A stretch of 64,000 nt of DNA from Mesobacillus persicus (lineage in GTDB: Bacteria; Bacillota; Bacilli; Bacillales; Cytobacillaceae), in the NCBI RefSeq assembly GCF_900109925.1, contig NZ_FOBW01000015.1:1-64000 (forward strand), written 5' to 3'. The notes below the pieces were generated by a model. The model was not told the DNA's origin and did no database searches. It saw nothing but the letters and a program-made list of their open reading frames with translations. Made by a program: the position numbers and the translations under genes. Positions 1 through 64,000 of the stretch are shown here, one piece after another; the first letter of the stretch is position 1, and each line of letters begins with the position of its first letter.

Positions 1-269
1 CAGTCGTCCGTATACTTCTTGCCACATTTATGACAGAATCGACTTTTACAAGTGAAGCACACAAAAACGGGTCTAGGATTTCCTTCACATCCTAAACATT
101 CATATCGGGAATATCCCAAATCTCTAGTACCACACCTCATAGCTTTTTCAACCGTTTCTTTTATGTCATCTCTATATGACTCTGGAAAATTAATATCGTT
201 CATTTTCCAGAATCCATCAAAATGATCTTTTAAAATGCGTTTAATGATTCCGCTTCTTTGTTTACTCAT
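1..269 (-). CDS. IS91-family transposase, N-terminal part (cut by window edge)
   Basis: The reading frame starts at the ATG at 269 and runs open off the left edge, giving 89 codons. The visible part begins MSKQRSGIIKRILKDHF and contains the zinc-binding pattern CLGCEGNP...CFTCKSRFCHKCGKKY, which is the N-terminal zinc finger of IS91-type transposases (Zn_Tnp_IS91). These elements move by rolling-circle transposition with a tyrosine nuclease, which would lie outside the window. Whether the rest is intact cannot be seen. No terminal sequence of the element was recognised between 270 and 700. Confidence 0.8.
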   Translation of the reverse strand, partial: MSKQRSGIIKRILKDHFDGFWKMNDINFPESYRDDIKETVEKAMRCGTRDLGYSRYECLGCEGNPRPVFVCFTCKSRFCHKCGKKYTDD

Positions 270-703
270 ACCGATTCTCCCAAGTATTATACGAACATTT
301 TATCGAACAGTTATCCACAAGTCGAGAATTTTATAATTTCCTAAACGATAAAAAAGCTGTCTTTTCGATAAAAGCCTGTTTTTGCCAACTGAATACCTTC
401 CCTATCACTCTATAACCCCACCGGTAAAATAAAACAAAGCGGTTGTTAACTCTCCCCCTGTTTCAAGGAAGCAGGAGAACCGTCCCCACGCTTCTCATAT
501 TATGATTAATATAATTTTAGTTAGATACATTTTGCCACAATCTCTGCTGTTTGTTGAGCATAAACACTTATACCTCAATCTTTACCTCATTGAAAAAACA
601 CCTTACGCACCCAGTCTGCACAATAAATAGATCGCTAGCCAATCCTCCATCCCTTTTCTTCTCTATTACTCATGTTAATATGGTTAATAGAAAGGAGAAT
701 GAA
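270..703. other. Intergenic stretch with one REP-like arm
   Basis: No supported gene. The frame of the next gene is open back to 551, but those codons look random and lack a ribosome site. At 467-495 there is a single copy of the GAACCGTCCCC/GAAGC motif that occurs as full palindromes at 11808 and 14227. Confidence 0.6.
467..495. repeat. REP-like arm (GGGGACGGTTCT family), single copy
   Basis: GGAAGCAGGAGAACCGTCCCC followed by ACGCTTC matches one arm of the palindromes at 11808-11860 and 14227-14283. Only one arm is present here, so it cannot form the long hairpin. It is probably a decayed copy of the same dispersed element. Confidence 0.6.
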
Positions 704-1954
704 ATGAATAATTATAAATTATTAGTTCTTTTCAGCTTTTTTACGATATTTCTTTTATCTGGATGTTTGCAAGCACCACCTGAACCTGAGTCCATTGATA
801 AAAATGAATCGAGTCCCTCAGACACGATTGACAAGGAAAAGATAGATTCATCGACCCCAAGCAAAGAAGAAAGCGACCTCCCTGATCTGACTGAAAGGGG
901 ATCTAATGATTTACCCGAACTCAAAGTCCACTACATCAACGTTGGACAAGCAGATTCTACTTTACTTCAATTCCCCTATGAGGGAGATGATTTTACAATC
1001 TTAATTGATGCAGGGAATTGGAACAGAAATGATGTTGTTAATTATCTTGCTTCTCATAAAATTTCAGAGATTGATCTCGCGATAGGCACCCATCCTGACG
1101 CCGATCACATCGGCCAATTAGATAAAGTGCTGAACACGTTTGACGTTGGAGAAGTGTGGTTATCTGGGAACACGAGTAACTCGCAAACCTTCCAAAGACT
1201 GCTCCAAGCCATCGATGCTAAGGGCGTTGATTACTATGAACCGAGAATGGGTGAGGAGTTTGAAATCGGCCCGTTGAAAATGGATGTCCTCTATCCAAGA
1301 ACCATTTCAGAGCAGGATAATGATGAATCGATTTCCTTAAAAATAACGTATGGAGATGTCCGATTTATTTTTACAGGTGATGCGAGCACCGATGATGAAC
1401 TTAAAATGCTGCAAAGTGGCTTTAATGTTGAAGCAGATATTCTTCAGCTTGGACACCATGGTTCCTCGACTTCAACGCATCCAAGATTTCTGAGTGCCGT
1501 CCACCCAGATGTTGCGATTTATAGCGCTGGAGTAGACAATAGCTATGGTCACCCACATGATGAGGTTGTCGAGCGTGTTCGAGGTTCTGACGCTCAACTT
1601 TATGGCACCAATGTCCATGGAACGATTATCGTTACAACGGATGGTAAAGACTATAACCTACTAACTAAAAAAGATGGGACCATTACGCCTTCGAGTAACA
1701 GTCCTAATAACGATGATTCCACCAACCATAACTCGAATAGTGAACCTAATACTTCAAAAACTAGTTGTATCAATATAAATGAGGCAACATTTGAGCAATT
1801 ACAAGAAATAACCCATATCGGTCCCGCACGTGCTCAGGAACTAATCAACTTGAGACCGTTCGAATCCATAGATGATTTATCAAGGATCAATGGAATCGGC
1901 CCCTCGAGAATAGAAGATATTAAATCACAGGGACTCCCATGCTTAGGAGGTTAA
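704..1954 (+). CDS. ComEC-like metallo-beta-lactamase lipoprotein with C-terminal HhH domain
   Basis: The start at 704 is chosen because AAAGGAG lies 7 bases upstream and because it opens a lipoprotein signal (MNNYKLLVLFSFF... LLSGC, lipidated Cys 21). The 416-residue product has a metallo-beta-lactamase fold like the C-terminal part of ComEC: VHYINVGQADST near 75-86, the metal-binding HPDADH at 130-135, TGDAST and GHHGSS further on. A serine/asparagine-rich linker leads to a ComEA-type helix-hairpin-helix domain (INEATFEQLQEI...GPARAQELI). It probably acts outside the membrane on DNA or another phosphodiester; the substrate is inferred only. It is followed 4 bases later by a DUF3006 gene, a pairing seen in other Firmicutes. 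Confidence 0.85.
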   Translation: MNNYKLLVLFSFFTIFLLSGCLQAPPEPESIDKNESSPSDTIDKEKIDSSTPSKEESDLPDLTERGSNDLPELKVHYINVGQADSTLLQFPYEGDDFTILIDAGNWNRNDVVNYLASHKISEIDLAIGTHPDADHIGQLDKVLNTFDVGEVWLSGNTSNSQTFQRLLQAIDAKGVDYYEPRMGEEFEIGPLKMDVLYPRTISEQDNDESISLKITYGDVRFIFTGDASTDDELKMLQSGFNVEADILQLGHHGSSTSTHPRFLSAVHPDVAIYSAGVDNSYGHPHDEVVERVRGSDAQLYGTNVHGTIIVTTDGKDYNLLTKKDGTITPSSNSPNNDDSTNHNSNSEPNTSKTSCININEATFEQLQEITHIGPARAQELINLRPFESIDDLSRINGIGPSRIEDIKSQGLPCLGG

Positions 1955-1958
1955 AATA

Positions 1959-2222
1959 ATGAAGGGCTATTTAGACAGAATAGAAGATGAGAAGTACGCA
2001 GTAATTTTAATTGAAGACATTCAAAAAGAATTTGTTGTCAATAAAAATTCATTACCCGAAGGAAGCAGCGTTAAATCCTATTTCGATCTCACAATTGAGA
2101 ACGACAAGATTACTTCCATCAAATTGAATGAGGGAGCCACGGCATCACAACAAAAAAACGTTGATGAATTAATGTCAAAACTTCAATCAAAGAGCAAGAC
2201 GAGTAAATTCAAAAAGCAATAG
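1959..2222 (+). CDS. DUF3006 family protein
   Basis: An 87-residue protein starting MKGYLDRIEDEKYAVILIED, with the short beta-strand pattern of DUF3006 (YLDR...YAVIL...FVVNKNSLPEGS) over the first 60 residues and a basic, disordered tail. It has no signal peptide. It begins 4 bases after the stop of the ComEC-like lipoprotein gene, with AGGAGG overlapping that gene's end, so the two are co-transcribed and probably translationally coupled. The function of DUF3006 is not known; the constant pairing with ComEC-like hydrolases suggests a shared role. Confidence 0.8.
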   Translation: MKGYLDRIEDEKYAVILIEDIQKEFVVNKNSLPEGSSVKSYFDLTIENDKITSIKLNEGATASQQKNVDELMSKLQSKSKTSKFKKQ

Positions 2223-2273
2223 CCCTTTTGAATTTATAGAAAAAGAGACTATTGTAGAAACGGGGAGCTAATT

Positions 2274-2444
2274 TTGGACGGCTTTTGGATTGGGCTTATT
2301 GTTGCCTTGTTTGCCATCTTCAGTTTAATCAACAGGAACACAAAGACTGGTTCAGAAAACAATCCATTCATATTTGTAATTATTAGCATCATTGCTGCAA
2401 TCATCGGTTTTATCGGTTATGCATTCCTAGGCTGGCGTTATTAG
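2274..2444 (+). CDS. Small two-helix membrane protein (56 aa, TTG start)
   Basis: A short frame starting with TTG behind GGGGAG at 2262-2267. It encodes two hydrophobic helices, FWIGLIVALFAIFSLI and FIFVIISIIAAIIGFIGYAF, joined by a polar NRNTKTGSENN loop and ending GWRY. It follows the DUF3006 gene by 51 bases and precedes a terminator, so it is the likely last gene of that transcript. I do not recognise the family. The call rests on the ribosome site and the clean two-helix pattern. Confidence 0.55.
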   Translation: MDGFWIGLIVALFAIFSLINRNTKTGSENNPFIFVIISIIAAIIGFIGYAFLGWRY

Positions 2445-2548
2445 ATCGTTCGTTTAGAAGCGGATAACAGGATTTCGCAACAAAATTCCCTGCGCACCAT
2501 AATATTCCACCTACTTCGAAACCGATAAAGCAGGAACTATGCAACTAA

Positions 2549-2576
2549 AAAAGGCAACCCAAAGGTTGCCTTTTTA
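2549..2576. terminator. Rho-independent terminator, probably bidirectional
   Basis: AAGGCAACC / GGTTGCCTT with a 4-base loop, flanked by A-run on the left and T-run on the right. It lies between the convergent small membrane gene and the DUF4395 gene and can serve both. Confidence 0.8.
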
Positions 2577-2582
2577 TAATCG

Positions 2583-3008
2583 TCACCCGTTAATCCTTCT
2601 GTACCTAAACTGTTTCCACTGAAAAAGAATAAAACATCCTATGCAGAAACCAAGAATAGCAATAAAAGCAGCTAAAGCAACGAGAACTGTAAATATATAT
2701 CCAACAACATCCCAACCAAAAAGGAAACTAATAAATCCAATCGCAAGACAGGCTACAGCAATTTTCTGATTAAACTGTTGCTGTTCCCAATCTTCAGGGA
2801 TATAAGCCTTTAGTGGTTTCTTCAAAAACCTTTTTGCTCCTTCCATGATCGGATTATACCCGAACAGAAGACCCATGACCCCAGCTAATAAAGGTACTAA
2901 TAAAAACCCTTCTTGGCCAGTTGCCCATGTGATAAGTACACATATCACAATAACCGTTTGGTTCATTTTCACAAGCGGTCTTGGAATTGAACGCTGAATC
3001 TCACTCAT
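2583..3008 (-). CDS. DUF4395 family membrane protein
   Basis: A 141-residue protein with about four membrane segments: VIVICVLITWA and LLVPLLAGVMGLLFG near the start, then IAVACLAIGFISFLFG and VLVALAAFIAILGFCIG. The N-terminal IPRPLVKMNQTVIV and the central GYNPIMEGAKRFLKKP between helices fit the DUF4395 family. Function unknown; some family members sit by sulfur-transfer genes, but none is seen here. It is a single gene, convergent with the ComEC-like operon and separated from the IDEAL gene on its other side by a terminator. Confidence 0.7.
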   Translation of the reverse strand: MSEIQRSIPRPLVKMNQTVIVICVLITWATGQEGFLLVPLLAGVMGLLFGYNPIMEGAKRFLKKPLKAYIPEDWEQQQFNQKIAVACLAIGFISFLFGWDVVGYIFTVLVALAAFIAILGFCIGCFILFQWKQFRYRRING

Positions 3009-3103
3009 CTATAATCCCGACCTTTCACATATGTTTTATTGGATTGTTATTAGTTTATTCTTTTTTCCTGTCTTTGTATAGTGAAAAGAATTTAAAAAAA
3101 CGC

Positions 3104-3149
3104 AATAAAGTAGGAACTCTTCATCTACCAGAAAAGTTCCTACCTTATT
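3104..3149 (-). terminator. Terminator of the DUF2325/nuclease-like/IDEAL operon
   Basis: Fifteen-base arms AATAAAGTAGGAACT and AGTTCCTACCTTATT (one G-U pair) with a 16-base loop. On the minus strand it is followed by GCGTTTTTTT. It overlaps the stop codon of the IDEAL gene. Confidence 0.8.
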
Positions 3150-3549
3150 AAGCTTCAATATGTTCTAAATGTTTTTCTATCTCTTCTTTTAGCTGCCTCG
3201 ACTTCATCAACTTACAAGTAAATTCCATAAAAGTAGCTTCGTCTCCTGTATCAAGAGCTACATTAATCTTGTACTTACAATAGTTTACTTTCAGTTCAAG
3301 GTCTACCAAAGAGAACAGATAGCCACTGACATAATAGTTCTCCAAATCTTCGAGAGCGAGATAGAAATGACGCCCATCACTCATGCAAATCAAAAAATAC
3401 CATCCTTGTTCTTCTATGAATTTCCGTTCATTCGTAAGTTCAATTATATCCCCTATCTGAATGGTAACCTGACCAGCATGATGGCGATCCGCGCAAAAAC
3501 ATTCAATCTTATGTTCAAAAGAATTACTCGCAATAAAATGTCGAAACAT
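3148..3549 (-). CDS. IDEAL-domain protein
   Basis: A protein of about 133 residues if it starts at MFRHFIASNSF, where GGGAG lies upstream; an ATG at 3564 and a TTG at 3579 are alternatives. The first two thirds form a beta-rich region (IQIGDIIELTNE, WYFLICMSDGRHFYLAL). The last third carries the IDEAL motif, INVALDTGDEATFMEFTCKL, a short helical element found in many small Bacillus proteins and in ComK. Such domains are thought to mediate protein contacts. It is the last gene of the three-gene Fur-box operon, 41 bases after the nuclease-like gene. Confidence 0.75.
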   Translation of the reverse strand: MFRHFIASNSFEHKIECFCADRHHAGQVTIQIGDIIELTNERKFIEEQGWYFLICMSDGRHFYLALEDLENYYVSGYLFSLVDLELKVNYCKYKINVALDTGDEATFMEFTCKLMKSRQLKEEIEKHLEHIEA

Positions 3550-3590
3550 CCGCTTCTCTCCCATTATAATTTTTTTCAATTCCCCTTACC

Positions 3591-4373
3591 CTAGTGTAGA
3601 AAATCTTCATTCGACCTTTTCGTTTCTTTATCGTGACGATCATTACACTTATTTGTAAACGGGCAGCTGCTACATTCAATCATAGAATTGGTTTTTATAT
3701 AAGTGATAGGTTGTTTTAAGTAACTTTTCATCTTGTTCAAAAACACAATGCCTTGTTCAACGTTGCTGTTTGTTGGTGAAAAGCGATATTTTTTCCCTTC
3801 CAAAAGTGTGATGATTTCAATTCTTTCTGGGAGTTTCCCAAACGCTTTATCCGAAAAAACCACAAGCATATGAAGATATAGTTGAACCATTTCCTCATCC
3901 GCTTCAACAAGGAATTTTTTCACCATAAATGATTTGTTCGTCCACTCCACTAACTCAAACGTTAAAGAAAGGTCTATTTCCAGCTCCTCCACATATGTAT
4001 TCATTTTTTCATATAAAAATAGTGGAGGTTGCTGTTGAGTCTTTGCCATTAAGAATTGCAACAATTGATCGGTTGTCTTCGCTAACACCATATAGTAGTG
4101 GACCTTTGACTCGAATAATTGGGGATTCACGTTTTCCCAATATCGATCAACTAGTTTCAATATATGCAATTTGTTTTGCTCATTTGGTGAAAGTTGATAG
4201 AAGCTTTGGACGACTTGATTGATAATGGATTGAACCAACTGCCGCCATTTAACTTGGCTAGAATCTAGCGATAAGATATGTTGATAATAAAATCGATAAG
4301 GACATCGAAGAAAAGATTCTAAGTGATAGTCAGTGATGGTTTTGATTATGACTTGTGGCTGGCTACGGTTCAT
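3591..4373 (-). CDS. PD-(D/E)XK-like Fe-S protein (AddB/Cas4-type fold, catalytic residues apparently lost)
   Basis: The 260-residue protein has the outline of AddB/Cas4-type nucleases: an N-terminal FLRCPYRFYY (Cys 24) and a C-terminal CSSCPFTNKC (Cys 234, 237, 243), the four cysteines that hold a 4Fe-4S cluster in that group. Between them, LVEWTNKSFMVKKFLVEADEE followed by MVQLYLHMLVVF aligns with the usual D...DYK...QLxxYA segment, but I cannot find the Asp/Glu-x-Lys active site or the upstream His. So it is probably a non-cleaving DNA-binding or structural relative; this is inference from reading, not an alignment. It is the middle gene of the Fur-box operon. Confidence 0.65.
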   Translation of the reverse strand: MNRSQPQVIIKTITDYHLESFLRCPYRFYYQHILSLDSSQVKWRQLVQSIINQVVQSFYQLSPNEQNKLHILKLVDRYWENVNPQLFESKVHYYMVLAKTTDQLLQFLMAKTQQQPPLFLYEKMNTYVEELEIDLSLTFELVEWTNKSFMVKKFLVEADEEMVQLYLHMLVVFSDKAFGKLPERIEIITLLEGKKYRFSPTNSNVEQGIVFLNKMKSYLKQPITYIKTNSMIECSSCPFTNKCNDRHDKETKRSNEDFLH

Positions 4374-4452
4374 TTAATTGCCCTCCCCTTTCCTACATGA
4401 ATTTGAGGATATTCAATAAGTTGAGAATAATTCTCAACACGGAACAAAAAAA

Positions 4453-4737
4453 TTAGGCACTAACTCCCTTTAAAACTGTATAAATCGAACACCAAGAACG
4501 CTTCGCAAAGTAAATTGGAATCGATTGGCTTTTCGCTCGCTTCTTTATTACTGTAGATAAATTATGATTCACATAGTCTGTTAAAACGAGAATACAACTT
4601 ACCTTTTCAGGAATCTCCATATTAACCATTTTTCCTTTCCTTCCGTTTACATGATAGACATCATCAAAACCAACAGATGATAGTTTATCTAGAATACCTC
4701 CTAAACGATCCGCGCCAACAATCATTAATGAACTCAT
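4453..4737 (-). CDS. DUF2325 domain protein
   Basis: A 94-residue protein consisting of little but the DUF2325 domain: MSSLMIVGADRLGGILDKL, HVNGRKGKM, CILVLTDYVNHNLSTVIKKR and IPIYFAKRSW, a small Rossmann-like alpha/beta pattern. Biochemical role unknown. A ribosome site GGGAGG lies upstream. It is the first gene of the leftward operon, 69 bases downstream of two Fur boxes, and leads into the nuclease-like gene after a 79-base gap. The iron-responsive promoter suggests a role under iron limitation. Confidence 0.75.
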   Translation of the reverse strand: MSSLMIVGADRLGGILDKLSSVGFDDVYHVNGRKGKMVNMEIPEKVSCILVLTDYVNHNLSTVIKKRAKSQSIPIYFAKRSWCSIYTVLKGVSA

Positions 4738-4805
4738 CCGTACTTCCCTCCCAAGACTAGTAATTTTATAGTTTAAAACGGTGAAGCTTACGTTTATTAT
4801 TTAAT

Positions 4806-4855
4806 TGATAATGGTTATCATTAGTTATTAACATTTTAAATGATAATGATTTTCA
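4806..4855. promoter_or_regulatory. Two Fur boxes in the divergent promoter region
   Basis: TGATAATGGTTATCA at 4806-4820 and TGATAATGATTTTCA at 4841-4855 each match 14 of 15 positions of the 7-1-7 Fur box TGATAATNATTATCA. They lie 69-118 bases before the DUF2325 start and 169-218 bases before the HpaB-like start, so one or both transcripts should be repressed by iron-loaded Fur. Binding itself is inferred. Confidence 0.8.
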
Positions 4856-5023
4856 TTGTCAATAAAATTCACAAAAATTACATAAATGACTTTTACTCAA
4901 TAGTTTGTTCTCACTTTTTACTCACGATTACCATCATAAATGCTCTACGGTAAGCAAGAATCATCTCCTACACACATATTGTTTTAAGAATGCAGTATTT
5001 TACAGTCGACAAGGTGGGATCTT

Positions 5024-6466
5024 ATGCCAGCATGTGATGGAACGGAATTTTTACAAAGGATTCGTAATCTAAAGGCGGAAATCTGGATTGACGGTCAAAG
5101 AATTACCGATAACATATGCGACCATGATGCTTTTAAAGGTGTACTAAAAAGTAAAGCAAAGCTGTTTGATTTGCAATTAGAAAAAAATAAGAAAGATTTT
5201 ATGACCTATACATCCCCATTAACTGGTCAACGCGTGGGGACTTCCTTTATGGAACCGAAGACGAAAGAGGATTTAGAGAAGAGACGATTAACTACTCAAG
5301 AGTGGGCGAAAACCTCGGGGGGGATGATGGGTAGATCTCCGGATTATATGAACACCGGTTTGATGGCCTTAGGGGCGGCTTCGGAAGTGTTTGGTGAACA
5401 ACACCACCGTAGGAAGAATATGAAATGGTTATATGAAAATGCCCGTGAAAAGGATTTAACTTTATCTCATACGTTTGTCAATCCTCAAGTCAATCGATCA
5501 ACAGGCTATTATGAGGCAAACGAAGAGCCAATCTCCGCCCGCATTGTAGAGACCAATGCTGATGGTCTAGTCATCAAAGGTGCACGTTTGCTCGCAACTC
5601 AAGGGGGAATTACAGATGAGTTGTTGGTTTTACCAATCGGGGGGAAATATATTGAAGAGTCCTTTATCTATGGCTTTTCGATTCCAAGCAATACGCCTAA
5701 TTTAAAGTTTATCTGTAGGGAATCATTTGCATACCGTCCATCTCAGTTTGACCATCCTCTAGGTTCGCGATTTGAAGAGATGGACACAATCGTGGTATTT
5801 GATCATGTTTTAGTTCCCTGGGAACGAGTTTTCCTATATAACAATTACACAATCGCAAACTCGATGTATGAAAAAACACAATTCTACCCATTCTTACTTC
5901 ACCAAACCGTTGCCCGACAGACGATTAAAACCGAGTTTTTATTAGGGGTCGCGCAAATGATTGTCGAAACGATTGATATTAGTGGTTATTTACATGTAAA
6001 GGAAAAGGTAAGTGAACTTATCACTGGATATGAAACAATGAAAGCCCTTTTGTTATCTTCTGAAATGGGGGCGAAAACAAATAGTCGTAGCACGATGGTC
6101 CCCGATCCAAATCCGTTGTATGCTGCCATCACTAGCTTTCCGAGGCTTTATCCTAGATTTACTGAGATCTTGCAACTACTAGGAGCAAGTGGATTAATTT
6201 CAATCCCCACCGAACAAGATTTTCAGTCTACGGCTATCGAAAAAGATCTTCAACATTATTTACAAGGTGCTACCTGTGATGCCAAATCTAGAACGCAACT
6301 CTTTAGACTCGCTTGGGATATTAGTACAAGTGCGTTTGGTGGCAGGCAAACCCTTTATGAACGATTCTTTTTTGGAGACCCAGTGAGACTGAATACTAGT
6401 CTTTATAATGGCTACCAGAAACAAGATGCGGTGGAACTAGCAAAATCACTACTTAATCAACATTAA
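5024..6466 (+). CDS. 4-hydroxyphenylacetate 3-monooxygenase oxygenase-type protein (HpaB family)
   Basis: A 480-residue protein of full length for the HpaB/PvcC family of two-component flavin monooxygenases with an acyl-CoA-dehydrogenase-like fold. Seen: WIDGQRITDN near 24-33, the region TSPLTGQRVGTSF, TSGGMMGRSPDYMN, SHTFVNPQVNRS around residue 150, LLVLPIGGK, DTIVVFDHVLVPWERVF, and a C-terminal GDPVRLN. AAGGTGG lies 8 bases before the start. These enzymes hydroxylate a phenol ring with reduced FAD supplied by a separate reductase (HpaC), which is not next to this gene. Substrate not certain. The Fur boxes upstream may control it too. Confidence 0.8.
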   Translation: MPACDGTEFLQRIRNLKAEIWIDGQRITDNICDHDAFKGVLKSKAKLFDLQLEKNKKDFMTYTSPLTGQRVGTSFMEPKTKEDLEKRRLTTQEWAKTSGGMMGRSPDYMNTGLMALGAASEVFGEQHHRRKNMKWLYENAREKDLTLSHTFVNPQVNRSTGYYEANEEPISARIVETNADGLVIKGARLLATQGGITDELLVLPIGGKYIEESFIYGFSIPSNTPNLKFICRESFAYRPSQFDHPLGSRFEEMDTIVVFDHVLVPWERVFLYNNYTIANSMYEKTQFYPFLLHQTVARQTIKTEFLLGVAQMIVETIDISGYLHVKEKVSELITGYETMKALLLSSEMGAKTNSRSTMVPDPNPLYAAITSFPRLYPRFTEILQLLGASGLISIPTEQDFQSTAIEKDLQHYLQGATCDAKSRTQLFRLAWDISTSAFGGRQTLYERFFFGDPVRLNTSLYNGYQKQDAVELAKSLLNQH

Positions 6467-6494
6467 TATTCTACAAAGTTATCCTATCAAAATT

Positions 6495-6540
6495 AAGCAA
6501 GGCACCGTCCAAAAAATGAACTGGACAGTGCCTTGCTTTT
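6495..6540. terminator. Strong terminator between convergent genes
   Basis: Sixteen-base arms AAGCAAGGCACCGTCC / GGACAGTGCCTTGCTT with one mismatch and a 12-base loop, ending in a T-run. It can stop both the HpaB-like gene and the ABC operon. Confidence 0.85.
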
Positions 6541-6547
6541 TAACTAC

Positions 6548-7504
6548 CTACGCTGCAACATCCCGTTTGGCAAAAACGAAAAACGCCAACAGATGAAAGA
6601 CAACAAAATAAATCAGAAGCATGATGATGGAAAAGGCAAGTGTCATCCCTTCTACCGGTGGGACGCCGTCAAAGTAGACGGTTAAGTTCGTGTTAGCAAA
6701 GAGTACATATTTGGCCCAGTCAAACTTTGACGCGAGCAACATCGTACCCGTACCACCCATGAACATTAAAAACAGGGACAACCCAATCGCTAGTGAGCTG
6801 TTGCGGAATACCGCGGAGATCATAAACGCCATCGTCGCCAGCATTAACACGTCAATGGAGCTTAGTAAATAATTGTAGATTAGCTGAATAAACATGCTTC
6901 GCTCAACTACTTCCCCATCGGCAAAAGCTAAATATGGCCTCGCCTGCTCTGGCATCCCGAACAACACTAAACCAACTAATGCTGAGACAGTATAAAGGAC
7001 CGTCAACATTAGCCCGCCGAATAACAGCACTGTCAAATATTTAGACAATAGAATCTTAGAACGTTTGATTGGTCGAATTAGTAATAGCTTGACTGTTCCC
7101 CATGAGAACTCAGATGCGACCATCCCCGCTGCGATAATAATTGTAAAAACCCCTATGATTCCGATAACAGCCTGTGCTTCGCTCATCAACGACCAAAGGG
7201 TTACACCCGTTTCTGGTGCGAGATCCTTCTCCAATTGGTATTCTTTGACCGCAATTTCCCGCTCATAAAACATTCTCAGTGTAGCATTGTTCTGACCGGT
7301 TTCCTCCAATGCGGCCCTGTCTGCCTCAAGCTGCATCGCTAGCTCTTGCTCCCAAGCCGGATTAACCTGAGGCGGATTGTTCACTTCGCCATATTTTAAA
7401 AATGCACCAATTCCTAAAATCATGATAATGACGATAGCAAACATCACCCATGTGCCCGTCCTTCGAAACAATTTGGCACACTCATTAATTATCAATTTCC
7501 CCAT
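6548..7504 (-). CDS. ABC-2 type permease of the GntR-linked ABC operon
   Basis: A 318-residue membrane protein. One helix near the start (TWVMFAIVIIMILGIGAFL) is followed by an extracytoplasmic segment of about 70 residues rich in Glu and Ala. Five more helices follow, including IIGVFTIIIAAGMVASEFSWGT, the ABC-2 permease signature of BcrB/NatB-like proteins. It is the last gene of a five-gene leftward operon and lies 12 bases after the BcrA-type ATPase, its probable partner. The cargo is unknown; relatives export or sense peptide antibiotics or lipids. Confidence 0.8.
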   Translation of the reverse strand: MGKLIINECAKLFRRTGTWVMFAIVIIMILGIGAFLKYGEVNNPPQVNPAWEQELAMQLEADRAALEETGQNNATLRMFYEREIAVKEYQLEKDLAPETGVTLWSLMSEAQAVIGIIGVFTIIIAAGMVASEFSWGTVKLLLIRPIKRSKILLSKYLTVLLFGGLMLTVLYTVSALVGLVLFGMPEQARPYLAFADGEVVERSMFIQLIYNYLLSSIDVLMLATMAFMISAVFRNSSLAIGLSLFLMFMGGTGTMLLASKFDWAKYVLFANTNLTVYFDGVPPVEGMTLAFSIIMLLIYFVVFHLLAFFVFAKRDVAA

Positions 7505-7516
7505 CGTTTTCCCCTC

Positions 7517-8413
7517 CTATTTCGTGGTCACTTCTAGGAATCTGTCTTCTAAAGTCTTTGCAACGGCCTTAACACCGTAAAGATCAATACCTTCTGCTGT
7601 AAGTTTTTTTATCAGGACTGGTACTTGCTCCCTAGTTATTTCAACAGAAAAACCTTCTTCCATCATGAGAGCGTTCCAGTCACTCTTCAACCACGTGGCC
7701 GCGTCCCCGAGGCTACCGGTTTCAAACGCGAATGCAGCCGTTGCCTGTTCAGTGAACTCGTTAATTGTCTGTACATCAATCAGTTCACCATTCTGGATGA
7801 TGGCAATTCGGTCGCACATCAACTCCATTTCAGACAGCAAATGGCTCGACACGATGACGCTCATTCCTCGCTCGCGCGTGAGCATCCGGAGATGATCCCT
7901 GATTTCTCGAATGCCTGCTGGGTCTAGGCCGTTTGTCGGTTCATCTAAAATCAATAGCTTAGGATCATGTAAAAGGCATTGTGCGAGGCCCAGGCGTTGG
8001 CGCATGCCGAGTGAATACTTTTTGACCTTATCGTGAATTCGGTCGGTGAGCCCCACCAGTTCAATCACTTCTCGAATTTTCTCTTTTGTAATTCCATCAT
8101 GCATCCGGGCATATTGAAGTAAATTTTGATAACCTGTTAAAAATTTGTACATCTCCGGGTTTTCAACAATCGCTCCAATTTCTTTAATCGCTCCAGTAAA
8201 GTCGTTTTTGATGCTCTTTCCACAAATGACGATGTCGCCTTCGCTAATGTCCATCAGTCCAACAATCATCCGAATCGTTGTCGTTTTTCCCGCCCCGTTT
8301 GGCCCCAAGAAGCCGAATACTTCTCCTTCACGAACAGAAAAGCTCAGTCCGTTGATAATTGTCTTTCCACCGATGACTTTTTTTACATGATCGAGTGTAA
8401 GTACTGCACTCAT
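7517..8413 (-). CDS. ABC transporter ATPase, BcrA type
   Basis: A 298-residue ATP-binding subunit. Seen: Walker A GPNGAGKTT (near 36-44), signature YSLGMRQRLGLA, Walker B LLILDEPTNGLDP and the switch His in VSSHLLSEM. The C-terminal 70 residues form the extension usual in BcrA/NatA-type exporters. Its ATG overlaps the stop codon of the preceding ATPase gene by 4 bases (ATGA), so the two are translated together. The permease downstream is the likely membrane partner. Confidence 0.88.
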   Translation of the reverse strand: MSAVLTLDHVKKVIGGKTIINGLSFSVREGEVFGFLGPNGAGKTTTIRMIVGLMDISEGDIVICGKSIKNDFTGAIKEIGAIVENPEMYKFLTGYQNLLQYARMHDGITKEKIREVIELVGLTDRIHDKVKKYSLGMRQRLGLAQCLLHDPKLLILDEPTNGLDPAGIREIRDHLRMLTRERGMSVIVSSHLLSEMELMCDRIAIIQNGELIDVQTINEFTEQATAAFAFETGSLGDAATWLKSDWNALMMEEGFSVEITREQVPVLIKKLTAEGIDLYGVKAVAKTLEDRFLEVTTK

Positions 8414-9123
8414 TGTGCTCCCTCCTCTTGCTTTATTGCCAATTGTTTAAACCATTGCAACACAGATTGCCCCTCTTCCTCACGTAATGACTCCACGCTT
8501 TCCCTACCGATCATCGTCCCATGGTAAATGGCGATTGCTTCATCAAGTAGCGGTTCAATTTCATTAATTTCGTGGGTGGCAATGATAAGGACTTGATGTT
8601 CAAAATCAATATACTTTAACAGACTTTTTACAATCGAATCGCGTACCATTGGGTCGAGGCCTGAGAACGGTTCATCCAGCAGTATGACCTCCGCATCCCG
8701 TGCTAGCGTTGTAACCAGCTTAAGTCGACCCCGATTCCCTTTAGAGAGTGAACGTACTTTTTGTGAAGCTTCTAGCCGTAGCTCTGTTAAAAGCAGACTG
8801 GCTTTTTCCCTATTAAAATCAGCAAACTGACTAGCTACGTACTCAACGGTCTCTCCAACTGAAAATGCATCATAAAACATATCAAGCTCAGTTAAATAGG
8901 CAACCTTTTCAATCGTTTTTCTTGTGACCTGCTCTCCGTTAAGCGTGACCGTTCCTTCGTCCGGAAAAACAAGCCCAGTTATCAGCTTTAACATCGTCGA
9001 TTTCCCGCTCCCGTTTGGGCCAAGTAAACCGTAGATCTTCCCTGTTTCAAAGCTAAGATGAACATGTTTCAAAGCTTGATTTTTTCCATATTTCTTACTG
9101 ATATTGTTTAACTCAAGCACCAT
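8410..9123 (-). CDS. ABC transporter ATPase, YtrB type
   Basis: The start at 9123 (MVLELNNISKKYGKN) is preferred over an upstream frame extension because a GGAGGGG site lies just upstream and it begins one base after the GntR stop. The 237-residue product carries Walker A GPNGSGKST, LSKGNRGRLKL as the signature motif, and Walker B VILLDEPFSGLDP. It resembles the short ATPases of ytr-type operons. It probably pairs with the permease at 9497-10270, since the operon encodes two ATPases and two dissimilar permeases. Confidence 0.87.
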   Translation of the reverse strand: MVLELNNISKKYGKNQALKHVHLSFETGKIYGLLGPNGSGKSTMLKLITGLVFPDEGTVTLNGEQVTRKTIEKVAYLTELDMFYDAFSVGETVEYVASQFADFNREKASLLLTELRLEASQKVRSLSKGNRGRLKLVTTLARDAEVILLDEPFSGLDPMVRDSIVKSLLKYIDFEHQVLIIATHEINEIEPLLDEAIAIYHGTMIGRESVESLREEEGQSVLQWFKQLAIKQEEGAQ

Positions 9124-9124
9124 C

Positions 9125-9493
9125 TCATTTCCCCTCCCCAAGATAGCTTTGGAGGAGCACAACAAGTTGATCTCTCGTTACACCGATTTCCTCCATTTTT
9201 CTAATAAAATTCTCCATAATCTCTTCTTGCATGTTTCGTCCCAGCTCCTCCATTAGGGCTTTATTTTCTGAAACGAACGTTCCTTGCCCCCTTCTGCTCT
9301 CCACGATTTGCATTCGTTCAAGTTCTGTATACGTCCGCTGAATGGTGTTAGGGTTAACCCCCATCTGCACAGCCATTTCGCGCACCGATGGAAGCTTATC
9401 GCCAGGCAGCTGCTTGCCCTGAGCAATCTCGCTAATGATTTTATCGACGATTTGCATATAAATTGGTTTTGATGCCTGGAATTCCTCTCCCAT
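9125..9493 (-). CDS. GntR-family regulator, YtrA type
   Basis: A 122-residue protein with a winged helix at the N-terminus (PIYMQIVDKIISEIAQGKQLPG then LPSVREMAVQMGVNPNTIQRTYTEL) and only a short C-terminal dimer helix, which is the YtrA subgroup. YtrA proteins repress the ABC operon they belong to and are relieved by cell-wall antibiotics in Bacillus subtilis. The gene lies between the first permease and the ATPases, 3 bases from the permease stop. A matching inverted repeat is present before the operon at 10285-10316. Confidence 0.88.
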   Translation of the reverse strand: MGEEFQASKPIYMQIVDKIISEIAQGKQLPGDKLPSVREMAVQMGVNPNTIQRTYTELERMQIVESRRGQGTFVSENKALMEELGRNMQEEIMENFIRKMEEIGVTRDQLVVLLQSYLGEGK

Positions 9494-9496
9494 TGA

Positions 9497-10270
9497 CTAC
9501 ACCTCCACTTTCCGCTCAAGAAGTCTAGCTGCAGCGGTAACGAGGATCGTAAATAACAACAAATACCAAAGAAGTGGAATCACAGGAATCTGGGCTGGCT
9601 CAAGGACTGCTCGCCACTGTTGGTCTTGATAACTTAAGCTCGCATCAGACACTACATTTATTTGATATTGGAAAAGAAAATCCCTTAACGGCGTTGCAGA
9701 CAGAAGTAGACTCTCAACCATGTTATAGGCTATTACAATACCAATCACCGTTATCCAACGGACAAGCTTTGCCACATTCTTCATGGAATGGTACACCGTC
9801 CACAAAAAAGTCAGCCAAGAATTGAGGTAAAAACCGAATAGTAAAATTAGGATATTCAATAAAATGATTGCCTCTAGAAAGAGTCTCATTCCGATTTGAT
9901 CATACACTTGACGTCCAAACCAGAAAAGATTTATCGCCGTATAGATCGTTAACACCATCTGCAGAATCAATTGATAGGTGAAAATCACCGCAAACTTTGA
10001 AAAGATCAATTCAATTCCACGTCGTGGGGTGTAAAGCCATAGTTGGGTTTTCGCCTCAATATTGAGCAAACCTAGCATGAAAACTGGGGCAAAAATAAAG
10101 TGCAATAGTCCGATTAGTATAATGACAGGTAGTGTGCCCGCCGGCTGCGACCAGTACGCCGACAACGCGATTCCCCCAATTAAGGCAAGGATCACTGCCG
10201 CTCCCCACGTAAGAAACATATTGCGAGATATCCGATAGTCCTTCTTTAATAAACCGAATTTTGGATTCAT
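9497..10270 (-). CDS. ABC transporter permease, first gene of the GntR-linked operon
   Basis: The start at 10270 (MNPKFGLLKKDYRIS) is preferred because AAGGGGAT precedes it and because the upstream frame runs through the operator. The 257-residue product has about six hydrophobic helices, for example NMFLTWGAAVILALIGGIAL, PVIILIGLLHFIFAPVFMLG and the last PLLWYLLLFTILVTAAARL. It is a divergent ABC-2-like permease without a clear named family. It most likely works with the short ATPase encoded two genes later. Confidence 0.7.
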   Translation of the reverse strand: MNPKFGLLKKDYRISRNMFLTWGAAVILALIGGIALSAYWSQPAGTLPVIILIGLLHFIFAPVFMLGLLNIEAKTQLWLYTPRRGIELIFSKFAVIFTYQLILQMVLTIYTAINLFWFGRQVYDQIGMRLFLEAIILLNILILLFGFYLNSWLTFLWTVYHSMKNVAKLVRWITVIGIVIAYNMVESLLLSATPLRDFLFQYQINVVSDASLSYQDQQWRAVLEPAQIPVIPLLWYLLLFTILVTAAARLLERKVEV

Positions 10271-10284
10271 AACAATCCCCTTTA

Positions 10285-10316
10285 AGTGTATTATTGTACT
10301 AACCAAATAGTACACT
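10285..10316. promoter_or_regulatory. Inverted repeat, probable operator of the GntR/YtrA regulator
   Basis: AGTGTA at 10285 and TACACT at 10311 face each other, and nested within lie TGTACT (10295-10300) and AGTACA (10309-10314). YtrA of Bacillus subtilis binds AGTGTA/TACACT half-sites, though with shorter spacing (about 13 bases). Its place 15 bases before the operon start suits a repressor site. Confidence 0.6.
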
Positions 10317-10368
10317 AATACATTAGCATACGTCAAATTCAATTTTTTTTACCCATGCAATAAAAAAT

Positions 10369-10407
10369 AAAAGGGCTAGATTGAGAATGTCTCAATCTAG
10401 CCCTTTT
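10369..10407 (-). terminator. Terminator after the GIY-YIG gene
   Basis: A perfect 18-base stem (AAAAGGGCTAGATTGAGA and its complement) with a 3-base loop. It is downstream of the leftward GIY-YIG gene and ends in a run of T on the minus strand. Confidence 0.8.
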
Positions 10408-10489
10408 ATCGTTTATTCCAACCCAACCCTTATTTGGCTAAGATGATTCAAGCTTACAGTTAAGACTACTTGATCTATCGGGTCTAATT

Positions 10490-10864
10490 TTATCTAAAGA
10501 AAACTTTATCGATATTATACTTCGACTTAAGTTTATTGATGATATAGGTTTCATAAATTTCTCTATCCGTCGGATCTTCCACTACACAGATTTCAATTTT
10601 ATGTACTTCATCTCTGTGGTTTTTAATTGGTGAAACTGTGTCCTCAAAGTGCTTTTTAACTCTCTGGCGTAGTTTACGCGCTTTCCCAACAAAGAGTAGT
10701 TCATCATTGATATTGTAAAATAAGAAAATGCCACCTTTATCCCGTGGAATTTGATGGAAATCAATAAAGCCATAAATGGACTTTATTTCTGGTTCATCCG
10801 CCTTACGATGCTGTTGTCGCTCCGTAATGGTAATATCCGGATTTGGAATTTCAATTTTAATCAC
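10490..10864 (-). CDS. GIY-YIG domain protein
   Basis: A 124-residue protein whose second half is a single GIY-YIG fold like the N-terminus of UvrC: GGIFLFYNINDELLFVGKA, KLRQRVKKHF, and a final ETYIINKLKSKYN. The two signature triplets read GIF and FVG rather than GIY and YIG, while the Arg after the second strand and the Glu before the last helix are kept, so activity is possible but not certain. The first 35 residues are polar and unassigned. Monocistronic, with a terminator downstream. Confidence 0.78.
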   Translation of the reverse strand: MIKIEIPNPDITITERQQHRKADEPEIKSIYGFIDFHQIPRDKGGIFLFYNINDELLFVGKARKLRQRVKKHFEDTVSPIKNHRDEVHKIEICVVEDPTDREIYETYIINKLKSKYNIDKVFFR

Positions 10865-10946
10865 GTTTAATCACGTCCTCTTCTTTATAGACTAATATCG
10901 TAACACAATAATGATAGGAAAAATATTATTTTATTTATTCCCACAT

Positions 10947-10967
10947 AGGGACGGTTCTTATGCTTCC
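10947..10967. repeat. REP-like arm (GGGGACGGTTCT family), single copy
   Basis: GGGACGGTTCTTATGCTTCC is one arm of the palindromes found at 11808 and 14227. No opposite arm is present nearby. Confidence 0.6.
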
Positions 10968-10999
10968 ATCAACAAAGCTAACAGAAGCGTTTCCTGCCT

Positions 11000-11401
11000 C
11001 TAAGGTCTGTATCCGTAACCAAAAGAAAACAAGAAACTAAAAAAGACAAGGAGAATTGTAGCTGGTATTATACTAACTAAAATGAGGATCCTTGCGACTT
11101 TGGTTTGAGCCTTAGTAAACCATTTAAAGTAAATGAAAATTACAATAGCAATTAAAGGTAGGAATAAATAATTTGTTATCGTGTCAACCCATCCAGTATT
11201 TTTGTCCCAATAGGCATCTGGAACAGGAAGAATGTCTTCATATTCCTTATCTATTCTGTTCTTAACTGTGATGAAATAGTAGGAAACGACCAAATAATAA
11301 GCAACAATTATACCCTTGACCCACCAAAATAAGTATTTGTTGAATAAAACAATGATAAGAATTATTGCTAATGTTATAAAAAAACCTGTGTATTGTTGCA
11401 T
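11000..11401 (-). CDS. Hypothetical four-helix membrane protein
   Basis: About 133 residues from the ATG at 11401, which has GGGAGGGG upstream. Helices: GFFITLAIILIIVLF, WWVKGIIVAYYLVVSYYF, YLFLPLIAIVIFIYF and ILILVSIIPATILLVFF. The loop between helices 2 and 3 (NRIDKEYEDILPVPDAYWDKN) is probably outside. I do not recognise a family. The next gene upstream, 94 bases away, is another small membrane protein on the same strand. Confidence 0.65.
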   Translation of the reverse strand: MQQYTGFFITLAIILIIVLFNKYLFWWVKGIIVAYYLVVSYYFITVKNRIDKEYEDILPVPDAYWDKNTGWVDTITNYLFLPLIAIVIFIYFKWFTKAQTKVARILILVSIIPATILLVFFSFLFSFGYGYRP

Positions 11402-11494
11402 CAAGATCCCCCTCCCAACCGAAACCAACAATGTTACACTGTTTAATGGCGATAATTAAAGAGTTAGTTTGCTTCCCTTCTTATAAAGCGATAA

Positions 11495-11785
11495 TTACTT
11501 TTCTATCATTCCTTTGTCCTTTGCGAAGATTCCAATTAATAAAGTTATAAGTCCTCCCAAGAATATAACCGGGAACAGGATCACCATTAGTCCACCCGCT
11601 GCAAACCCACTACCCACACTTACTCCATAAGCAACCCCAACCAACCAAGAGAAAAAGGGAGCAACTGCAACCATGAAAGTTATCCCCCACACGACCTTTT
11701 TCCTCTTATTCGACTTCCCTACGCTTAATTGGTAGGCAACCGTAACACCTAAAAGCAAAACCAAAATCGCCACACCTATTGCCAT
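11495..11785 (-). CDS. Hypothetical small membrane protein
   Basis: A 96-residue protein with three hydrophobic stretches: AIGVAILVLLLGVTVAYQL, VVWGITFMVAVAPFFSWLVGVAYG and GLMVILFPVIFLGGLITLLIGIF, and a basic NKRKK after the first, which places that end in the cytoplasm. AAAGGAG precedes the ATG. No family recognised. It may be co-transcribed with the membrane gene downstream. Confidence 0.62.
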   Translation of the reverse strand: MAIGVAILVLLLGVTVAYQLSVGKSNKRKKVVWGITFMVAVAPFFSWLVGVAYGVSVGSGFAAGGLMVILFPVIFLGGLITLLIGIFAKDKGMIEK

Positions 11786-11807
11786 AGCTCAACATCTCCT
11801 TTTGGTT

Positions 11808-11860
11808 GCATGGGGACGGTTCTAGTGCTTCCTTTGGAAGCGCTAGAACCGTCCCCATGC
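11808..11860. repeat. REP-like palindrome (GGGGACGGTTCT family)
   Basis: Two 25-base arms, 24 of 25 complementary, around a 3-base centre; each arm carries GGGGACGGTTCTAG then GCTTCC. It follows directly behind the TolB-like gene, so it may also act as that gene's transcript end although no T-run follows. Single arms or full copies recur at 467, 10947 and 14227. Confidence 0.8.
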
Positions 11861-11863
11861 ATC

Positions 11864-12898
11864 TTATTTGTTCGGCAATTGAATTTCCTTTACATCTGTT
11901 CCGTCCAAGTTCATCTGGTATAGATGATAGTCCGAATTTCTTTTTGCGAACCGCTTGTCGACCATGAAGTAGATCTTGTTCTGATTTGCACTAATCACGG
12001 GGTTTGTCGTATATTCCCGCAAGTTTGTCAGCTGTTTTTCTTCTTTCGTCTCTATATTGTATTTATATAGTTCATATTCAAAGGTATCTCCAGAATCGAT
12101 ATTCCCAATTGATTGAAAAATGATGTCTTTGCTATTCGGAACGAACGCAAAATCAAAAATATCCACCTCACGATTTGGGTCACTAACAACTGTCCGCTCC
12201 GTAGGATTACTTAGTGAGATTTCGAAAATACGTTGGTGGACATTGAAGCTCTCTTCAGGGGTTGGTTCAGCCTCCTCATCCATGCGGACGAATACAGATT
12301 CACCATCTTGAGCAATATGAAGAGAATGCATGGAGTACTCTTTTAATTCTGTATGTTGTATATGTTGGTCCTCCGCAAAGCGGTACTCGTGAACGTCAAA
12401 ATCATGTGGCCGCTTACTCGCAATCGGCGAATAATTCTCAAATACGCCTGCCATTAAATAGAACAAGGATTCCTCATCTGGTGAAAATTCGATTTCCGTA
12501 ATTGCAGATGCAACGGAGAATATTTCTTGATTTTCCTTGGTTTCAAGATTGAACTGGAGGATTGTACTTTCTAATGACTCCTCTAGGTCTTTATTGGTTG
12601 AGATATAAATAATCGTGGACCCATCAGCCGAAAAAGTCGGATTTAAAATATATTGGTCATTTTCCAATTCTATAGCTTTCGTCTCAACAGATTGTTCAGG
12701 GTGAAATAAGCGAATCTCTGGTTTGCCCTCCGAATAAGTTACGTAAGCAATCGTTCCTTGTGCCGAAACATCATAAAAACCTGATAAACCATTAAGCTTT
12801 TCATCTTCATTTTTACCAAAAAACATACCCAACACAGATAAACTGAGTGTCACGATAGCGAGAATCGACATAATCCAAATAATCATCTTTTTTCTCAT
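11864..12898 (-). CDS. Membrane-anchored TolB-like beta-propeller protein
   Basis: A 344-residue protein. One N-terminal membrane anchor (MIIWIMSILAIVTLSLSVLGMFFG) is followed by an extracytoplasmic part with repeated PD40/TolB-like blades: NPTFSADGSTIIYIST, IEFSPDEESLFYLM, FAFVPNSKDIIFQS and NPVISANQNKIYFMV. Such propellers bind proteins or ligands; there is no catalytic motif. It overlaps the permease-prefix gene by 4 bases and is the third gene of a PadR-headed operon, so it probably belongs to a PadR-controlled envelope response. Confidence 0.72.
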   Translation of the reverse strand: MRKKMIIWIMSILAIVTLSLSVLGMFFGKNEDEKLNGLSGFYDVSAQGTIAYVTYSEGKPEIRLFHPEQSVETKAIELENDQYILNPTFSADGSTIIYISTNKDLEESLESTILQFNLETKENQEIFSVASAITEIEFSPDEESLFYLMAGVFENYSPIASKRPHDFDVHEYRFAEDQHIQHTELKEYSMHSLHIAQDGESVFVRMDEEAEPTPEESFNVHQRIFEISLSNPTERTVVSDPNREVDIFDFAFVPNSKDIIFQSIGNIDSGDTFEYELYKYNIETKEEKQLTNLREYTTNPVISANQNKIYFMVDKRFAKRNSDYHLYQMNLDGTDVKEIQLPNK

Positions 12899-13767
12899 CT
12901 AAAAACCCCTAACGGCAAAAAAGCTTTCAATAAAATAAATACGCTTATTAAAATAGAAAAAATGGCTAATAGATAAGCCGCCCGTTTGTGCTTTTCTACC
13001 ATTTTCATCTGTCCATAATAAGATAGGCTCCACAAACAAAAAGGGATGATCATCGGAATCATGTAGAGGTGAAATCCACCAAACAACATCAAACCAACCG
13101 ATATAAAAAATACTGAAAAGCCAATGATAGCTATACCCGAAATAAAATTTAATTGGTGAAGTCGTTTAAGCTCTTCCACTGTCTTCCCTTGCGATTTTAT
13201 TCCATAAGTCGTTGTTTGATAAATCAACACCAGTGTTAACAGAATCAAAATCCAGTTTGATATTACCAAAGGTAGATGTGCTGGGTGTTCAAGCACAGAT
13301 AAAATGGCGTACCCATACAAGAAGGCGAGAATGTTTATTATAAATAAGCTATTTAACCAACTTCTTCGATTTAATGGTGCAATTTGATTTAAACCAACCA
13401 ATAAAAGAAGCGAATTCACAGACATAGAAGTTACTAACCATCCAATATGTGCATTGCCCTCAGCAAACAATGCCAATAGGTATAAACCAATAGAGTAAAT
13501 AAATGAAGCAAGCGAAAGGGTTAGAATCAACTCCTTACGATAAGGAAAAAACGATTGCTGTAACTCACTTCCGATTTCCTCTTCGATTCCAAATAGCTGC
13601 ATTGCTTTTATTTCAGCATCCCTTTCACTTAATCCCTGGCTCATAAGTTCATCTCTCGACAATTCGAGATGGATGATTAGTTCCTCATACATATCTTTTT
13701 TTTCTTCTCTATTACAATCCGTTTGACAGATGATCTTCTCTACATACTGTTCAAAATTAGATTTCAC
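12895..13767 (-). CDS. Permease-prefix-domain membrane protein
   Basis: A 290-residue protein. Residues 1-70 form the soluble helical domain seen in PadR-linked membrane proteins (YVEKIICQTDCNREEKKDMYEEL, LSERDAEIKAMQLFGI), the so-called permease prefix domain. About six helices follow (LILTLSLASFIYSIGLYLLALF, SLFIINILAFLYGYAI and so on). It starts 11 bases inside the end of the PadR gene and overlaps the next gene by 4 bases. The role is unknown; it lacks the FtsX-type permease domain of longer relatives. Confidence 0.72.
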   Translation of the reverse strand: MKSNFEQYVEKIICQTDCNREEKKDMYEELIIHLELSRDELMSQGLSERDAEIKAMQLFGIEEEIGSELQQSFFPYRKELILTLSLASFIYSIGLYLLALFAEGNAHIGWLVTSMSVNSLLLLVGLNQIAPLNRRSWLNSLFIINILAFLYGYAILSVLEHPAHLPLVISNWILILLTLVLIYQTTTYGIKSQGKTVEELKRLHQLNFISGIAIIGFSVFFISVGLMLFGGFHLYMIPMIIPFCLWSLSYYGQMKMVEKHKRAAYLLAIFSILISVFILLKAFLPLGVFR

Positions 13768-14086
13768 CCAATCCCTCCGAACTCCTTTTAACCAAGTTCT
13801 GAATTAAATCGAAATTCTTTTGCTTTTGCTCTAACTCCTCTTTCCCCAAATCCGTAATTTGATAATATTTTCGCCTACCATTACTTGTTTCACTCCAATA
13901 AGAACTCACCCACAATTTCTTTTCAATCCGTTTCAATGCAGGATAAAGCGTTCCTTCACTCATTTCATATGTACCATCACTTAGCTGCTTTAAAATTTTC
14001 GTTATTTCATATCCATATAAATCCCGTTTGGCTAACAACGATAACAGCAGTAAATCGATACTCCCTTTCAACATTTCCTTATCCAA
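13757..14086 (-). CDS. PadR-family transcriptional regulator
   Basis: A 109-residue winged-helix protein: DLLLLSLLAKRDLYGYEITKIL, then GTLYPALKRIEKKLWV and GRRKYYQITDLGKEEL, the classic PadR pattern, with a short C-terminal dimer helix. It heads the leftward operon with the permease-prefix and TolB-like proteins. PadR proteins of this length typically repress the operon they are in and respond to envelope-active compounds or phenolics; the inducer is not evident here. Confidence 0.9.
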   Translation of the reverse strand: MDKEMLKGSIDLLLLSLLAKRDLYGYEITKILKQLSDGTYEMSEGTLYPALKRIEKKLWVSSYWSETSNGRRKYYQITDLGKEELEQKQKNFDLIQNLVKRSSEGLGEI

Positions 14087-14226
14087 TCTTCAAGCACCTC
14101 ATTCTATTTTGATATTCGATCTCTCACCGATTCAAAGACCCGTCCATCCATTGTAAGGAATCTTTGCCAGAGGTTCCTCACCTAAATTGTAATACGATGT
14201 ACCACGCATTGCAAGGGTGAAACGAA

Positions 14227-14283
14227 GCAAGGGGACGGTTCTTCTGCTTCCTCGATTTGGAAGCAGAAGAACCGTCCCCTTGC
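14227..14283. repeat. REP-like palindrome (GGGGACGGTTCT family), perfect copy
   Basis: Two perfectly complementary 25-base arms (14227-14251 and 14259-14283) around a TCGATTT loop. The arm contains GGGGACGGTTCT and GCTTCC as at 11808. It lies just after the stop of the 221-residue membrane protein gene. Confidence 0.85.
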
Positions 14284-14288
14284 ATTCA

Positions 14289-14954
14289 TCAAAGTTTTCT
14301 CTCTTCATTCTCTGCATGAATCTTTATATTAACCTGATATGAACTTGCTTGATCGAACTGATTTTCTACTTCTGACACATCTATGTTTGTCTCAACCGTC
14401 ACTCTTTTCTTTTCCTTCCCTGCTAATTCCACCTTATATGGCGCACCGGTATTCATCAGTGAAACCGTCTGGACAGACTCTTCATACCAATAATCATCAT
14501 AAAATTCCACACCAAATTCAACAGCATTTCGACTATTGTTTGTAAACGAAAATTCACATACTCCATTTACAGTATTCGCATCAACCCTAGTAAACTCACA
14601 TTGACTAGAATCAAGTTCATAGTTAACAGCGTAAATACCTGTCGCAATTGTTTGCTGGTAAATAGATATAAGGAGGTAGGGCATAAGCATAAATAGAATC
14701 ATAGCAACAAATACTGAACGAACACGATACTTATCTAGTGATTTCGCAAGCAATAATAAACTCGCCACTAGCAAAAGTAACCCAAACACCCCGATTGTAT
14801 TGACCCCATCCATAGTAGTAATAGGAATATTAAAAATGGATGTAAGCGTCCTAGAGCTTAAATAGGTATCCGGAAAAGGAAAGGTTAATGCCGTAGAGGT
14901 AATAAAAAGAATACCAGCAAATACTAGAAGTTTTTTATTTATAATGATGTCCAA
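14289..14954 (-). CDS. Hypothetical membrane protein with extracytoplasmic beta domain
   Basis: A 221-residue protein. Three helices (KLLVFAGILFITSTALTF, GLLLLVASLLLLAKSL, VFVAMILFMLMPYLLISIY) precede a domain of about 110 residues that looks like an immunoglobulin-type sandwich: CEFSFTNNSRNAVEFGVEF, VQTVSLMNTGAPYKVEL, RVTVETNIDV. The two Cys at CEFTRV and CEFSFT may pair outside the cell. No family recognised. Monocistronic, with a REP-like palindrome downstream. Confidence 0.6.
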   Translation of the reverse strand: MDIIINKKLLVFAGILFITSTALTFPFPDTYLSSRTLTSIFNIPITTMDGVNTIGVFGLLLLVASLLLLAKSLDKYRVRSVFVAMILFMLMPYLLISIYQQTIATGIYAVNYELDSSQCEFTRVDANTVNGVCEFSFTNNSRNAVEFGVEFYDDYWYEESVQTVSLMNTGAPYKVELAGKEKKRVTVETNIDVSEVENQFDQASSYQVNIKIHAENEERKL

Positions 14955-15070
14955 CGCATCCTTTCATCAAGGGAGTACCTTCAAGGTTTTGTTTTTTTAG
15001 TTGCCTATGATACATACAATAATGTCTTATTAGTCCTCCCCGAATACCTGGCTCATGTTAGAAAGCTAGC

Positions 15071-15265
15071 TTAAGATCTTTTCATATTTTTCAGTTCAAG
15101 AATCCCACCGAATAGTCCAATAAAACCACCAATTCCAAGAATAATAGGGCCGAATGATAGATTTTCATTTATAACATTATACAATCCAAACATGCATAAA
15201 CCGAGGCTACCTATAATCCCGATCAACACTCTTACTTTTCTATTCATCCGTTTTACTAGTTTCAT
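15071..15265 (-). CDS. Hypothetical small membrane protein
   Basis: A 64-residue protein with a basic start (MKLVKRMNRKVR), two helices (VLIGIIGSLGLCMFGLYNVI, FGPIILGIGGFIGLFGGIL) and a basic tail. Its ATG overlaps the stop of the preceding lipoprotein gene by 4 bases, which supports real translation. No family recognised. Confidence 0.6.
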   Translation of the reverse strand: MKLVKRMNRKVRVLIGIIGSLGLCMFGLYNVINENLSFGPIILGIGGFIGLFGGILELKNMKRS

Positions 15266-15852
15266 TGCTGTATAACATCCATTAAGCTGTTTGCTCGGAT
15301 GAGGATAACAGCTATTTTCCCATCCTCATTAATATTCGCTTGGCCTGTTATCGTTGAAACTTCTGCTGCACTTCCTTTTGGCTGATACTGTACATCTGCA
15401 GTGAAATCATAGATATGATTCTTTGTTTCAGAAGTCTGAACATCGATGTTGTTCACCTTTAACTGAGCATCATTCCAGTAAGCATTCGTTACAAAAGTTA
15501 ACGCATAAGAGGAAATATAGGAATGATACATCTCTTCGGTAAAATACGGCTTCAACCGTTCTGCTAAATACTGATTTAGGTGATTTGGCGTAATCGTTCC
15601 TACAGATGAATCTTTAACCTCTTCAGCTTCAATTACTGCATTTTCTATCGATTTCCAAATCTCCTTCAGTTCCTGATCCGGCCCAGTGAAGGTGTATTTC
15701 AATACCTTTTCAATTTTGATGATGTTTTCATCTTTAGGCTCAGGTACGGCCACTTCGTCCGATGAACACCCTGCCACAAATAAAAAAATCCCTATAATAA
15801 AGAGAGCTTTTACTAGTTTAGAATTTTCATAAAAAATATAGTTGAAAAGCAT
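15262..15852 (-). CDS. Putative lipoprotein
   Basis: A 196-residue protein with a signal KLVKALFIIGIFLFVAGC, the Cys being the probable lipidation site at about residue 29. The mature part is mixed alpha/beta (YTFTGPDQELKEIWKSIENAV, YDFTADVQYQPKGSAAEVST), like small NTF2-type secreted domains, but the family is not certain. AAAGGGGGG lies before the ATG. It overlaps the small membrane gene downstream by 4 bases. Confidence 0.65.
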   Translation of the reverse strand: MLFNYIFYENSKLVKALFIIGIFLFVAGCSSDEVAVPEPKDENIIKIEKVLKYTFTGPDQELKEIWKSIENAVIEAEEVKDSSVGTITPNHLNQYLAERLKPYFTEEMYHSYISSYALTFVTNAYWNDAQLKVNNIDVQTSETKNHIYDFTADVQYQPKGSAAEVSTITGQANINEDGKIAVILIRANSLMDVIQQ

Positions 15853-16083
15853 TTTATTCCCCCCTTTAAAAACAAGTACGAATTAAAAGGTATTCCGGTT
15901 CCAATATTTGGAGAAGTTCAACACTAAAATAGTAAAACTAACAACCCAAACATTAGACAATTAATCGATTTTCTTACATTATAACCCCCAGTATTAAACT
16001 TCTATTCCCAATAAACCTTCGATATTATTACCTTACACGAAGAGTCCACTAATTTCCAATTTTCACCTTTCTAAATGTTCCCC

Positions 16084-16965
16084 TTAGCCTTCTTCTCCTA
16101 CCTTCAGTTGAATTCGGAACTTTTGTTCTAAATCATCCTGTAACTTTTGATAATAATCCTTACTAACCAAGCCTTTAGCACCGCGAAGAATCTCCGTGTA
16201 GTAATGTTCTGGTGGGGCCACCTCTTCCTCTTTATCGATTACTAAAAATGTTAACACGTTTTTGTATGATATCCCGTCAATCATCACATCAATAAAAGCA
16301 GGTCGATAAATCTGAGAGTGAACCCCCTCTCTTTTAAACAAGTAGTCTAAAGTTTTCCGCTCAATTTGATACACTTTCCCCTCAACCATTTCAGTAGATT
16401 CTTCGACCATGTCGGCTCTGCCTCCATCATGGAATTTCCTCGAATAGGCCAGCGAGAAGTTGCTCGCAACCCCGCACCCTTTTACTCTAGCAAACTGCTC
16501 ATGAACTCCAGCTAGCTTAAAGCGCTCATCGTCCATGCAAGACCCATAGGCAAAGTACAGGAATTCCTGCCGGTTCAAATAGCGGCGACACTTCCAATCT
16601 CCAAAAACTATTTCTTCCAACTCTGTGACGTGAGCTGGCAGATAAAGATAGACAAACGCTTCGACCGGTCCTGAATCAGTGTGAATCGTTTGGATAATTC
16701 TTTCATATAGATTGTTCTTCCCATCCTCTTCGTATCCTTCTAAAAGATCCAGTTGCTTGAGTTGCTCTCCGTTCACTTCATACACTTCTCCATATACTCT
16801 GTTCGTGGTACTTGCTAGCAAGCCTGGATACCCATATCCAGTGTCATAAAGGATTCCATTCGTCCAAGCCTGACGCCAAAGGCAGCTCGCATTCTTTAAT
16901 AAATGGTGATTGCTCTCATGCTGTCGCAACGTACCGTAAACAAATACGTAGTATGTATCATTCAT
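16084..16965 (-). CDS. Tandem gamma-glutamylcyclotransferase-like protein
   Basis: Two GGCT/AIG2-like domains in one chain of about 293 residues. The first begins YYVFVYGTLRQHESNHHLL and contains YGEVYEVNGEQLKQLDLLEGYEED, whose Glu is the expected acid/base. The second begins FLYFAYGSCMDDERFKLAG and contains GKVYQIERKTLDYLFKREG. Both keep the YGT/YGS loop, so both may be active on gamma-glutamyl amines or peptides. ATGs at 16977 and 16974 abut the AGGAG, so the ATG at 16965 is preferred. Single gene. Confidence 0.8.
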   Translation of the reverse strand: MNDTYYVFVYGTLRQHESNHHLLKNASCLWRQAWTNGILYDTGYGYPGLLASTTNRVYGEVYEVNGEQLKQLDLLEGYEEDGKNNLYERIIQTIHTDSGPVEAFVYLYLPAHVTELEEIVFGDWKCRRYLNRQEFLYFAYGSCMDDERFKLAGVHEQFARVKGCGVASNFSLAYSRKFHDGGRADMVEESTEMVEGKVYQIERKTLDYLFKREGVHSQIYRPAFIDVMIDGISYKNVLTFLVIDKEEEVAPPEHYYTEILRGAKGLVSKDYYQKLQDDLEQKFRIQLKVGEEG

Positions 16966-17173
16966 TTTCCACATCATCTCCTGCTTTTATTAGTTATCTA
17001 AAGTAAAGTTGATTTCGCGTGACAGTACTGTCAAAGAAAAAGCTACTGAATCCAGAAGCAAATCCGTACTAATATCTCTATTATGCTTGAACATTCGATA
17101 TTCTTGTTGACAATTCCCTCGAGAGTACCGTGAATTGAGCAGTTGGAACTGTCTAAAATTAAAAGTAACTATG

Positions 17174-17314
17174 TTACTAGCCATTTTTTCTAATTTTACT
17201 TGCCGGTTTTGCCTGTTTACTAGTCGAAAAATCACTTTACTAGCCACTTCCGCCGGTTTACTCGCCAAAATTTGCAATTCACTTGCCATTAGACAATATC
17301 TGGAATCACTAGCA
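17174..17314 (-). repeat. Degenerate 21-base periodic repeat, seven units
   Basis: Seven copies of a motif close to GGCNAGTAA (minus strand; TTACTNGCC on plus) start at 17174, 17196, 17217, 17237, 17258, 17279 and 17306, so steps are 22, 21, 20, 21, 21 and 27. The spacers differ. The array lies just after the phosphatase gene, on its 3-prime side. A 160-codon frame runs through it, turning the period into a 7-residue A-S repeat, but it has no ribosome site and starts inside the phosphatase gene. Confidence 0.7.
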
Positions 17315-17362
17315 ACCCGTTGGATAACAGTAGTCAACCCGCACACCCTAATGCCATTAACT

Positions 17363-17950
17363 TCATTGTAAGTGGCTTGTACTATTTGAAAAAACAACCT
17401 GTCTCCCTCTTTCCGTATACTCCAACAGATGAATACCCGTATCACCTGTTCTAAAGAAGACGTCATGGACAAAAGGCAAACCTAAGAAACTCTCAATGAT
17501 TCTCGAAATCGTACCCCCATGGGAAACAATCGCAATTCTTTCATATCCTTTACTAGCTGCTTTGATAACAGAAAAGACCTGTTCCCCGCGCGCACGGAAC
17601 TCCATTGCAGATTCCCCATAGGTGCCAAACTTTTCATGTGGAAGCAAATGCCATGGGAAGGGGACTTCATGAAGGGGCTTCCCTGCCATATCCCCATTCT
17701 CATGTTCGCGAAGTTCGGGTAGATAGTGAATGGGACAGTCAGTTATTTCAGCTAAAATGGATCCTGTTTGACTCGCCCTTTTAAACGTACTCGCCCAAAT
17801 AAACTCAGGAGGAAACTCCTGCTTCACTCTAGCTGCCATTCGTTTAGCTTGTTGCACACCTTCTGCCGTCAATGGATAATCCGCACTTCCTTCATGTACG
17901 TCAAGTAGGTCAGCCTCGGATTGCCCATGACGAATTAATAGAATTTGCAT
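17363..17950 (-). CDS. Histidine phosphatase family protein (phosphoglycerate-mutase-like)
   Basis: The start at 17950 (MQILLIRHGQSEAD) follows AAAGGGGG. The 195-residue protein has the catalytic LIRHGQSE at residues 4-11, the acid/base Glu in LPELREHENGDM and the second His in IAIVSHGGTISRII. That is a complete histidine-phosphatase active site. Substrate unknown; relatives act on phosphosugars or nucleotides. It precedes the 21-base repeat array. Confidence 0.88.
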   Translation of the reverse strand: MQILLIRHGQSEADLLDVHEGSADYPLTAEGVQQAKRMAARVKQEFPPEFIWASTFKRASQTGSILAEITDCPIHYLPELREHENGDMAGKPLHEVPFPWHLLPHEKFGTYGESAMEFRARGEQVFSVIKAASKGYERIAIVSHGGTISRIIESFLGLPFVHDVFFRTGDTGIHLLEYTERGRQVVFSNSTSHLQ

Positions 17951-18054
17951 ATAATTGCCCCCTTTAGGAATTCCGATTGAAAGATACATCTATTCAACAG
18001 CCGCCCCTTCAATTCCTCTTATCTGATTAACAATTCCATAAAAGTTCAGAAATC

Positions 18055-18804
18055 TTAAAGTTTTAAAAATAGGTGTGGTTCGATCAGCGCTGAAGCCGCA
18101 TGATCAACAATTACGGTGACGTTCGGGTGCTGATTTAAAATGGAAGCGGGAAAGCTCTCGTGGACCTCGCCAGTGAGCAACCGTTTGACAGCCTCTTGTT
18201 TTCGCTCGCCTGAGATAAGGAGGAGGATTTCATTGCTTTTCATAATTGTTCCAATTCCCATAGTAATCGCCTGCTTGGGGACGTCTTCTATTCTAGGGAA
18301 ATATCGGGAGTTAGCTTCTCTTGTTGTTTGTGCTAGTGAGACGATATGAGTCTTCGATGAGAATGACGTGCCTGGTTCATTAAAGCCTATATGGCCGTTG
18401 CGGCCAATGCCAAGTATCTGAAGATCCACTCCCCCATGCACAAGGAGACTATTCTCGTAACGTACACATTCCTCTGTAGGATTCTCAGCATTGCCGCGGG
18501 GTACAAAAGTGTTGCTTTTATCGATATCAATATGGTCAAACAAATAGGTATTCATATAATAACGGTAACTGTTCGGATCACGGATAGGGATTCCGATGTA
18601 CTCATCAAGGTTAAACGTCTTTACGCTCCCATAGGAGGTGCCATTCAACTGGTGGTCCTTAATCAGATTTTGATAGGTCCCCTTTGGTGTACCCCCAGTC
18701 GCCAATCCAAGGGTGATTTCTGGATTCATCCGAACTTTATCAATGATTAAGTCAGCTGCTGCTCTACTCATGGCTTGATAATCTTCAACTACTTTTAGTT
18801 TCAT
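18055..18804 (-). CDS. nagB: Glucosamine-6-phosphate deaminase
   Basis: Starts at MKLKVVEDYQAMSRAAAD, with AGGAGGAGAT 8 bases upstream. The 249-residue protein shows LGLATGGTPKGTYQNL, FNLDEYIGI (catalytic Asp/Glu region), LGIGRNGHIGFNEPGTSF with the ring-opening His, and VKRLLTGEV. It converts glucosamine-6-phosphate to fructose-6-phosphate and ammonia. Normally nagA lies directly before nagB; here only a ruined nagA is left, in the same frame running into the nagB leader. nagB itself looks intact. Confidence 0.93.
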   Translation of the reverse strand: MKLKVVEDYQAMSRAAADLIIDKVRMNPEITLGLATGGTPKGTYQNLIKDHQLNGTSYGSVKTFNLDEYIGIPIRDPNSYRYYMNTYLFDHIDIDKSNTFVPRGNAENPTEECVRYENSLLVHGGVDLQILGIGRNGHIGFNEPGTSFSSKTHIVSLAQTTREANSRYFPRIEDVPKQAITMGIGTIMKSNEILLLISGERKQEAVKRLLTGEVHESFPASILNQHPNVTVIVDHAASALIEPHLFLKL

Positions 18805-18828
18805 CTGTTCCCATCTCCTCCTTTTTAT

Positions 18829-19239
18829 AGGCTTAGTCATAAAGACATCATCCTTGTCATCAAGGATAACCAGGTCCGCACCCTTCCCTACTGCAATGCT
18901 TCTTTTGTGGTCAAAAAGATTTAATTACATAGCCGGATTTGCGGACGCCATTTCAACGGCATCTGCTAGTGTACAATCCGCAAACTCCATTACATTCTTA
19001 ACCGCGTGACTACTGGCTTACATTCACCCCATGAACATGAACATGGACATAAATCAAACCTCGGATGATTTTATAGTTCTTATGGATGACGATTTCCTCC
19101 AAAAGCCCGTCCTCTTTTATTTCATGAACCGAGCCCATTTCGACCCTTTTGATTAGCCTGTTTCAATCATTTCTTTTCCAGCATAGATTTAGATATTTTT
19201 TATTAACAGTTTATTGGCTGTACACAGTTTCCGTTCCAT
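18829..19239 (-). pseudogene. nagA: nagA remnant (N-acetylglucosamine-6-phosphate deacetylase)
   Basis: From the ATG at 19239, behind GGGAG, the sequence reads like the NagA start: KLLIKNI, stop, IYAGKEMIETG, stop. Later pieces match IYVHVHVHG (the metal-binding HxH), NVMEFADCTLADAVEMASANPA, stop, then FDHKRSIAVGKGADLVILDD, which is the NagA C-terminus. Only about 135 codons remain of about 390, with several stops and frame changes, so most of the catalytic domain has been deleted. It is not functional. Together with intact nagB it shows a decayed nagAB operon. Confidence 0.82.
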
Positions 19240-19482
19240 AGTATTCTCCCTTTCTAATCCACTTCTAATGATTTTGGACAAAACAATGATAAATTTTAAA
19301 CTTCCCTCAACATGCTAATATTTTTTAAGATTAAAAATTACCATCTTTCCATTCCTTGTCCCTACTTGACCATTTGAAAAAATAACATACGGATCTTAAA
19401 GGAATGTTTCACCCTGATAGCGAACAATAAACGAATAAATGCAAGCAAATTTGTTAGAAAACTTTTGTTTAGGGGGATTGGA

Positions 19483-20049
19483 ATGGCCTTTCCAGAATTA
19501 GAAACAGAACGATTAAAATTAGTCCAGATTTCAAAACCAGATACTCAAAGCTACTTCGACATAATGTCTAGAGACGAAGTAACCGAATATTATGGCATGA
19601 GTAGCTTGAAAACGATTGAAGACGCTTCAAAAATCATTCAATCCTTTCAAGATGGATTTGAAAACAATAGGTCGATTAGATGGGGAATGGTATTAAAAGA
19701 TTCGGGAGTTTTTGTTGGCACAGTGGGGTTGAATAACCTCAGTACTTGGAGTAAAAAGGCTGAAGTCGGCTACGAATTGCATCCGTCCCACTGGCAAAAA
19801 GGGATTACAACCGAAGCGGTTAAAGAAGTATTAGAGTATTCTTTTGATGTGTTGGACTTATTTAGAATGGGCGCAATCACATACCCCCAAAATATAGCTT
19901 CAATTCAATTATTAAAACAGTTAGGCTTTACTCAAGAAGGTTTGCTAAGGGCCTATCTTTATCAGAATGAGCAATCCCATGACGCCTATGTGTTTTCTTT
20001 ATTAAAAACCGAGTGGACAGAAAAGCTTCGACTTAACCAAAATATATAG
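19483..20049 (+). CDS. GNAT N-acetyltransferase, RimJ/RimL type
   Basis: The start at 19483 (MAFPELETERLKLVQI) follows AGGGGGA. The 188-residue protein has LETERLKL at the N-terminus, WGMVLKDSGVFVGTVGL, AEVGYELHPSHWQKGITTEAV with the acetyl-CoA loop, and NIASIQLLKQLGFTQEGLLR, all typical of RimJ/RimL-like enzymes that acetylate protein N-termini or small amines. Single gene, opposite in strand to its neighbours. Confidence 0.88.
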   Translation: MAFPELETERLKLVQISKPDTQSYFDIMSRDEVTEYYGMSSLKTIEDASKIIQSFQDGFENNRSIRWGMVLKDSGVFVGTVGLNNLSTWSKKAEVGYELHPSHWQKGITTEAVKEVLEYSFDVLDLFRMGAITYPQNIASIQLLKQLGFTQEGLLRAYLYQNEQSHDAYVFSLLKTEWTEKLRLNQNI

Positions 20050-20073
20050 TTGGATTTACCGCCAAAGATAAAA

Positions 20074-20098
20074 CTGGCCCATTCCTAGGAAAGGGCCA
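20074..20098 (+). terminator. Possible weak terminator after the GNAT gene
   Basis: TGGCCC and GGGCCA pair across a 12-base loop that itself holds CCTAGG. There is no good T-run after it, so strength is doubtful. Confidence 0.35.
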
Positions 20099-20170
20099 AA
20101 ACACCTATCTTTATATAGACCACCCTGCGATACGCATTTAAATAAAAGCTCAAACCCGCACACAATGCCA

Positions 20171-21586
20171 TCAATTTGCACTTGATCCCTCTTTAATGAG
20201 TTCATTTTTTCTCAAGGCTAGATAAAAGAAACCTCCATTTAGAGCTGTCACTATAATCAAGCCTGCAAACACATTGCTATAGATGATACCCGTTCCTTCC
20301 GCAATCGAAAAGGGATTTATCCGTAAACCCACTTCATAGTCTAACACTCTACCAATAATTGCACCGCCAAAAGCTCCAGCCATAAAATTAAACAGGTTGT
20401 AAATCCCCATCCCAACTCCAATTTCATTTCGAGGGAGAGCGAATGAGATTAAATTTGCTGTTGACGTTTGAAGAAACGGAAACGCGATATAACTAAGAAT
20501 CACTACGATACTAATAACCCAACCAGGACCGCCAATGAACGTGGAAAGTAGAAAAAAACCGAGGATCATCAAAGCAAAGGCAAGATAGACGACAGGTTTG
20601 CTTCCGCGTAAGTCGGTCAAAACCCCGGCCCATTTGCCCGTAAGTGCCGCAGCCATAGCGCCTGGGAATAACGTAAGCCCAATCCAAAGTGTATTTAATC
20701 CATTTACCTCACTTAACATAAGTGGCAACATAAACATCATGCCAAACATTGTCATGATCGCAAAAAATCCCGAAATGATTGTCGTCCGAAACGCGCCATT
20801 GCGAAACAAATCTGGGCGGATAAATGGAATCTCACTAGTGAATATTCGCCAAGCAAACAAGCTAAAAAATCCAATACTAACAACTATGTAATACCAATCA
20901 AACATCGTGATGAACAGGATAAGCGTGGCGACAGCAATCGCGATAAACATGGCACCGAGGATATCTACTTTTCCTTCCTTTTTCTCCTCCTGAGGCATCC
21001 AAATCCGGAAAAATGGGATTGTAATAACTACAAATACCGATATTAAAAATAAGAACTGCCAGTTCAATGCACCAGCAATAAATCCACCGATGACCGGTCC
21101 AATTCCAGAGGCAAATGCCATAGTACTTGAGACAATTCCTAGCACTCTACTCCTTGCTTCTGGAAAATACCGTGTTGGCACGATAAAAGCCAGCGCAACA
21201 ATTGAGGAAGCGCCCGAAGCCTGAATAAGCCGGGCAAGGATGACCACTGAATAATTTGGCGCAAAAAAACCTACAATTGACCCTATTGCAAACAAGCTGA
21301 GTCCAATGGTAAGCAAGTTTTTTAATGGATAAATATCGGCTAATTTCCCATACATTAGAGCCCCAATTGCATAAATAATGATGTAACCTGTTACCACCCA
21401 ACTTACTTGTGAGGGCAAAAGCGCAAACGATCGTGCAATATCAGGTACAGCAATCATAAACATCGTTCCATTCATAACTGAAAACAATAAGACCGTACAC
21501 ATCAGGAAGATGATTTTCTGTTTTTCCGCTTTAGATAGTTGGTATTCTACACTTAATGATTCTGCAACAGTTGTCATTTCAGCCAT
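20171..21586 (-). CDS. MFS efflux transporter, 14-helix DHA2 family, TetA(L)-like
   Basis: The start at 21586 (MAEMTTVAESL) has AAGGAGGGG upstream. The 471-residue protein has about 14 hydrophobic helices. Seen: GTMFMIAVPDIARSFALLP in helix 1, YGKLADIYPLKNLL (motif A), SGIGPVIGGFIAGAL (motif C, typical of drug antiporters) and GVGMGIYNLFNFMAGAFGG. The layout follows TetA(L)/TetA(K) proteins, which exchange drug-metal complexes for protons, but resistance to any drug cannot be deduced. Monocistronic. Confidence 0.82.
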   Translation of the reverse strand: MAEMTTVAESLSVEYQLSKAEKQKIIFLMCTVLLFSVMNGTMFMIAVPDIARSFALLPSQVSWVVTGYIIIYAIGALMYGKLADIYPLKNLLTIGLSLFAIGSIVGFFAPNYSVVILARLIQASGASSIVALAFIVPTRYFPEARSRVLGIVSSTMAFASGIGPVIGGFIAGALNWQFLFLISVFVVITIPFFRIWMPQEEKKEGKVDILGAMFIAIAVATLILFITMFDWYYIVVSIGFFSLFAWRIFTSEIPFIRPDLFRNGAFRTTIISGFFAIMTMFGMMFMLPLMLSEVNGLNTLWIGLTLFPGAMAAALTGKWAGVLTDLRGSKPVVYLAFALMILGFFLLSTFIGGPGWVISIVVILSYIAFPFLQTSTANLISFALPRNEIGVGMGIYNLFNFMAGAFGGAIIGRVLDYEVGLRINPFSIAEGTGIIYSNVFAGLIIVTALNGGFFYLALRKNELIKEGSSAN

Positions 21587-21895
21587 CTCCCCTCCTTTTA
21601 TAAATATTCCTAACTCTACTATCATAACAGGATAATAAGGAAAATTCAGTAAATTAGCCCGAAATGGTTATGAGCGGACTCGACTTGATTAGCATGAGAA
21701 GGAAAAGAATCGTATCACCATCGTTTTAATTTCATTCTACTTAGCAAAGTGTCCTTCCTATGATTAAATCGTAAAGAAACCATTAGGTTGCAAGTAGGAC
21801 AATAAAAAGAGCAACGTCCATATTTCGTTGCTCTCTTCGGTTTCCACATTTACCATTTGAACGGAAGCAAGTCATCACTTTTATCGTTCTCCTAG
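21587..21895. other. Intergenic region with a terminator
   Basis: Between the MFS gene and the DUF3231 gene. The only feature seen is the terminator at 21808-21834; the rest should hold the MFS promoter. No reading frame is supported. Confidence 0.6.
21808..21834 (-). terminator. Terminator after the DUF3231 gene
   Basis: AGAGCAACG and CGTTGCTCT with a 9-base loop, followed on the minus strand by TTTTTATT. Confidence 0.8.
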
Positions 21896-22459
21896 TTATT
21901 GTGTCGGCGAGCCAGGGGGATAATAATATGGAGGAACTTTAAGCCAACCACGTTTTCTCATCAAGGTTTTCAGAGTGGTACCAAACGTCACCCACTCTGA
22001 ATAAAATTTCAGCCACATCATCCCCACATCATTCCGAATCGAGTTCACTTGCCCTAAGGTGCATACTTGCATACAGTTAACTAACTTAAAAGTGATTCCA
22101 TTTGCAATTTCATCATCGGTTAGCTTAACACCTAAAGGGATTTCCTTTGATTCTGATTTAGGTTTCGCAGACGTCACATCAGGTAAAGGTATTCCTTCTT
22201 GTCTCATGAACTCACTGACCGTTTTCACTTGTGATTCGCATATTCGAATCACATCCGTTAACATTTCTCTTACTTCATCATCCGTAGTTGTATTTAGTCC
22301 AATTTCCTCGTAACGGATAAACTCTTCCACCATCGTCACATATTTCCAGAAGTCACCAACTTCCATCACATGTAGTGGAGTCTTCGGCTCATTCGTGTTG
22401 TCAATCGATGTTTTGAGTAAATTCCAAACCGCTTCAAATGGATTCGGCATTTCATTCAC
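21896..22459 (-). CDS. DUF3231 family protein
   Basis: A 187-residue, mostly helical protein ending PPYYYPPGSP. Helices such as EVGDFWKYVTMVEEFIRYEEIGL and MWLKFYSEWVTFGTTLKTLMRKRGWL fit DUF3231, ferritin-like helical proteins common in spore-forming Bacillaceae, often in two half-domains. This one is a single domain. Function unknown. A second, clearly related member lies at 61357-61869, sharing the final helix and K-x-G-W-L-x-x-P-P ending. Confidence 0.75.
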   Translation of the reverse strand: MNEMPNPFEAVWNLLKTSIDNTNEPKTPLHVMEVGDFWKYVTMVEEFIRYEEIGLNTTTDDEVREMLTDVIRICESQVKTVSEFMRQEGIPLPDVTSAKPKSESKEIPLGVKLTDDEIANGITFKLVNCMQVCTLGQVNSIRNDVGMMWLKFYSEWVTFGTTLKTLMRKRGWLKVPPYYYPPGSPTQ

Positions 22460-22559
22460 CTCCTATAATTAGGTTTCTCACGTTCTTGTGAAATAATGTA
22501 AATTTTTTACAAACAAACCCAATACTAACTTGTTCCAGGCGAACCCCTTAAACATGAAA

Positions 22560-22586
22560 GAAGGACTAACTTCAAGTTAGTCCTTC
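22560..22586 (-). terminator. Terminator after the nitroreductase gene
   Basis: Thirteen-base arms GAAGGACTAACTT / AAGTTAGTCCTTC, 4 bases after the stop codon of the leftward gene. The T-run is short. Confidence 0.7.
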
Positions 22587-22590
22587 CCCT

Positions 22591-23193
22591 TTATAGCTCA
22601 TCAAAATCACTGTTACTGGTTAACCATTTAGTTACTTCTTCATATGGTCTTCTTTTTCCAGCCGCCATTTCTCTTTTCGTATATCCAAAATAAAGAAATC
22701 CCAGTACTTCACCTTTTTCGGACAACCCAAACAGTTCTTTCATTAACGGATCATAGGTTGGTTTCCCAGTTCGCCAGTAGCCCCCCAGGCCTAACGCATG
22801 GGCAGCTAGCAGCATATTTTGAATCGCTGCATACACCGCTCCATATTCCTCCTGAATGATTACTTTTTCTGATTTTAGATTCGGTTCCACCGCAACCGTC
22901 ATCACTACTGGTGCCCGTAATGGTTTTTCACAGATTTTCTCAAGCTTTTTTTGATTTGTTTCGCTCAAAGGATTCTCCATATCACGCTTAGCAATTTCCG
23001 CAAGGACTTTCCCGAGAGCTAATCTACCTTCACCTGTTAACACAAAAAACTTCCACGGCTCGGTTTTAAAATGGCTTGGCGCCCAGGTGCCAGCTTCCAA
23101 TATTTTATCTATTATCTCCTTTGGGACCGGTTTATCTGAAACAAGACCATTGCTTCTTCTTGATTTAATCGCCTCGAAAACATCCACTGACAA
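22591..23193 (-). CDS. Nitroreductase-family flavoprotein (YdjA-like)
   Basis: A 200-residue protein of the FMN-dependent nitroreductase fold: DVFEAIKSRRSNGLVSDKPV binding the FMN phosphate, AGTWAPSHFKTEPWKFFVL, EEYGAVYAAIQNMLLAAHALGLG and GFLYFGYTK. The short single-domain form resembles YdjA/TdsD. It reduces nitro or other electrophilic compounds with NAD(P)H; the natural substrate is unknown. Single gene with its own terminator. Confidence 0.87.
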   Translation of the reverse strand: MSVDVFEAIKSRRSNGLVSDKPVPKEIIDKILEAGTWAPSHFKTEPWKFFVLTGEGRLALGKVLAEIAKRDMENPLSETNQKKLEKICEKPLRAPVVMTVAVEPNLKSEKVIIQEEYGAVYAAIQNMLLAAHALGLGGYWRTGKPTYDPLMKELFGLSEKGEVLGFLYFGYTKREMAAGKRRPYEEVTKWLTSNSDFDEL

Positions 23194-23698
23194 TCCCCTC
23201 CATTGAAAGTAGGATTTTCTATTTGTACTGAAGTTTAGGCAAGTAACTAAATTATATGAGTCCTACTAATCGAATATGATAACTGTTATAAAACATTGTC
23301 GAAAGAAAACTCCGTTTAGAGCAACCATGAGGGAGAATTTTATACAAGAATTCCCTGTTGTGTATATACAGGTTTTTACAGTGAAAAATGCCTACTCTAA
23401 TCTGTATCAGGTTTAACCAATCATAATTTTCTCTTCAGCATATCAAACCAATGATTCTTTTCGTGTTCTCAATAATGCAAAAGCCATCGTTAACGGTCCA
23501 AGTCACCCAATAAACATCACGATGTTGAGACTCTTCCCACTTGAGATAAATCATACGAAAACCGACTGTTAACCCAACCGTGCTAAAAGCGGAAATGGTT
23601 TCAAAAGAATTTTGGTTATCAACATAGTAATTTAAAGTGCAAAACAAAAAAATGCCTATTCCAACAAAATGTGGAATAGGCATCTTTTTTAGTTTTAC
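23194..23698. other. Intergenic region, no supported gene
   Basis: About 500 bases holding the nitroreductase promoter side and, at the right end, the terminator of the substrate-binding protein gene (23652-23683). An 82-codon minus-strand frame begins inside that terminator and has no ribosome site; I do not accept it. Confidence 0.6.
23652..23683 (-). terminator. Terminator at the end of the liv-type operon
   Basis: Twelve-base arms ATGCCTATTCCA / TGGAATAGGCAT with T-run on both strands. It ends the long leftward transcript after the substrate-binding protein gene. Confidence 0.85.
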
Positions 23699-24907
23699 TT
23701 ATTCAGCTGGAATCGGAACAACTTTTCCATCTTCAATTGCACCAACGATTAAGGTAGATTCAAATCCACCATCGTCACCGATTGATGGAATTTCGTAAAC
23801 ACGTGCGTAGTCAGGAATATTGTCTAGACCATCTTGCATATGATCACGAATTTTCGCTGGATCATCAACGGAATTTGCTGCCTCCATAGCTTTAGCAAAT
23901 GCCCACATACCAATGTAGTTTAAGCCTGCTTCAGAACCTGGATCTTCCCCGTACTTTTCATTATACTTTTTCACATAATCAGGAACAGCTGCTTCATCAG
24001 AGTCTACAAGTGGCATAACACCGATTGAACCTTCAAGCATCTCGTAAGAACCGGTTACACGCTTCATCTCGTCAAGCTTTGCTTGGTCCATTATAATAAA
24101 GCCGCCTTCAAAACCTAACTCACGTGCTTGCTTTACAACTTTAGCTGTTGGCTCAGAAGCTCCTCCAACGAACAATACATCTGGATTTTCTTTTAACGCA
24201 TTTGTAATAATCGTGAAGAAGTCAGTATCCTTCGTAAAGTCGATGGAAGAGTTATAGACAATTTCTCCACCTTGCTCTTCCCAGTATGGCTCAAGTGCTT
24301 CTGCCCAGTCTTTTCCGTATTGAGAAGCTGTTGGTAAGAACGCAATCTTTTTACCAAAACGCTCCATTTGATACTTTGTGAATGGAGCAAGGTATCCATC
24401 ATAACGAGGAGGGATACGAACAGTTAACGTATTTCCAGCTTCAGTAATTTTCGGCTCACTTGAGTAAGCACCAATTAAGAAATTATCCACTTGGTTGAAT
24501 ACCTGTAGGGCAAAGATCCCACCACTATGTGGTGTAAAGATGATTGGCGTATCATTTTCTTGAATTAAACGCTTTGCATTGGAACCAGCTTCATTTGGCA
24601 AGTATTTGTCATCAAGAGAGACAATGTTTACTTTGTATTTCTTGCCATCGATATCAATTCCGCCTTCTTCATTAATTTCTTCGGCAGCCATTTTTACACC
24701 GTTTAAGGTACGCTCACCATACAACGCTGCTGGTCCACTTAATGGTCCAGTGTAACCGATATTAACCGTACCTTCTCCGCCACCTGAATCAGATTCACCT
24801 GAATCTCCACCAGAAGTTGATTCGCTTCCACCGCCACTACAAGCAGCTAATAGGAACATGAACGCAATTAACAGAAACGATAAGAAACGGAACTTTTGCT
24901 TTTTCAT
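23699..24907 (-). CDS. ABC transporter substrate-binding lipoprotein, LivK type
   Basis: The start at 24907 (MKKQKFRFLSFLLIAF) opens a lipoprotein signal with LLAAC (Cys 23), followed by a Gly/Ser-rich linker. The 402-residue protein is a type I periplasmic-binding fold: NIGYTGPLSGPAALYGERTL, KRLIQENDTPIIFTP, FLPTASQYGKDWAEAL, FVGGASEPTAKVVKQAREL. It captures a ligand outside the cell for LivHMGF. The surroundings (acyl-CoA genes) suggest a carboxylic acid or aromatic acid rather than an amino acid, but that is inference. Confidence 0.88.
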   Translation of the reverse strand: MKKQKFRFLSFLLIAFMFLLAACSGGGSESTSGGDSGESDSGGGEGTVNIGYTGPLSGPAALYGERTLNGVKMAAEEINEEGGIDIDGKKYKVNIVSLDDKYLPNEAGSNAKRLIQENDTPIIFTPHSGGIFALQVFNQVDNFLIGAYSSEPKITEAGNTLTVRIPPRYDGYLAPFTKYQMERFGKKIAFLPTASQYGKDWAEALEPYWEEQGGEIVYNSSIDFTKDTDFFTIITNALKENPDVLFVGGASEPTAKVVKQARELGFEGGFIIMDQAKLDEMKRVTGSYEMLEGSIGVMPLVDSDEAAVPDYVKKYNEKYGEDPGSEAGLNYIGMWAFAKAMEAANSVDDPAKIRDHMQDGLDNIPDYARVYEIPSIGDDGGFESTLIVGAIEDGKVVPIPAE

Positions 24908-25018
24908 TTGTTTTCCCCCTTGGATATCATTCTCATTTTTTATAAAAATAGTAACCATTGTTCACAACAATCTCTCCGTTCCTCACCACCTTTCAGTTAT
25001 TGAACCTACAAGGGGCGA

Positions 25019-25726
25019 TTACGCCCCAATGTAGGCCTTTCTAACACTGTCATTTGTGAATAACTCTTCCGATGTTCCTTCGACAACCACTTCACCGTTT
25101 TCAAATACATAGCCTTTTGTTGCAATTTTTAAGGCAGCGTTGGCATTTTGTTCGGCTAATACGATGGTCGTGCCTTCTTTATTGATTTGTTGAATAACCC
25201 CAAACATTTGTTCAACGATCAACGGCGCAAGGCCTACAGATGGCTCATCAAGCATCATCACTTTTGGCTTTGCCATTAAGGCTCTGCCAATTGCCACCAT
25301 CTGCTGCTGCCCACCACTTAGGGAACCAGCAGGATCATCTTTCTTCTGTTCGAGAATGGGGAACAGCTCGAACACATGGTCCATTGTTTGCTTGATTTGC
25401 GCCTTGTTCCGACGATGGACATAAGCACCCATTTTCAAATTTTCAAGAACGCTCATCCCCGGGAAAAGCTTTCTTCCTTCCGCACATTGAACAATACCTG
25501 CTGCCACAATCCGGTCTGCAGAAAGTTTATCAATTCGCTTTCCTTCGAACTCAACGTCGCCTTGAAACGGTTTGTTCAGGCCACTGATTGTATTAAATGT
25601 AGTACTCTTTCCTGCACCATTCGCCCCAAGCAATACGACAATCTCACCCTGGTTTACCTCGATATTGATATCGCGAATTGCCACAAAGCTTCCATATTTA
25701 ACGGAAATATTATTAACCTTAAGCAC
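25019..25726 (-). CDS. ABC transporter ATPase, LivF type
   Basis: A 235-residue ATPase: Walker A GANGAGKSTT, signature LSGGQQQMVAIGRAL, Walker B VMMLDEPSVGLAP and the His-free Q-loop region usual in LivF (IVLAEQNANAAL). It overlaps livG by 8 bases. With LivG it powers import through LivH and LivM. It lacks the extra C-terminal domain of LivG, as expected. Confidence 0.9.
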   Translation of the reverse strand: MLKVNNISVKYGSFVAIRDINIEVNQGEIVVLLGANGAGKSTTFNTISGLNKPFQGDVEFEGKRIDKLSADRIVAAGIVQCAEGRKLFPGMSVLENLKMGAYVHRRNKAQIKQTMDHVFELFPILEQKKDDPAGSLSGGQQQMVAIGRALMAKPKVMMLDEPSVGLAPLIVEQMFGVIQQINKEGTTIVLAEQNANAALKIATKGYVFENGEVVVEGTSEELFTNDSVRKAYIGA

Positions 25727-26483
25727 TCGCGCTACCCCCTAAGTAAGCCTTAATAACGGCATCATTATTTTTAATCTGCTCTGGTGTCCCCTCGGCAATT
25801 TTCTCCCCGTAGTTTAACACCATGATTTTATCTGCTAGCTTCATAATCATCGACATCTTGTGTTCAATCAGACAAACGGTCACGCCACTTTTAACCATTT
25901 TCTGCATCAACAATGCAAGGCCTTCGGTTTCGTCTGGATTCACACCAGCCGCTGGTTCGTCAAGGAAGATAATCTCCGGATCTGTTGCTAACCCTAGTGC
26001 AAACGCGACCCGCTTTTTCTCTTCCTGTGATAAGCTCCCTGCTAGTTTATAAGCAACATCTGTCAATCCTACAAACTCGAGAACCTCAATCGCCTTATCT
26101 TTACATTGCTTTTCTTCCTGCTTTAACCGTTTCGTTCGTAAAATCGCATCAAATAGATTCGATTTTGTTCGCAGGCGATGGCCAACAATAACATTATCAA
26201 GAACAGTCGCCTGATCAAATAGATTCGTTGTTTGGAAGGTTCTAGCCACACCTAATTCTGCAATTTTATTTGATGGTAGCTTTGTAATGTCTTTCCCCTT
26301 AAAAATGACCTGGCCTGAGGTAGGAGGATGGAAACCGCTAATCAGGTTAAAGAAGGTCGATTTTCCTGCACCGTTTGGACCGATGATGGCATTGATTTTC
26401 CCTTGTTCGATAGCAAAGTCTACATTATTAACGGCTGTGTTTCCGCCGAATCTCTTCGTTAAATTCTTCGTCTCCAAGAACAT
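25719..26483 (-). CDS. ABC transporter ATPase, LivG type
   Basis: A 254-residue ATPase: Walker A GPNGAGKSTF, the LivG-typical GVARTFQTTNLFDQATVLDNV, signature LSQEEKKRVAFALGLA (LSQEE in place of LSGGQ), Walker B IIFLDEPAAGVNPDE and LIEHKMSMIMKLADKI. The changed signature Gly residues are a small oddity for the family. It lies 14 bases after livM. Confidence 0.9.
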   Translation of the reverse strand: MFLETKNLTKRFGGNTAVNNVDFAIEQGKINAIIGPNGAGKSTFFNLISGFHPPTSGQVIFKGKDITKLPSNKIAELGVARTFQTTNLFDQATVLDNVIVGHRLRTKSNLFDAILRTKRLKQEEKQCKDKAIEVLEFVGLTDVAYKLAGSLSQEEKKRVAFALGLATDPEIIFLDEPAAGVNPDETEGLALLMQKMVKSGVTVCLIEHKMSMIMKLADKIMVLNYGEKIAEGTPEQIKNNDAVIKAYLGGSASA

Positions 26484-26497
26484 ATAATCTTCCTCCT

Positions 26498-27529
26498 TTA
26501 CCCGTTTTTATTTGATGCAGCAGATGATTCCTGAGTAGAGATCATTTGCTGATTTTGATTTTTATTTTGCTTTTGATGCTTTTTGGCCTGGCGTTTCATC
26601 TTCCATTCAATAAATCCACCTGAGATTCCCCTTGGATAAAAGATAACCAAAAGAGTAAGGATTGGACCAAAGATCATCATTCTATAATCCTGTAAAAATT
26701 GTAGCTGTTGGGAAACCCATACAATGAGAATCGTCCCAATAACAGGTCCTGACAATGTCCCGATCCCGCCAACTATCAAATAAGTAAGAATATCGAATGT
26801 AATGGTAATGTAGCCGATATCCGGACCAATAAAGCGAATAAACGATGCATAAAGTGCACCTGCAAGGCCGGCAAAGAAGGTTGAAATGACAAACACCAAT
26901 AGTTTGTTAGTCATCGTATTAATTCCGATTGTTTGGGCAAGATCTTCACTATTACGGATGGCGATAAACGTTCTTCCCGTTAAGGAATGGACGATTCGGT
27001 ACATCACTAAAATAGAGAGTAATAAAAAGGACAAGACTAAATAATAATTTGAAACTGGTGTTGTAAAGGTTATCGGTCCAATGTTTCCTGGTCCTGGAAT
27101 ACCAATCAAACCACGGATACCACCTGTTAAGCTATCCCATTTATCAATAATAAGATAAATGATGTAGCCCACACACATCGTGTAAATCGCAAAGAAATGC
27201 TCCTTCGTTCGTAATGAGATCAAACCGACTAACAAACCTAATATACTTGTGATGATGAGTGCTAATACAAAGGCTAACCAATAATTGAGCTCTGCCTTTG
27301 TCGTTAACAACGATAACGAATAGGCTCCAATCGCGAAAAATCCAGCGTGTGCAAGCGATAGATAACCCGTATATCCTGCGAGAAGATTCAGACCATATAC
27401 GGCGATCATCCAAATAAAGGCGAGTGTCATGATATGAATTAAGTAATTATTATTGGTTATGAACGGGAACACGATTGCAAAGAGAATTAAAATTGCAATA
27501 ACATTCCTTTGTTTAAAAATAGAAGCCAT
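26498..27529 (-). CDS. Branched-chain-type ABC permease, LivM
   Basis: The ATG at 27529 (MASIFKQRN) overlaps the livH stop as TGATG; a TTG one codon upstream is also possible. The 343-residue protein has about ten helices and family segments YTGYLSLAHAGFFAIGAY, SLRTKEHFFAIYTM, FIAIRNSEDLAQTIGI and YLIVGGIGTLSGPVIG. A hydrophilic tail rich in Gln and Asn (KKHQKQNKNQNQQ) is longer than in most relatives. Confidence 0.9.
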   Translation of the reverse strand: MASIFKQRNVIAILILFAIVFPFITNNNYLIHIMTLAFIWMIAVYGLNLLAGYTGYLSLAHAGFFAIGAYSLSLLTTKAELNYWLAFVLALIITSILGLLVGLISLRTKEHFFAIYTMCVGYIIYLIIDKWDSLTGGIRGLIGIPGPGNIGPITFTTPVSNYYLVLSFLLLSILVMYRIVHSLTGRTFIAIRNSEDLAQTIGINTMTNKLLVFVISTFFAGLAGALYASFIRFIGPDIGYITITFDILTYLIVGGIGTLSGPVIGTILIVWVSQQLQFLQDYRMMIFGPILTLLVIFYPRGISGGFIEWKMKRQAKKHQKQNKNQNQQMISTQESSAASNKNG

Positions 27530-28395
27530 CAATGTCCCCCCTTAGCTGGAAATAATCCATTCGGTTTAATTGTCAAGATGAGTACTAATAGAACAAACGC
27601 AATTAAGTCTTTGTAATCATTCGAAATATAAGTAGCACCTAGACTCTCTGTAAACCCTAGAATGTAACCACCCATAATTGCACCTGGAATACTTCCCATT
27701 CCACCAAGGATGATGATAACGAATGCCTTTGTTAGGACCAGATGTCCCATCCCAGGGAATACTAGATTAATAGGAGCAGCTAATGAAACCGCGATTGCAG
27801 CCAAGGCACCTGAGATTAAAAACGTAAGCATCGCGACGCGATTCGTATTGATCCCTACAAGATTAGCTCCCTCACGGTTTTGCGACATCGCAATGATGGT
27901 CGCTCCCGTAAAAGTCTTCTTCAAGAAGAAGTATAATAAGGCCATAACAACGACTGTAGCGACGATAATCAATAATCGTTGCATCGTTAAGGTAACGCCT
28001 GCAAAGTTGACAACCTGCCCGTATGGAGATGTCATTGTCTGGTAATCTGCTCCCCAAACAAATTGCACGAGTGCTTCAAGGAAAAGCATGATTCCGATGG
28101 CCGCGATTTTATCATGAATCGCTGGTGCATGTCTGAGCGGATGGAAAACCAATCTCTCCATAAGGACAGCAAGACCTCCAACGACAACACACGATACTAC
28201 AATTGCTATCCAATAGTTTAAGCCTGCCTGTGTCATCATCGTCAAAGTAATATAACCACCGACCATGTACAAAGCACCATGGGCAAAGTTCGGGATATGT
28301 AAGATCCCATAAACAAGTGTCAAACCTAGTGCGACTAGACTGTATACGCTACCTAATGTCAAACCATTAAACAGCTGCTGAATTAATACATCCAT
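27529..28395 (-). CDS. Branched-chain-type ABC permease, LivH
   Basis: A 288-residue permease with about eight helices: LIQQLFNGLTLGSVYSLVAL, HIPNFAHGALYMVGGYIT, AISMSQNREGANLVGINTNR-like EAA loop (here IIAMSQNREGANLVGI), and VIIILGGMGSIPGAIMGGYI. GGGGGAG precedes the ATG. It is the first gene of the transporter block and follows the AMP-dependent ligase gene by 62 bases. Confidence 0.9.
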   Translation of the reverse strand: MDVLIQQLFNGLTLGSVYSLVALGLTLVYGILHIPNFAHGALYMVGGYITLTMMTQAGLNYWIAIVVSCVVVGGLAVLMERLVFHPLRHAPAIHDKIAAIGIMLFLEALVQFVWGADYQTMTSPYGQVVNFAGVTLTMQRLLIIVATVVVMALLYFFLKKTFTGATIIAMSQNREGANLVGINTNRVAMLTFLISGALAAIAVSLAAPINLVFPGMGHLVLTKAFVIIILGGMGSIPGAIMGGYILGFTESLGATYISNDYKDLIAFVLLVLILTIKPNGLFPAKGGH

Positions 28396-28457
28396 TGTTC
28401 TCCCCCTGTTCGCATGAATTCACCTGCGGAAATTCCCTTTTGTATGAATTCTATTTT

Positions 28458-30131
28458 TTATTGTGTTTGCCCAGCTTTTTGTCTTTCCTCATCTTGGAGC
28501 TGGCGCCAAAGGATTTTCCCGCTGCTTGTCATTGGGAATTGCTGTTTAAATTCCACTTCACGTGGATATTTATAAGCAGCCATATGTTCTTTTGCCCACT
28601 CAATGATTTCTTCCTCTGTGACCTTGCCTACATAATCTTCATTTAAAATCACAAACGCCTTGACTGATTCACCGCGTCGGGGATCAGGCACTCCTACCAC
28701 GCAAGCCTGTTGGATGGCTGGGTTTTTGTAGAGATATGATTCCACTTCGGTTGGCCATACTTTAAACCCCGAAGCATTGATCATCCGTTTGACACGATCG
28801 ACAATGAAGAAATAACCTTCCTCATCATATCGGCCAATATCACCTGTGCGGAAAAATGTCTTTCCACCTAATTCAATAAACGAATCGCGGTTTTCATCAT
28901 CGCGATTATAATAGCCAACCATGACCTGAGGTCCGTTGACGATAATTTCTCCAATTTCTCCTACTCCAAGTTCCTTTAGAGAGGCTGGTTCGATAATCCT
29001 AGCGTCCACATCGAACGATGGTACCCCTAAGCACTGCATCTTTGGACGATGGCCTGGATTAAAATGGGTTTGCGCAATCGTTTCAGATAGTCCGTAGCCT
29101 TCAATAAATCGGAGACCAGTCAACTGGTACAACTTCTCACCGACTGCTTCCGGCAAAGCAGCTCCGCCACCAGAAAGGTAAGTTAATGAAGCAATATCTT
29201 CTTTCTTCAATTTCGAATTGGAAACAAAATCGACAATCATTGTGGCAATTGCGCACCAATGCGTACATTGATTTTGCTTAATCAATTCCACGGCCGTTTC
29301 ACGATTCCATCTTGTCATAATTACCATCGTGCCACCGCTATAGATTGGCATATGCATGCTGTGAACCATCCCTGTCACATGAAACAATGGCAACGTCATC
29401 AGATGAACGGAATTTGGCGAGACACTTGACCAATGGAACGCTCCAACCGTATTCGCTTGTACGGAATAATTCGTATGCATACAGCCTTTAGGCAGGCCTG
29501 TTGTTCCAGATGTGTAAGGTAGAACAGCAAGGTCCTTGGCTGAAGTCGTATGTTCACCCGGTTGAAGATTGGCTTCAATCGCATTCATCCATAAGTGATG
29601 TCCCGTTTCTGTCAGAACCGCTCTCTTAGCATCAACTTCTGGTGGCACATTTCCTTTGAAATCTTCCGCAGCATAATCCGAATAGGCGGCAATTACCACG
29701 TTTTCAAGCGAAGTCGTACCAAGTAACGGCTGGACCTTTTCATACAATTCTTGACCAGCTAGGGCTGTATGAATTTCCGCATCCTTAATGTAGAAGGATA
29801 ATTCATTGGCAGTAAGCATTGGGTTGATTGGCACAACCACCGCATTAGCTCTTAAAATTGCGTAAAAGCTAATCACAAATTGCGGGGAGTTTTGCATAAA
29901 CAGCAGAACCTTTTCTCCTTTGGCAACACCTAGCTTATTTTGAAGATAACCAGCAAGCGCTGTCACCTGCTCATCCAATTCTCGGTAAGTAAGGCTATTC
30001 CCGTAATACAAAATTGCCTGGTTTTCTGGGTATCTCCTAGCGCTGACCTGGAGGTTCTCATATAACGAGGTTTGCGGAACGCTTAAAGATGTCGGCACGT
30101 TTGGCCAATGATCATGATGAAGGGTTAACAT
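28458..30131 (-). CDS. AMP-forming acyl-CoA synthetase
   Basis: A 557-residue ligase of the ANL superfamily. Seen: the ATP loop LPYTSGTTGLPKGCMH near residue 205-220, EGYGLSETIAQTHFNP, YFRTGD-like FFRTGDIGRYDEEGYFFIVDR, the hinge KRMINASGFKVWPTEVES and the catalytic Lys in MTSSGKILWR. It makes an acyl-CoA from the acid, ATP and CoA. It sits between the importer and the hydrolase gene, so the imported acid is the likely substrate. Chain type cannot be told from sequence reading. Confidence 0.88.
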   Translation of the reverse strand: MLTLHHDHWPNVPTSLSVPQTSLYENLQVSARRYPENQAILYYGNSLTYRELDEQVTALAGYLQNKLGVAKGEKVLLFMQNSPQFVISFYAILRANAVVVPINPMLTANELSFYIKDAEIHTALAGQELYEKVQPLLGTTSLENVVIAAYSDYAAEDFKGNVPPEVDAKRAVLTETGHHLWMNAIEANLQPGEHTTSAKDLAVLPYTSGTTGLPKGCMHTNYSVQANTVGAFHWSSVSPNSVHLMTLPLFHVTGMVHSMHMPIYSGGTMVIMTRWNRETAVELIKQNQCTHWCAIATMIVDFVSNSKLKKEDIASLTYLSGGGAALPEAVGEKLYQLTGLRFIEGYGLSETIAQTHFNPGHRPKMQCLGVPSFDVDARIIEPASLKELGVGEIGEIIVNGPQVMVGYYNRDDENRDSFIELGGKTFFRTGDIGRYDEEGYFFIVDRVKRMINASGFKVWPTEVESYLYKNPAIQQACVVGVPDPRRGESVKAFVILNEDYVGKVTEEEIIEWAKEHMAAYKYPREVEFKQQFPMTSSGKILWRQLQDEERQKAGQTQ

Positions 30132-30156
30132 ACATACATCTCTCCTTTATAAAGAG

Positions 30157-31113
30157 TTACTTTGAAAGGTCTGATACATTCGTCACGAACTTTGCTTTCA
30201 ACTCACTAGCAATTTCACTAACTGCCTTCTTTCCATCTGTTAAAAATTCGGTCATTCCAAGGAATCCGTGAATCATTCCTGGGTAACAAACATATCTCAC
30301 TTCTACACCGGCATCCTTTAATTTGTTGGCAAATGCCTCGCCACCATCACATAATGGATCGAATTCAGCTGTCATGATAAAAGCTGGCGGCAATTGCTTA
30401 GTTGCTGCATCGGGAATTAGCATTGGTGCAGCTAGTGGACTTGCTGTGTCATCTACACTCGTTAAGTACTGCTCACGGAACCATTCCATCGTACCCTTGG
30501 TTAAGTAGTAGCCTTCACTATACTTTTCATAAGACTCTGTGGGTTCAAAGCTAGTAGATGGATAAAGTAGCATTTGGTAAGCAATCTCCAAATCCTTCCG
30601 CTCTACAGCTAGATAAGTAACGGCCGCCGCTAAGTTTCCACCTGCGCTATCTCCACCGACAGCAATCCTTTTCGGATCAACACCAATCTCGCTAGCATGC
30701 TCATAGGCCCACTTAGCCGCAAGATAGGCATCTTCGACTGGTTCTGGGAACTTACTTTCTGGCGCAAGCCCATAATCAACCGAAACAACAATACACCCTG
30801 ATTCTGCAGCAACCGTATGGCAAAGCGCATCATGCGTTTCGATATTCCCGATGACCCAGCCACCACCATGATAGTAAACAAGCGCGCCGGTCAGACCACT
30901 TACTTCCGGAGTGTATATCCGAATCGCGATTTCCTTCTCCGCTCCTTGAATCATCCGATCCTCGGTCTTCACCTTTTTTTCTGCTTTTGACATCATTGTC
31001 GCCGAGGTGATAAATGCCTGACGTGCTTCCTGAACACCTAGTTGTTCTAATGGTGGAAGCCCCCTTGATTCCATCATTTGTAGCAAGAATTGAACTTGAG
31101 GATGTACACCCAT
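30157..31113 (-). CDS. Alpha/beta hydrolase, hormone-sensitive-lipase-like
   Basis: A 318-residue carboxylesterase: oxyanion motif VYYHGGGWVIG (near 80-90), nucleophile VGGDSAGGNLAAAV, acid TAEFDPLCDGGEAF and His in YPGMIHGFLGM, so the triad is complete. HSL-family enzymes hydrolyse short- and medium-chain esters. It may free the acid or alcohol that the pathway uses. AGGAG lies upstream, and a near-perfect cre lies 22 bases before the start. Confidence 0.88.
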   Translation of the reverse strand: MGVHPQVQFLLQMMESRGLPPLEQLGVQEARQAFITSATMMSKAEKKVKTEDRMIQGAEKEIAIRIYTPEVSGLTGALVYYHGGGWVIGNIETHDALCHTVAAESGCIVVSVDYGLAPESKFPEPVEDAYLAAKWAYEHASEIGVDPKRIAVGGDSAGGNLAAAVTYLAVERKDLEIAYQMLLYPSTSFEPTESYEKYSEGYYLTKGTMEWFREQYLTSVDDTASPLAAPMLIPDAATKQLPPAFIMTAEFDPLCDGGEAFANKLKDAGVEVRYVCYPGMIHGFLGMTEFLTDGKKAVSEIASELKAKFVTNVSDLSK

Positions 31114-31134
31114 TTTGATATCACTCCTTTATTG

Positions 31135-31148
31135 TGAAAGCGCTTTTA
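31135..31148 (-). promoter_or_regulatory. Probable CcpA cre site
   Basis: TGAAAGCGCTTTTA matches the cre consensus TGWAANCGNTNWCA at all but one position. It is 22 bases upstream of the hydrolase ATG, so CcpA bound here would block transcription into the hydrolase, ligase and transporter genes. Confidence 0.6.
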
Positions 31149-31208
31149 TTCCTTATATTTAAAATTTTCAGACATAAGAAGGTAGAATGGTCATACACTA
31201 TTAGTAGC

Positions 31209-31784
31209 CTAGACGAGCTTTTGAGTTTTGACCCCTTTTAAAATAATGTCTGTGAAAATGACTGCGAGCTCCTCTTCTGAAACATCCCCATCGGGGTTAT
31301 ACCAGTAATAACTCCAATTCATAATCCCGAGAATCCCAAATGTCAACATATCAGCTGGAATCGTGGTTTTAAATTCTCCCTCACTGATGCCAGATTCAAT
31401 TAAGCTTTGATAATTTTTGCGAAATAAATTTCGCTTTAATCGGATCTCCTCAACATGTTTGTCACTAAGATGCCTCATCTCCCGAAAGAAGATGCGAGCA
31501 CTCTCTTTATTCGTTCTTATATTGCTTATGACCATATAAATAATTCCATGTAATTTCTCGGTACAATCCTTCTCTTCGTCCCCTAAAATTCTCTCTTGCT
31601 GGTCAATGAGATCATCAATATAGTTTAAATGAATATCTCTCAGCAGTTCTTGCTTGCTTTTAAAATAATAGTAGAAGGTCCCCTTTGTAACATTTAACAC
31701 TTCAACAATGTCTTTAATTGAAGTAGCCGTGAACCCCTTTTGATCAAACAACTGAATACTGGCTTCAACGATTCTATTCTTCAT
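31209..31784 (-). CDS. TetR-family regulator of the catabolic cluster
   Basis: About 191 residues from the ATG at 31784 (MKNRIVEASIQLF), which has GAGGGG upstream; the frame is open to an ATG at 31805. The N-terminal helix-turn-helix reads FTATSIKDIVEVLNVTKGTFYYYFKSKQELL; the C-terminal domain is all helical and includes ARIFFREMRHLSDKHVEEI. It resembles FadR/KstR-like regulators of acyl-CoA metabolism, whose effectors are acyl-CoAs. It follows the thiolase gene, and palindromes at 35137 and 40919 are candidate operators. Confidence 0.87.
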   Translation of the reverse strand: MKNRIVEASIQLFDQKGFTATSIKDIVEVLNVTKGTFYYYFKSKQELLRDIHLNYIDDLIDQQERILGDEEKDCTEKLHGIIYMVISNIRTNKESARIFFREMRHLSDKHVEEIRLKRNLFRKNYQSLIESGISEGEFKTTIPADMLTFGILGIMNWSYYWYNPDGDVSEEELAVIFTDIILKGVKTQKLV

Positions 31785-31879
31785 GGCATTGCGCCCCTCG
31801 TTCATCTTCGAAACAAATTCTGGATGGTAAGGAACGGAGCCGGAAAAACGTCTCCGACCCCCGTCCCTTTCCCTCCATA

Positions 31880-33052
31880 TTACCGCTCATTTTCGATGAT
31901 GGTCGCGATTCCCTGTCCTCCGCCGATACAAGCTGTAATTAACGCATATCGACCACCAGAACGCTTCAACTCATAAATAGCCTTCGTTGTTAAAATTGCA
32001 CCGGTTGCCCCGAGTGGGTGACCATGAGCAATGGCTCCACCATTGACATTTACTTTTTCTAAATTCATGTTCAACTCACGATTACAAGCAAGCACCTGAG
32101 CCGCAAATGCTTCATTAATTTCAATTAGGTCCATATCATCCATCGATAACCCTGAGCGCTCAAGCACTTTCTTTGTTGCCGGAACAGGGCCAATCCCCAT
32201 AATATTCGGATCCACGCCTGAAACCGCATATGCTCGAACCGTTGCTAAAGGAGTAACCCCTAACTCTTCTGCTTTTTCGCGTGACATAACCACAACAGCT
32301 GAAGCGGCATCATTAAGACCTGAAGAACTACCGGCAGTGACCGAACCACCTTTTAAGAACGCTGGTGGAAGCTTTTGCAAAGCCTCAATTGTTGTTTGCG
32401 GTCTTGGATGTTCATCCGTCTTGAACACAATCGGCTCCCCTTTACGAACAGGAATTGTAATCGGAACAATCTGCTCATCAAAGCGGCCTTCCTCCATTGC
32501 TTTTGCCATCCGCTGCTGGCTCGTAAACGCGAACTCATCCTGCTCTTCTCTTGTCACATTATACTTTTCAGCAAGGTTTTCAGCCGTAATTCCCATTGGT
32601 GGATCCCCAATTTCCTTTGGAGACAATTGCGACTTCTTAAAACTTGGTGGCATTGCGCTATATGGCTTTTCCGGACGCTCCATCAAGTATGGAGCGCGGC
32701 TCATGCTTTCTGTACCACCAGCGACATAAATATCTCCGTCACCAGCCATAATTGCTTGAGCGGCTAAATTGATGGCATTGATTCCTGATCCACATTGGCG
32801 ATCAACTGTTAAGCCAGGAATATTGATTGACAGCCCTGTCTGTAAAGCTGTTAATCTAGCAATATTTCCTCCACCGCTCAATACGTTTCCAAAAATAACA
32901 TCATCAATTTGCTCTGGGTCCACGTTTGCACGTTTTACCGCTTCCTTAATGACTTCAGCCCCAAACACATGTGCAGGCACAGAAGCTAATGCACTCCCCT
33001 GTCTCCCGATTGCTGTTCGAACAGCTGAGACAATGACTGCGTCTCTTTTCAT
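31880..33052 (-). CDS. Acetyl-CoA acyltransferase (thiolase)
   Basis: A 390-residue thiolase with all three catalytic signatures: VDRQCGSGINAINLA (Cys near 87), NVNGGAIAHGHPLGATG (His near 348) and ITACIGGGQGIATII (Cys near 378). It cleaves 3-ketoacyl-CoA with CoA to give acetyl-CoA, or propionyl-CoA from a branched chain. It is the last enzyme step of the set ACAD, SDR, thiolase encoded in this order, and lies just before the TetR gene. Confidence 0.92.
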   Translation of the reverse strand: MKRDAVIVSAVRTAIGRQGSALASVPAHVFGAEVIKEAVKRANVDPEQIDDVIFGNVLSGGGNIARLTALQTGLSINIPGLTVDRQCGSGINAINLAAQAIMAGDGDIYVAGGTESMSRAPYLMERPEKPYSAMPPSFKKSQLSPKEIGDPPMGITAENLAEKYNVTREEQDEFAFTSQQRMAKAMEEGRFDEQIVPITIPVRKGEPIVFKTDEHPRPQTTIEALQKLPPAFLKGGSVTAGSSSGLNDAASAVVVMSREKAEELGVTPLATVRAYAVSGVDPNIMGIGPVPATKKVLERSGLSMDDMDLIEINEAFAAQVLACNRELNMNLEKVNVNGGAIAHGHPLGATGAILTTKAIYELKRSGGRYALITACIGGGQGIATIIENER

Positions 33053-33102
33053 ATTAGAATCCCCCTTTGTTCGTCTGAAACTTTATTCATTAAAATGTAT
33101 CA

Positions 33103-33876
33103 TTACATTGCATTTGTCCCGCCATCGACGACAATTGTTTCTCCCGTCATGAAATCAGAGGCTTTAGAAGCTAGTAATAAGGCAATTCCTTTTAGGTCGC
33201 TCTCTGTACCATACTTTCGTAACGGTGTACCTTCTAAAATTCCATTACCGCCTTTTTCTAACAAGCCCTTAGACATTTTCGTTGGAAAAAATCCAGGAGC
33301 AATTGCGTTTACATAAATTCCTTTAGGGCCCCATTTAACAGCCAAGTCCTTTGTGAATGTAATGACAGCTCCCTTACTCGCATTGTAGCCGATCGCATCC
33401 ATAAACTCAGGTCTTGATCCCTTAAACCCGGCAACAGATGCAATGTTGATGATTTTTCCGTATTGCTGTTCAATCATCACTTTGCCGACTGCTTGGGACA
33501 TGAGGAAAGTTCCCGTTACATTTACATTCATTACCTTATTCCAAGCTTCAAGTGGCATTTCTTCCGCAGGCGCACCCCATGAAGCACCACTATTGTTAAC
33601 AAGGATATCGATACGGCCAAACTTTTCGAGTGCCGCCTTTACAACGCTGTTCACATCTTCTTGGCTTGTAACATCACATTTTAGTGCCAATGTCTCTACA
33701 CCAAGCTTCTTCATTTTCTCAGCCACTTCTACACATGCTTCTTCTTTTCTTGAGCAAAGAACTAGATTCGCTCCGGCTTCAGCAAACCCTTCAGCGATTT
33801 GTTCGCCTAGTCCTCTTCCGCCTCCTGTGATAATCGCTGTTTTTCCTTTTAGGTCAAATAATTCTTTTATATGCAC
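33103..33876 (-). CDS. Short-chain dehydrogenase/reductase
   Basis: A 257-residue classical SDR: cofactor loop ITGGGRGLGEQIA, NNSGASWG, the catalytic Ser in INIASVAGF and YNASKGAVITFTKDLA with Tyr and Lys. CSRKEEAC after strand 2 suggests NADP(H) or mixed use. Probably a hydroxyacyl-CoA or sugar-alcohol type oxidoreductase; its place between ACAD and thiolase genes favours 3-hydroxyacyl-CoA oxidation. Only 21 bases separate it from the ACAD gene. Confidence 0.87.
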   Translation of the reverse strand: MHIKELFDLKGKTAIITGGGRGLGEQIAEGFAEAGANLVLCSRKEEACVEVAEKMKKLGVETLALKCDVTSQEDVNSVVKAALEKFGRIDILVNNSGASWGAPAEEMPLEAWNKVMNVNVTGTFLMSQAVGKVMIEQQYGKIINIASVAGFKGSRPEFMDAIGYNASKGAVITFTKDLAVKWGPKGIYVNAIAPGFFPTKMSKGLLEKGGNGILEGTPLRKYGTESDLKGIALLLASKASDFMTGETIVVDGGTNAM

Positions 33877-33897
33877 GGTTGACTTCCTCTCCTCGAA

Positions 33898-35103
33898 TTA
33901 AAGATATTTTTTAAGTTCGTTTCTTGCAATCGCACGACGGTGAACTTCATCCGGACCATCGGCAAGTCTTAATGTACGGATATTCGCCCAGCTTGCAGCA
34001 AGTGGAGTATCCTCACTTACACCAGCAGCTCCAAACGCTTGGATTGCGCGGTCAATAACGTTTAACGCCATATTCGGTGCAACAACCTTGATCATGGCAA
34101 TTTCTGCTTTCGCTTCCTTATTTCCAACCTTATCCATCATATCCGCTGCTTTTAAAGTGAGAAGTCTTGCCTGCTCGATTTCAATTCTTGAATCGGCAAT
34201 CCATTCCTGAATGACCCCTTGTTGAGCCAATTTCTTACCAAATGCTTCACGTTCTTGAACACGCTTACATAACAACTCTAATGCACGCTCAGCCGCACCA
34301 ATCGTTCTCATACAGTGATGGATTCTGCCAGGTCCTAGGCGACCTTGAGCAATCGCAAATCCCTTTCCTTCACCCCAAAGCATATTAGAGGCTGGTACAC
34401 GAACATCTTTATATTCAATTTCTGCATGACCATGTGGTGCATGATCATAACCGAAAACTGGTAGAACTCGTTTAATTGTTACTCCTGGTGTATCAAGAGG
34501 TACTAGAATCATAGATTGTTGTTCATGCTTTGCTGCGTTAGGATCGTTCTTTCCCATAACAATCGCAATCTTACAACGTGGGTCACCTGCACCAGAAGAC
34601 CACCATTTTGTTCCATTGATGACGTATTCGTCACCGTCACGGATGATACTCGCTTCGATATTCGTTGCATCAGAGGAAGCAACATCCGGTTCTGTCATCG
34701 AGAAGCAAGAACGAATTTCCCCACTTAACAATGGCTTCAACCATTTTTCTTTATGCTCTTCTTTACCATAACGTACTAGCACTTCCATATTTCCAGTATC
34801 TGGTGCTGCACAGTTGAATACTTCAGGAGCGATACTAGATCGGCCCATGATTTCACAAAGTGGAGCATATTCAAGATTAGTCAGACCAGCACCCAATTCA
34901 CTTTCAGGCAAGAATAAATTCCATAGTCCATTATCTTTCGCCTTCTGCTTTAATTCTTCCATGATTGGAGGCACTTTACCAAAACGATCTTGCGGATCGA
35001 TTTGTTCATAATACAATTTTTCATTTGGGTACACATAATCTTCCATAAACTTAGTTAGTTTCTGTTGGAGCTCTTTTACCTTATCAGTATAAGTAAAATC
35101 CAT
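33898..35103 (-). CDS. Acyl-CoA dehydrogenase (second copy, operon with SDR and thiolase)
   Basis: The ATG at 35103 ([12 protein letters not shown]) has AAGGAG upstream; the frame extends three codons to a GTG. The 401-residue protein has [18 protein letters not shown] and [13 protein letters not shown] (FAD and substrate loops), [19 protein letters not shown] and a C-terminal [19 protein letters not shown]. It resembles the ACAD10/11-like branch. I do not see the Glu in the usual YEG position; DGPDEVH stands there. It introduces an alpha-beta double bond into an acyl-CoA. Confidence 0.88.
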
Positions 35104-35136
35104 TTCGAACACTCCTTATATATTTTTCTCTTACGC

Positions 35137-35154
35137 GTACTAACTAGTCGGTAT
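35137..35154. promoter_or_regulatory. Palindrome, probable TetR operator before the second ACAD gene
   Basis: GTACTAACTAGTCGGTAT matches the palindrome at 40919-40938 at 14 of 18 positions and lies 34 bases before the ATG. The shared shape is AACNNGTY in the centre, like the core of KstR-type TetR operators. Confidence 0.6.
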
Positions 35155-35300
35155 GTAACTACCAACAATAATAAACAAAATTTTTGCAATATTCAACGGC
35201 GAATTTTGTCGTAAAATAAATATATTTTCCGAACCTTAGAATAACCTACCCCTGCTCAGGGACGATAAATTTATACCTCTATAATAATAGAAGAATTCCA

Positions 35301-35699
35301 TTACCTATTAATTTTATAAACCCCTGAACCTTTCGCGATTAATCTATCATCCTCGTCAAGGATCTCAGATTCCACCGCTGCAATTTTATATCCTTGTTGA
35401 ATAATTTTTGCTGTTGCATAAATCACACCCGAATTGGTACCTGCTAGATAATGGACATTTTGATTAATCGCTGTAACACCTGTTTCGTAAACAGACCTGA
35501 GTGCTACGGTTTGAATGGTATCGAGCATTGCAGCATGTACTCCTCCATGAAGGTTTTGCTGGATGTTTAGGTGTTTTGCCTCGATTGATAGTTTTACTAC
35601 TATATCTTTTCCTTCTCGCTCAATCGTTTCGAATCCTAGATGTTTAATAAAAGAATTTTTTTCAAACCAATCCATTTTTGCATCGTTTACAGCGACCAT
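35301..35699 (-). CDS. PaaI-type hotdog thioesterase
   Basis: A 132-residue hotdog-fold protein. The motif NLHGGVHAAMLDTIQTVAL (near 49-67) is the PaaI active-site helix with HGG, followed by NQNVHYLAGTNSGVIYATA. It should hydrolyse an acyl-CoA, perhaps to rescue CoA from dead-end intermediates. It lies 41 bases from a second, diverged hotdog gene, and the two may form one oligomer. Confidence 0.82.
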   Translation of the reverse strand: MVAVNDAKMDWFEKNSFIKHLGFETIEREGKDIVVKLSIEAKHLNIQQNLHGGVHAAMLDTIQTVALRSVYETGVTAINQNVHYLAGTNSGVIYATAKIIQQGYKIAAVESEILDEDDRLIAKGSGVYKINR

Positions 35700-35740
35700 T
35701 ACACTACACCCCCTTTCAAACTAGCAATATTCGACTTTCA

Positions 35741-36130
35741 TTATTCCTTGATAGGATTCAACTTAAAGGTGCCTGATGCTTTTGCAACCTGGTTTTGATG
35801 CTCATCATAAATGACACCCTCACCCGTGACATATTTACCATCTCGGTTTAGAACCGTTGTTTCTGCTGTGTACTTGTTACTGGGATGAAGATCAAAATAA
35901 TGCAAGTTTAAATTAATGGTCGTCGCAAACGAATTAGTCTGCTTTGAAATTGTTGCCCCCATCATGATATCTAGCATCGTAGCAAATACTCCCGGGTGAA
36001 CGGTTCCATCGTCTTGAAGCAAAAAAGAGTTTATAGGAAGCTCCAAATCAAAGGTCGGTTCTTCAGTCTCTTCACTAATAAATCCAAGATAATCAAAAAA
36101 AGAGGATATAGTACTCTTGGTCTCTTCCAT
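35741..36130 (-). CDS. PaaI-like hotdog protein, diverged copy
   Basis: A 129-residue hotdog protein: HPGVFATMLDIMMGATIS takes the place of the HGG helix, then TINLNLHYFDLHPSNKYTAETTVLNRDGKYVTGEGVIYDE. The HGG is changed to HPG, so thioesterase activity is less sure than for its neighbour. It may be a partner subunit. It follows the ketopantoate-reductase-like gene by 27 bases. Confidence 0.72.
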   Translation of the reverse strand: MEETKSTISSFFDYLGFISEETEEPTFDLELPINSFLLQDDGTVHPGVFATMLDIMMGATISKQTNSFATTINLNLHYFDLHPSNKYTAETTVLNRDGKYVTGEGVIYDEHQNQVAKASGTFKLNPIKE

Positions 36131-36157
36131 AGATCTCCCTCCTCTCCAATGTTATTC

Positions 36158-37084
36158 TTATCTTCCAAACCGTTTTGTTTCCTCTAGTTTGAGCAAAGAG
36201 TAAATTGTTTCTAACACAGGAGTCTCAACACCTAGTTCTTTCCCCTTCTTCACCACGTAGCCACAAATAGACTCTAACTCCATCGGTTTTCCATTGCGTT
36301 TATCTTGTAGCATGGAAGTTTCATGATTTCGCGCAGGATCACTCTGTTCAATTATTTTACTAACAAGTCCATCTTCTAGTGGAATGCCCGCTCCCTTTGC
36401 GACCTCAAGGGCTTCCATACCTATCCGTTCTGCTGTTCTCCTAAGCCCATCATCATCCAAAATAACGCCGACCTTCCCCTCTATCAAGGCCGACAATGGA
36501 TTGAAGGTCACATTCCAAAGGAGTTTTTTCCACTTCACTTTTAAAATATTACTAGAAACATAAGTTTCAATGCCAGCCGACTCTAGAATTTGACTTACTT
36601 CATCCAGTCTGGACATATCCCCCTGAGAATTAAGAGCACCTATGATTAATCTAGTAGGATTCTCCACTTGCTTAACCACTCCGGATTTTTTCATCTGAGC
36701 CTGAATATATGTAGCAGCCGACAAGATTCGCTCTTCGCCAAAATAAGCCGCAAGCACCTCTTCATTATCGACCCCATTCTGTAAAGTGAGAATAGAAGCT
36801 TCCTTCTTTAAAAATGGCACTAGTTGTGCCGCTACTTCTTTCGTGGCCGTCGATTTTACACAAAAAAGGATAAGATCAACATCAACTAGAGAATCATAGC
36901 TGTCCGTAAAAATACCAGACGCTTTAAAATTACCCTCGAAACTTTCAATCGAAATCCCATCATTTCTTTTTAAAGCCTGAAGATTTTCACCTCTTGCTAA
37001 AAATGTAACCTCATGACCAGCCTTGCTCAAGCAAGCTCCAAAATAACCGCCAACAGCCCCGGTTCCAACAATTCCAATGTTCAT
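36158..37084 (-). CDS. Ketopantoate-reductase-family protein (PanE-like)
   Basis: A 308-residue NADP-dependent reductase: GIVGTGAVGGYFGACLSKAGHEV for the cofactor, FCVKSTATKEVAAQL, LTLQNGVDNEEVLAAYFG, KVKWKKLLWNVTFNPLSAL with the conserved catalytic Lys, and SMLQDKRNGKPMELESICGYVV. All signature blocks are kept. The context is acid degradation, not pantothenate synthesis, so it may act on a branched 2-keto or 3-keto intermediate; that is inference. GGAGG precedes the ATG. Confidence 0.8.
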   Translation of the reverse strand: MNIGIVGTGAVGGYFGACLSKAGHEVTFLARGENLQALKRNDGISIESFEGNFKASGIFTDSYDSLVDVDLILFCVKSTATKEVAAQLVPFLKKEASILTLQNGVDNEEVLAAYFGEERILSAATYIQAQMKKSGVVKQVENPTRLIIGALNSQGDMSRLDEVSQILESAGIETYVSSNILKVKWKKLLWNVTFNPLSALIEGKVGVILDDDGLRRTAERIGMEALEVAKGAGIPLEDGLVSKIIEQSDPARNHETSMLQDKRNGKPMELESICGYVVKKGKELGVETPVLETIYSLLKLEETKRFGR

Positions 37085-37132
37085 GCTATTATCCTCCTAA
37101 AACTGGGGAGTTGTGAAAGATATACTTATGGA

Positions 37133-37166
37133 AAAGGCGAAGCTGCGCCCAGCGCCCTTCGCCTTT
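37133..37166 (-). terminator. Terminator at the end of the first catabolic operon
   Basis: AAAGGCGAAG and CTTCGCCTTT with a 14-base GC-rich loop, placed just after the aldolase stop. It separates the ACAD/SDR/MaoC/aldolase operon from the PanE-like gene. Confidence 0.7.
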
Positions 37167-37170
37167 ATTC

Positions 37171-37938
37171 CTAGTCCAACAAATCGGGTTGTTCCCTCAC
37201 GATTCTGTTCCATAATGGCTGGAACTGGAACCAACCCGCATCCTTCGTTCCTACCTGACGATAGGTCGTCTGAGCGATTTCCGGCTCAATTATAACCGGT
37301 TTGCCAGCTGCCTCCGCCATGAGCTGTGCTTGACACGATCTTTCCATTGTAATGAACCACCAAGCAGCCTCATCCACAGATTGGCCAACGGTTAACAGCC
37401 CGTGGTTTCGCAGAATGCACGCTTTCCTGTCACCGAGAGAGACACCGATTCTACGCCCCTCATCGGTTTCATGTACCACGCCTGTATAGTCATCAAACAA
37501 GGAATGGTCGTCATAAAAGGCACAGGCATCCTGTGTAATCGGATCAAGCAGCCGCCCTAAAGACGACCAAGTTTTCCCATAAACCGAGTGGGCATGGGCT
37601 GCCGCAATCACATCAGGTCTGGCCGCATGTATTTGTGAATGGATTGCAAAAGCTGCGCGGTTGACAGGAAGATTACCTTCCACGACAACTCCATCATGGT
37701 TGCATAAAATTAAGTCAGAAGCTTTGATAAGGCTAAAATGAACCCCAAAAGGATTGACCCAAAAATGATTTTTCCGTTCCGGGTCCCTCGCGGTAATGTG
37801 ACCAGCGACACCTTCATCAAAACCAAACTTGGAAAAAAGACGGAACGCTGCAGCCAACCTTTCTTTTAAATGCTGCCGCTCCTCTTCAACCGATTGAAAA
37901 ACAGGTGGCTTAAAGCTTACTTCCATTTTTGTAACCAT
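37171..37938 (-). CDS. Class II aldolase/adducin family protein
   Basis: The ATG at 37938 (MVTKMEVSFK) has GGGAGG upstream. The 255-residue protein keeps the zinc ligands and phosphate loop of the family: GHITARDPERKNHFWVNPFG, AAHAHSVYGKTWSSLGR with HAH, and NHGLLTVGQSVDEAAWWFI. Family members split or isomerise phosphosugars or aldols, and some act in aromatic or branched-acid pathways. Its place at the end of the hydratase operon suggests a retro-aldol or decarboxylation step, not proven. Confidence 0.83.
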   Translation of the reverse strand: MVTKMEVSFKPPVFQSVEEERQHLKERLAAAFRLFSKFGFDEGVAGHITARDPERKNHFWVNPFGVHFSLIKASDLILCNHDGVVVEGNLPVNRAAFAIHSQIHAARPDVIAAAHAHSVYGKTWSSLGRLLDPITQDACAFYDDHSLFDDYTGVVHETDEGRRIGVSLGDRKACILRNHGLLTVGQSVDEAAWWFITMERSCQAQLMAEAAGKPVIIEPEIAQTTYRQVGTKDAGWFQFQPLWNRIVREQPDLLD

Positions 37939-37975
37939 GATTTCCTCCCATTCTACCATTCCAGCAATCTATGGC

Positions 37976-38377
37976 TTACGCCACTTTATAGACAACCTGC
38001 CCTTTTAGAACTGGTTTTTCGTCTTGATTGACAGCAAGTACATCGAACTTTAACACATCTCCGTCGCGTTCCTTCAGCTCGGCCTTTAATGTTACAACAT
38101 CGTTTAAAAAGACCATGCCTCTGAACCGGATAGCATACTCCTGAATGAAGCCTTCCTCATAGAAAGGAGTGAATAGCTTCGCTAGATTTCCCATCGTCCA
38201 CATACCGTGAGCAATTATACCTGGTAATCCTGCCTTCTTCGCTTCTTCATCAATCGTATGAATGGGATTGAAATCTCCGGAAGCACCAGCATATTTGATC
38301 AAATCAATTCGAGACACAGGATCAAGCTGAATATCATTCAGTGTATCCCCAACATACAACTCTGCAATCTTCGTCAT
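37976..38377 (-). CDS. MaoC-like (R)-hydratase subunit, catalytic half
   Basis: A 133-residue single hotdog with the hydratase 2 motif: YAGASGDFNPIHTIDEEAKKAG, where Asp and His five residues later are catalytic, then GIIAHGMWTMGNLAKLF and AIRFRGMVFLND. It adds water to a trans-2-enoyl-CoA to give (3R)-hydroxyacyl-CoA. It overlaps the gene for the partner half by 4 bases, as in HadA/HadB-type heterodimers. Confidence 0.85.
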   Translation of the reverse strand: MTKIAELYVGDTLNDIQLDPVSRIDLIKYAGASGDFNPIHTIDEEAKKAGLPGIIAHGMWTMGNLAKLFTPFYEEGFIQEYAIRFRGMVFLNDVVTLKAELKERDGDVLKFDVLAVNQDEKPVLKGQVVYKVA

Positions 38378-38820
38378 ACCTGCTGCACCTTCCTATACGC
38401 TTCAGACAGAATAACAATCGATTTTGAAGTAAAAACCGCATTACCATCCTTGTCCTCGCCATTATTTTCTAACACAATAAAGCCCATATTGCCCATCGCT
38501 CCGGCCTTCTCATAATAATCGGAGACCTTCGCATAGCAATAGACATCCTCGCCAACTAGTAGTGGACGCTCGTATTGATAGATTTGCTCCCCATGAATAA
38601 GCCCCTTGTTTGGAAGGTTCAATCCCTCAATCACACCATAATCAAACACTCGTGCGAAGGTTGGTGGAGCAATATTTTGACCAAAACGCGACTGCTTGCC
38701 TACTTCCTCATCAAGGTAAATCGGATGCATGTCCCCAACAGCCTCGGCAAATTTCTTCACCGCACCACGTTCGACGGTATTTTTGACTTTGGTTGAGGCT
38801 TTGCCAATCATTTCCTTCAT
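38374..38820 (-). CDS. MaoC N-terminal-type hydratase subunit (FAS1-like dehydratase domain)
   Basis: A 148-residue hotdog of the HadA/FAS1-like type: VERGAVKKFAEAVGDMHPIYLDEE, PPTFARVFDYGVIEGLNLP and GLIHGEQIYQYERPLLVGEDV. In the place of the catalytic His it has Tyr (GDMHPIY), so it is likely the substrate-binding, non-catalytic half that pairs with the MaoC protein encoded next. In bacteria such halves form heterodimers acting on long or bulky enoyl thioesters. Confidence 0.82.
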   Translation of the reverse strand: MKEMIGKASTKVKNTVERGAVKKFAEAVGDMHPIYLDEEVGKQSRFGQNIAPPTFARVFDYGVIEGLNLPNKGLIHGEQIYQYERPLLVGEDVYCYAKVSDYYEKAGAMGNMGFIVLENNGEDKDGNAVFTSKSIVILSEAYRKVQQV

Positions 38821-38845
38821 CTACAAGTCACCTCACATTTTATAA

Positions 38846-39610
38846 TTAGTTTTTCGGTCCACCTGCAACGTAAATCACTTGTCCGTTAACAAATCCGGAC
38901 TTTTCATCCGCAAAGAACGCAACAGCATTTGCAATATCTTCTGGCTTTCCGCTTCTAGCAACCGGTATCGCTGCAACACTTGCATTAATAAGATCCTCAA
39001 ACGAAATACCAATCCTGCGTGCTGTTTCTTTTGTCATATCTGTTTCAATGAAGCCTGGAGCAATTGAGTTAGCAGTAATGCCATATTTTCCAAGCTCAAT
39101 CGCAAGTGTTTTTGTAAAGCCTTGTAACCCAGCCTTTGCTGTCGAATAGTTCGCTTGCCCTCTGTTTCCAAGTGCGGAAGTGGAAGAAATATTAATGATA
39201 CGACCATATTTTTGGTCAACCATGAATTTTTGAACCGCTTTCGTTGCAAGGAAAGATCCTTTTAAATGCACGTTCATAACTGTATCCCAGTCATTTTCCG
39301 TCATTTTGAACAACATGTTGTCACGAATAACCCCTGCATTATTGACAAGGATATCAACGGAACCAAGGTTTTCAACGATTTCCTTTACAGCTGCTTCTAC
39401 CTGATCAGCGTCTGTAACACTAGCAACCTTTGAAAATACTTCAACGCCTTTTTCTTTAAGTTCAGCTGTTGTCTGTGCTAAAGCCGCTTCATCCAAGTCA
39501 ATGAATGCCACTTTTGCTCCCTCTGCAGCAAAAAGCTCAACAATTCCCTTTCCAATCCCTCTACTTCCACCTGTTACAAACGCAACTTTTCCTTCAAATC
39601 TTCCAGCCAT
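38846..39610 (-). CDS. SDR, FabG-like 3-hydroxyacyl dehydrogenase
   Basis: The ATG at 39610 (MAGRFEGKVAFVTGG) is chosen for its spacing to GAGGAGG; an ATG two codons upstream is too close. The 254-residue classical SDR has FVTGGSRGIGKGIV, NNAGVIRDNMLFKM, INISSTSALG and YSTAKAGLQGFTKTLA, and is FabG-like throughout (GFIETDMTKE). FIDLDEAAL after strand 2, with Asp, suggests NAD preference, which suits oxidation of (3R)-hydroxyacyl-CoA made by the adjacent MaoC pair. Confidence 0.88.
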   Translation of the reverse strand: MAGRFEGKVAFVTGGSRGIGKGIVELFAAEGAKVAFIDLDEAALAQTTAELKEKGVEVFSKVASVTDADQVEAAVKEIVENLGSVDILVNNAGVIRDNMLFKMTENDWDTVMNVHLKGSFLATKAVQKFMVDQKYGRIINISSTSALGNRGQANYSTAKAGLQGFTKTLAIELGKYGITANSIAPGFIETDMTKETARRIGISFEDLINASVAAIPVARSGKPEDIANAVAFFADEKSGFVNGQVIYVAGGPKN

Positions 39611-39649
39611 ACTCATTTCCTCCTCTATCAAGTAAACTTGCACTATTTT

Positions 39650-39663
39650 AGATAGCGCTTACA
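39650..39663 (-). promoter_or_regulatory. Possible CcpA cre site before the FabG-like SDR gene
   Basis: Minus strand TGTAAGCGCTATCT fits TGWAANCGNTNWCA except for the last base. It lies 40 bases before the SDR start, between two genes of one operon, where a bound CcpA could act as a roadblock. Confidence 0.5.
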
Positions 39664-39670
39664 AACTATA

Positions 39671-40849
39671 TTATATGAATTGCCCTAATTTTACATGTCC
39701 TTTAAGCAAGTTTCTGGAAATAATGACTCTCTGAATCTCATCTGTACCATCATAGATTCTCCAAAGTCTAGCTTCACGGTACCAACGCTCAAGTGGCAAT
39801 TCTCTTGTATAACCCATTCCACCATGAATTTGCAGGGCGCGGTCAATGACTCTGTTCCCCATGTTTGCGCCATAAAGCTTTGCCATGGATGCAAGATGAC
39901 GATTGTCTTCGCCTTGGTCCAATGTATAAGCTGCATTTAAAACTAACCAACGAGCAGCATCAATTTCAACGGCTGAATCAGCAATCATAATTTGAATCGC
40001 TTGTCTGTCAGCAATCGGCTTACCGAACGTTTCACGCTCTTTTGCGTAATCAATCGACATTTGCATGACTCGTTCTGCAGCTCCAACTGCGCGGGCACCA
40101 ACGATCCATCTTGCAAAGCCAATCCATTCTAGTCCTAAGTTATACCCTTTATTCAACTCACCAAGGATATTTTCTTCAGGTACACGTACATTGTCAAATA
40201 CCAATCCAGCTGGACCCCATTCTCCCATGGTATGTATATACTCGGATTTCCAGCCCATATCGCGGTCAACGATAAAGCATGTAACACCTTCGCGTCCTCT
40301 AGTGGACTTATGCAACTCTTTATCAGTGATTGCAATCGCCATTACAAAGTCCGCTTCGTTTCCGCCTGTAATGAATGTCTTTTCTCCATTTAGGACCCAT
40401 TCATTTCCATCTTTTACTGCAGTCATTTTAATATTTTGTGTATCAGATCCAGCACCCGGCTCAGTCATCGCAAAGCAAGATTTCTTTTCGCCGTTAATTG
40501 TTGGGATCAAATACTTCTTCTTTTGATCTTCGTTCGCATAGTAAAGGATGTTATCGGCAGATCCACCAAATTGGAAAGGTACAAACGTTTTAGATACTTC
40601 CATGTAAACAAGTGCCAACATCATTTGACCAAGATCGGCTCCACCGTACTCTTCAGGTGTATTAATTCCCCAGAAGCCTGCTTCTTTTGCTTTTAGCTGA
40701 AGCTCCTTCAATTTACCAGGTGGTAAGCTTGGCTTGCCTTCCCTCTCATTTCTTAATACATCATTTTCAAGAGGCATTAATTCCTTTTCAACAAATTTGC
40801 GGATTGTTTGTTGAACCATTTTTTGCTCATCGGTAAGGCGTAATTCCAT
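39671..40849 (-). CDS. Acyl-CoA dehydrogenase (first copy, operon with SDR and MaoC pair)
   Basis: A 392-residue acyl-CoA dehydrogenase: CFAMTEPGAGSDTQNIKM and KTFITGGNEADFVMA (FAD), RAVGAAERVMQMSIDYAKERETFGKPIA and the C-terminal LWRIYDGTDEIQRVIISRNLL. The Glu of the usual short-chain type (YEGT) is replaced: it reads YDGT, so the catalytic base is either this Asp or elsewhere. It is the first gene of the operon. A perfect palindrome lies 70 bases upstream. Confidence 0.9.
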   Translation of the reverse strand: MELRLTDEQKMVQQTIRKFVEKELMPLENDVLRNEREGKPSLPPGKLKELQLKAKEAGFWGINTPEEYGGADLGQMMLALVYMEVSKTFVPFQFGGSADNILYYANEDQKKKYLIPTINGEKKSCFAMTEPGAGSDTQNIKMTAVKDGNEWVLNGEKTFITGGNEADFVMAIAITDKELHKSTRGREGVTCFIVDRDMGWKSEYIHTMGEWGPAGLVFDNVRVPEENILGELNKGYNLGLEWIGFARWIVGARAVGAAERVMQMSIDYAKERETFGKPIADRQAIQIMIADSAVEIDAARWLVLNAAYTLDQGEDNRHLASMAKLYGANMGNRVIDRALQIHGGMGYTRELPLERWYREARLWRIYDGTDEIQRVIISRNLLKGHVKLGQFI

Positions 40850-40918
40850 GATTTCATCCCCATTCCTTTTTTAATTGATGGAAGTAATTACTAATAGTTA
40901 TGCTGGTAATCATTTTTT

Positions 40919-40938
40919 CATACCAACCAGTTGGTATG
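40919..40938. promoter_or_regulatory. Perfect palindrome, probable TetR operator before the first ACAD gene
   Basis: CATACCAAC and GTTGGTATG are fully complementary 9-base arms around a 2-base centre. It lies 70 bases before the ACAD start, and a related site stands before the other ACAD gene at 35137. The TetR protein at 31209-31784 is the obvious candidate to bind both. Confidence 0.7.
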
Positions 40939-41296
40939 TATACTTCTATTCTATTTAGAACTTTCTGAAAAAACAAGTCTTAATTTGTAATTATTTGAAT
41001 ATTGTTGTTGGTTTTGTGAGGAAAGCTACTCCTTTAGGGGGTTGAGTGTGTGGAAACAAGCCAACGAGAATATATATGAACGTTTTGCACCAGGCATTCA
41101 TTACGATATAAGATAATTTTGTTCTTTAAGGCTATCAAGGGGTGAATTATCATAAAACTCGGATATGTTCTTGGTAACTTAGGGATTTCATGGTACAAGT
41201 TTTGCTCTTCTCACCCTGTCTTAAGCCATGAAGATGATTTCCAGGTTATTTCAGGATAGATTTCATCTTCATGCACATGACACACCCACAATGCAA
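40939..41296. other. Intergenic region, no supported gene
   Basis: Lies between the ACAD promoter region and the ppiB terminator. A plus-strand frame fragment around 41150-41258 (KLGYVLGNLGISWYKF) reads a little like protein but has no start context and ends quickly; possibly a relic. Nothing else recognised. Confidence 0.5.
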
Positions 41297-41322
41297 AAAA
41301 ACCCTCTACTAGAGAGGGGTTT
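41297..41322 (-). terminator. Terminator after ppiB
   Basis: AAACCCTCT and AGAGGGGTTT pair with a short loop; the minus strand continues into a T-run. Directly downstream of the ppiB stop codon. Confidence 0.75.
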
Positions 41323-41333
41323 TAAAAGGTCTT

Positions 41334-41768
41334 TTAGTCTTCAATAACAACTTTTTCCATAATGTCGCCGTTGCTCATCGCTTTCGCAGCTTCCAAGCCA
41401 GATGTCACTTTTCCGAATACAGTGTGGACACCGTTCAAATGTGGCTGTGGCTCATGAACGATGAAGAATTGGCTTCCGCCTGTGTCTTTTCCAGCATGGG
41501 CCATTGATAATGAACCTGCTTCGTGCTTATGAGGGTTTCCTTGAGTTTCACATTTGATTGTGTAACCAGGACCACCAGTTCCAGTTCCGTTAGGGCATCC
41601 GCCTTGAGATACGAATCCTGGAATAACACGGTGGAAAGATAATCCATCGTAAAAGCCTTTTTTTGCTAAGGTTTCAAAGTTTTCAACTGTTCCCGGAGCT
41701 TCATTTGGGTATAATTCAAACTCAATTTTATCTCCGCTTTTCATTTGTATGTATCCTTTTTTCGCCAT
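41334..41768 (-). CDS. ppiB: Peptidyl-prolyl cis-trans isomerase, cyclophilin type
   Basis: The ATG at 41768 ([17 protein letters not shown]) follows AAGGAG. The 144-residue protein is a compact bacterial cyclophilin: [57 protein letters not shown] and [15 protein letters not shown]. The catalytic Arg in FHRVIPGF and the FFI/HTVFG binding residues are present. It closely follows PpiB of Bacillus subtilis from memory. Cytoplasmic; single gene. Confidence 0.93.
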
Positions 41769-41890
41769 GTAAAACAACTCCTTATTTTTAAATCTCAACT
41801 ATCATACCACTTTTCACCTTAAAAATAAAAGGACTTGTCCTTCTGATTTTAGAGGTGTATATTTTCACTGTTAGTATGTTATAATAAAAA

Positions 41891-41952
41891 GGCTCCTTCC
41901 GATCTTTTCGCTCGTTGCGGGACACTTAACCACTGTACGGACGGAAGGAGCC
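41891..41952. other. Hairpin with long loop, possible terminator or structured RNA
   Basis: GGCTCCTTCCG and CGGAAGGAGCC, 11 bases each and perfectly complementary, enclose 40 bases. On the minus strand the stem is followed by TTTTTATTATAA, so it may end transcripts coming from mug. The loop is long for a plain terminator and has its own GC-rich content (TCCCGCAACGAGCG). Confidence 0.5.
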
Positions 41953-42062
41953 CTGCTTATGCAGGTCATACATAAACTTGCGCTAGAGTGATGATACTCT
42001 AGTTTTATTTATAGAGTTGGTCTAGCTTTTTAATAATGGGTTTAGGTTCCATTTAGATTTCA

Positions 42063-42217
42063 GGAAAATAGACGCCTCTATGTTACCCCCCCTTGGAGAC
42101 CACCAACAGGTACATAGAACGTCCCTATCTTACCGTTCCTACCCTTTCCAGACCCACTTCGGGCACATAGACCGCTTCTATCTTACCGTTCTCTACTCTT
42201 GCCGGACCACTTCGAGC
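42063..42217 (-). repeat. Degenerate 53-base tandem repeat, two full and one partial copy
   Basis: Units at 42112-42164 and 42165-42217 align without gaps over 53 bases (ACATAGAnCG...CTATCTTACCGTTC...CACTTCGnGC). A more diverged copy of 49 bases lies before them (42063-42111) and a short start of another follows (ACATGGA) up to the mug stop codon. No protein reading makes sense of it. It may be a spacer element or a transcribed structured tail of mug. Confidence 0.6.
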
Positions 42218-42229
42218 ACATGGAAAAAA

Positions 42230-42745
42230 TTATGTAAACCTATCCTTCAACTCTGTCAACTCGCGATAAATCTCAACAATCTCTTCTACTTTCATCCTCA
42301 CAAGTCCACTGGACGATGGAGCCACAAACTCGACAATCCCAGGGACAACTGATTCTTCCTGAACGCCCCAGTCCATTTTTCTTTTCCCGCTAAATTCCTG
42401 ATAAACGCCTTTCCCTACAAAGCAGGCAATCTTCGGGCGATAATGAAGCAACTTCTTTTTTAACTCCTCTCGACCAATTTGATACTCTTCCTTCGTAATT
42501 TCATCAGCAGCTTTTGTGGGTCTTGCGACAATATTTGTCAGCCCATACCCGAGGTCAACTATCGTGGCATCCTCAATCGCCTGATATTTTCGTGGAGTTA
42601 GCCCCGACTCATGTAAGATCTTCCAAAAGCGGTTATTAGGATTCGCAAAATGATGCCCGTTTTCCCCTGATCGAATGCTTGGATTAAACCCAATAAACAC
42701 AATATCTAGACCCCCTTTAAGGTGATCTCCCATTGGTTCTAACAT
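42230..42745 (-). CDS. mug: Mismatch-specific uracil/thymine DNA glycosylase (Mug/TDG)
   Basis: A 171-residue glycosylase: IVFIGFNPSIRSGENGHHFANPNNRFW (the GFNPS water-activating motif with Asn) and VEFVAPSSSGLVRM (the second loop, in place of NPSGLS). GLTNIVARPTKAADEI lies between. It removes U or T opposite G, or alkylated derivatives. The following small gene is 31 bases upstream on the same strand. Confidence 0.87.
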   Translation of the reverse strand: MLEPMGDHLKGGLDIVFIGFNPSIRSGENGHHFANPNNRFWKILHESGLTPRKYQAIEDATIVDLGYGLTNIVARPTKAADEITKEEYQIGREELKKKLLHYRPKIACFVGKGVYQEFSGKRKMDWGVQEESVVPGIVEFVAPSSSGLVRMKVEEIVEIYRELTELKDRFT

Positions 42746-42776
42746 CTCATCTATCCCCCTCTAAAAAAACAACCAC

Positions 42777-43031
42777 CTATCCCTTCCAAGGAAACAGCCG
42801 GAAATTCTCATTTTTATCATAAATATATCTAAAAATCCGTAGTTGGTACAACATTTCATCAAAGCACATCTGATCCGCGTCCTCATAAGAATACGCATCC
42901 AGATAGGCACTTAGCATCCTTTCATCCAGCTCATCGGCCATCCCCGTTAACCACAACTTATATTGATGTTTTTCATAAATATCTGACCATCCGGCATCGT
43001 CAAAAATGATTTCCATTTCCTTTTGTTCCAT
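42777..43031 (-). CDS. Hypothetical small acidic protein
   Basis: About 84 residues from the second ATG (MEQKEMEIIFDDAGW), since GAAGGAGG directly abuts the first. It is acidic and aromatic-rich: YEKHQYKLWLTGMADELDERML, YLDAYSYEDADQMCFDEML. No signal or membrane segment. Family not recognised. Lies 31 bases before mug and probably shares its transcript. Confidence 0.6.
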   Translation of the reverse strand: MEQKEMEIIFDDAGWSDIYEKHQYKLWLTGMADELDERMLSAYLDAYSYEDADQMCFDEMLYQLRIFRYIYDKNENFRLFPWKG

Positions 43032-43143
43032 TTTCATCCTCCTTCATACCCGCTAGTATTTCCTCCCCTCCCAAATTCAATCGTGATCATGCGTAAACTT
43101 GCTTAAAAAGGAAAAGATAACATTATAAAAGGAGGCTAATGCA

Positions 43144-43296
43144 ATGCAAGATAAGCGCAAGGAATTTGAAGACGTAGTATTGCCACCTGACAGTCATGGC
43201 GAACACAGCATGGTTTGTAACGAAGATTTGTTTTACGCTGAATTAAGGGCGGCCGCTGAGGACACTGAAAAAGAAAATTTTCTCGGTAATGAATAA
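43144..43296 (+). CDS. Hypothetical 50-residue protein
   Basis: A short frame from an ATG with AAAGGAGG 7 bases upstream. The product MQDKRKEFEDVVLPPDSHG... ends ENFLGNE; it is acidic, has one Cys and no membrane part. The ribosome site and sensible codon use support it. Family unknown; similar tiny proteins are common in spore formers. Confidence 0.5.
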   Translation: MQDKRKEFEDVVLPPDSHGEHSMVCNEDLFYAELRAAAEDTEKENFLGNE

Positions 43297-43479
43297 AAAC
43301 AGAGGCTGTTTTCGTAAAGATTGTTGTTAAAATCCTAAAGCCGGTTTTAACGCAAGTAAGCTGTTTGTGGGTTATAGTAAGTCTGTAAGCTCTTAAAAGC
43401 TATGTTTGAGTGAAACACAGCGTAATTCAATCTGAACCTATATCCAATACAACAAAGTTAGAGAAAATAGCCAAAATAA

Positions 43480-43510
43480 AAGGATGCCTTCAACAACGGA
43501 GGGCATCCTT
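43480..43510 (-). terminator. Terminator after the small membrane gene
   Basis: AAGGATGCC and GGCATCCTT with a loop of about 13 bases. It lies 16 bases after the leftward gene's stop and has A/T runs on the correct side. Confidence 0.7.
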
Positions 43511-43525
43511 CATCTATTTAGTCAT

Positions 43526-43756
43526 CTAAAATTTCTCGCTATAGCCTTCTTCTCGCGCTTCTTCCCTTTCAATATACCAATGTTTCACCTGTGTCAATAT
43601 TGAAAATACGAGGAAGAAATTCATTGACCATACACTTACAAAAGGGGCAATTCCACCAAAATCAACGGTACGGTACCCCTTAAACTGCATTACGATATAC
43701 GACTCAATGAACACGAGGATAAATCCAGCAACACCAGCAATCGACATCCGAACCAT
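43526..43756 (-). CDS. Hypothetical small membrane protein
   Basis: A 76-residue protein with two helices, SIAGVAGFILVFIESYIVM and FVSVWSMNFFLVFSIL, and a charged C-terminus (WYIEREEAREEGYSEKF) that is probably cytoplasmic. No family recognised. Own terminator downstream. Confidence 0.6.
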   Translation of the reverse strand: MVRMSIAGVAGFILVFIESYIVMQFKGYRTVDFGGIAPFVSVWSMNFFLVFSILTQVKHWYIEREEAREEGYSEKF

Positions 43757-43878
43757 CTTTTTCAGCCCCTATACCTAAATTTACTTATTAAGGAAATAAT
43801 ACCTTACCATTCAAACAATCGCAACAAAAATGTTCAAATTTTAGACAAAAACTTTTAAATGTTTTTTGACAAATAATA

Positions 43879-43906
43879 AAAAGAGGTGCATAAAGACACC
43901 TCTTTT
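43879..43906 (-). terminator. Terminator after the alcohol/aldehyde dehydrogenase pair
   Basis: AAAAGAGGTG and CACCTCTTTT with an 8-base loop, followed by TTTTTATT on the minus strand. Confidence 0.8.
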
Positions 43907-43925
43907 GATATAATACTAAAATTTA

Positions 43926-45143
43926 TTAATTTTTTACTATTGAAGGAACCACCCGTTGACCGACTGCCTCAATCAGCTCTTTCGGCATTGGGAAGTTAAC
44001 TGCTGCTGGATCCGAGCTTACAGCCGGAATCGCCCTTGCTAAATCTTCTTCTGTCAAATTATACTGAGCAAAATCTTGAGGCAATCCCGTCTTCTGTTGA
44101 AGAAGCCTAATTTTCTCCACCGTTTTCGCGAGAACCGTTTGTTGATCATCTGTAGATGAAACATCGACACGAAGAGCTTCCGCTAACTCCCTAGCTTTTG
44201 GCAGATAAAGGTCTGGAATAGACTCCATCACAATCGGAAGGAACACCGCGTTTGCTAAACCATGTGGAATCCTGAATAAAGCACCATAGGCATGAGCAAA
44301 GTTGTGTACAGGAATCGCATTTAACGCAAAACTAAACGCAGTAATCCCCATTAAGCTTGCCTGGAGCATTTCCATTCTAGCATCCACATTTGAACCATTT
44401 GCGACAACCTCAGGCAAATTCTTTTCAATCAAACGGATTGCATGAAGCGCATGGGCGTCTGTTAGTGCAGTTGCCGTTGGGGAAGCAAATGCCTCAATCG
44501 CATGTGTTAGAGCATCAAAGCCAGTGAATGCTGTGATGGCCGGCGGTAATCCGACAGTCAAATCAGGATCAAGAACCGCCATGTCAGCGGATAAAAATGG
44601 ATTGATGATATTCGTCTTCATTTGAATTTCTTCATTAAAGATAACCGCAATTGGCGAAACCTCAGAGCCTGTTCCTGCCGTTGTTGGGATTGCAATATGA
44701 GGAATTGGAATATGATTTGCCTTCGGGAACTGCTCCATGACAAAACCGCCTGGAATAGCTTCCTTAATATCTGCTAGACCGTGATGTAAGGCATATTTTA
44801 CTCCTTTTACCGTATCAAGCACACTGCCGCCCCCGACAGCTAATAAGCCATCTGCCCCAATTTCGCGTGCATAGCGAGCAGCATCGTTCACACTTTTACT
44901 CTCGGCATCCTGAGCAATATCGAGGTAGATCCCAGCTAGCTCTGGTCCGGACCCCTGAGGAATCAATGAGAAGATTTGTGCGACCTTCTCAACTACTCCA
45001 GCCTGCTCAAGTCCACGATCACTTAATAATAGAACCCGCTTCGCTCCAAGCCCTTTAAATAGACTAGGCACTAACGCCCTTGTATTTGACCCACTATATA
45101 TTGCTGTACGTAGCATAAACTCCGACATTGTCCGTGTTTGCAT
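43926..45143 (-). CDS. Iron-containing alcohol dehydrogenase
   Basis: A 405-residue group III dehydrogenase: GADGLLAVGGGSVLDTVKG for NAD binding, IPTTAGTGSEVSPIAVI, and the metal site with GFDALTHAIEAFASP and HNFAHAYGALFRIPHGLANAV holding the His residues. It interconverts an alcohol and an aldehyde. It is encoded 50 bases after an aldehyde dehydrogenase gene, so the pair would carry an alcohol to the acid, the substrate of the neighbouring acyl-CoA ligase. Confidence 0.9.
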   Translation of the reverse strand: MQTRTMSEFMLRTAIYSGSNTRALVPSLFKGLGAKRVLLLSDRGLEQAGVVEKVAQIFSLIPQGSGPELAGIYLDIAQDAESKSVNDAARYAREIGADGLLAVGGGSVLDTVKGVKYALHHGLADIKEAIPGGFVMEQFPKANHIPIPHIAIPTTAGTGSEVSPIAVIFNEEIQMKTNIINPFLSADMAVLDPDLTVGLPPAITAFTGFDALTHAIEAFASPTATALTDAHALHAIRLIEKNLPEVVANGSNVDARMEMLQASLMGITAFSFALNAIPVHNFAHAYGALFRIPHGLANAVFLPIVMESIPDLYLPKARELAEALRVDVSSTDDQQTVLAKTVEKIRLLQQKTGLPQDFAQYNLTEEDLARAIPAVSSDPAAVNFPMPKELIEAVGQRVVPSIVKN

Positions 45144-45193
45144 CCATAATCACCTCATGATTAGATTTTTTTAGAAATTCGTCCCTACATTTT

Positions 45194-46714
45194 TTACTTC
45201 GAAAATAATAATCCATACCAGTTACGACGGTGAATCTCTGGAACCATCGAGGTGTGTACATGCTTCACTTGTGTATACGCATCTAAGGAGTGCTTCCCCA
45301 TTTCCCGACCGATTCCACTCTGTTTATAGCCTCCGAACGGAGCATCATTTCTCAACATATGCCAGTCATTGATCCAAACGACACCTGCTTGGAGCTTCCT
45401 GGCCACGTCATAAGCTTTATTCACATCACTCGTCCACACACCAGCGGCAAGACCGTAAATTGTGTCATTCGCCATTTTAATCGCTTCATCCACATCAGAA
45501 TATCGAATCACTGATAAAACTGGACCAAAGATTTCTTCTCTTGCGATTTTCATATCATTGGTTACATTCGTAAAAATTGTTGGCTCAATAAAGTTCCCTT
45601 CTTCACAGCCAGGCACTGTAACTTCACGGCCTCCACAGACCAATGTCGCCCCTTCTTGTTTGCCTGCTTCTATATAAGAAAGAATTGACTCCTTCTGCTT
45701 TTTCGAGATAACCGGACCAATGTCGGTTGCTGGATCAAGTGGATTCCCCATTTTAAGCTTACTCGCAAGCTCTACAAGTCCTTCGACAATGACGTCATGA
45801 AGATGGTCTGGTACAAACAACCTTGTTCCTGACTCACAAAGTTGTCCTGAATGAAGGAATACACCAAATAAGCTACCTGGGAGTGCAATCGATAAATCCG
45901 CATCCTCTAAAATGATATTTGGCGACTTCCCACCAAGTTCAAGGGTCGTATTTTTAATGGTACCTGCCGACAGCTCCATCACTCTCCGACCAACCTCAGT
46001 CGAACCAGTGAAGGCCACTTTATCAACCTTCGGATGACGAATCAGCGCCTCACCAACATCTCCGCCTGAGCCTGTCACGACATTGATGACACCTGGAGGC
46101 ACAACTTCGGAAATAATTTCAGCAAGCTTTAAAGTGGATAACGGTGTGTAACTAGCTGGTTTAACGACTACCGTATTGCCCATTGCTAGAGCAGGAGCAA
46201 TCTTCCACGTTGCAATTACCATTGGTAGGTTCCATGGGGTGATTGCCGCACAAACTCCAATCGGCTCACGCCAAATAAAATTATGGGCTGGTCCAGGAAA
46301 TGGTGGCGATGGCAATGTCTCAGAAAACTCATATTCGACAACAAATTTAGCTAGTGTCTGAAATAAATCAACCATCTGTAAAATATCATTTCCACCTAAT
46401 CTACGAACGGTTCCTCCAGAACTGATGGACTCAAGATAGGCAAGTTCTTCGGCATGCTCAGCAATTTTATGAGAAATTGCATAGAGAACGTTCGCCCGTT
46501 CCTTCGGGCCCATATTTCGCCATTCCGTGTTGTCAAAGGCCTCTCGTGCTGCTTGGACAGCCTTGTCGATATCTTCAGACGTTCCTTTCGCTACTTTCGC
46601 GACGAGCTGTCCTGTTGCCGGATTGACAACATCAAAGGTCTCTTGGCTGCTACTTGGCTGCCACTGACCATTAATAAACAAGGGAAATGTTTGTACTTCA
46701 GTTTGAACTGTCAT
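45194..46714 (-). CDS. NAD(P)-dependent aldehyde dehydrogenase
   Basis: A 506-residue enzyme of the main ALDH family: [34 protein letters not shown], the general base Glu in [14 protein letters not shown] and the nucleophile Cys in [15 protein letters not shown], then [15 protein letters not shown]. All catalytic residues are kept. It oxidises an aldehyde to the acid. First gene of the pair with the alcohol dehydrogenase. Confidence 0.92.
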
Positions 46715-46920
46715 AAATATCCTCCTCTAATCTTTCATTTATAAAAGCTCTTCTTTTCCTCAAAACTGTGTTTTCTTCGAAATTAAATGGAACTGGATAA
46801 CGATGTTTTTATTAAAATGCTTTAGTAGTTTTATGAGAAAAGAGCTTGAATACTTAAATTAATTGCACCATATAGCTATCCCTGCATTAAGATCGGCTTT
46901 TGGATTTGAACAATAGCCTG

Positions 46921-47814
46921 TTATAAAACACCCATCTCTGTTTCTGTGACCCGGTAAATATCCTCGATCTTCTTCCCACGTGCTCGTGATAGAATATCCA
47001 TTCTTACGGATAGCTGTTTCATCGTAAAATTCATCGTGTCCTCAAGCAGATGGCCGAACTCACTTACATCGCGGCCAGCAAAGCCTTCCTGATTGATTTT
47101 GATGGCCAATGGGGCCAATTGTTGCATCTTTGCTTCTACAACTTCATACAGATGCGGATGCTCACAAATCAAGCGCTGAAGCAAAAAGGTTCCATAGGCA
47201 ATATGACGGGATTCGTCACGCTTCAAATATTCAATCCCTTTAAGCAGGCCCGGCATTAGCCCTAATTCCTCGAGTGATTGATAGAAGGAGTAGTAGCCCG
47301 TTTCCGCCATTACACCTTCGACAAACATGTTATAAACGGTTGCAGCCTCAGCAATCGCTTCGGGTGATTGGTCAGTTTCAAGCCTGCTCATCGCTTCAGG
47401 AAGGATCTCGTAGAAAATCTTCTGGTAGGTTTCGGAATGAAAATGGGCTAAATCTCCTTTTTCCCCGATGGTGTTAAGCACAATTCGGAAAAACTCTGTA
47501 TGCTTGGCTTCTTCGAATAAAAAAGTCGTCAAGAACATTTCTTCTTCGAGTCTCCCCTCCTTAGCAATGGTCATAATCAACGGAAGTAAATCAAGTGTGA
47601 CCGCTTCCTCTCCAGCCTGAAACTGAGAAATTAACCGCAAAATATCTTGCTGTTGCTCACTCGCAAGTGTTTTCCAATCCCTTGCATCCTGGGTGAGGTC
47701 GATATCACTTGGATTCCAGACACCGTACTTTTTTGCTTTTTGAAACAAGCGGAAAGGGAAGGAGTCCTCAATCAACCCCCTCTTACTCGTCGTTAAAATC
47801 GTTCTTTTCTCCAT
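46921..47814 (-). CDS. R2-like ligand-binding oxidase (Mn/Fe, R2lox)
   Basis: The ATG at 47814 (MEKRTILTTSKRGL) has GGGAG upstream. The 297-residue ferritin-like protein has the metal ligands Glu 69 (GEEAV), Glu 102 and His 105 (EEAKH), Glu 166 (FVEG), Glu 201 and His 204 (DESRH). Val 72 and Tyr 161 match the pair that forms the unusual Val-Tyr crosslink in the Geobacillus and mycobacterial R2lox proteins. This sets it apart from true ribonucleotide reductase R2. Known members hold a fatty acid at the metals. It sits between ligase and aldehyde dehydrogenase genes. Confidence 0.88.
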   Translation of the reverse strand: MEKRTILTTSKRGLIEDSFPFRLFQKAKKYGVWNPSDIDLTQDARDWKTLASEQQQDILRLISQFQAGEEAVTLDLLPLIMTIAKEGRLEEEMFLTTFLFEEAKHTEFFRIVLNTIGEKGDLAHFHSETYQKIFYEILPEAMSRLETDQSPEAIAEAATVYNMFVEGVMAETGYYSFYQSLEELGLMPGLLKGIEYLKRDESRHIAYGTFLLQRLICEHPHLYEVVEAKMQQLAPLAIKINQEGFAGRDVSEFGHLLEDTMNFTMKQLSVRMDILSRARGKKIEDIYRVTETEMGVL

Positions 47815-47903
47815 CTGTTCATCTCCCTTACCAAAAATCAAAATCTATATGAAGGCCTAAACCAGATGTACAAATTAAAGATCATTTATACAAACCTTAA
47901 ACA

Positions 47904-49436
47904 TCACGCTTGGTTATTCGGTGAAATCATTTCAACTGCTGTTTTTCTTAAGTGGGTTTTAAGAATCTTTCCGACCCCATTACGCGGTAGTGCTTCTAAA
48001 AAAATGATTTGTCTAGGTGTTTTATTTTTAGCGAGATGATCTTGACAAAAGCGAACGAGTTCCTCTGATGTCACATGAGTTCCTTCTTTTTTTACTACAC
48101 AGGCAACCATCTCTTCTCCCATCCTTTCGTCAGGAATTCCAACGACGGATGCTTCGGATACCGCTACATGGCGATTAAGGATTTCCTCGACATCGCGCGG
48201 ATAAAGATTAAAGCCACCTCGAATAATTAAGTCCTTCTTACGGTCAACGATATATAAATAGCCGTCATCATCAAGCCTCGCCATATCTCCCGTATGTAGC
48301 CATGAGCTCTTCAAAACCTTCTCGGTCTCAACCAGATTATTAAAATAACCTGGGGTTACGTTATCGCCACGGACAAGCAGTTCGCCCACTTCACCTACAG
48401 GAAGTTCACTACCGGCATCATCAACAATTTTAATTTCCACCCCTGGTATTGGAATTCCAACTGATCCTGGTTTAATTTCGATGTTTTTCCGATGAGCTGT
48501 GACAATTGGAGCTGCCTCAGAAAGTCCATAGCCTTCATAGATTTCAGCATTAAACCTCGCTTGAAAAGCATTTAACAACGCTACAGGCAATGGAGCTGAG
48601 CCTGAACCCACCCACTCTAGGCTGCTTGTATCATACTTATCGCCATCAGGATACGACAGCATGGCATGAATCATCGCTGGAACCGCTGAAAAGGATTTCA
48701 CTTTATGTTTTTCAATTGCTGTAAACACGTCAGCTAGGTTAAAGCTTGGGAAGATGACAATCGCCCCACCTAACATCATGCAAATATTCGAAATGGTTAA
48801 ACCGTATACATGGGCTAGTGGAAGAATACCAAGGGTCGTTCCCCGTTCCGTTTCATTATGTTTCGCTGAGTTCTCAGCATTTGAAAATAAATTCTTATGA
48901 GTTAATAAGACTCCTTTAGGACTCCCTGTTGTCCCGGATGTATAAAGAATAACCGCGGTATCGTCTTCGGTCGTAGTAAGTGAGGTTCCTAACGGCTCGT
49001 TTTCCGCCAGAATTTGGTAAAAATTACGAACTTCATCTGAACTTGGCAGGTCAACAGCAATAATAGTTGGTTGGTCCTCGAGATCTTTCATGGCCGCTCG
49101 TACCTTTTCAATAACAAGTGAAGAGGTTATTATTGCTTTAACGCCACTGTTCGCGACAATATAATGAATTTCCTTTGGGTGCAGTGTAAACATGACCGGA
49201 ACAATTACTGCACCTGCTCGATTGATTCCTTGGTAGGAAAAAATCACTTCTGGGCAGTTCGGCATGATAACCATCACCCTGTCACCTTTGTTGATCCCTT
49301 GCTGTTTTAACCCTGATGCAAATCTGTCTGCCATTCTCTTCGTTTCAACATTGGTAAATTGCTTATTTTGAAAATACAACATTGGGTACTCGTCAAAGTT
49401 CTCAACATTTGAATCAAGCAATTGTTCTAGCTTCAT
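47904..49436 (-). CDS. AMP-forming acyl-CoA synthetase (second copy)
   Basis: A 510-residue ANL-superfamily ligase: VILYTSGTTGSPKGVLLTH (ATP), YEGYGLSEAAPIVTAH, WLHTGDMARLDDDGYLYIVDRKKDLI and the catalytic Lys in NGVGKILKTHLRK. It is shorter than the first ligase at 28458 and from a different branch. A perfect cre lies 51 bases upstream, so it should be shut by glucose. It starts the leftward series that includes R2lox, ALDH and ADH. Confidence 0.9.
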   Translation of the reverse strand: MKLEQLLDSNVENFDEYPMLYFQNKQFTNVETKRMADRFASGLKQQGINKGDRVMVIMPNCPEVIFSYQGINRAGAVIVPVMFTLHPKEIHYIVANSGVKAIITSSLVIEKVRAAMKDLEDQPTIIAVDLPSSDEVRNFYQILAENEPLGTSLTTTEDDTAVILYTSGTTGSPKGVLLTHKNLFSNAENSAKHNETERGTTLGILPLAHVYGLTISNICMMLGGAIVIFPSFNLADVFTAIEKHKVKSFSAVPAMIHAMLSYPDGDKYDTSSLEWVGSGSAPLPVALLNAFQARFNAEIYEGYGLSEAAPIVTAHRKNIEIKPGSVGIPIPGVEIKIVDDAGSELPVGEVGELLVRGDNVTPGYFNNLVETEKVLKSSWLHTGDMARLDDDGYLYIVDRKKDLIIRGGFNLYPRDVEEILNRHVAVSEASVVGIPDERMGEEMVACVVKKEGTHVTSEELVRFCQDHLAKNKTPRQIIFLEALPRNGVGKILKTHLRKTAVEMISPNNQA

Positions 49437-49486
49437 TGGATCCTCTCCTTTATGAAAATGACCAAAGTACTAACATCCGGATTAAT

Positions 49487-49500
49487 TGAAAGCGTTTTCA
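49487..49500. promoter_or_regulatory. Perfect CcpA cre site before the acyl-CoA ligase gene
   Basis: TGAAAGCGTTTTCA fits the consensus TGWAANCGNTNWCA at every position and is itself nearly palindromic. It lies 51 bases before the ligase ATG, over the expected promoter. Confidence 0.8.
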
Positions 49501-49626
49501 AGTGATTGTACTATTATGGCGCCTTCTGACTCCTCCACCAAATATATTACAAAATTAGAATATTATGAATATTCTCTGTGTTTTTTTAAAACCCTTTTAT
49601 TTTTTAAAATTATTTATTAAAACGAA

Positions 49627-49823
49627 GGCTCTGTTAAACAATTATGTTGATTTCCGCTCCAGGCGCTCATCGAACAGCGGGGCGTGCGGTGAGCCCGCAG
49701 GACACTGAATCACATCCTCGAATATGCCCACGCACGAGAAAATGTGCACTTCATTTTCGAGGAGTCAAGCGCCTTCCGCTCCTATCAACCTGCTCAAAAT
49801 CAACATTGACCTTTAACAGAGCC
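49627..49823. mobile_element. MITE-like element with GGCTCTGTTAAA inverted ends
   Basis: The ends are GGCTCTGTTAAA (49627-49638) and TTTAACAGAGCC (49812-49823); inside each end TGTTGATTT also matches, so the terminal repeats cover about 27 bases with 6 differing in the middle. The interior of about 140 bases is GC-rich and codes for nothing convincing. No transposase is present. No clear target duplication could be read. I remember very similar sequence between genes in many Bacillus genomes. Confidence 0.65.
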
Positions 49824-49953
49824 AAGACCAAAGATAAGTAATTGGAAAAATCCTAACACCAAAATGAAATTTTACGCCATAAAAAAGAAGCCTAATCAAT
49901 TAACCAGGCCTCTTCACATTGAACATGTCTATAAAATTATCCTTATATTCCCT

Positions 49954-50148
49954 TCAACCGCGCACCTTTGCCTTTTTCTGTTTTTGCATGACCTCATACG
50001 ATTTCTCTATGATGTCGGTTAGCACATCACCTTTGTATATTCGCCCAATTTTCGTATTCTCCTGATAGTACTCAACAATTTCATCCAGTTTATCTGATGT
50101 CTCTTTTGATATTCGAACATTCAACTGAAGCCTGTCATTCCCAGCCAT
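49954..50148 (-). CDS. Small ribbon-helix-helix-like protein
   Basis: A 64-residue protein: RLQLNVRISKETSDKLDEIVEYY then YKGDVLTDIIEKSYEVMQKQ. A beta strand with alternating residues (LQLNVRI) followed by two helices fits the ribbon-helix-helix (CopG/Arc) DNA-binding fold, with the usual basic and polar strand residues. The target is unknown and no toxin gene is next to it. AGGTGA lies upstream. Confidence 0.6.
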   Translation of the reverse strand: MAGNDRLQLNVRISKETSDKLDEIVEYYQENTKIGRIYKGDVLTDIIEKSYEVMQKQKKAKVRG

Positions 50149-50338
50149 TTTTCCGTCACCTCTTGATATAGCACTTGCTAGCAGATTGCTATTCGAATGA
50201 TGTGCATTCGATAAAATCCGCTATAATCTTTTACCCTTCTACATTCTTCTATTTTATCATACAAAATGGCAGCGCAACTCCCCTCCTATACATAATTTTT
50301 TCATTTACAAACCAGATTAATGAAAGGAGGTGCTTGGA

Positions 50339-50548
50339 ATGGAACCAAACAAACCTGGAAGTAAACAGCTTCCTGACTTTAAAGAATTAGGCGACCGCAT
50401 CATTGCTGAAGCAACGTCCGAACCCATGCTCGTCATTAAAACGAATTTAGATCCAAAGGATTCCACCGAAGATAATCCATATTATCGTAATATGGGTCTG
50501 ACCGATACAGAACAATTCCGGAACTATTTTGAGGAGCGTAAAAAATAA
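50339..50548 (+). CDS. Small sporulation-linked protein (YbxH/DUF5370-like, tentative)
   Basis: The ATG at 50339 has AAAGGAGG 9 bases upstream. The 69-residue product MEPNKPGSKQLPDFKELG... has a conserved-looking core LVIKTNLDPKDSTEDNPYYRN. From memory this resembles YbxH of Bacillus, which lies next to csgA; I am not sure. Its stop overlaps the next start as TAATG, so the two are coupled. Confidence 0.55.
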   Translation: MEPNKPGSKQLPDFKELGDRIIAEATSEPMLVIKTNLDPKDSTEDNPYYRNMGLTDTEQFRNYFEERKK

Positions 50549-50799
50549 TGGAAAAGACACTTGCCTATTTACGAGAGATTCTCGCAAATTACACCGAAAA
50601 GGATGAAATCAGTAACCGGATATATAACAAAATTGAAGCCGGAAGCTATTCGTCTGAAGGAGAACTCGTCAGAGATTTAACGTTTGAAGAGTCTGAGTAC
50701 CTCAATGGGATTCTTCCTTGGGAGATTAAATACGCCAAGAATGAGCAGGACGAACAAAGAGCCTATCAATTAAATGAAGTATACGAGCTACTGTTTTAA
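50548..50799 (+). CDS. csgA: CsgA-like small spore protein
   Basis: An 83-residue protein: LAYLREILANYTEKDEISNRIY, LVRDLTFEESEYLNGILPWEIKYAKNEQDEQRAYQLNEVYELLF. The last part, with KYAKNEQDEQRA and NEVYELL, matches my memory of CsgA, the sigma-G-dependent spore protein of Bacillus subtilis. Helical, acidic, no signal. Overlaps the upstream small gene by one base; terminator 7 bases downstream. Confidence 0.6.
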   Translation: MEKTLAYLREILANYTEKDEISNRIYNKIEAGSYSSEGELVRDLTFEESEYLNGILPWEIKYAKNEQDEQRAYQLNEVYELLF

Positions 50800-50805
50800 C
50801 CTTTT

Positions 50806-50840
50806 ACAAGGGCCAATTTAACTCATTGGCCCTTGTTTTC
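50806..50840 (+). terminator. Terminator after the CsgA-like gene
   Basis: Perfect 12-base arms ACAAGGGCCAAT / ATTGGCCCTTGT with a 7-base loop and TTTT after it. Confidence 0.85.
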
Positions 50841-50928
50841 ATTTTATTTTAGAGTAGCAGGTCTTTTTTTATCGGACTATTGTTGGAGCGGCGGTTCCTT
50901 TGAGGAATAGCGATTTTATATCAAGCAA

Positions 50929-50958
50929 AAAAGGATGAACAGATTGTCCATCCCTTTT
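50929..50958 (-). terminator. Terminator after the YteA-like gene
   Basis: AAAGGATGAACA and TGTCCATCCCTTT pair around ATC; on the minus strand a run of T follows. It ends 3 bases before the stop of the YteA-like gene. Confidence 0.7.
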
Positions 50959-50960
50959 CT

Positions 50961-51725
50961 TTATTTGTCTTTCTTATCTTCTTCTACATACGGATCATGT
51001 TCAAACGCAGGAAGATCACCAAAAGGCGTCATAATACCTTCGTCATCGAGTTCCTGTTCATAACGTTCCTGTTGCGGACTTGGATAAACGGTAATCTCTT
51101 TGCCTTCAATATCTGTGGCGACGAAATTCTCATAATCCTCAACATAACCGATATTTTCCTGCGACTCGTTGTACATATCATTATAATGATCCGGCGGCTG
51201 GTAAAAATCAGACGGACCTTCTGACGTTCCATACCTTGCCACATCCTGCCAAGAATCTTCAGCATCATAAGATACATTTTCATCCTGAAGATCTTTATCG
51301 AACTTCCCAAATGGAGGCATTAGCACCCCTTCTTCTATGGGGCGATTGGTTGAAATCGTCCTATCAGGCGTGTGTTCTATGCAATAGAGCGTTTCTGGAA
51401 TCGCCTGAAGTCGTTCGTAGGAAATTTCCTTCCCACATGTTACACATTTTCCATATTCCCCATTTTGCATAGCCTGAAGGGCTCGGTTTATATTTTTTAA
51501 TTGGTATTCATCATGTTCATTTAGAGCAAAGTCTTTTTCGCGTTCGTACAGCGCGGTTCCTTCATCGGCAGGATGATTATCGATACTTGACAACTCTCCC
51601 ATCGACTCATGATAATGCCCTCTTTCCAAATCATAATTATCATTGTTTTCAAAACGCTGTTCCAATTCTTGCTTTAAACCTTGAAGTTCTTTTTGTAAAT
51701 CGGACAGCTGCCCATTTGTTAGCAT
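50961..51725 (-). CDS. YteA-family DksA/TraR-type zinc-finger protein
   Basis: A 254-residue protein. The N-terminal helices (LSDLQKELQGLKQELEQRF) and SSIDNHPADEGTALYEREKDFAL are followed by a C4-type finger CVTCGKEISYERLQAIPETLYCIEH, where one Cys is His, as in DksA/TraR relatives. The C-terminal 120 residues repeat short PPFGKFDKD / TPFGDLPAF segments and are acidic. YteA-type proteins are sporulation-linked in Bacillus; DksA relatives bind RNA polymerase. Confidence 0.82.
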   Translation of the reverse strand: MLTNGQLSDLQKELQGLKQELEQRFENNDNYDLERGHYHESMGELSSIDNHPADEGTALYEREKDFALNEHDEYQLKNINRALQAMQNGEYGKCVTCGKEISYERLQAIPETLYCIEHTPDRTISTNRPIEEGVLMPPFGKFDKDLQDENVSYDAEDSWQDVARYGTSEGPSDFYQPPDHYNDMYNESQENIGYVEDYENFVATDIEGKEITVYPSPQQERYEQELDDEGIMTPFGDLPAFEHDPYVEEDKKDK

Positions 51726-51890
51726 ATAAGCTGCTCCTTTCTATAGGCGGTTTCTTTTTAGTATGGAACAAATTTGCTTTTTCATGACTCGAAACTGAAG
51801 TTGGGCTTTTTCACCATCTCTGTAACTTGGACGCTTTCCCCTATTTGTTCATACCCTATAAGAAATACATGTAAAAGGAGTGGATGGTTT

Positions 51891-53243
51891 TTGGGTTTAT
51901 TTTTCAATCACAAGCGCGGAACGAAAATTTACCAGAACTCCAATGAAAATTTAAAAGAAACAAATCAGGACGTCTATCGCGAAAATTTTCTCCAATCTGT
52001 GATTAAGGAACAACAAAACCTTAATAAACAGTTTGCTGAAACGGCATCCGAGCATGCGGAGAAAAATGAGATGTATAATCAAGTGCTTCTGGACCAAATG
52101 AATAATCAAGATGCGTTTTTACAGGAAATGTACCGTAAGCTTCAAGCATATGAAGAAACCTCCCATTCTATCCGCGAACAGATGAAGGTGCAGGCTGAAA
52201 TAAAAACGATGTTGGACCGCCACGATGACTTACAAAATGTATTCCACCAAACCGTCATGGAGCGGTTCGATCAGCAAGGTTCCGATTTCAAGGAGCAAAT
52301 AAATCAACACGATACAAATATTAGCCAAAAAATGGATGCAAATAAAAGCCATTTAGTGGATCATTCAAACCATCAACACACTCAATTAATGTCGGACGTT
52401 CGTGACCTTGATGAGAATTTTATAAAGGCAATCGATAAACTGATGGTGGAGTTTCAACATCATGATGCCCAATCTACAGAACATATTACCAACCTTGATT
52501 CGAAACTGACTGAACACTCAGCTGAGTCTGGTAGACATTACCAGCAACTCGGTTCCAAGATGCTTGACCATTTTAACCAGCAGGCTAACCATTCTGCTGA
52601 ACAAATCAAGCAACTTGGTTCAAAGATAACTGAACAACTTAATCAGCAGGCTGGTCAATCTGTACAACAATTCGGTATGCTTGATTCAAAGATAACCGAA
52701 CAACTTAATCACCAGGGCAACCAGTCCGCAGAACACCTTAATCAACTTGATTCAAAAATAACCGAACACTTTAATCAGCAGGCTGACAAATCCGCAGAAC
52801 AAACCAATCAACTGAATGCAAAAATAGTCGAGCACTTTAATAATCATGAAAATCTATCTACCGAGCAGCTCAACAAACTTGAAGCCAAGTTGGCTGAGAA
52901 ATTCGAACACCAGGATCACCAATTCAAGGAGCACTTTGACAAAAAAGATACCCAGTTGCTTGAACATGTAAACAAACTTGATATGAATTTAACCGAGCGA
53001 TTCCAACACCAGAAAAAAACTCTAACAGAGCTAGTTGACCATCAAAATGTTCAGAACGAAAACCTTGAGCGGAAGCTAGATTTTATTAAATCAACAATAT
53101 TCGAACGAGCGGCAGATCTTTCAGAAAAGCTAGATGGACATTTCAAAAAGTTTGCAGAATTTTTCTCAGGCTTTATTAGTAAAAAACATTCAGATAAACA
53201 GATTGAGTTACACGAGAAAGAGAAAAAAGAAGAAAAGGTATGA
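51891..53243 (+). CDS. Long coiled-coil protein of 22-residue repeats (TTG start)
   Basis: The TTG at 51891 is chosen because AAAAGGAG lies 10 bases upstream; the frame is open further back but reads as noise. The 450-residue product is almost entirely helix, rich in Gln, His, Asn and Glu. From about residue 205 it repeats units of 22 residues such as LDSKITEHFNQQADKSAEQ and LGSKITEQLNQQAGQSVQQ, seven or more in a row, with one 18 and one 11-residue unit. Such 11-multiples build hendecad coiled coils. No signal or membrane part. Function unknown. Confidence 0.7.
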   Translation: MGLFFNHKRGTKIYQNSNENLKETNQDVYRENFLQSVIKEQQNLNKQFAETASEHAEKNEMYNQVLLDQMNNQDAFLQEMYRKLQAYEETSHSIREQMKVQAEIKTMLDRHDDLQNVFHQTVMERFDQQGSDFKEQINQHDTNISQKMDANKSHLVDHSNHQHTQLMSDVRDLDENFIKAIDKLMVEFQHHDAQSTEHITNLDSKLTEHSAESGRHYQQLGSKMLDHFNQQANHSAEQIKQLGSKITEQLNQQAGQSVQQFGMLDSKITEQLNHQGNQSAEHLNQLDSKITEHFNQQADKSAEQTNQLNAKIVEHFNNHENLSTEQLNKLEAKLAEKFEHQDHQFKEHFDKKDTQLLEHVNKLDMNLTERFQHQKKTLTELVDHQNVQNENLERKLDFIKSTIFERAADLSEKLDGHFKKFAEFFSGFISKKHSDKQIELHEKEKKEEKV

Positions 53244-53254
53244 ACAAAAGCGCA

Positions 53255-53355
53255 AGCGCCTTGAACAGCCCCGACAGGCATAAGACGAGCCGGCCAGAAG
53301 GTTGTTCTTTAACCTTCTTGACGGATTGGCTTATGACCCGAGGGGCTAGGCGCTG
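53255..53355. repeat. Dispersed palindromic intergenic element
   Basis: AGCGCC at 53255 pairs with GGCGCT at the far end; inside, AGCCCC, CATAAG, GCCAGAAGG and their partners (CCTTCTTGAC, CTTATG, GGGGCT) form one long interrupted hairpin around TTGTTCTTTAA. I recall almost the same sequence from intergenic regions of many Bacillus genomes. It carries no gene. Confidence 0.7.
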
Positions 53356-53421
53356 GAGCTGGATGCAAAGAACGAACACAATTATCCACACCTTAACTTT
53401 TATAATTTCTTAAATAAAAAT

Positions 53422-53446
53422 GAGCTGTCCCACTTGAGGACAGCTC
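53422..53446 (-). terminator. Terminator after the 3D-domain gene
   Basis: GAGCTGTCC and GGACAGCTC with a 7-base loop; TTTTTATTTAAG follows on the minus strand. Confidence 0.85.
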
Positions 53447-53451
53447 TCGTT

Positions 53452-53952
53452 CTATTCCTTATACTCCACAATCGTGACCTTTACTTGCTTCCGGCCCCAT
53501 TCGATTGCGTCCTCTTCCTCTTGAAGGTAAACATCAATCTCGTTTCCGTTTATTCCTCCCCCGGTATCTGCAGCCATCGCATATCCGTAACCTTCTACAT
53601 ATACTTTCGACCCTAGTGGAATAATAGCAGGGTCAACCGCAATAACTTTTACATCAGGATTCGCTTGAAGGTCTGTCCCATTTGCCGTTGTTCCCGAACA
53701 ACCTTTACACTCCGCTGTATATGCCGTTGCAGAAACGCTGATTTCCTGGCTTACTTTTATCGTTTCTTTCACCGCCGCCTCCGCAGAGTTTTTTGGTTTC
53801 ACCGGAGCAGCTTGGACGATGTCACTATTCTCTATCGTTTCAACGTTCTCATTTTTATCTTGGTTTAAGTTCATTTCTTCTGCTTGTACAATAACACCCG
53901 TTGCTGTAGAAATAGCCGTTGCAGCAAGCAAAGATAGTATTAATTTCAACAT
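53452..53952 (-). CDS. Secreted 3D-domain protein
   Basis: The ATG at 53952 (MLKLILSLLAATAIS) follows AAGGAGG. A signal peptide ends near VQAEE. After a disordered linker the C-terminal 95 residues form a 3D domain: ATAYTAECKGCSGTTANG, VIAVDPAIIPLGSKVYVEG, ADTGGGINGNEIDVYL. The three Asp that name the domain (VDP, ADT, IDV) are all present. These domains resemble MltA-type lytic transglycosylases and act on peptidoglycan, often in spore germination or resuscitation. Confidence 0.88.
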   Translation of the reverse strand: MLKLILSLLAATAISTATGVIVQAEEMNLNQDKNENVETIENSDIVQAAPVKPKNSAEAAVKETIKVSQEISVSATAYTAECKGCSGTTANGTDLQANPDVKVIAVDPAIIPLGSKVYVEGYGYAMAADTGGGINGNEIDVYLQEEEDAIEWGRKQVKVTIVEYKE

Positions 53953-54112
53953 ATTGTTTGCCTCCTTCGGCATATTTTTAAGATGTTATTATCGTAACAT
54001 AGTTTCTTGCGGATAAAAGAACAGCTAGATATTAAATACATGACAAAGATAACAGCCATATAACAATTAGATTGCAATCAAACAGAATATTCAATCATCT
54101 TGCTATTAAAAA

Positions 54113-54139
54113 AGACCTACTCCATTTTGGAATAGGCCT
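54113..54139 (-). terminator. Terminator after the formate dehydrogenase gene
   Basis: AGACCTACTCCA and GGAATAGGCCT pair around TTTT; on the minus strand TTTTTTAATAG follows. Confidence 0.75.
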
Positions 54140-54177
54140 GATTTGACTGAGTATACCCACTTTTGTAGTTAGCTCTA

Positions 54178-56241
54178 TTAAACTGTCACTGGTTTTATTT
54201 GTACTGCACAAGCTTTAAATTCGGCTGTACCTGAAATCGGGTCAAATTCGTTAATGGTTAACACATTTGTAGGAACCTCTGACCAATGAAAGCTCATAAA
54301 CACAAGACCAGGAACCACTTGTTCGGTAATCTTTGCCTTTACCTGTAATTCTCCTCGTCTAGAACTTACTTCAACAAGATCTCCATCGATAATTCCTAGT
54401 TTCGCCGCATCTTCCGGGTGGATATCCACCGTCTCTTCTTTTTGTCTAATTTTTACACCGTCTGCATAATGACGCGTCTGCGAATGAGTGTTATAGGATT
54501 CTAATCTGCGCCCAGTAGTTAAAGTGAATGGATACTCGCTGTCCGGACGCTCAATTGGCTCGGTATAATCAACAGGAACAAACGTGGAAACTTTCTGCCC
54601 TTCTACTAGATCATGGAATCCGACATGAAGGATCCTCGTTCCTGGATGTTGCTCGTCAGGACAAGGATAGTGAACACTATACTCAGACTCAAGACGTTCA
54701 TATGAAATGCCCCCATACAATTCCCAGGCTAATTCGCGAACTTCATTCCAAATATCTTCGCTCGTCTCATAATGCATTGGGTAACCTAACCGTGTCGACA
54801 ATTCACAAAGGATTTCCCAATCCTCTTTTGTATCAGGAGCAGCTTCCACTGCTTTTCTAACACGTTGGATTCTTCGATCTGTATTCGTATAAGTCCCATC
54901 CACTTCTCCCCATGATTTCGCCGGCAGAACAACGTCCGCATATTCAGCGGTTTCTGTTAGGAAGATGTCTTGAACTATTAATAAGTCAAGCTTCTGCAGC
55001 AGCTCTCTCGTGTGATTCATATGAACATCCGCGAGGAGAGGATTCTCACCAATAATATACAGCGCCTTAAGGTCTCCATTTTCAATACGTTCAAATGTTC
55101 TTGTCTGCGTATCACCTATACTAGCGTTAACCTCCATTCCCCAAGCAGTTTCAAACCGACTTCGATAGGCATCATCGGTAATACTCACGGCACCAGTCAG
55201 CTGATTAGGTAGACACCCCATATCGCCAGCTCCTTGGACATTATTTTGTCCACGTAGCGGCATAATTCCTGTCCCTTCTCGACCGATTTGTCCTGTCAAA
55301 AGGGCAAGGTTGGCAATATCAAAGACATTGTTCACTCCACAATGATGTTCTGTAATTCCTAGTGTATAAGCAATCATCGATTTTTCAGCCTTTGCATATT
55401 CTCGGGCTGTGTCGATAATATCCTCAACACTTAGTCCGGTAATTTCAGCAGAATATTCCGGTGTATATCGTTCCACTTGCTTCTTTAGTTTTTCAAATTC
55501 TGTTGTGTGCTGGAGAATGAACTGATTATTGTATAGACCTTCTTTAATAATCACATGCATCATCGCATTCATTAAAGCAATATCTGAGCCTACTTCAATC
55601 TGAAGATGGCGGTGAGCTGACTTCACGATATCAATTTTTCTCGGATCCACTACAATGACTTTAAGCCCCGATTTTGCAGCTTTTTTTATTTTATTTCCAA
55701 TAATCGGATGAGCCTCTGTTGTGTTTGACCCCATTAAAAGTAAAACATTTGCTTCATCTATTTCATCCAGTGTGTTTGTAGGGAACCCACTACCAAATAC
55801 AGTCGCCAGACCGGCGACGCTCGAAGCGTGTCACGTTCGGTTACAACCATCTATATTATTGCTACCAATTGCTGTTCTCATGAATTTCTGAGTCACATAA
55901 TTTGATTCATTGGTTGTCCTTGCACACGCAAACATTGAGATTGCTTCGGGACCGAATTCATTTTTTATCGATGATAACCCTTTTGCAATAAACTCATAAG
56001 CTTCATCCCATGTCGCTTGAACAAGCTTTCCGGCCTTGCGAATAAGCGGTGTCTTCAGTCTACTTGGTGCGTGTACGTATTTATAAGCAAATCCACCTTT
56101 TACACATGTTTGCCCTTTATTAACAGGAGCTGTCTTATCCCCCCTGATTTTCACTATTTGATTATCTTCAATATCTAAAACCAAGCCACAGCCGGTTCCA
56201 CAATAACCGCAAACGGTCTTCACCTGGGTCACTTCACCCAT
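54178..56241 (-). CDS. fdhF: Formate dehydrogenase alpha subunit, selenoprotein (in-frame TGA read as Sec)
   Basis: One continuous frame of 688 codons from the ATG at 56241 (GGGAGGAG upstream), broken only by TGA at 55833-55831. The order is 4Fe-4S ligands CGYCGTGCG (Cys 11, 14, 18) and Cys 46 with Lys 48, then CNRT-TGA-HASSVAGLATVFGSG, where TGA is codon 137 and the next residue is His as in Escherichia coli FdhF (Sec 140, His 141). LLMGSNTTEAHPIIG, PLRGQNNVQGAGDMG, VLPAKSWGEVDGTYTNTDRR and the C-terminal molybdopterin domain follow without a break. It oxidises formate to CO2. Cys homologues occur in other Bacillus. No sel or other fdh genes are here. Confidence 0.85.
55802..55818 (-). promoter_or_regulatory. 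Probable bacterial SECIS hairpin inside the formate dehydrogenase gene
   Basis: On the minus strand GTCGCC and GGCGAC enclose the loop GGTCT. The stem begins 12 bases and the loop 18 bases after the TGA. A GGUCU apical loop at this distance is what SelB recognises in E. coli fdhF. The stem is all but GC-pure in an AT-rich gene. Because the loop encodes the conserved Gly-Leu, some of this is forced by the protein. Confidence 0.75.
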
Positions 56242-56407
56242 GTTTTCTCCTCCCTTATAACCAACTTCTGTAAACCTATATTTACATAATATTATTTTAG
56301 GGCAAAACAAGTTCACGATGTTGTCATATATTAAAAAATATATGTCTGTTTTTTAACAATTAGCCTAAAAGTATGGATGAATCTGAAATGAAGTATTCTT
56401 ACAAAAA

Positions 56408-56436
56408 AAGACAGGAACCCGAGGGGGACCTGTCTT
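56408..56436 (-). terminator. Terminator overlapping the stop of the histidine kinase gene
   Basis: AAGACAGG and CCTGTCTT with a 13-base loop; on the minus strand the stem is followed by seven T. It separates the kinase from the formate dehydrogenase gene. Confidence 0.8.
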
Positions 56437-58609
56437 AAGCCGTTTTCGCTGGCAATAATATTTTAAAGGTTGTGCCTTTATTTTGTTCACTTTCAATATA
56501 AACTTTCCCGTTATGGCTCTCAATGATCTTGAACGAAACCATAAGACCGAGACCGTTTCCGTTTTTCTTTGTGGTGTAGAATGGTTCTCCAATCTTTTTA
56601 AGTGTTTCAGGAGGAATACCAACTCCAGTATCTTGAATCGAAATCTCAATATTGCTATTGATGACTTCAGCTTTGACATTTAAATCACCGCCGGATGGCA
56701 TTGCCTCAATCCCATTTTTAATGAAATTCAAAAACACTTGTTTAAGGCGGTTTTCATCGCATTCAATTTGAACAATATCTGCATTCAAATCCAAATGAAG
56801 TTTTACATTGCGCTTTCTCGCCTCAAATTCCAGCAAAGAAATAATATTTTTAAGGATCGGAATTATATTCTTTTCTTCTAATTCAACAACTTTTGGCTTT
56901 GCAAGTAACATAAACTCTTCGACGATATTATTAACCCTGTCAATCTCATCAAGAATAATATCAATAAACTCCCGGCGCTCAGGATCTTCTTCATCTAGTT
57001 GTAGAAACTCCGCATATCCTTTCATTGAAGTCAATGGATTGCGTATCTCATGTGCGACCCCAGCAGCCAATTGTCCCACAGCTGCAAGCTTATCTTGACG
57101 ATGAATTAGCTCTTCAGACTTTTTCCGTTCAGTGATATCATTCCTAATTGCTAAGTATTGATAAGGTTTTCCTGATTCATTTAAAAACGGGACAATTGTC
57201 GTATCTACCCAATAGAAGGATCCATCTTTCGCCTTATTTCGAATTTCGCCTTTCCATACCTGTCCATTTCCAATCGTTCTCCATAAGTTTTTGAAAAACT
57301 CCTTAGAATGAAAACCAGAGTTTAAGACGCGATGGTCTTGGCCAATTAACTCCTCACGTGAGTATTGTGAGATTTCCACAAATTTATCATTTACACTTCT
57401 AATGATTCCTTTTTCATCCGTAAAGGCGACTATGGCCGACTGATCAATTGCAAATTTATAATCACTAACTTCCTTCAGTGTATCCTTTAAATTTGCTTCA
57501 GCCATTTTACGACTAGTAATATCCGAACGTATGGAAACATACTGATATGGCCTTCCCTTTCGATTGAGGAACGGAACAATCGTCGTATCTACCCAATAAT
57601 AGGATCCATCTTTTGCTTTGTTTCGAATCTCACCTTTCCACTTTTTCCCTTTACCAATGGTAGCCCACATTTCTTTAAAAAATTCTTTAGAGTGGTACCC
57701 GGAATTTAGAATTGAATGGTTCTCGCCAATTAGTTCGGCTTCGGTGTATTTTGAAATCTCAACAAATTTATCGTTTACATAAGTAATGTTCCCTTTTGGG
57801 TCCGTAATCGCAACAATGGTTGAAACATTTAAAGCATCTGTAATATCCTTCAAATCCGTGTCACTCACGGCCAATCTTTTGCTCATCAATGCACTCGAAG
57901 TAATCAACCCACCTAGGATGATCACAGATACAAACAAGATAATATAGCCGATAAGCGATTCAGGGATCGTGATTCTATGGACCATTTCATCGTTAATCGA
58001 GTAAAGAGTCGTTGCTCGAGTGAGCAATAAATGCCCTTCAACAATAGCGCCCGTGGTTACAAGAGCCGTAAGTGGTTTTAGCCAGACATGACTTGACTGC
58101 GAAAAACTCTTTGCATAGAAAAGAATCCAAAATGAAAACAGAAAAGAACTAAAGACAAGTACTAATCCAACAATTAAGATGAACGGTTGATAACGAAAGC
58201 CTACATTCATCGAAAACATTCCAATAATATGGACGGCCACGATGGCTATGGTCATAAACAAACTACTCAAAAGTAAACTTCGAGTTCTTATTTCATCAAC
58301 TGACAAGGATAAAAAAGCCATGGCAGTAAAGATAATCCCTAAAAGGATAGCAAGAATATTGATGGGTACTTGATAAGATGCATCACCAGTAACATTCATA
58401 GATAAAATACCGAAAAAATTTAAAACCCATATTCCAATACCAAGTGAAAAAGATGCACCTAAAAATAATAACCGTTTATTTTTAACAGAGGTCTTAATCA
58501 AAGTAAAAAGATCTAAGGCTGTATATGAAGCCATCATTGTTAGAAGTATAGCTACAACTAATAGGACAGGGTTAAATGATAATTCTAGTGTTCCCATTTT
58601 CAGCATCAT
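56435..58609 (-). CDS. Membrane PAS-PAS histidine kinase
   Basis: A 724-residue sensor kinase. The first 250 residues hold about seven helices with MHYT-like spots (FFGILSMNVTG, IIGMFSMNVGF) where the His is changed to Asn or lost. Two PAS domains (about 268-375 and 390-497) are near copies, sharing GEIRNKAKDGSYYWVDTTIV. The core has AGVAHEIRNPLTSMKGYAEFL (phospho-His), NRLKQVFLNFIKNGIEAM, DTGVGIPPE and GLGLMVSFKIIESH. It resembles sporulation-type kinases. No response regulator is adjacent, so it may feed a phosphorelay. Confidence 0.88.
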   Translation of the reverse strand: MMLKMGTLELSFNPVLLVVAILLTMMASYTALDLFTLIKTSVKNKRLLFLGASFSLGIGIWVLNFFGILSMNVTGDASYQVPINILAILLGIIFTAMAFLSLSVDEIRTRSLLLSSLFMTIAIVAVHIIGMFSMNVGFRYQPFILIVGLVLVFSSFLFSFWILFYAKSFSQSSHVWLKPLTALVTTGAIVEGHLLLTRATTLYSINDEMVHRITIPESLIGYIILFVSVIILGGLITSSALMSKRLAVSDTDLKDITDALNVSTIVAITDPKGNITYVNDKFVEISKYTEAELIGENHSILNSGYHSKEFFKEMWATIGKGKKWKGEIRNKAKDGSYYWVDTTIVPFLNRKGRPYQYVSIRSDITSRKMAEANLKDTLKEVSDYKFAIDQSAIVAFTDEKGIIRSVNDKFVEISQYSREELIGQDHRVLNSGFHSKEFFKNLWRTIGNGQVWKGEIRNKAKDGSFYWVDTTIVPFLNESGKPYQYLAIRNDITERKKSEELIHRQDKLAAVGQLAAGVAHEIRNPLTSMKGYAEFLQLDEEDPERREFIDIILDEIDRVNNIVEEFMLLAKPKVVELEEKNIIPILKNIISLLEFEARKRNVKLHLDLNADIVQIECDENRLKQVFLNFIKNGIEAMPSGGDLNVKAEVINSNIEISIQDTGVGIPPETLKKIGEPFYTTKKNGNGLGLMVSFKIIESHNGKVYIESEQNKGTTFKILLPAKTA

Positions 58610-58875
58610 TCCCCATTTAATTTGTATTTAGTTTGATTGTATGACAAACCAGGAAGGATGGAAAGTGAAATATATCAATTTTGTAAGAAAATCGCCACTT
58701 TAACACCTTGACAAAAAGAAGACATTCCCCTTTACCCTTCCACAGAAGCCCTTTAATTATATATTTTAGAATTTTTCAAAAAAGCCTACACAAATTTGTT
58801 TATTTTGTTTATACTGTACTATAACAGCATAACAGATAATAAATTGTATTATAAAAGATAAGGAGTGGTACAAAA

Positions 58876-59007
58876 ATGATGAACCCAGTTGAATTTTTTA
58901 GATCCTTACCAAAGAAGGTTTGTCCAGAATGCGGTCAACACGTTGAGGAACAGGCTGAATCTTATTTAATGGAATGCGAAAGATGCCTTGCAAAAAAGAT
59001 AGAATAG
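58876..59007 (+). CDS. YhfH-family zinc-ribbon protein (43 aa)
   Basis: A short gene with AAGGAG 10 bases before ATGATG. The product MMNPVEFFRSLPKKVCPECG... has two CxxC pairs, CPEC and CERC, forming a zinc ribbon, as in YhfH of Bacillus. Function unknown. Two hairpin terminators in a row follow it (59011-59041 and 59048-59085). Confidence 0.8.
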   Translation: MMNPVEFFRSLPKKVCPECGQHVEEQAESYLMECERCLAKKIE

Positions 59008-59047
59008 CAAAAACCCGATAGCATAGTGGCTATAGGGTTTATTAATC

Positions 59048-59085
59048 AAAGAAAGAAGCTCCGATAAATCGGAGCTTCTTTCTTT
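59048..59085. terminator. Strong terminator after the YhfH-like gene
   Basis: Perfect 18-base arms AAAGAAAGAAGCTCCGAT and complement with a 2-base centre. A weaker hairpin AACCCGATAGC / GCTATAGGGTT lies directly before it. Confidence 0.85.
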
Positions 59086-60032
59086 AACACCTTAGGAGAC
59101 CCAACCATGGCACCAGCTAAACTTCCTAAGCGCCTTGGGATGATACCCTTCCGGATAATCACCTGGGCGGTTCAGCCGATGTATGCTGTTCCGCAGAAGA
59201 ATGTCCATTCTTTTTCGATTCATTCCTGATCAAAAAGTATGAATTCTTCTTTTTTTACATGCGGTATAATCACCGCGAGACTCATTTTCCTTACCTGATT
59301 GTAGCCAATCGGTTTAGAGGGTGTTGGATTCAAATAGCTTTGGAGTCCGAATTAAATCGTTTCCGATTTTCGAAGGCACCTACTCAAAAGGTTCACCATA
59401 CTTCATTCTAGTATTAAAAGGCTTCCTTCATGCTTCTACAACCCTTTCCTTCTAGCTAAACTTACTTTTTAGTTAGAAGTATTACTGCTTTTTAATCCCA
59501 AATACTATTTCTAAATTTCCCTTATGATGAAACCCCTTTTAAAAAGTTCATCACGATTTCCATTTAGTAACAGGATTCTTTTGGTTAAGAGCTAGCATTC
59601 TGACTATGGTACCTTGATAGGCAGGACTTTCACTCTTTTCCTTTTGGATTTTAGAGCATTGAAACGGTGCTTTAGTCACTGGAATTTTCTAATACTTGAA
59701 GAAAAGTACTTGCCTTAGATTAAAATCTTTAGCTAGGTGAACTTCCATAGCTTTTGATCACCACACTTGCAATCGCTTACAATACAGCAATAGAACAATG
59801 TTTCTTCGTTCACCATTACGGAACGAACAATGATGGTTGAGCCTCCTAAAGTGTTAAGTTATTTTGTTTTTCTTTACACTTTTATTATAACCCTTTTTAT
59901 CCGTTATAAATGCCAGAATTGTTACAAAATAGTGAAATCTACCATCTTCATTTTGGGAAAACTTGAAAGGATATGGTTTCGAATATGCACCACTACAACG
60001 GTAAAGATTAACCATAGAAGGAGTTGTTTAAT
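59086..60032. other. Long gene-poor stretch, probably relic sequence
   Basis: Nearly 950 bases without a convincing gene. On the minus strand a 43-codon frame at 59092-59223 (MNRKRMDILLRNSIHRLNR, ending FSWCHGWVS) looks protein-like but lacks a proper ribosome site. Other fragments on the same strand are full of stops. An inverted repeat TTCGTTC/GGAACGAA occurs at about 59801-59828. I cannot assign an origin. Confidence 0.5.
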
Positions 60033-60218
60033 ATGAAGAATAACGAAAAGCGAAAAGATCCTAAAGAGAAGGAAATGGCTCCTCCTAGTTCTTATGGGGG
60101 TATGTCCCCAAACGCCAGTAAAATTCCTGGGGATTCCATCGATGAGCACCGTGAGATTGAAACAGCAAACATCATGCTCACAGGTGATGAAATTAGGCAA
60201 CAAAATGAAAATCTCTAA
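60033..60218 (+). CDS. Hypothetical small hydrophilic protein
   Basis: From the ATG at 60033 with AAGGAG upstream. The 61-residue product is charged and probably unstructured: MKNNEKRKDPKEKEMAPPSS..., with HREIETANIMLTGDEIRQQNENL at the end as a likely helix. It lies 28 bases before the SplA-like gene on the same strand and has a similar ribosome site, so the two are likely co-transcribed. Family not recognised. Confidence 0.6.
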   Translation: MKNNEKRKDPKEKEMAPPSSYGGMSPNASKIPGDSIDEHREIETANIMLTGDEIRQQNENL

Positions 60219-60246
60219 TACCAAATAAAAGATAAGGAGGGAAACA

Positions 60247-60489
60247 ATGGATACACTTGAACCAAATCAAATCAAATCAGGGGACGAGGTTTATGTCATT
60301 TACCGAAATCCCCATGTCCCAACAGTCGCGAACATTAAAGCAGCAGAAATTGTTCCACATCCAAGAGATGAAAACTCCCTAGCGTTATTCCTAAATGAAA
60401 CGTTTCATGTCATCGAAGACGACGATGCACTATTTGCGAGCGAAGAGGCAGCGAAAAAGGCTTACGAAGACGTGTACGGATTAGAATAA
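60247..60489 (+). CDS. SplA-like transcriptional regulator
   Basis: An 80-residue protein: SGDEVYVIYRNPHVPTVANIKAAEIVPHP, ALFLNETFHVIEDDDALFASEEAAKKAYEDVYG. This matches the SplA family as I remember it: SplA is the negative regulator in the splAB spore-photoproduct-lyase operon of Bacillus subtilis. No splB follows; the next gene encodes a thioesterase. It may be a stand-alone paralogue. AAGGAGG is 6 bases upstream. Confidence 0.78.
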   Translation: MDTLEPNQIKSGDEVYVIYRNPHVPTVANIKAAEIVPHPRDENSLALFLNETFHVIEDDDALFASEEAAKKAYEDVYGLE

Positions 60490-60554
60490 TTTAATATAAA
60501 TAATTTTTCCTCCTTTTGAATATGTTAAAATATTCTAATAAAGGAGGGATTTTT

Positions 60555-61034
60555 TTGGACAAGATTTTACATGCGATTCAAGACGATTATGCCGATGATT
60601 ACTCTTGGTGCTTTGGTTGTGGCCGTTTAAATGAAAGCGGTTACCAGTTTAGAACTGGATGGGATGGTAAAAGGACGTTAACCATTTTTGAACCTAATCG
60701 TGTACATATGGCAATCCCTGGTTTTGTATACGGCGGTGTTGTTGCCTCGCTAATTGATTGCCATGGAACAGGCTCCGCCTCTATTTACTTGCATCGAAAA
60801 AACGGTCATGAAATCGGTGATGGAATCGAGCCGCCAAGGTTTGTAACAGCGTCACTTCATGTAGATTTTAGAAAGCCCACTCCGCAGGAAGTAGTATTAA
60901 AAGCTTATGGAGAAGGGGTAGAAATCCATCCTAAAAAGTGGAAAATAGAAACTGAAGTGTACGCAAACGAAACGCTTGTGGCTACAGGAGAAGTCATCGC
61001 AGTTGTTGCCCCTAGTACTTTTCTAAACAAGTAA
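60555..61034 (+). CDS. PaaI-family thioesterase (TTG start)
   Basis: The TTG at 60555 (LDKILHAIQDDYAD) has AAAGGAGGG upstream. The 159-residue hotdog protein contains WCFGCGRLNESGYQF, the active helix GFVYGGVVASLIDCHGTGSAS (GG with Asp) and TASLHVDFRKPTPQEVVLKA. The CFGCG start marks a subgroup common in Gram-positive bacteria. It hydrolyses an acyl-CoA of unknown type. It lies 65 bases after the SplA-like gene. Confidence 0.82.
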   Translation: MDKILHAIQDDYADDYSWCFGCGRLNESGYQFRTGWDGKRTLTIFEPNRVHMAIPGFVYGGVVASLIDCHGTGSASIYLHRKNGHEIGDGIEPPRFVTASLHVDFRKPTPQEVVLKAYGEGVEIHPKKWKIETEVYANETLVATGEVIAVVAPSTFLNK

Positions 61035-61145
61035 GGCGCCGATGTTAGAATAGTTATCAAGTATGTATAGATGTTTATATTTCCCATTTCCACCTCCTCT
61101 CAGACTGCAATCCATCATACAAACCAATACTTAAACAGAACAAAA

Positions 61146-61174
61146 GGGCTGTCACCATTGCGAAGTGACAGCTC
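61146..61174 (-). terminator. Terminator after the small gene at 61185
   Basis: GGGCTGTCAC and GTGACAGCTC with a 9-base loop; on the minus strand TTTTGTT follows. Confidence 0.7.
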
Positions 61175-61184
61175 CTCTTTCCTT

Positions 61185-61343
61185 CTATAGGTCGGATCTC
61201 ATGCCAGGTTCTTCTTTACCACCCGTCTGGTTTCCAGTGGTCGCAGTGTATCCTACCCGATAAACAAAATCTTTCTTTTGTTTAAGGGCATTCGGCATCT
61301 TATACTGTGACTCATTGCTTTGAAATTCACCTTGTTTTGACAT
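61185..61343 (-). CDS. Hypothetical 52-residue protein
   Basis: From the ATG at 61343 (MSKQGEFQSNESQYK), with AAGGGGAA upstream. The product is polar and ends GGKEEPGMRSDL; it contains YKMPNALKQKKDFVYRVG. No membrane or signal. Not recognised, but the ribosome site, terminator and position 13 bases after the DUF3231 gene support it. Small spore-type protein is a guess. Confidence 0.55.
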   Translation of the reverse strand: MSKQGEFQSNESQYKMPNALKQKKDFVYRVGYTATTGNQTGGKEEPGMRSDL

Positions 61344-61356
61344 GGAATTCCCCTTC

Positions 61357-61869
61357 CTAACAATCGGTTTTATCAATATGAAGTGGCGGAGGGATGAGCC
61401 ATCCTTTATCCTTCAGAAGCCTTAATGCCTTACCCGCTAACTGAGCTTTTTTCGCATGGAAATTCGCATACATCATCGCAATGTCTTCTCTAATGCATTG
61501 CCCCATAACGGTACTACAGCTGACAAGCCCAGCAGCCAAGTCCCCACTCACCTTAATGGCAATTTCCTGATCTAAAAACCTTGCACCAGCCGGAATATTT
61601 TCCAAACACGCTTCCGGACGTTCTGGGGGTGTTGGTGGTTGCCCTACACCATGATCTTTCAAAAGGGTTTCTATTTCTTCAATTTCTGGCTTACAAGTAT
61701 CTTCGAGGACATCTTGAATCAATTTTTTTAAATCCTCATCCCCTGTATGGTTAATCAGTGTTTCGTACGATGCCACACAAGCCTTTGCTGCACTTAAATG
61801 CACCCATGTTGCATAGACCTCACCATAATGCATTGGCTCTTCTTTTGGATTTCCACTTAAAATGCCCAT
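61357..61869 (-). CDS. DUF3231 family protein (second paralogue)
   Basis: The ATG at 61869 (MGILSGNPKEEPMHYGEV) has AAGGGGG upstream. The 170-residue helical protein contains HYGEVYATWVHLSAAKACVASYE, EDTCKPEIEEIETLL and ends ALRLLKDKGWLIPPPLH, close to the ending of the DUF3231 protein at 21896. Ferritin-like helices are expected; I see no full metal site. Function unknown. A small gene follows 13 bases later. Confidence 0.75.
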   Translation of the reverse strand: MGILSGNPKEEPMHYGEVYATWVHLSAAKACVASYETLINHTGDEDLKKLIQDVLEDTCKPEIEEIETLLKDHGVGQPPTPPERPEACLENIPAGARFLDQEIAIKVSGDLAAGLVSCSTVMGQCIREDIAMMYANFHAKKAQLAGKALRLLKDKGWLIPPPLHIDKTDC

Positions 61870-61990
61870 TAACATCCCCCTTAGTTTGAACATCAATACG
61901 CCCCTTCTCTGACGGTGGCAATAATATTATGCTATCGCTGGGAAGCTTTCATGTAAGGGAATGAGTGACAAATTTCTAAACAAGAAAAAA

Positions 61991-62010
61991 CACCTTCAAA
62001 TATGAAGGTG
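61991..62010 (-). terminator. Terminator after the YozQ-like gene
   Basis: CACCTTCA and TGAAGGTG with a 4-base loop; TTTTTTCTTG follows on the minus strand. Confidence 0.8.
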
Positions 62011-62018
62011 TAAAAGAA

Positions 62019-62231
62019 TCATTCGTACCCTTTTCGGGGAATTTCTATTTCTTTCCCATCATCCGTATTATCAATCGTTGCCAAGATTTCTCCTTCAGAA
62101 TAAACATCACTTACTTGTTCATGTGTCATCGCAAGCCCTGATGAAAGTTCATCTTGACGATCATAATCCTTTGTATGGTACTGGCGCCCCGCCAGTTTTA
62201 AGGATTCTTTGTTTTCTTTGTTATTAGCCAT
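62019..62231 (-). CDS. YozQ-family small protein (DUF4025)
   Basis: A 70-residue hydrophilic protein: LKLAGRQYHTKDYDRQDELSSGLAMTHEQVSDVYSEGEI, which fits the YozQ/DUF4025 family. It is acidic with no membrane part. AGGAGGAAC lies before the ATG. Function unknown; family confined to spore-forming Bacillaceae as far as I know. Confidence 0.75.
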   Translation of the reverse strand: MANNKENKESLKLAGRQYHTKDYDRQDELSSGLAMTHEQVSDVYSEGEILATIDNTDDGKEIEIPRKGYE

Positions 62232-62339
62232 TCATCTGTTCCTCCTTTCTGCACCTACTGTTACTTTCTTCTTTTGCAGAAAAACCATACAGGGAAAATT
62301 ATGATAACAGATGGTTTATTTTACTAAGGGCTGTACTCG

Positions 62340-63512
62340 TCAGGATATAGCATTCATTACTATTGGCTGTTTTTTCTCAAGCCTTATCAGCCACCCAGTT
62401 AGAATTACGCCAATAAAAGACATTGCACCAAAAAATAAGTACACAGCAAAGATTGAAAATTCTTCAAAAATCATGCCGCTTATAAATGTACAAAACCAGT
62501 TTCCGAACCCATTTCCAATTGCTGAATACAAAGTTACCGCTGTTGCTGTCATTGTAATCGGAGAAACCTCACGAACATACTGAATGCCAGCTGGAATAAA
62601 TAAGCCCAGTGAGAAGCCTTGGATAATCGTTGTTGCATAAATTAAACCAATTCCTGGTTCTAAAAAATAAAACAACCATCTTACTAAAGAAGCCACTCCA
62701 GCTATTAGTGCCACTTGCAGCAGGCCAAGCTTATGAATCCAAGCTCCGGCTACCCTCATAAAAGGAATTTCTGATAAAACCGCAAGCAGAAACGCAATCC
62801 CTATGCCTGTATAAGTTCCCCCGCTATATTCAATAAACAAACTAAAATAAAAGTTATTCGCCAAATTCGGTCCAAATATTAAAAAGGTAATCAGTAAAAA
62901 CACGACAAATCTCCGTATCGCCAATAAATCTTTCACTCCCGAAAAGAGGTTAACCTTTGTCTCTAATGGTTTCTCTCTTGGAAGCGATAGTGACAAGAAC
63001 GCCGCAATCGTTAACACAATAAAAAAGGCATAAAAAATCACATCCGGAGAAAACTCTGAAAGCCATCCCATGACGAAGACGGCTAATCCAAACCCTAATG
63101 AACCGAAAAGTCTTATATTTCCATAATTCACTTTCACTCTGTTCGCATACTGAATTGAAATACTATCAGAGAGTGGAATAATCGCACTTTGAAAGACCCC
63201 TAAAATAATCGCAACAAACAAAAACCAATAATAGCCACCAAAAGCCAAGTACCCTAGACCTGCTATTCCTGCAATTAATGTGGTGATCATCAGTAACTTG
63301 TGATGAGCATTTTTTAAATCAGCCAATATGCCCCATATCGGCTGAAAAAAGATCATCATTATTGGACCAATGGAGAGTAAAGTCCCCACCTGGTATCCAT
63401 TTAGATTTTGGACTTCACTAAAATAGACACTTAGCAGTGGAGAAATGCTCCCAACGCCGAAAAAAGTTAACAGATAAAACCATTTTAAATTAGTTAAACT
63501 CTTATTTTTCAT
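62340..63512 (-). CDS. MFS transporter, 3-phenylpropionate-porter-like
   Basis: The ATG at 63512 (MKNKSLTNLKWFYLL) has GGGGGAAA upstream. The 390-residue protein has 12 helices: FGVGSISPLLSVYFSEVQNL, GPIMMIFFQPIWGILADLKNAHH (motif A region), FGSLGFGLAVFVMGWLSE and GFSLGLFIPAGIQYVREVSP. This resembles the MFS_1-like group that includes HcaT and sugar porters. The cargo cannot be read from sequence. Monocistronic. Confidence 0.8.
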   Translation of the reverse strand: MKNKSLTNLKWFYLLTFFGVGSISPLLSVYFSEVQNLNGYQVGTLLSIGPIMMIFFQPIWGILADLKNAHHKLLMITTLIAGIAGLGYLAFGGYYWFLFVAIILGVFQSAIIPLSDSISIQYANRVKVNYGNIRLFGSLGFGLAVFVMGWLSEFSPDVIFYAFFIVLTIAAFLSLSLPREKPLETKVNLFSGVKDLLAIRRFVVFLLITFLIFGPNLANNFYFSLFIEYSGGTYTGIGIAFLLAVLSEIPFMRVAGAWIHKLGLLQVALIAGVASLVRWLFYFLEPGIGLIYATTIIQGFSLGLFIPAGIQYVREVSPITMTATAVTLYSAIGNGFGNWFCTFISGMIFEEFSIFAVYLFFGAMSFIGVILTGWLIRLEKKQPIVMNAIS

Positions 63513-63640
63513 GATATTTCCCCCAAAAAATCCCAACATAACGTCTTATTCTACCATTATTTTCTGGTTATGGAAAAACCATTTTAACCAAATTATATTA
63601 GTGAACTCGTTCAGTTCTAAGGTAAAGGGCGGTGTTATTA

Positions 63641-63811
63641 ATGAAAGAAGTGATTTTATCATTATTTGCCGGACTTTTTGTAGGAATTCTCTTTAAGTTG
63701 ATTAAACTTCCCATTCCTGCCCCACCTGTACTAGCTGGGGTAATCGGAATCGTTGGTGTTTATTTGGGAGGAATCGTCGGCGACTGGATACAATCCTATT
63801 TCCGTGGTTAA
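63641..63811 (+). CDS. XapX-domain small membrane protein
   Basis: A 56-residue protein, MKEVILSLFAGLFVGILFKL..., with two helices and the middle motif KLPIPAPPVLAGVIGIVGVYLGG, which is the XapX domain (DUF1427). The function is unknown. The frame is closed by a strong terminator. No obvious purine-rich ribosome site except AAAGGGCGG 12 bases before the ATG. Confidence 0.8.
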   Translation: MKEVILSLFAGLFVGILFKLIKLPIPAPPVLAGVIGIVGVYLGGIVGDWIQSYFRG

Positions 63812-63856
63812 AAGATGGAAGCTTAAACAGATATTCTGTATAAGCTTCCATCTTTT
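63811..63856 (+). terminator. Terminator after the XapX gene
   Basis: AAAGATGGAAGCTTA and TAAGCTTCCATCTTT pair over 15 bases around a loop of about 15, then a T-rich tail. Confidence 0.85.
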
Positions 63857-63938
63857 ATTTTTTTGTTGATAAAAATGAACGAAATGTGACGCTTCCATCT
63901 TGTTTTGCACAAATCAAAGAATGTTCATATTTTCTCTA

Positions 63939-63967
63939 TTGACCTAGTGTAAACATTTCTTTTTAAT
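63939..63967 (+). promoter_or_regulatory. Candidate sigma-A promoter reading out of the window
   Basis: TTGACC, a 17-base spacer and TTTAAT. It points right, towards a gene beyond 64000. The -10 is a poor match to TATAAT. Confidence 0.4.
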
Positions 63968-64000
63968 GTACATAGATAACTTTGGCGCGCGAATTTTTCA

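Follow-up and report, generated by a model that had tools for sequence, protein, structure and literature searches.

Structures of R2lox proteins date from 2009 (3ee4), yet the family has remained without an accepted reaction. The locus considered here lies in a window of 64,000 nucleotides from Mesobacillus persicus (the whole stretch analysed, positions 1 to 64,000 of contig NZ_FOBW01000015.1), and it raises the question of what an R2lox does among genes for an acyl-CoA ligase, an aldehyde dehydrogenase (ALDH) and an alcohol dehydrogenase (ADH). A preliminary description of this DNA had read the gene order as a path from hydroxylation through alcohol, aldehyde and acid to acyl-CoA, and had called the reaction of R2lox unknown. 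That last statement, also found in the older literature (PMC4118035, in the portion available), now needs qualification: the reaction is better described as contested than as open, given that an alkane-degradation assay has been published for an R2lox of another clade (PMC10867098, 2024, likewise in the portion available).

The gene at 46921..47814 (minus strand) encodes 297 residues from the ATG at 47814; an upstream TTG would give a frame of 306. Its product matches the NCBIfam model NF006202, 'R2-like ligand-binding oxidase', with 342.9 bits, above the curated cut-off of 315, and the closest solved R2lox chains retrieved with phmmer are those of Geobacillus kaustophilus (4hr0), Sulfolobus acidocaldarius (7qbk/6qrz), Saccharopolyspora (7qbp) and Mycobacterium tuberculosis (3ee4). 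The M. tuberculosis protein (Rv0233; 3ee4, 4ac8) shares family and fold with that of the window (TM 0.91-0.93 by query length) at 36-38% identity. When the AlphaFold2 model (mean pLDDT 92.3) was compared with the PDB by Foldseek, ranks 1-34 were all R2lox chains (E 1.5e-15 or better), and the first R2 subunit of a ribonucleotide reductase (RNR) came at rank 35 (E 8.4e-07). Alignment with Geobacillus-type R2lox yields the predicted metal ligands E69, E102, H105, E166, E201 and H204 and the residues for the putative crosslink, V72 and Y161, all of which the preliminary description had read correctly. The full ligand set with this Val and Tyr is kept in 153 of 155 aligned R2lox-like proteins, the exceptions being L041 (E167V) and L162. 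Six R2lox-specific residues given in yeast numbering in PMC3824934 (as far as its accessible text goes), including the cavity Ala and Tyr, correspond in our own mapping to G68, P78, K104, A170, Y174 and R203, which are invariant across 30 relatives. The naming of the gene as an R2lox is thus borne out by the profile score, the family-specific residues and the Foldseek ranking. That it encodes instead the small subunit of a class I RNR is almost certainly wrong, and we rejected this reading: the NrdB/NrdF profiles do give weak matches, the best of them 61 bits, but this is far under the cut-off of 237, the residues and fold are those of R2lox, and contig 37 of the same genome encodes a separate R2-family protein.

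Some members at the edges of the family deserve mention. In L041 (10001-10891) a Val replaces the metal ligand Glu167, which could be a natural variant or a sequencing error. The R2-like protein of a Streptomyces plasmid (L162:6854-7843) has Gly and Phe in place of the Val and Tyr and is by its residues not an R2lox; its gene sits among others resembling a biosynthetic cluster. Haloarchaeal R2-like proteins (L160, L161) retain the R2lox residues, and their genes adjoin a quinone oxidoreductase and genes of the fatty-acid-synthesis type (ACP or KS, MAT, FabG, holo-ACP synthase). Four haloarchaeal proteins and the Streptomyces one form long branches and were left out of the argument.

The neighbours named in the preliminary description are present as it had them, all on the minus strand: an AMP-forming acyl-CoA ligase, identified by profile search (47904..49436), R2lox, ALDH (45194..46714) and an iron-containing ADH (Fe-ADH; 43926..45143), in this order, followed by a terminator-like hairpin with 11 pairs and a T-rich tail (43879..43906, minus strand, 3' of the ADH). 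The nearest NCBIfam model for the ALDH is betaine-aldehyde dehydrogenase, whose cut-off it does not reach, and the Fe-ADH falls under every equivalog cut-off. The gaps are 89 bases between ligase and R2lox, 206 between R2lox and ALDH, and 50 between ALDH and ADH. The second of these, which is 68 bases in the closest relative (L003), is mostly taken up by a dispersed repeat (46784..46915) with 16 other matches in the genome; another such repeat, with 63 other matches, lies upstream of the unit (49610-49830). About 50 bases before the ligase start stands the palindrome TTGAAAACGCTTTCAA (49486..49501) and, just upstream of it, a weak sigma-A-like promoter match (49541..49569, minus strand, 9/12). 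Across the window the scans gave 7 terminator-like sites against 5.8 in shuffles, a count as such not above chance, and 16 promoter-like sites against 12.9 expected. Taken together, the four genes form an apparent unit that would be read as a single transcript. The genes for an acyl-CoA dehydrogenase, an SDR and two HadA/HadB-like (MaoC-type) dehydratases (37976..40849, minus strand) are only a possible part of the pathway, since they lie 3 kb from the ADH here; in several relatives with Mesobacillus-type loci they come directly after it. They belong to a larger run (23699-40849) with a Liv-type ABC transporter and a thiolase (by eye), a second CoA ligase, and lipase-like, SDR, MaoC-type and acyl-CoA dehydrogenase genes; at several Neobacillus loci the Liv-type transporter cluster directly adjoins the R2lox unit.

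The preliminary description had proposed checking whether R2lox stays next to ALDH, ADH and ligase genes in other genomes. It does so in several R2lox lineages. Among the best 80 of 179 loci (window-like, with R2lox 54-90% identical), with ADH and ALDH counted within 5 kb on the same strand and the ligase within 3 kb, an orthologue-like ADH is found in 58 (two of them short remnants, L027 and L030), ALDH in 51, both in 49, the ligase in 44 and the exact order ligase, R2lox, ALDH, ADH in 34, while 20 of the 80 have neither ADH nor ALDH within these limits. At L147 (7994-9134) a broken Fe-ADH directly after R2lox is a decayed version of the R2lox-ADH pair. A more even sample of 299 genomes of the order (R2lox at E <= 1e-25, ADH <= 1e-110, ALDH <= 1e-190) contains R2lox in 51, ADH in 48 and ALDH in 47; R2lox and ADH occur together in 38 genomes, R2lox only in 13, ADH only in 10 and neither in 238. 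Counted by genus the figures are 14, 8, 3 and 92 (Fisher p 4e-10), in tests that ignore kinship and on counts that are not phylogenetically independent. The 51 genomes hold 61 R2lox places, at 42 of which any ALDH and any Fe- or Zn-type ADH both lie within 5 kb by tblastn; an ADH only is found at 4 (G278, G035, G235 and, broken, G185), neither partner within 5 kb at 13, and 2 places fall at contig ends (G057, G248). For comparison, the stretches of the window's own genome that have both an ALDH and an Fe-ADH no more than about 6 kb away make up some 1.2% of it, or about 1.6% when Zn-ADHs are added; set against 42 of 61 and the co-occurrence counts, chance clustering was rejected. Of 398 genomes sampled from the phylum, 7 contain R2lox (E <= 1e-20), of which 4 are outside the order and belong to one GC-rich genus, and in all four of these SCP2-like, Zn-ADH and ALDH genes surround it.

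The path from hydroxylation to acyl-CoA is not a new idea, having been printed, with an alkane-degradation assay, for an R2lox of another clade. In the accessible part of PMC10867098, GkR2loxI (GK2771) of G. kaustophilus is proposed as an alkane hydroxylase because its gene clusters with those for an ALDH (GK2772), an ADH (GK2774) and a ligase (GK2782), because the strain degrades alkanes, and because crude E. coli lysate with GkR2loxI loses alkanes; the same text refers to an R2lox gene of Halorientalis that is induced by hexadecane, states that ADO activity was not found, and points to genes for an ADH, an ALDH and a ligase around GkR2loxII of pHTA426, which we confirmed. The activity published there is the disappearance of alkanes from a crude lysate, and exchanging two residues (E202A/H205A) lowered it only slightly. 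Our search of the open-access literature returned PMC10867098 as the sole paper combining R2lox, ADH and ALDH, and no report of purified R2lox turning over an external substrate. What is new here is the test of how general the R2lox/ADH/ALDH neighbourhood is.

In the R2lox tree (69 rows, with M. tuberculosis Rv0233 left out) the window protein falls in A+B' (98/84), and the GkR2loxI-like proteins form group B (99/98), which is joined with actinobacterial R2lox (95/76, a branch not starred) and includes L132, a match to chain 4hr0 from end to end. Both ADH and ALDH accompany R2lox at 28 of 40 places in the window-like group A, 3 of 3 in B', 6 of 13 in B and 5 of 5 in the GkR2loxII-like group C. 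The ADH step is filled by unrelated enzymes, as it is of the Fe type in groups A, B' and C and of the Zn type in group B, in the genus outside the order and in the actinobacteria. Those group B loci that have partners carry the Zn-ADH with an SCP2-like protein, and the actinobacterial ones an NDMA-dependent Zn-ADH with SCP2; between one locus of each kind the Zn-ADHs are 45% identical and the SCP2-like proteins 34%. That the function next to R2lox is shared across lineages while the ADH is not is our main argument that R2lox would make an alcohol. The R2lox-linked ALDHs fall into four supported clades with no supported order among them, and in the Fe-ADH tree, a weak one, 3 of the 15 inner branches are starred. 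Simple orthology of the window cluster with the published GK2771 cluster was rejected, as both the clade and the ADH type differ. The GK2771 cluster of strain HTA426 resembles that of the window in that R2lox, with the same ligands and crosslink pair, stands beside ALDH and ADH, the larger surrounding cluster also containing a CoA ligase and genes of beta-oxidation. However, GkR2loxI belongs to the clade nearest the actinobacterial proteins, loci like its own (L132, L134, L143) have the Zn-type ADH with SCP2-like and DUF6230 (P21-like) genes, and the window unit has an Fe-ADH, of a different superfamily, and begins with the ligase.

Group C shares with the window the combination of R2lox, ALDH, Fe-ADH and, mostly, an AMP-forming ligase, both in GkR2loxII (GKP26, pHTA426) and in the loci L083, L136-L138, L224 and L225. 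Its R2lox is only about 31% identical to that of the window, and for its ALDH and ADH the better matches in the window's genome are paralogues outside the window's own pair, which suggests that the association in group C arose separately. A UbiD-type decarboxylase gene follows R2lox in L136 (by profile) and in L137 and L138 (by eye), and another lies near R2lox on pHTA426. These, with xanthine-dehydrogenase-type genes on the same plasmid, make an aromatic substrate possible for group C.

A hydroxylase of this kind would need electrons, and candidate carriers stand beside R2lox in some actinobacteria. A tblastn search of a plasmid collection yielded 8 actinobacterial records, which reduce to four distinct loci, whose R2lox shares 60% or more identity with the Rhodococcus opacus protein. 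In all six Rhodococcus plasmid records, which amount to three distinct loci and constitute the redox evidence, genes for a ferredoxin and an NAD(P)/FAD oxidoreductase adjoin R2lox; the order in R. opacus B4 is NDMA-ADH, R2lox, oxidoreductase, ferredoxin, ALDH, SCP2, ligase. In R. opacus the ferredoxin scores above the cut-off of the FdxA_Actino model, and the oxidoreductase most resembles thioredoxin reductase (TrxR); the CxxC pair is absent from the three distinct Rhodococcus oxidoreductases, and TrxR-type ferredoxin reductases are not known to have it. The two Mycobacterium records have R2lox, an SCP2-like protein, ligase and NDMA-ADH, and no ferredoxin pair within the stretch shown. Searches for homologues of this Rhodococcus pair gave nothing in the window or in the group A loci covered, apart from a weak reductase match (23% identity) 7 kb from R2lox in L072. 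In one group B locus of the Bacillota (L149:6264-10261) a ferredoxin, a TrxR-type reductase, a P450, an SCP2-like protein and R2lox stand in a row, where the electron carriers may serve the P450. The R2lox-ferredoxin operon is described neither in PMC10867098 nor in PMC10401708, as far as the accessible parts of these two papers go. In strain 9 (L163:15557-18942) the R. opacus operon is followed by genes for two ABC permeases and for proteins of the MCE family, a hint that the substrate there could be a lipid or sterol taken up from outside.

The ALDH-ADH pair also occurs without R2lox, in 10 of the 299 genomes of the order. In all eight of these that belong to genera g27 and g34 an alkyl sulfatase gene is part of the cluster, identified in L116 by PF14863/PF14864 and by solved alkyl sulfatases and in the others by similarity to L116; in L118 it lies directly before ALDH, that is, in the place of R2lox. 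Alkyl sulfatases release fatty alcohols from alkyl sulfates, and the shared ALDH-ADH-ligase set would thus most likely handle fatty alcohols. In the remaining two genomes (G146, G273) a LuxR-type regulator gene precedes ALDH-ADH. The clusters of alkyl sulfatase, ALDH, Fe-ADH and ligase (L116-L119 and L196-L199, with the ligase apart in L117) look like an operon with which a Bacillales group breaks down alkyl sulfates (SDS); in L116-L119 they are accompanied by a divergent gene, LysR-type by eye.

These comparisons establish what the genes are, how they are ordered, and that their arrangement is conserved, with R2lox and the ADH and ALDH genes occurring together. From them we consider it probable, if well short of assured, that R2lox makes an alcohol by hydroxylating some hydrophobic compound, and that the ADH-ALDH-ligase module consumes this alcohol. 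R2lox, as an O2-dependent two-electron oxidase with an Mn/Fe or Fe/Fe centre, would hydroxylate a hydrophobic and probably long-chain compound; in the window's case the Fe-type ADH would oxidize the alcohol to the aldehyde, the ALDH would convert this to the acid, and the AMP-forming ligase would form the acyl-CoA for beta-oxidation-type enzymes. The two electrons could, in some actinobacteria, pass from NAD(P)H through the TrxR-like reductase to the ferredoxin encoded beside R2lox; the lineage of the window would depend for them on a general ferredoxin or flavodoxin system. The order of steps in the preliminary description is in agreement with the conserved neighbourhood; the substrate class is left wide, since the neighbours fit an alkane, a fatty acid, an isoprenoid or another lipid alike. 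A more elaborate version, to which we give less than even credence, makes R2lox the terminal oxygenase of a multi-component Mn/Fe monooxygenase common to Bacillota and Actinomycetota, with electrons flowing from NAD(P)H by way of a TrxR-like ferredoxin reductase and an FdxA ferredoxin to R2lox, SCP2 delivering the lipid, and ADH, ALDH and ligase consuming the alcohol. The window would then be a variant with an Fe-ADH, without SCP2 and with borrowed carriers, and the ALDH-ADH-ligase set would be exchangeable between R2lox and alkyl sulfatase. Counted against R2lox as the source of the alcohol are the crude-lysate nature of the published assay and the small effect of the mutations in it, the fact that no turnover by purified R2lox came up in the literature searched, the 13 of 61 places without partners, the ALDH-ADH pairs without R2lox, and the window cluster's lack of Rhodococcus-type redox genes.

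Several other explanations could account for parts of the same evidence. The substrate of R2lox could be a fatty acid or acyl chain, with an omega- or in-chain hydroxy acid converted by ADH and ALDH to a dicarboxylic acid. This is unlikely on the whole, though several observations speak for it: according to the accessible part of PMC10867098, R2lox co-purifies with a C16-C18 (hydroxy) fatty acid; genes for SCP2-like lipid-binding proteins and, in R. opacus strain 9, MCE proteins adjoin R2lox; and some loci pair it with a ligase and acyl-CoA dehydrogenases without ADH or ALDH (L130, L140-L142) or with ligase, SDR and MaoC-like genes (L129). However, that bound acid was not turned over, its functional groups being unchanged and far from the metals in the same account, and the position of the ligase before R2lox does not discriminate.

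A further alternative would be that R2lox is a desaturase, or performs some other two-electron oxidation, with ADH and ALDH acting elsewhere in the same catabolic pathway. Modelling of how the crosslink forms has led to a published proposal of desaturase activity (PMC4118035, in part), and the loci with acyl-CoA dehydrogenases but without ADH would fit equally, yet the repeated association with unrelated ADH and ALDH types would be left unexplained, and we regard this reading as quite improbable. Hardly better placed is the notion that ALDH-ADH is a self-standing module for fatty alcohols or aldehydes, catabolic or detoxifying, and that R2lox merely travels with it or is a stress protein under the same control. 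It draws on the 8 genomes in which ALDH-ADH goes with an alkyl sulfatase, the 5 in which it goes with a LuxR-type regulator and no adjacent R2lox, and the R2lox genes that stand without either partner; but the co-occurrence and adjacency of R2lox are far above chance, and the association is seen again in lineages with other ADHs.

A candidate for common regulation, the lack of which the preliminary description had named as an argument against its reading, is found in relatives, though not in the window's genome. A LuxR-type protein with a GerE domain is present in 28 of the 299 genomes of the order, its gene adjoining R2lox in 22 and, in 5 more, an ALDH-ADH pair that has no R2lox next to it; in 1 it is unlinked. 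The palindrome TGWAAGNNCTTWCA, with at most one mismatch, occurs in 27 of 38 distinct regions upstream of such regulators, many of them from close kin, against 16 of 3000 random 200-base stretches, and 25 of the 27 copies lie 63-66 bases from the regulator start. Regulator and palindrome stand before R2lox or ALDH-ADH in L050, L114, L122, L124, L150, L152 and others, and most group B loci have a 500-residue relative of the regulator a few kb from R2lox. The LuxR-type protein was not found in the window's genome at E 1e-35, nor in its family among the genomes listed. The palindrome TTGAAAACGCTTTCAA before the window's ligase, in turn, is a perfect match to TGWAANCGNTTWCA, which we take to be the CcpA cre consensus. 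Cre-like sites with at most one mismatch number 3 in the window against 0.38 expected, and occur within about 350 bases of the lead gene in 17 of 78 loci against about 1.2 expected, where some of the 17 lack the central CG and are the palindrome of the LuxR loci, the patterns TGWAANCGNTTWCA and TGWAAGNNCTTWCA overlapping. The palindrome of the window's family, which has the central CG, looks from its letters like a candidate cre site, the alternative being an operator for the LuxR-type regulator. Induction of the unit by the substrate of R2lox would be in keeping with the reading we favour.

Among known systems, the dinuclear Mn/Fe monooxygenases of the AibH2 type offer a parallel, as they perform the Mn/Fe C-H hydroxylation proposed for R2lox, and tight linkage to an electron carrier is treated as their genomic signature (PMC10401708, in its accessible part). 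They are of another protein family (PF04909), however, and have dedicated Rieske and flavoprotein genes rather than an FdxA-type ferredoxin. With a recurrent neighbourhood, candidate electron-donor genes, and a regulator with a candidate operator, the function of R2lox becomes an ordinary question of biochemistry and genetics. Should the proposed reading prove true, R2lox would stand apart from AlkB, LadA and CYP153 as a widespread lipid hydroxylase of the Mn/Fe type.
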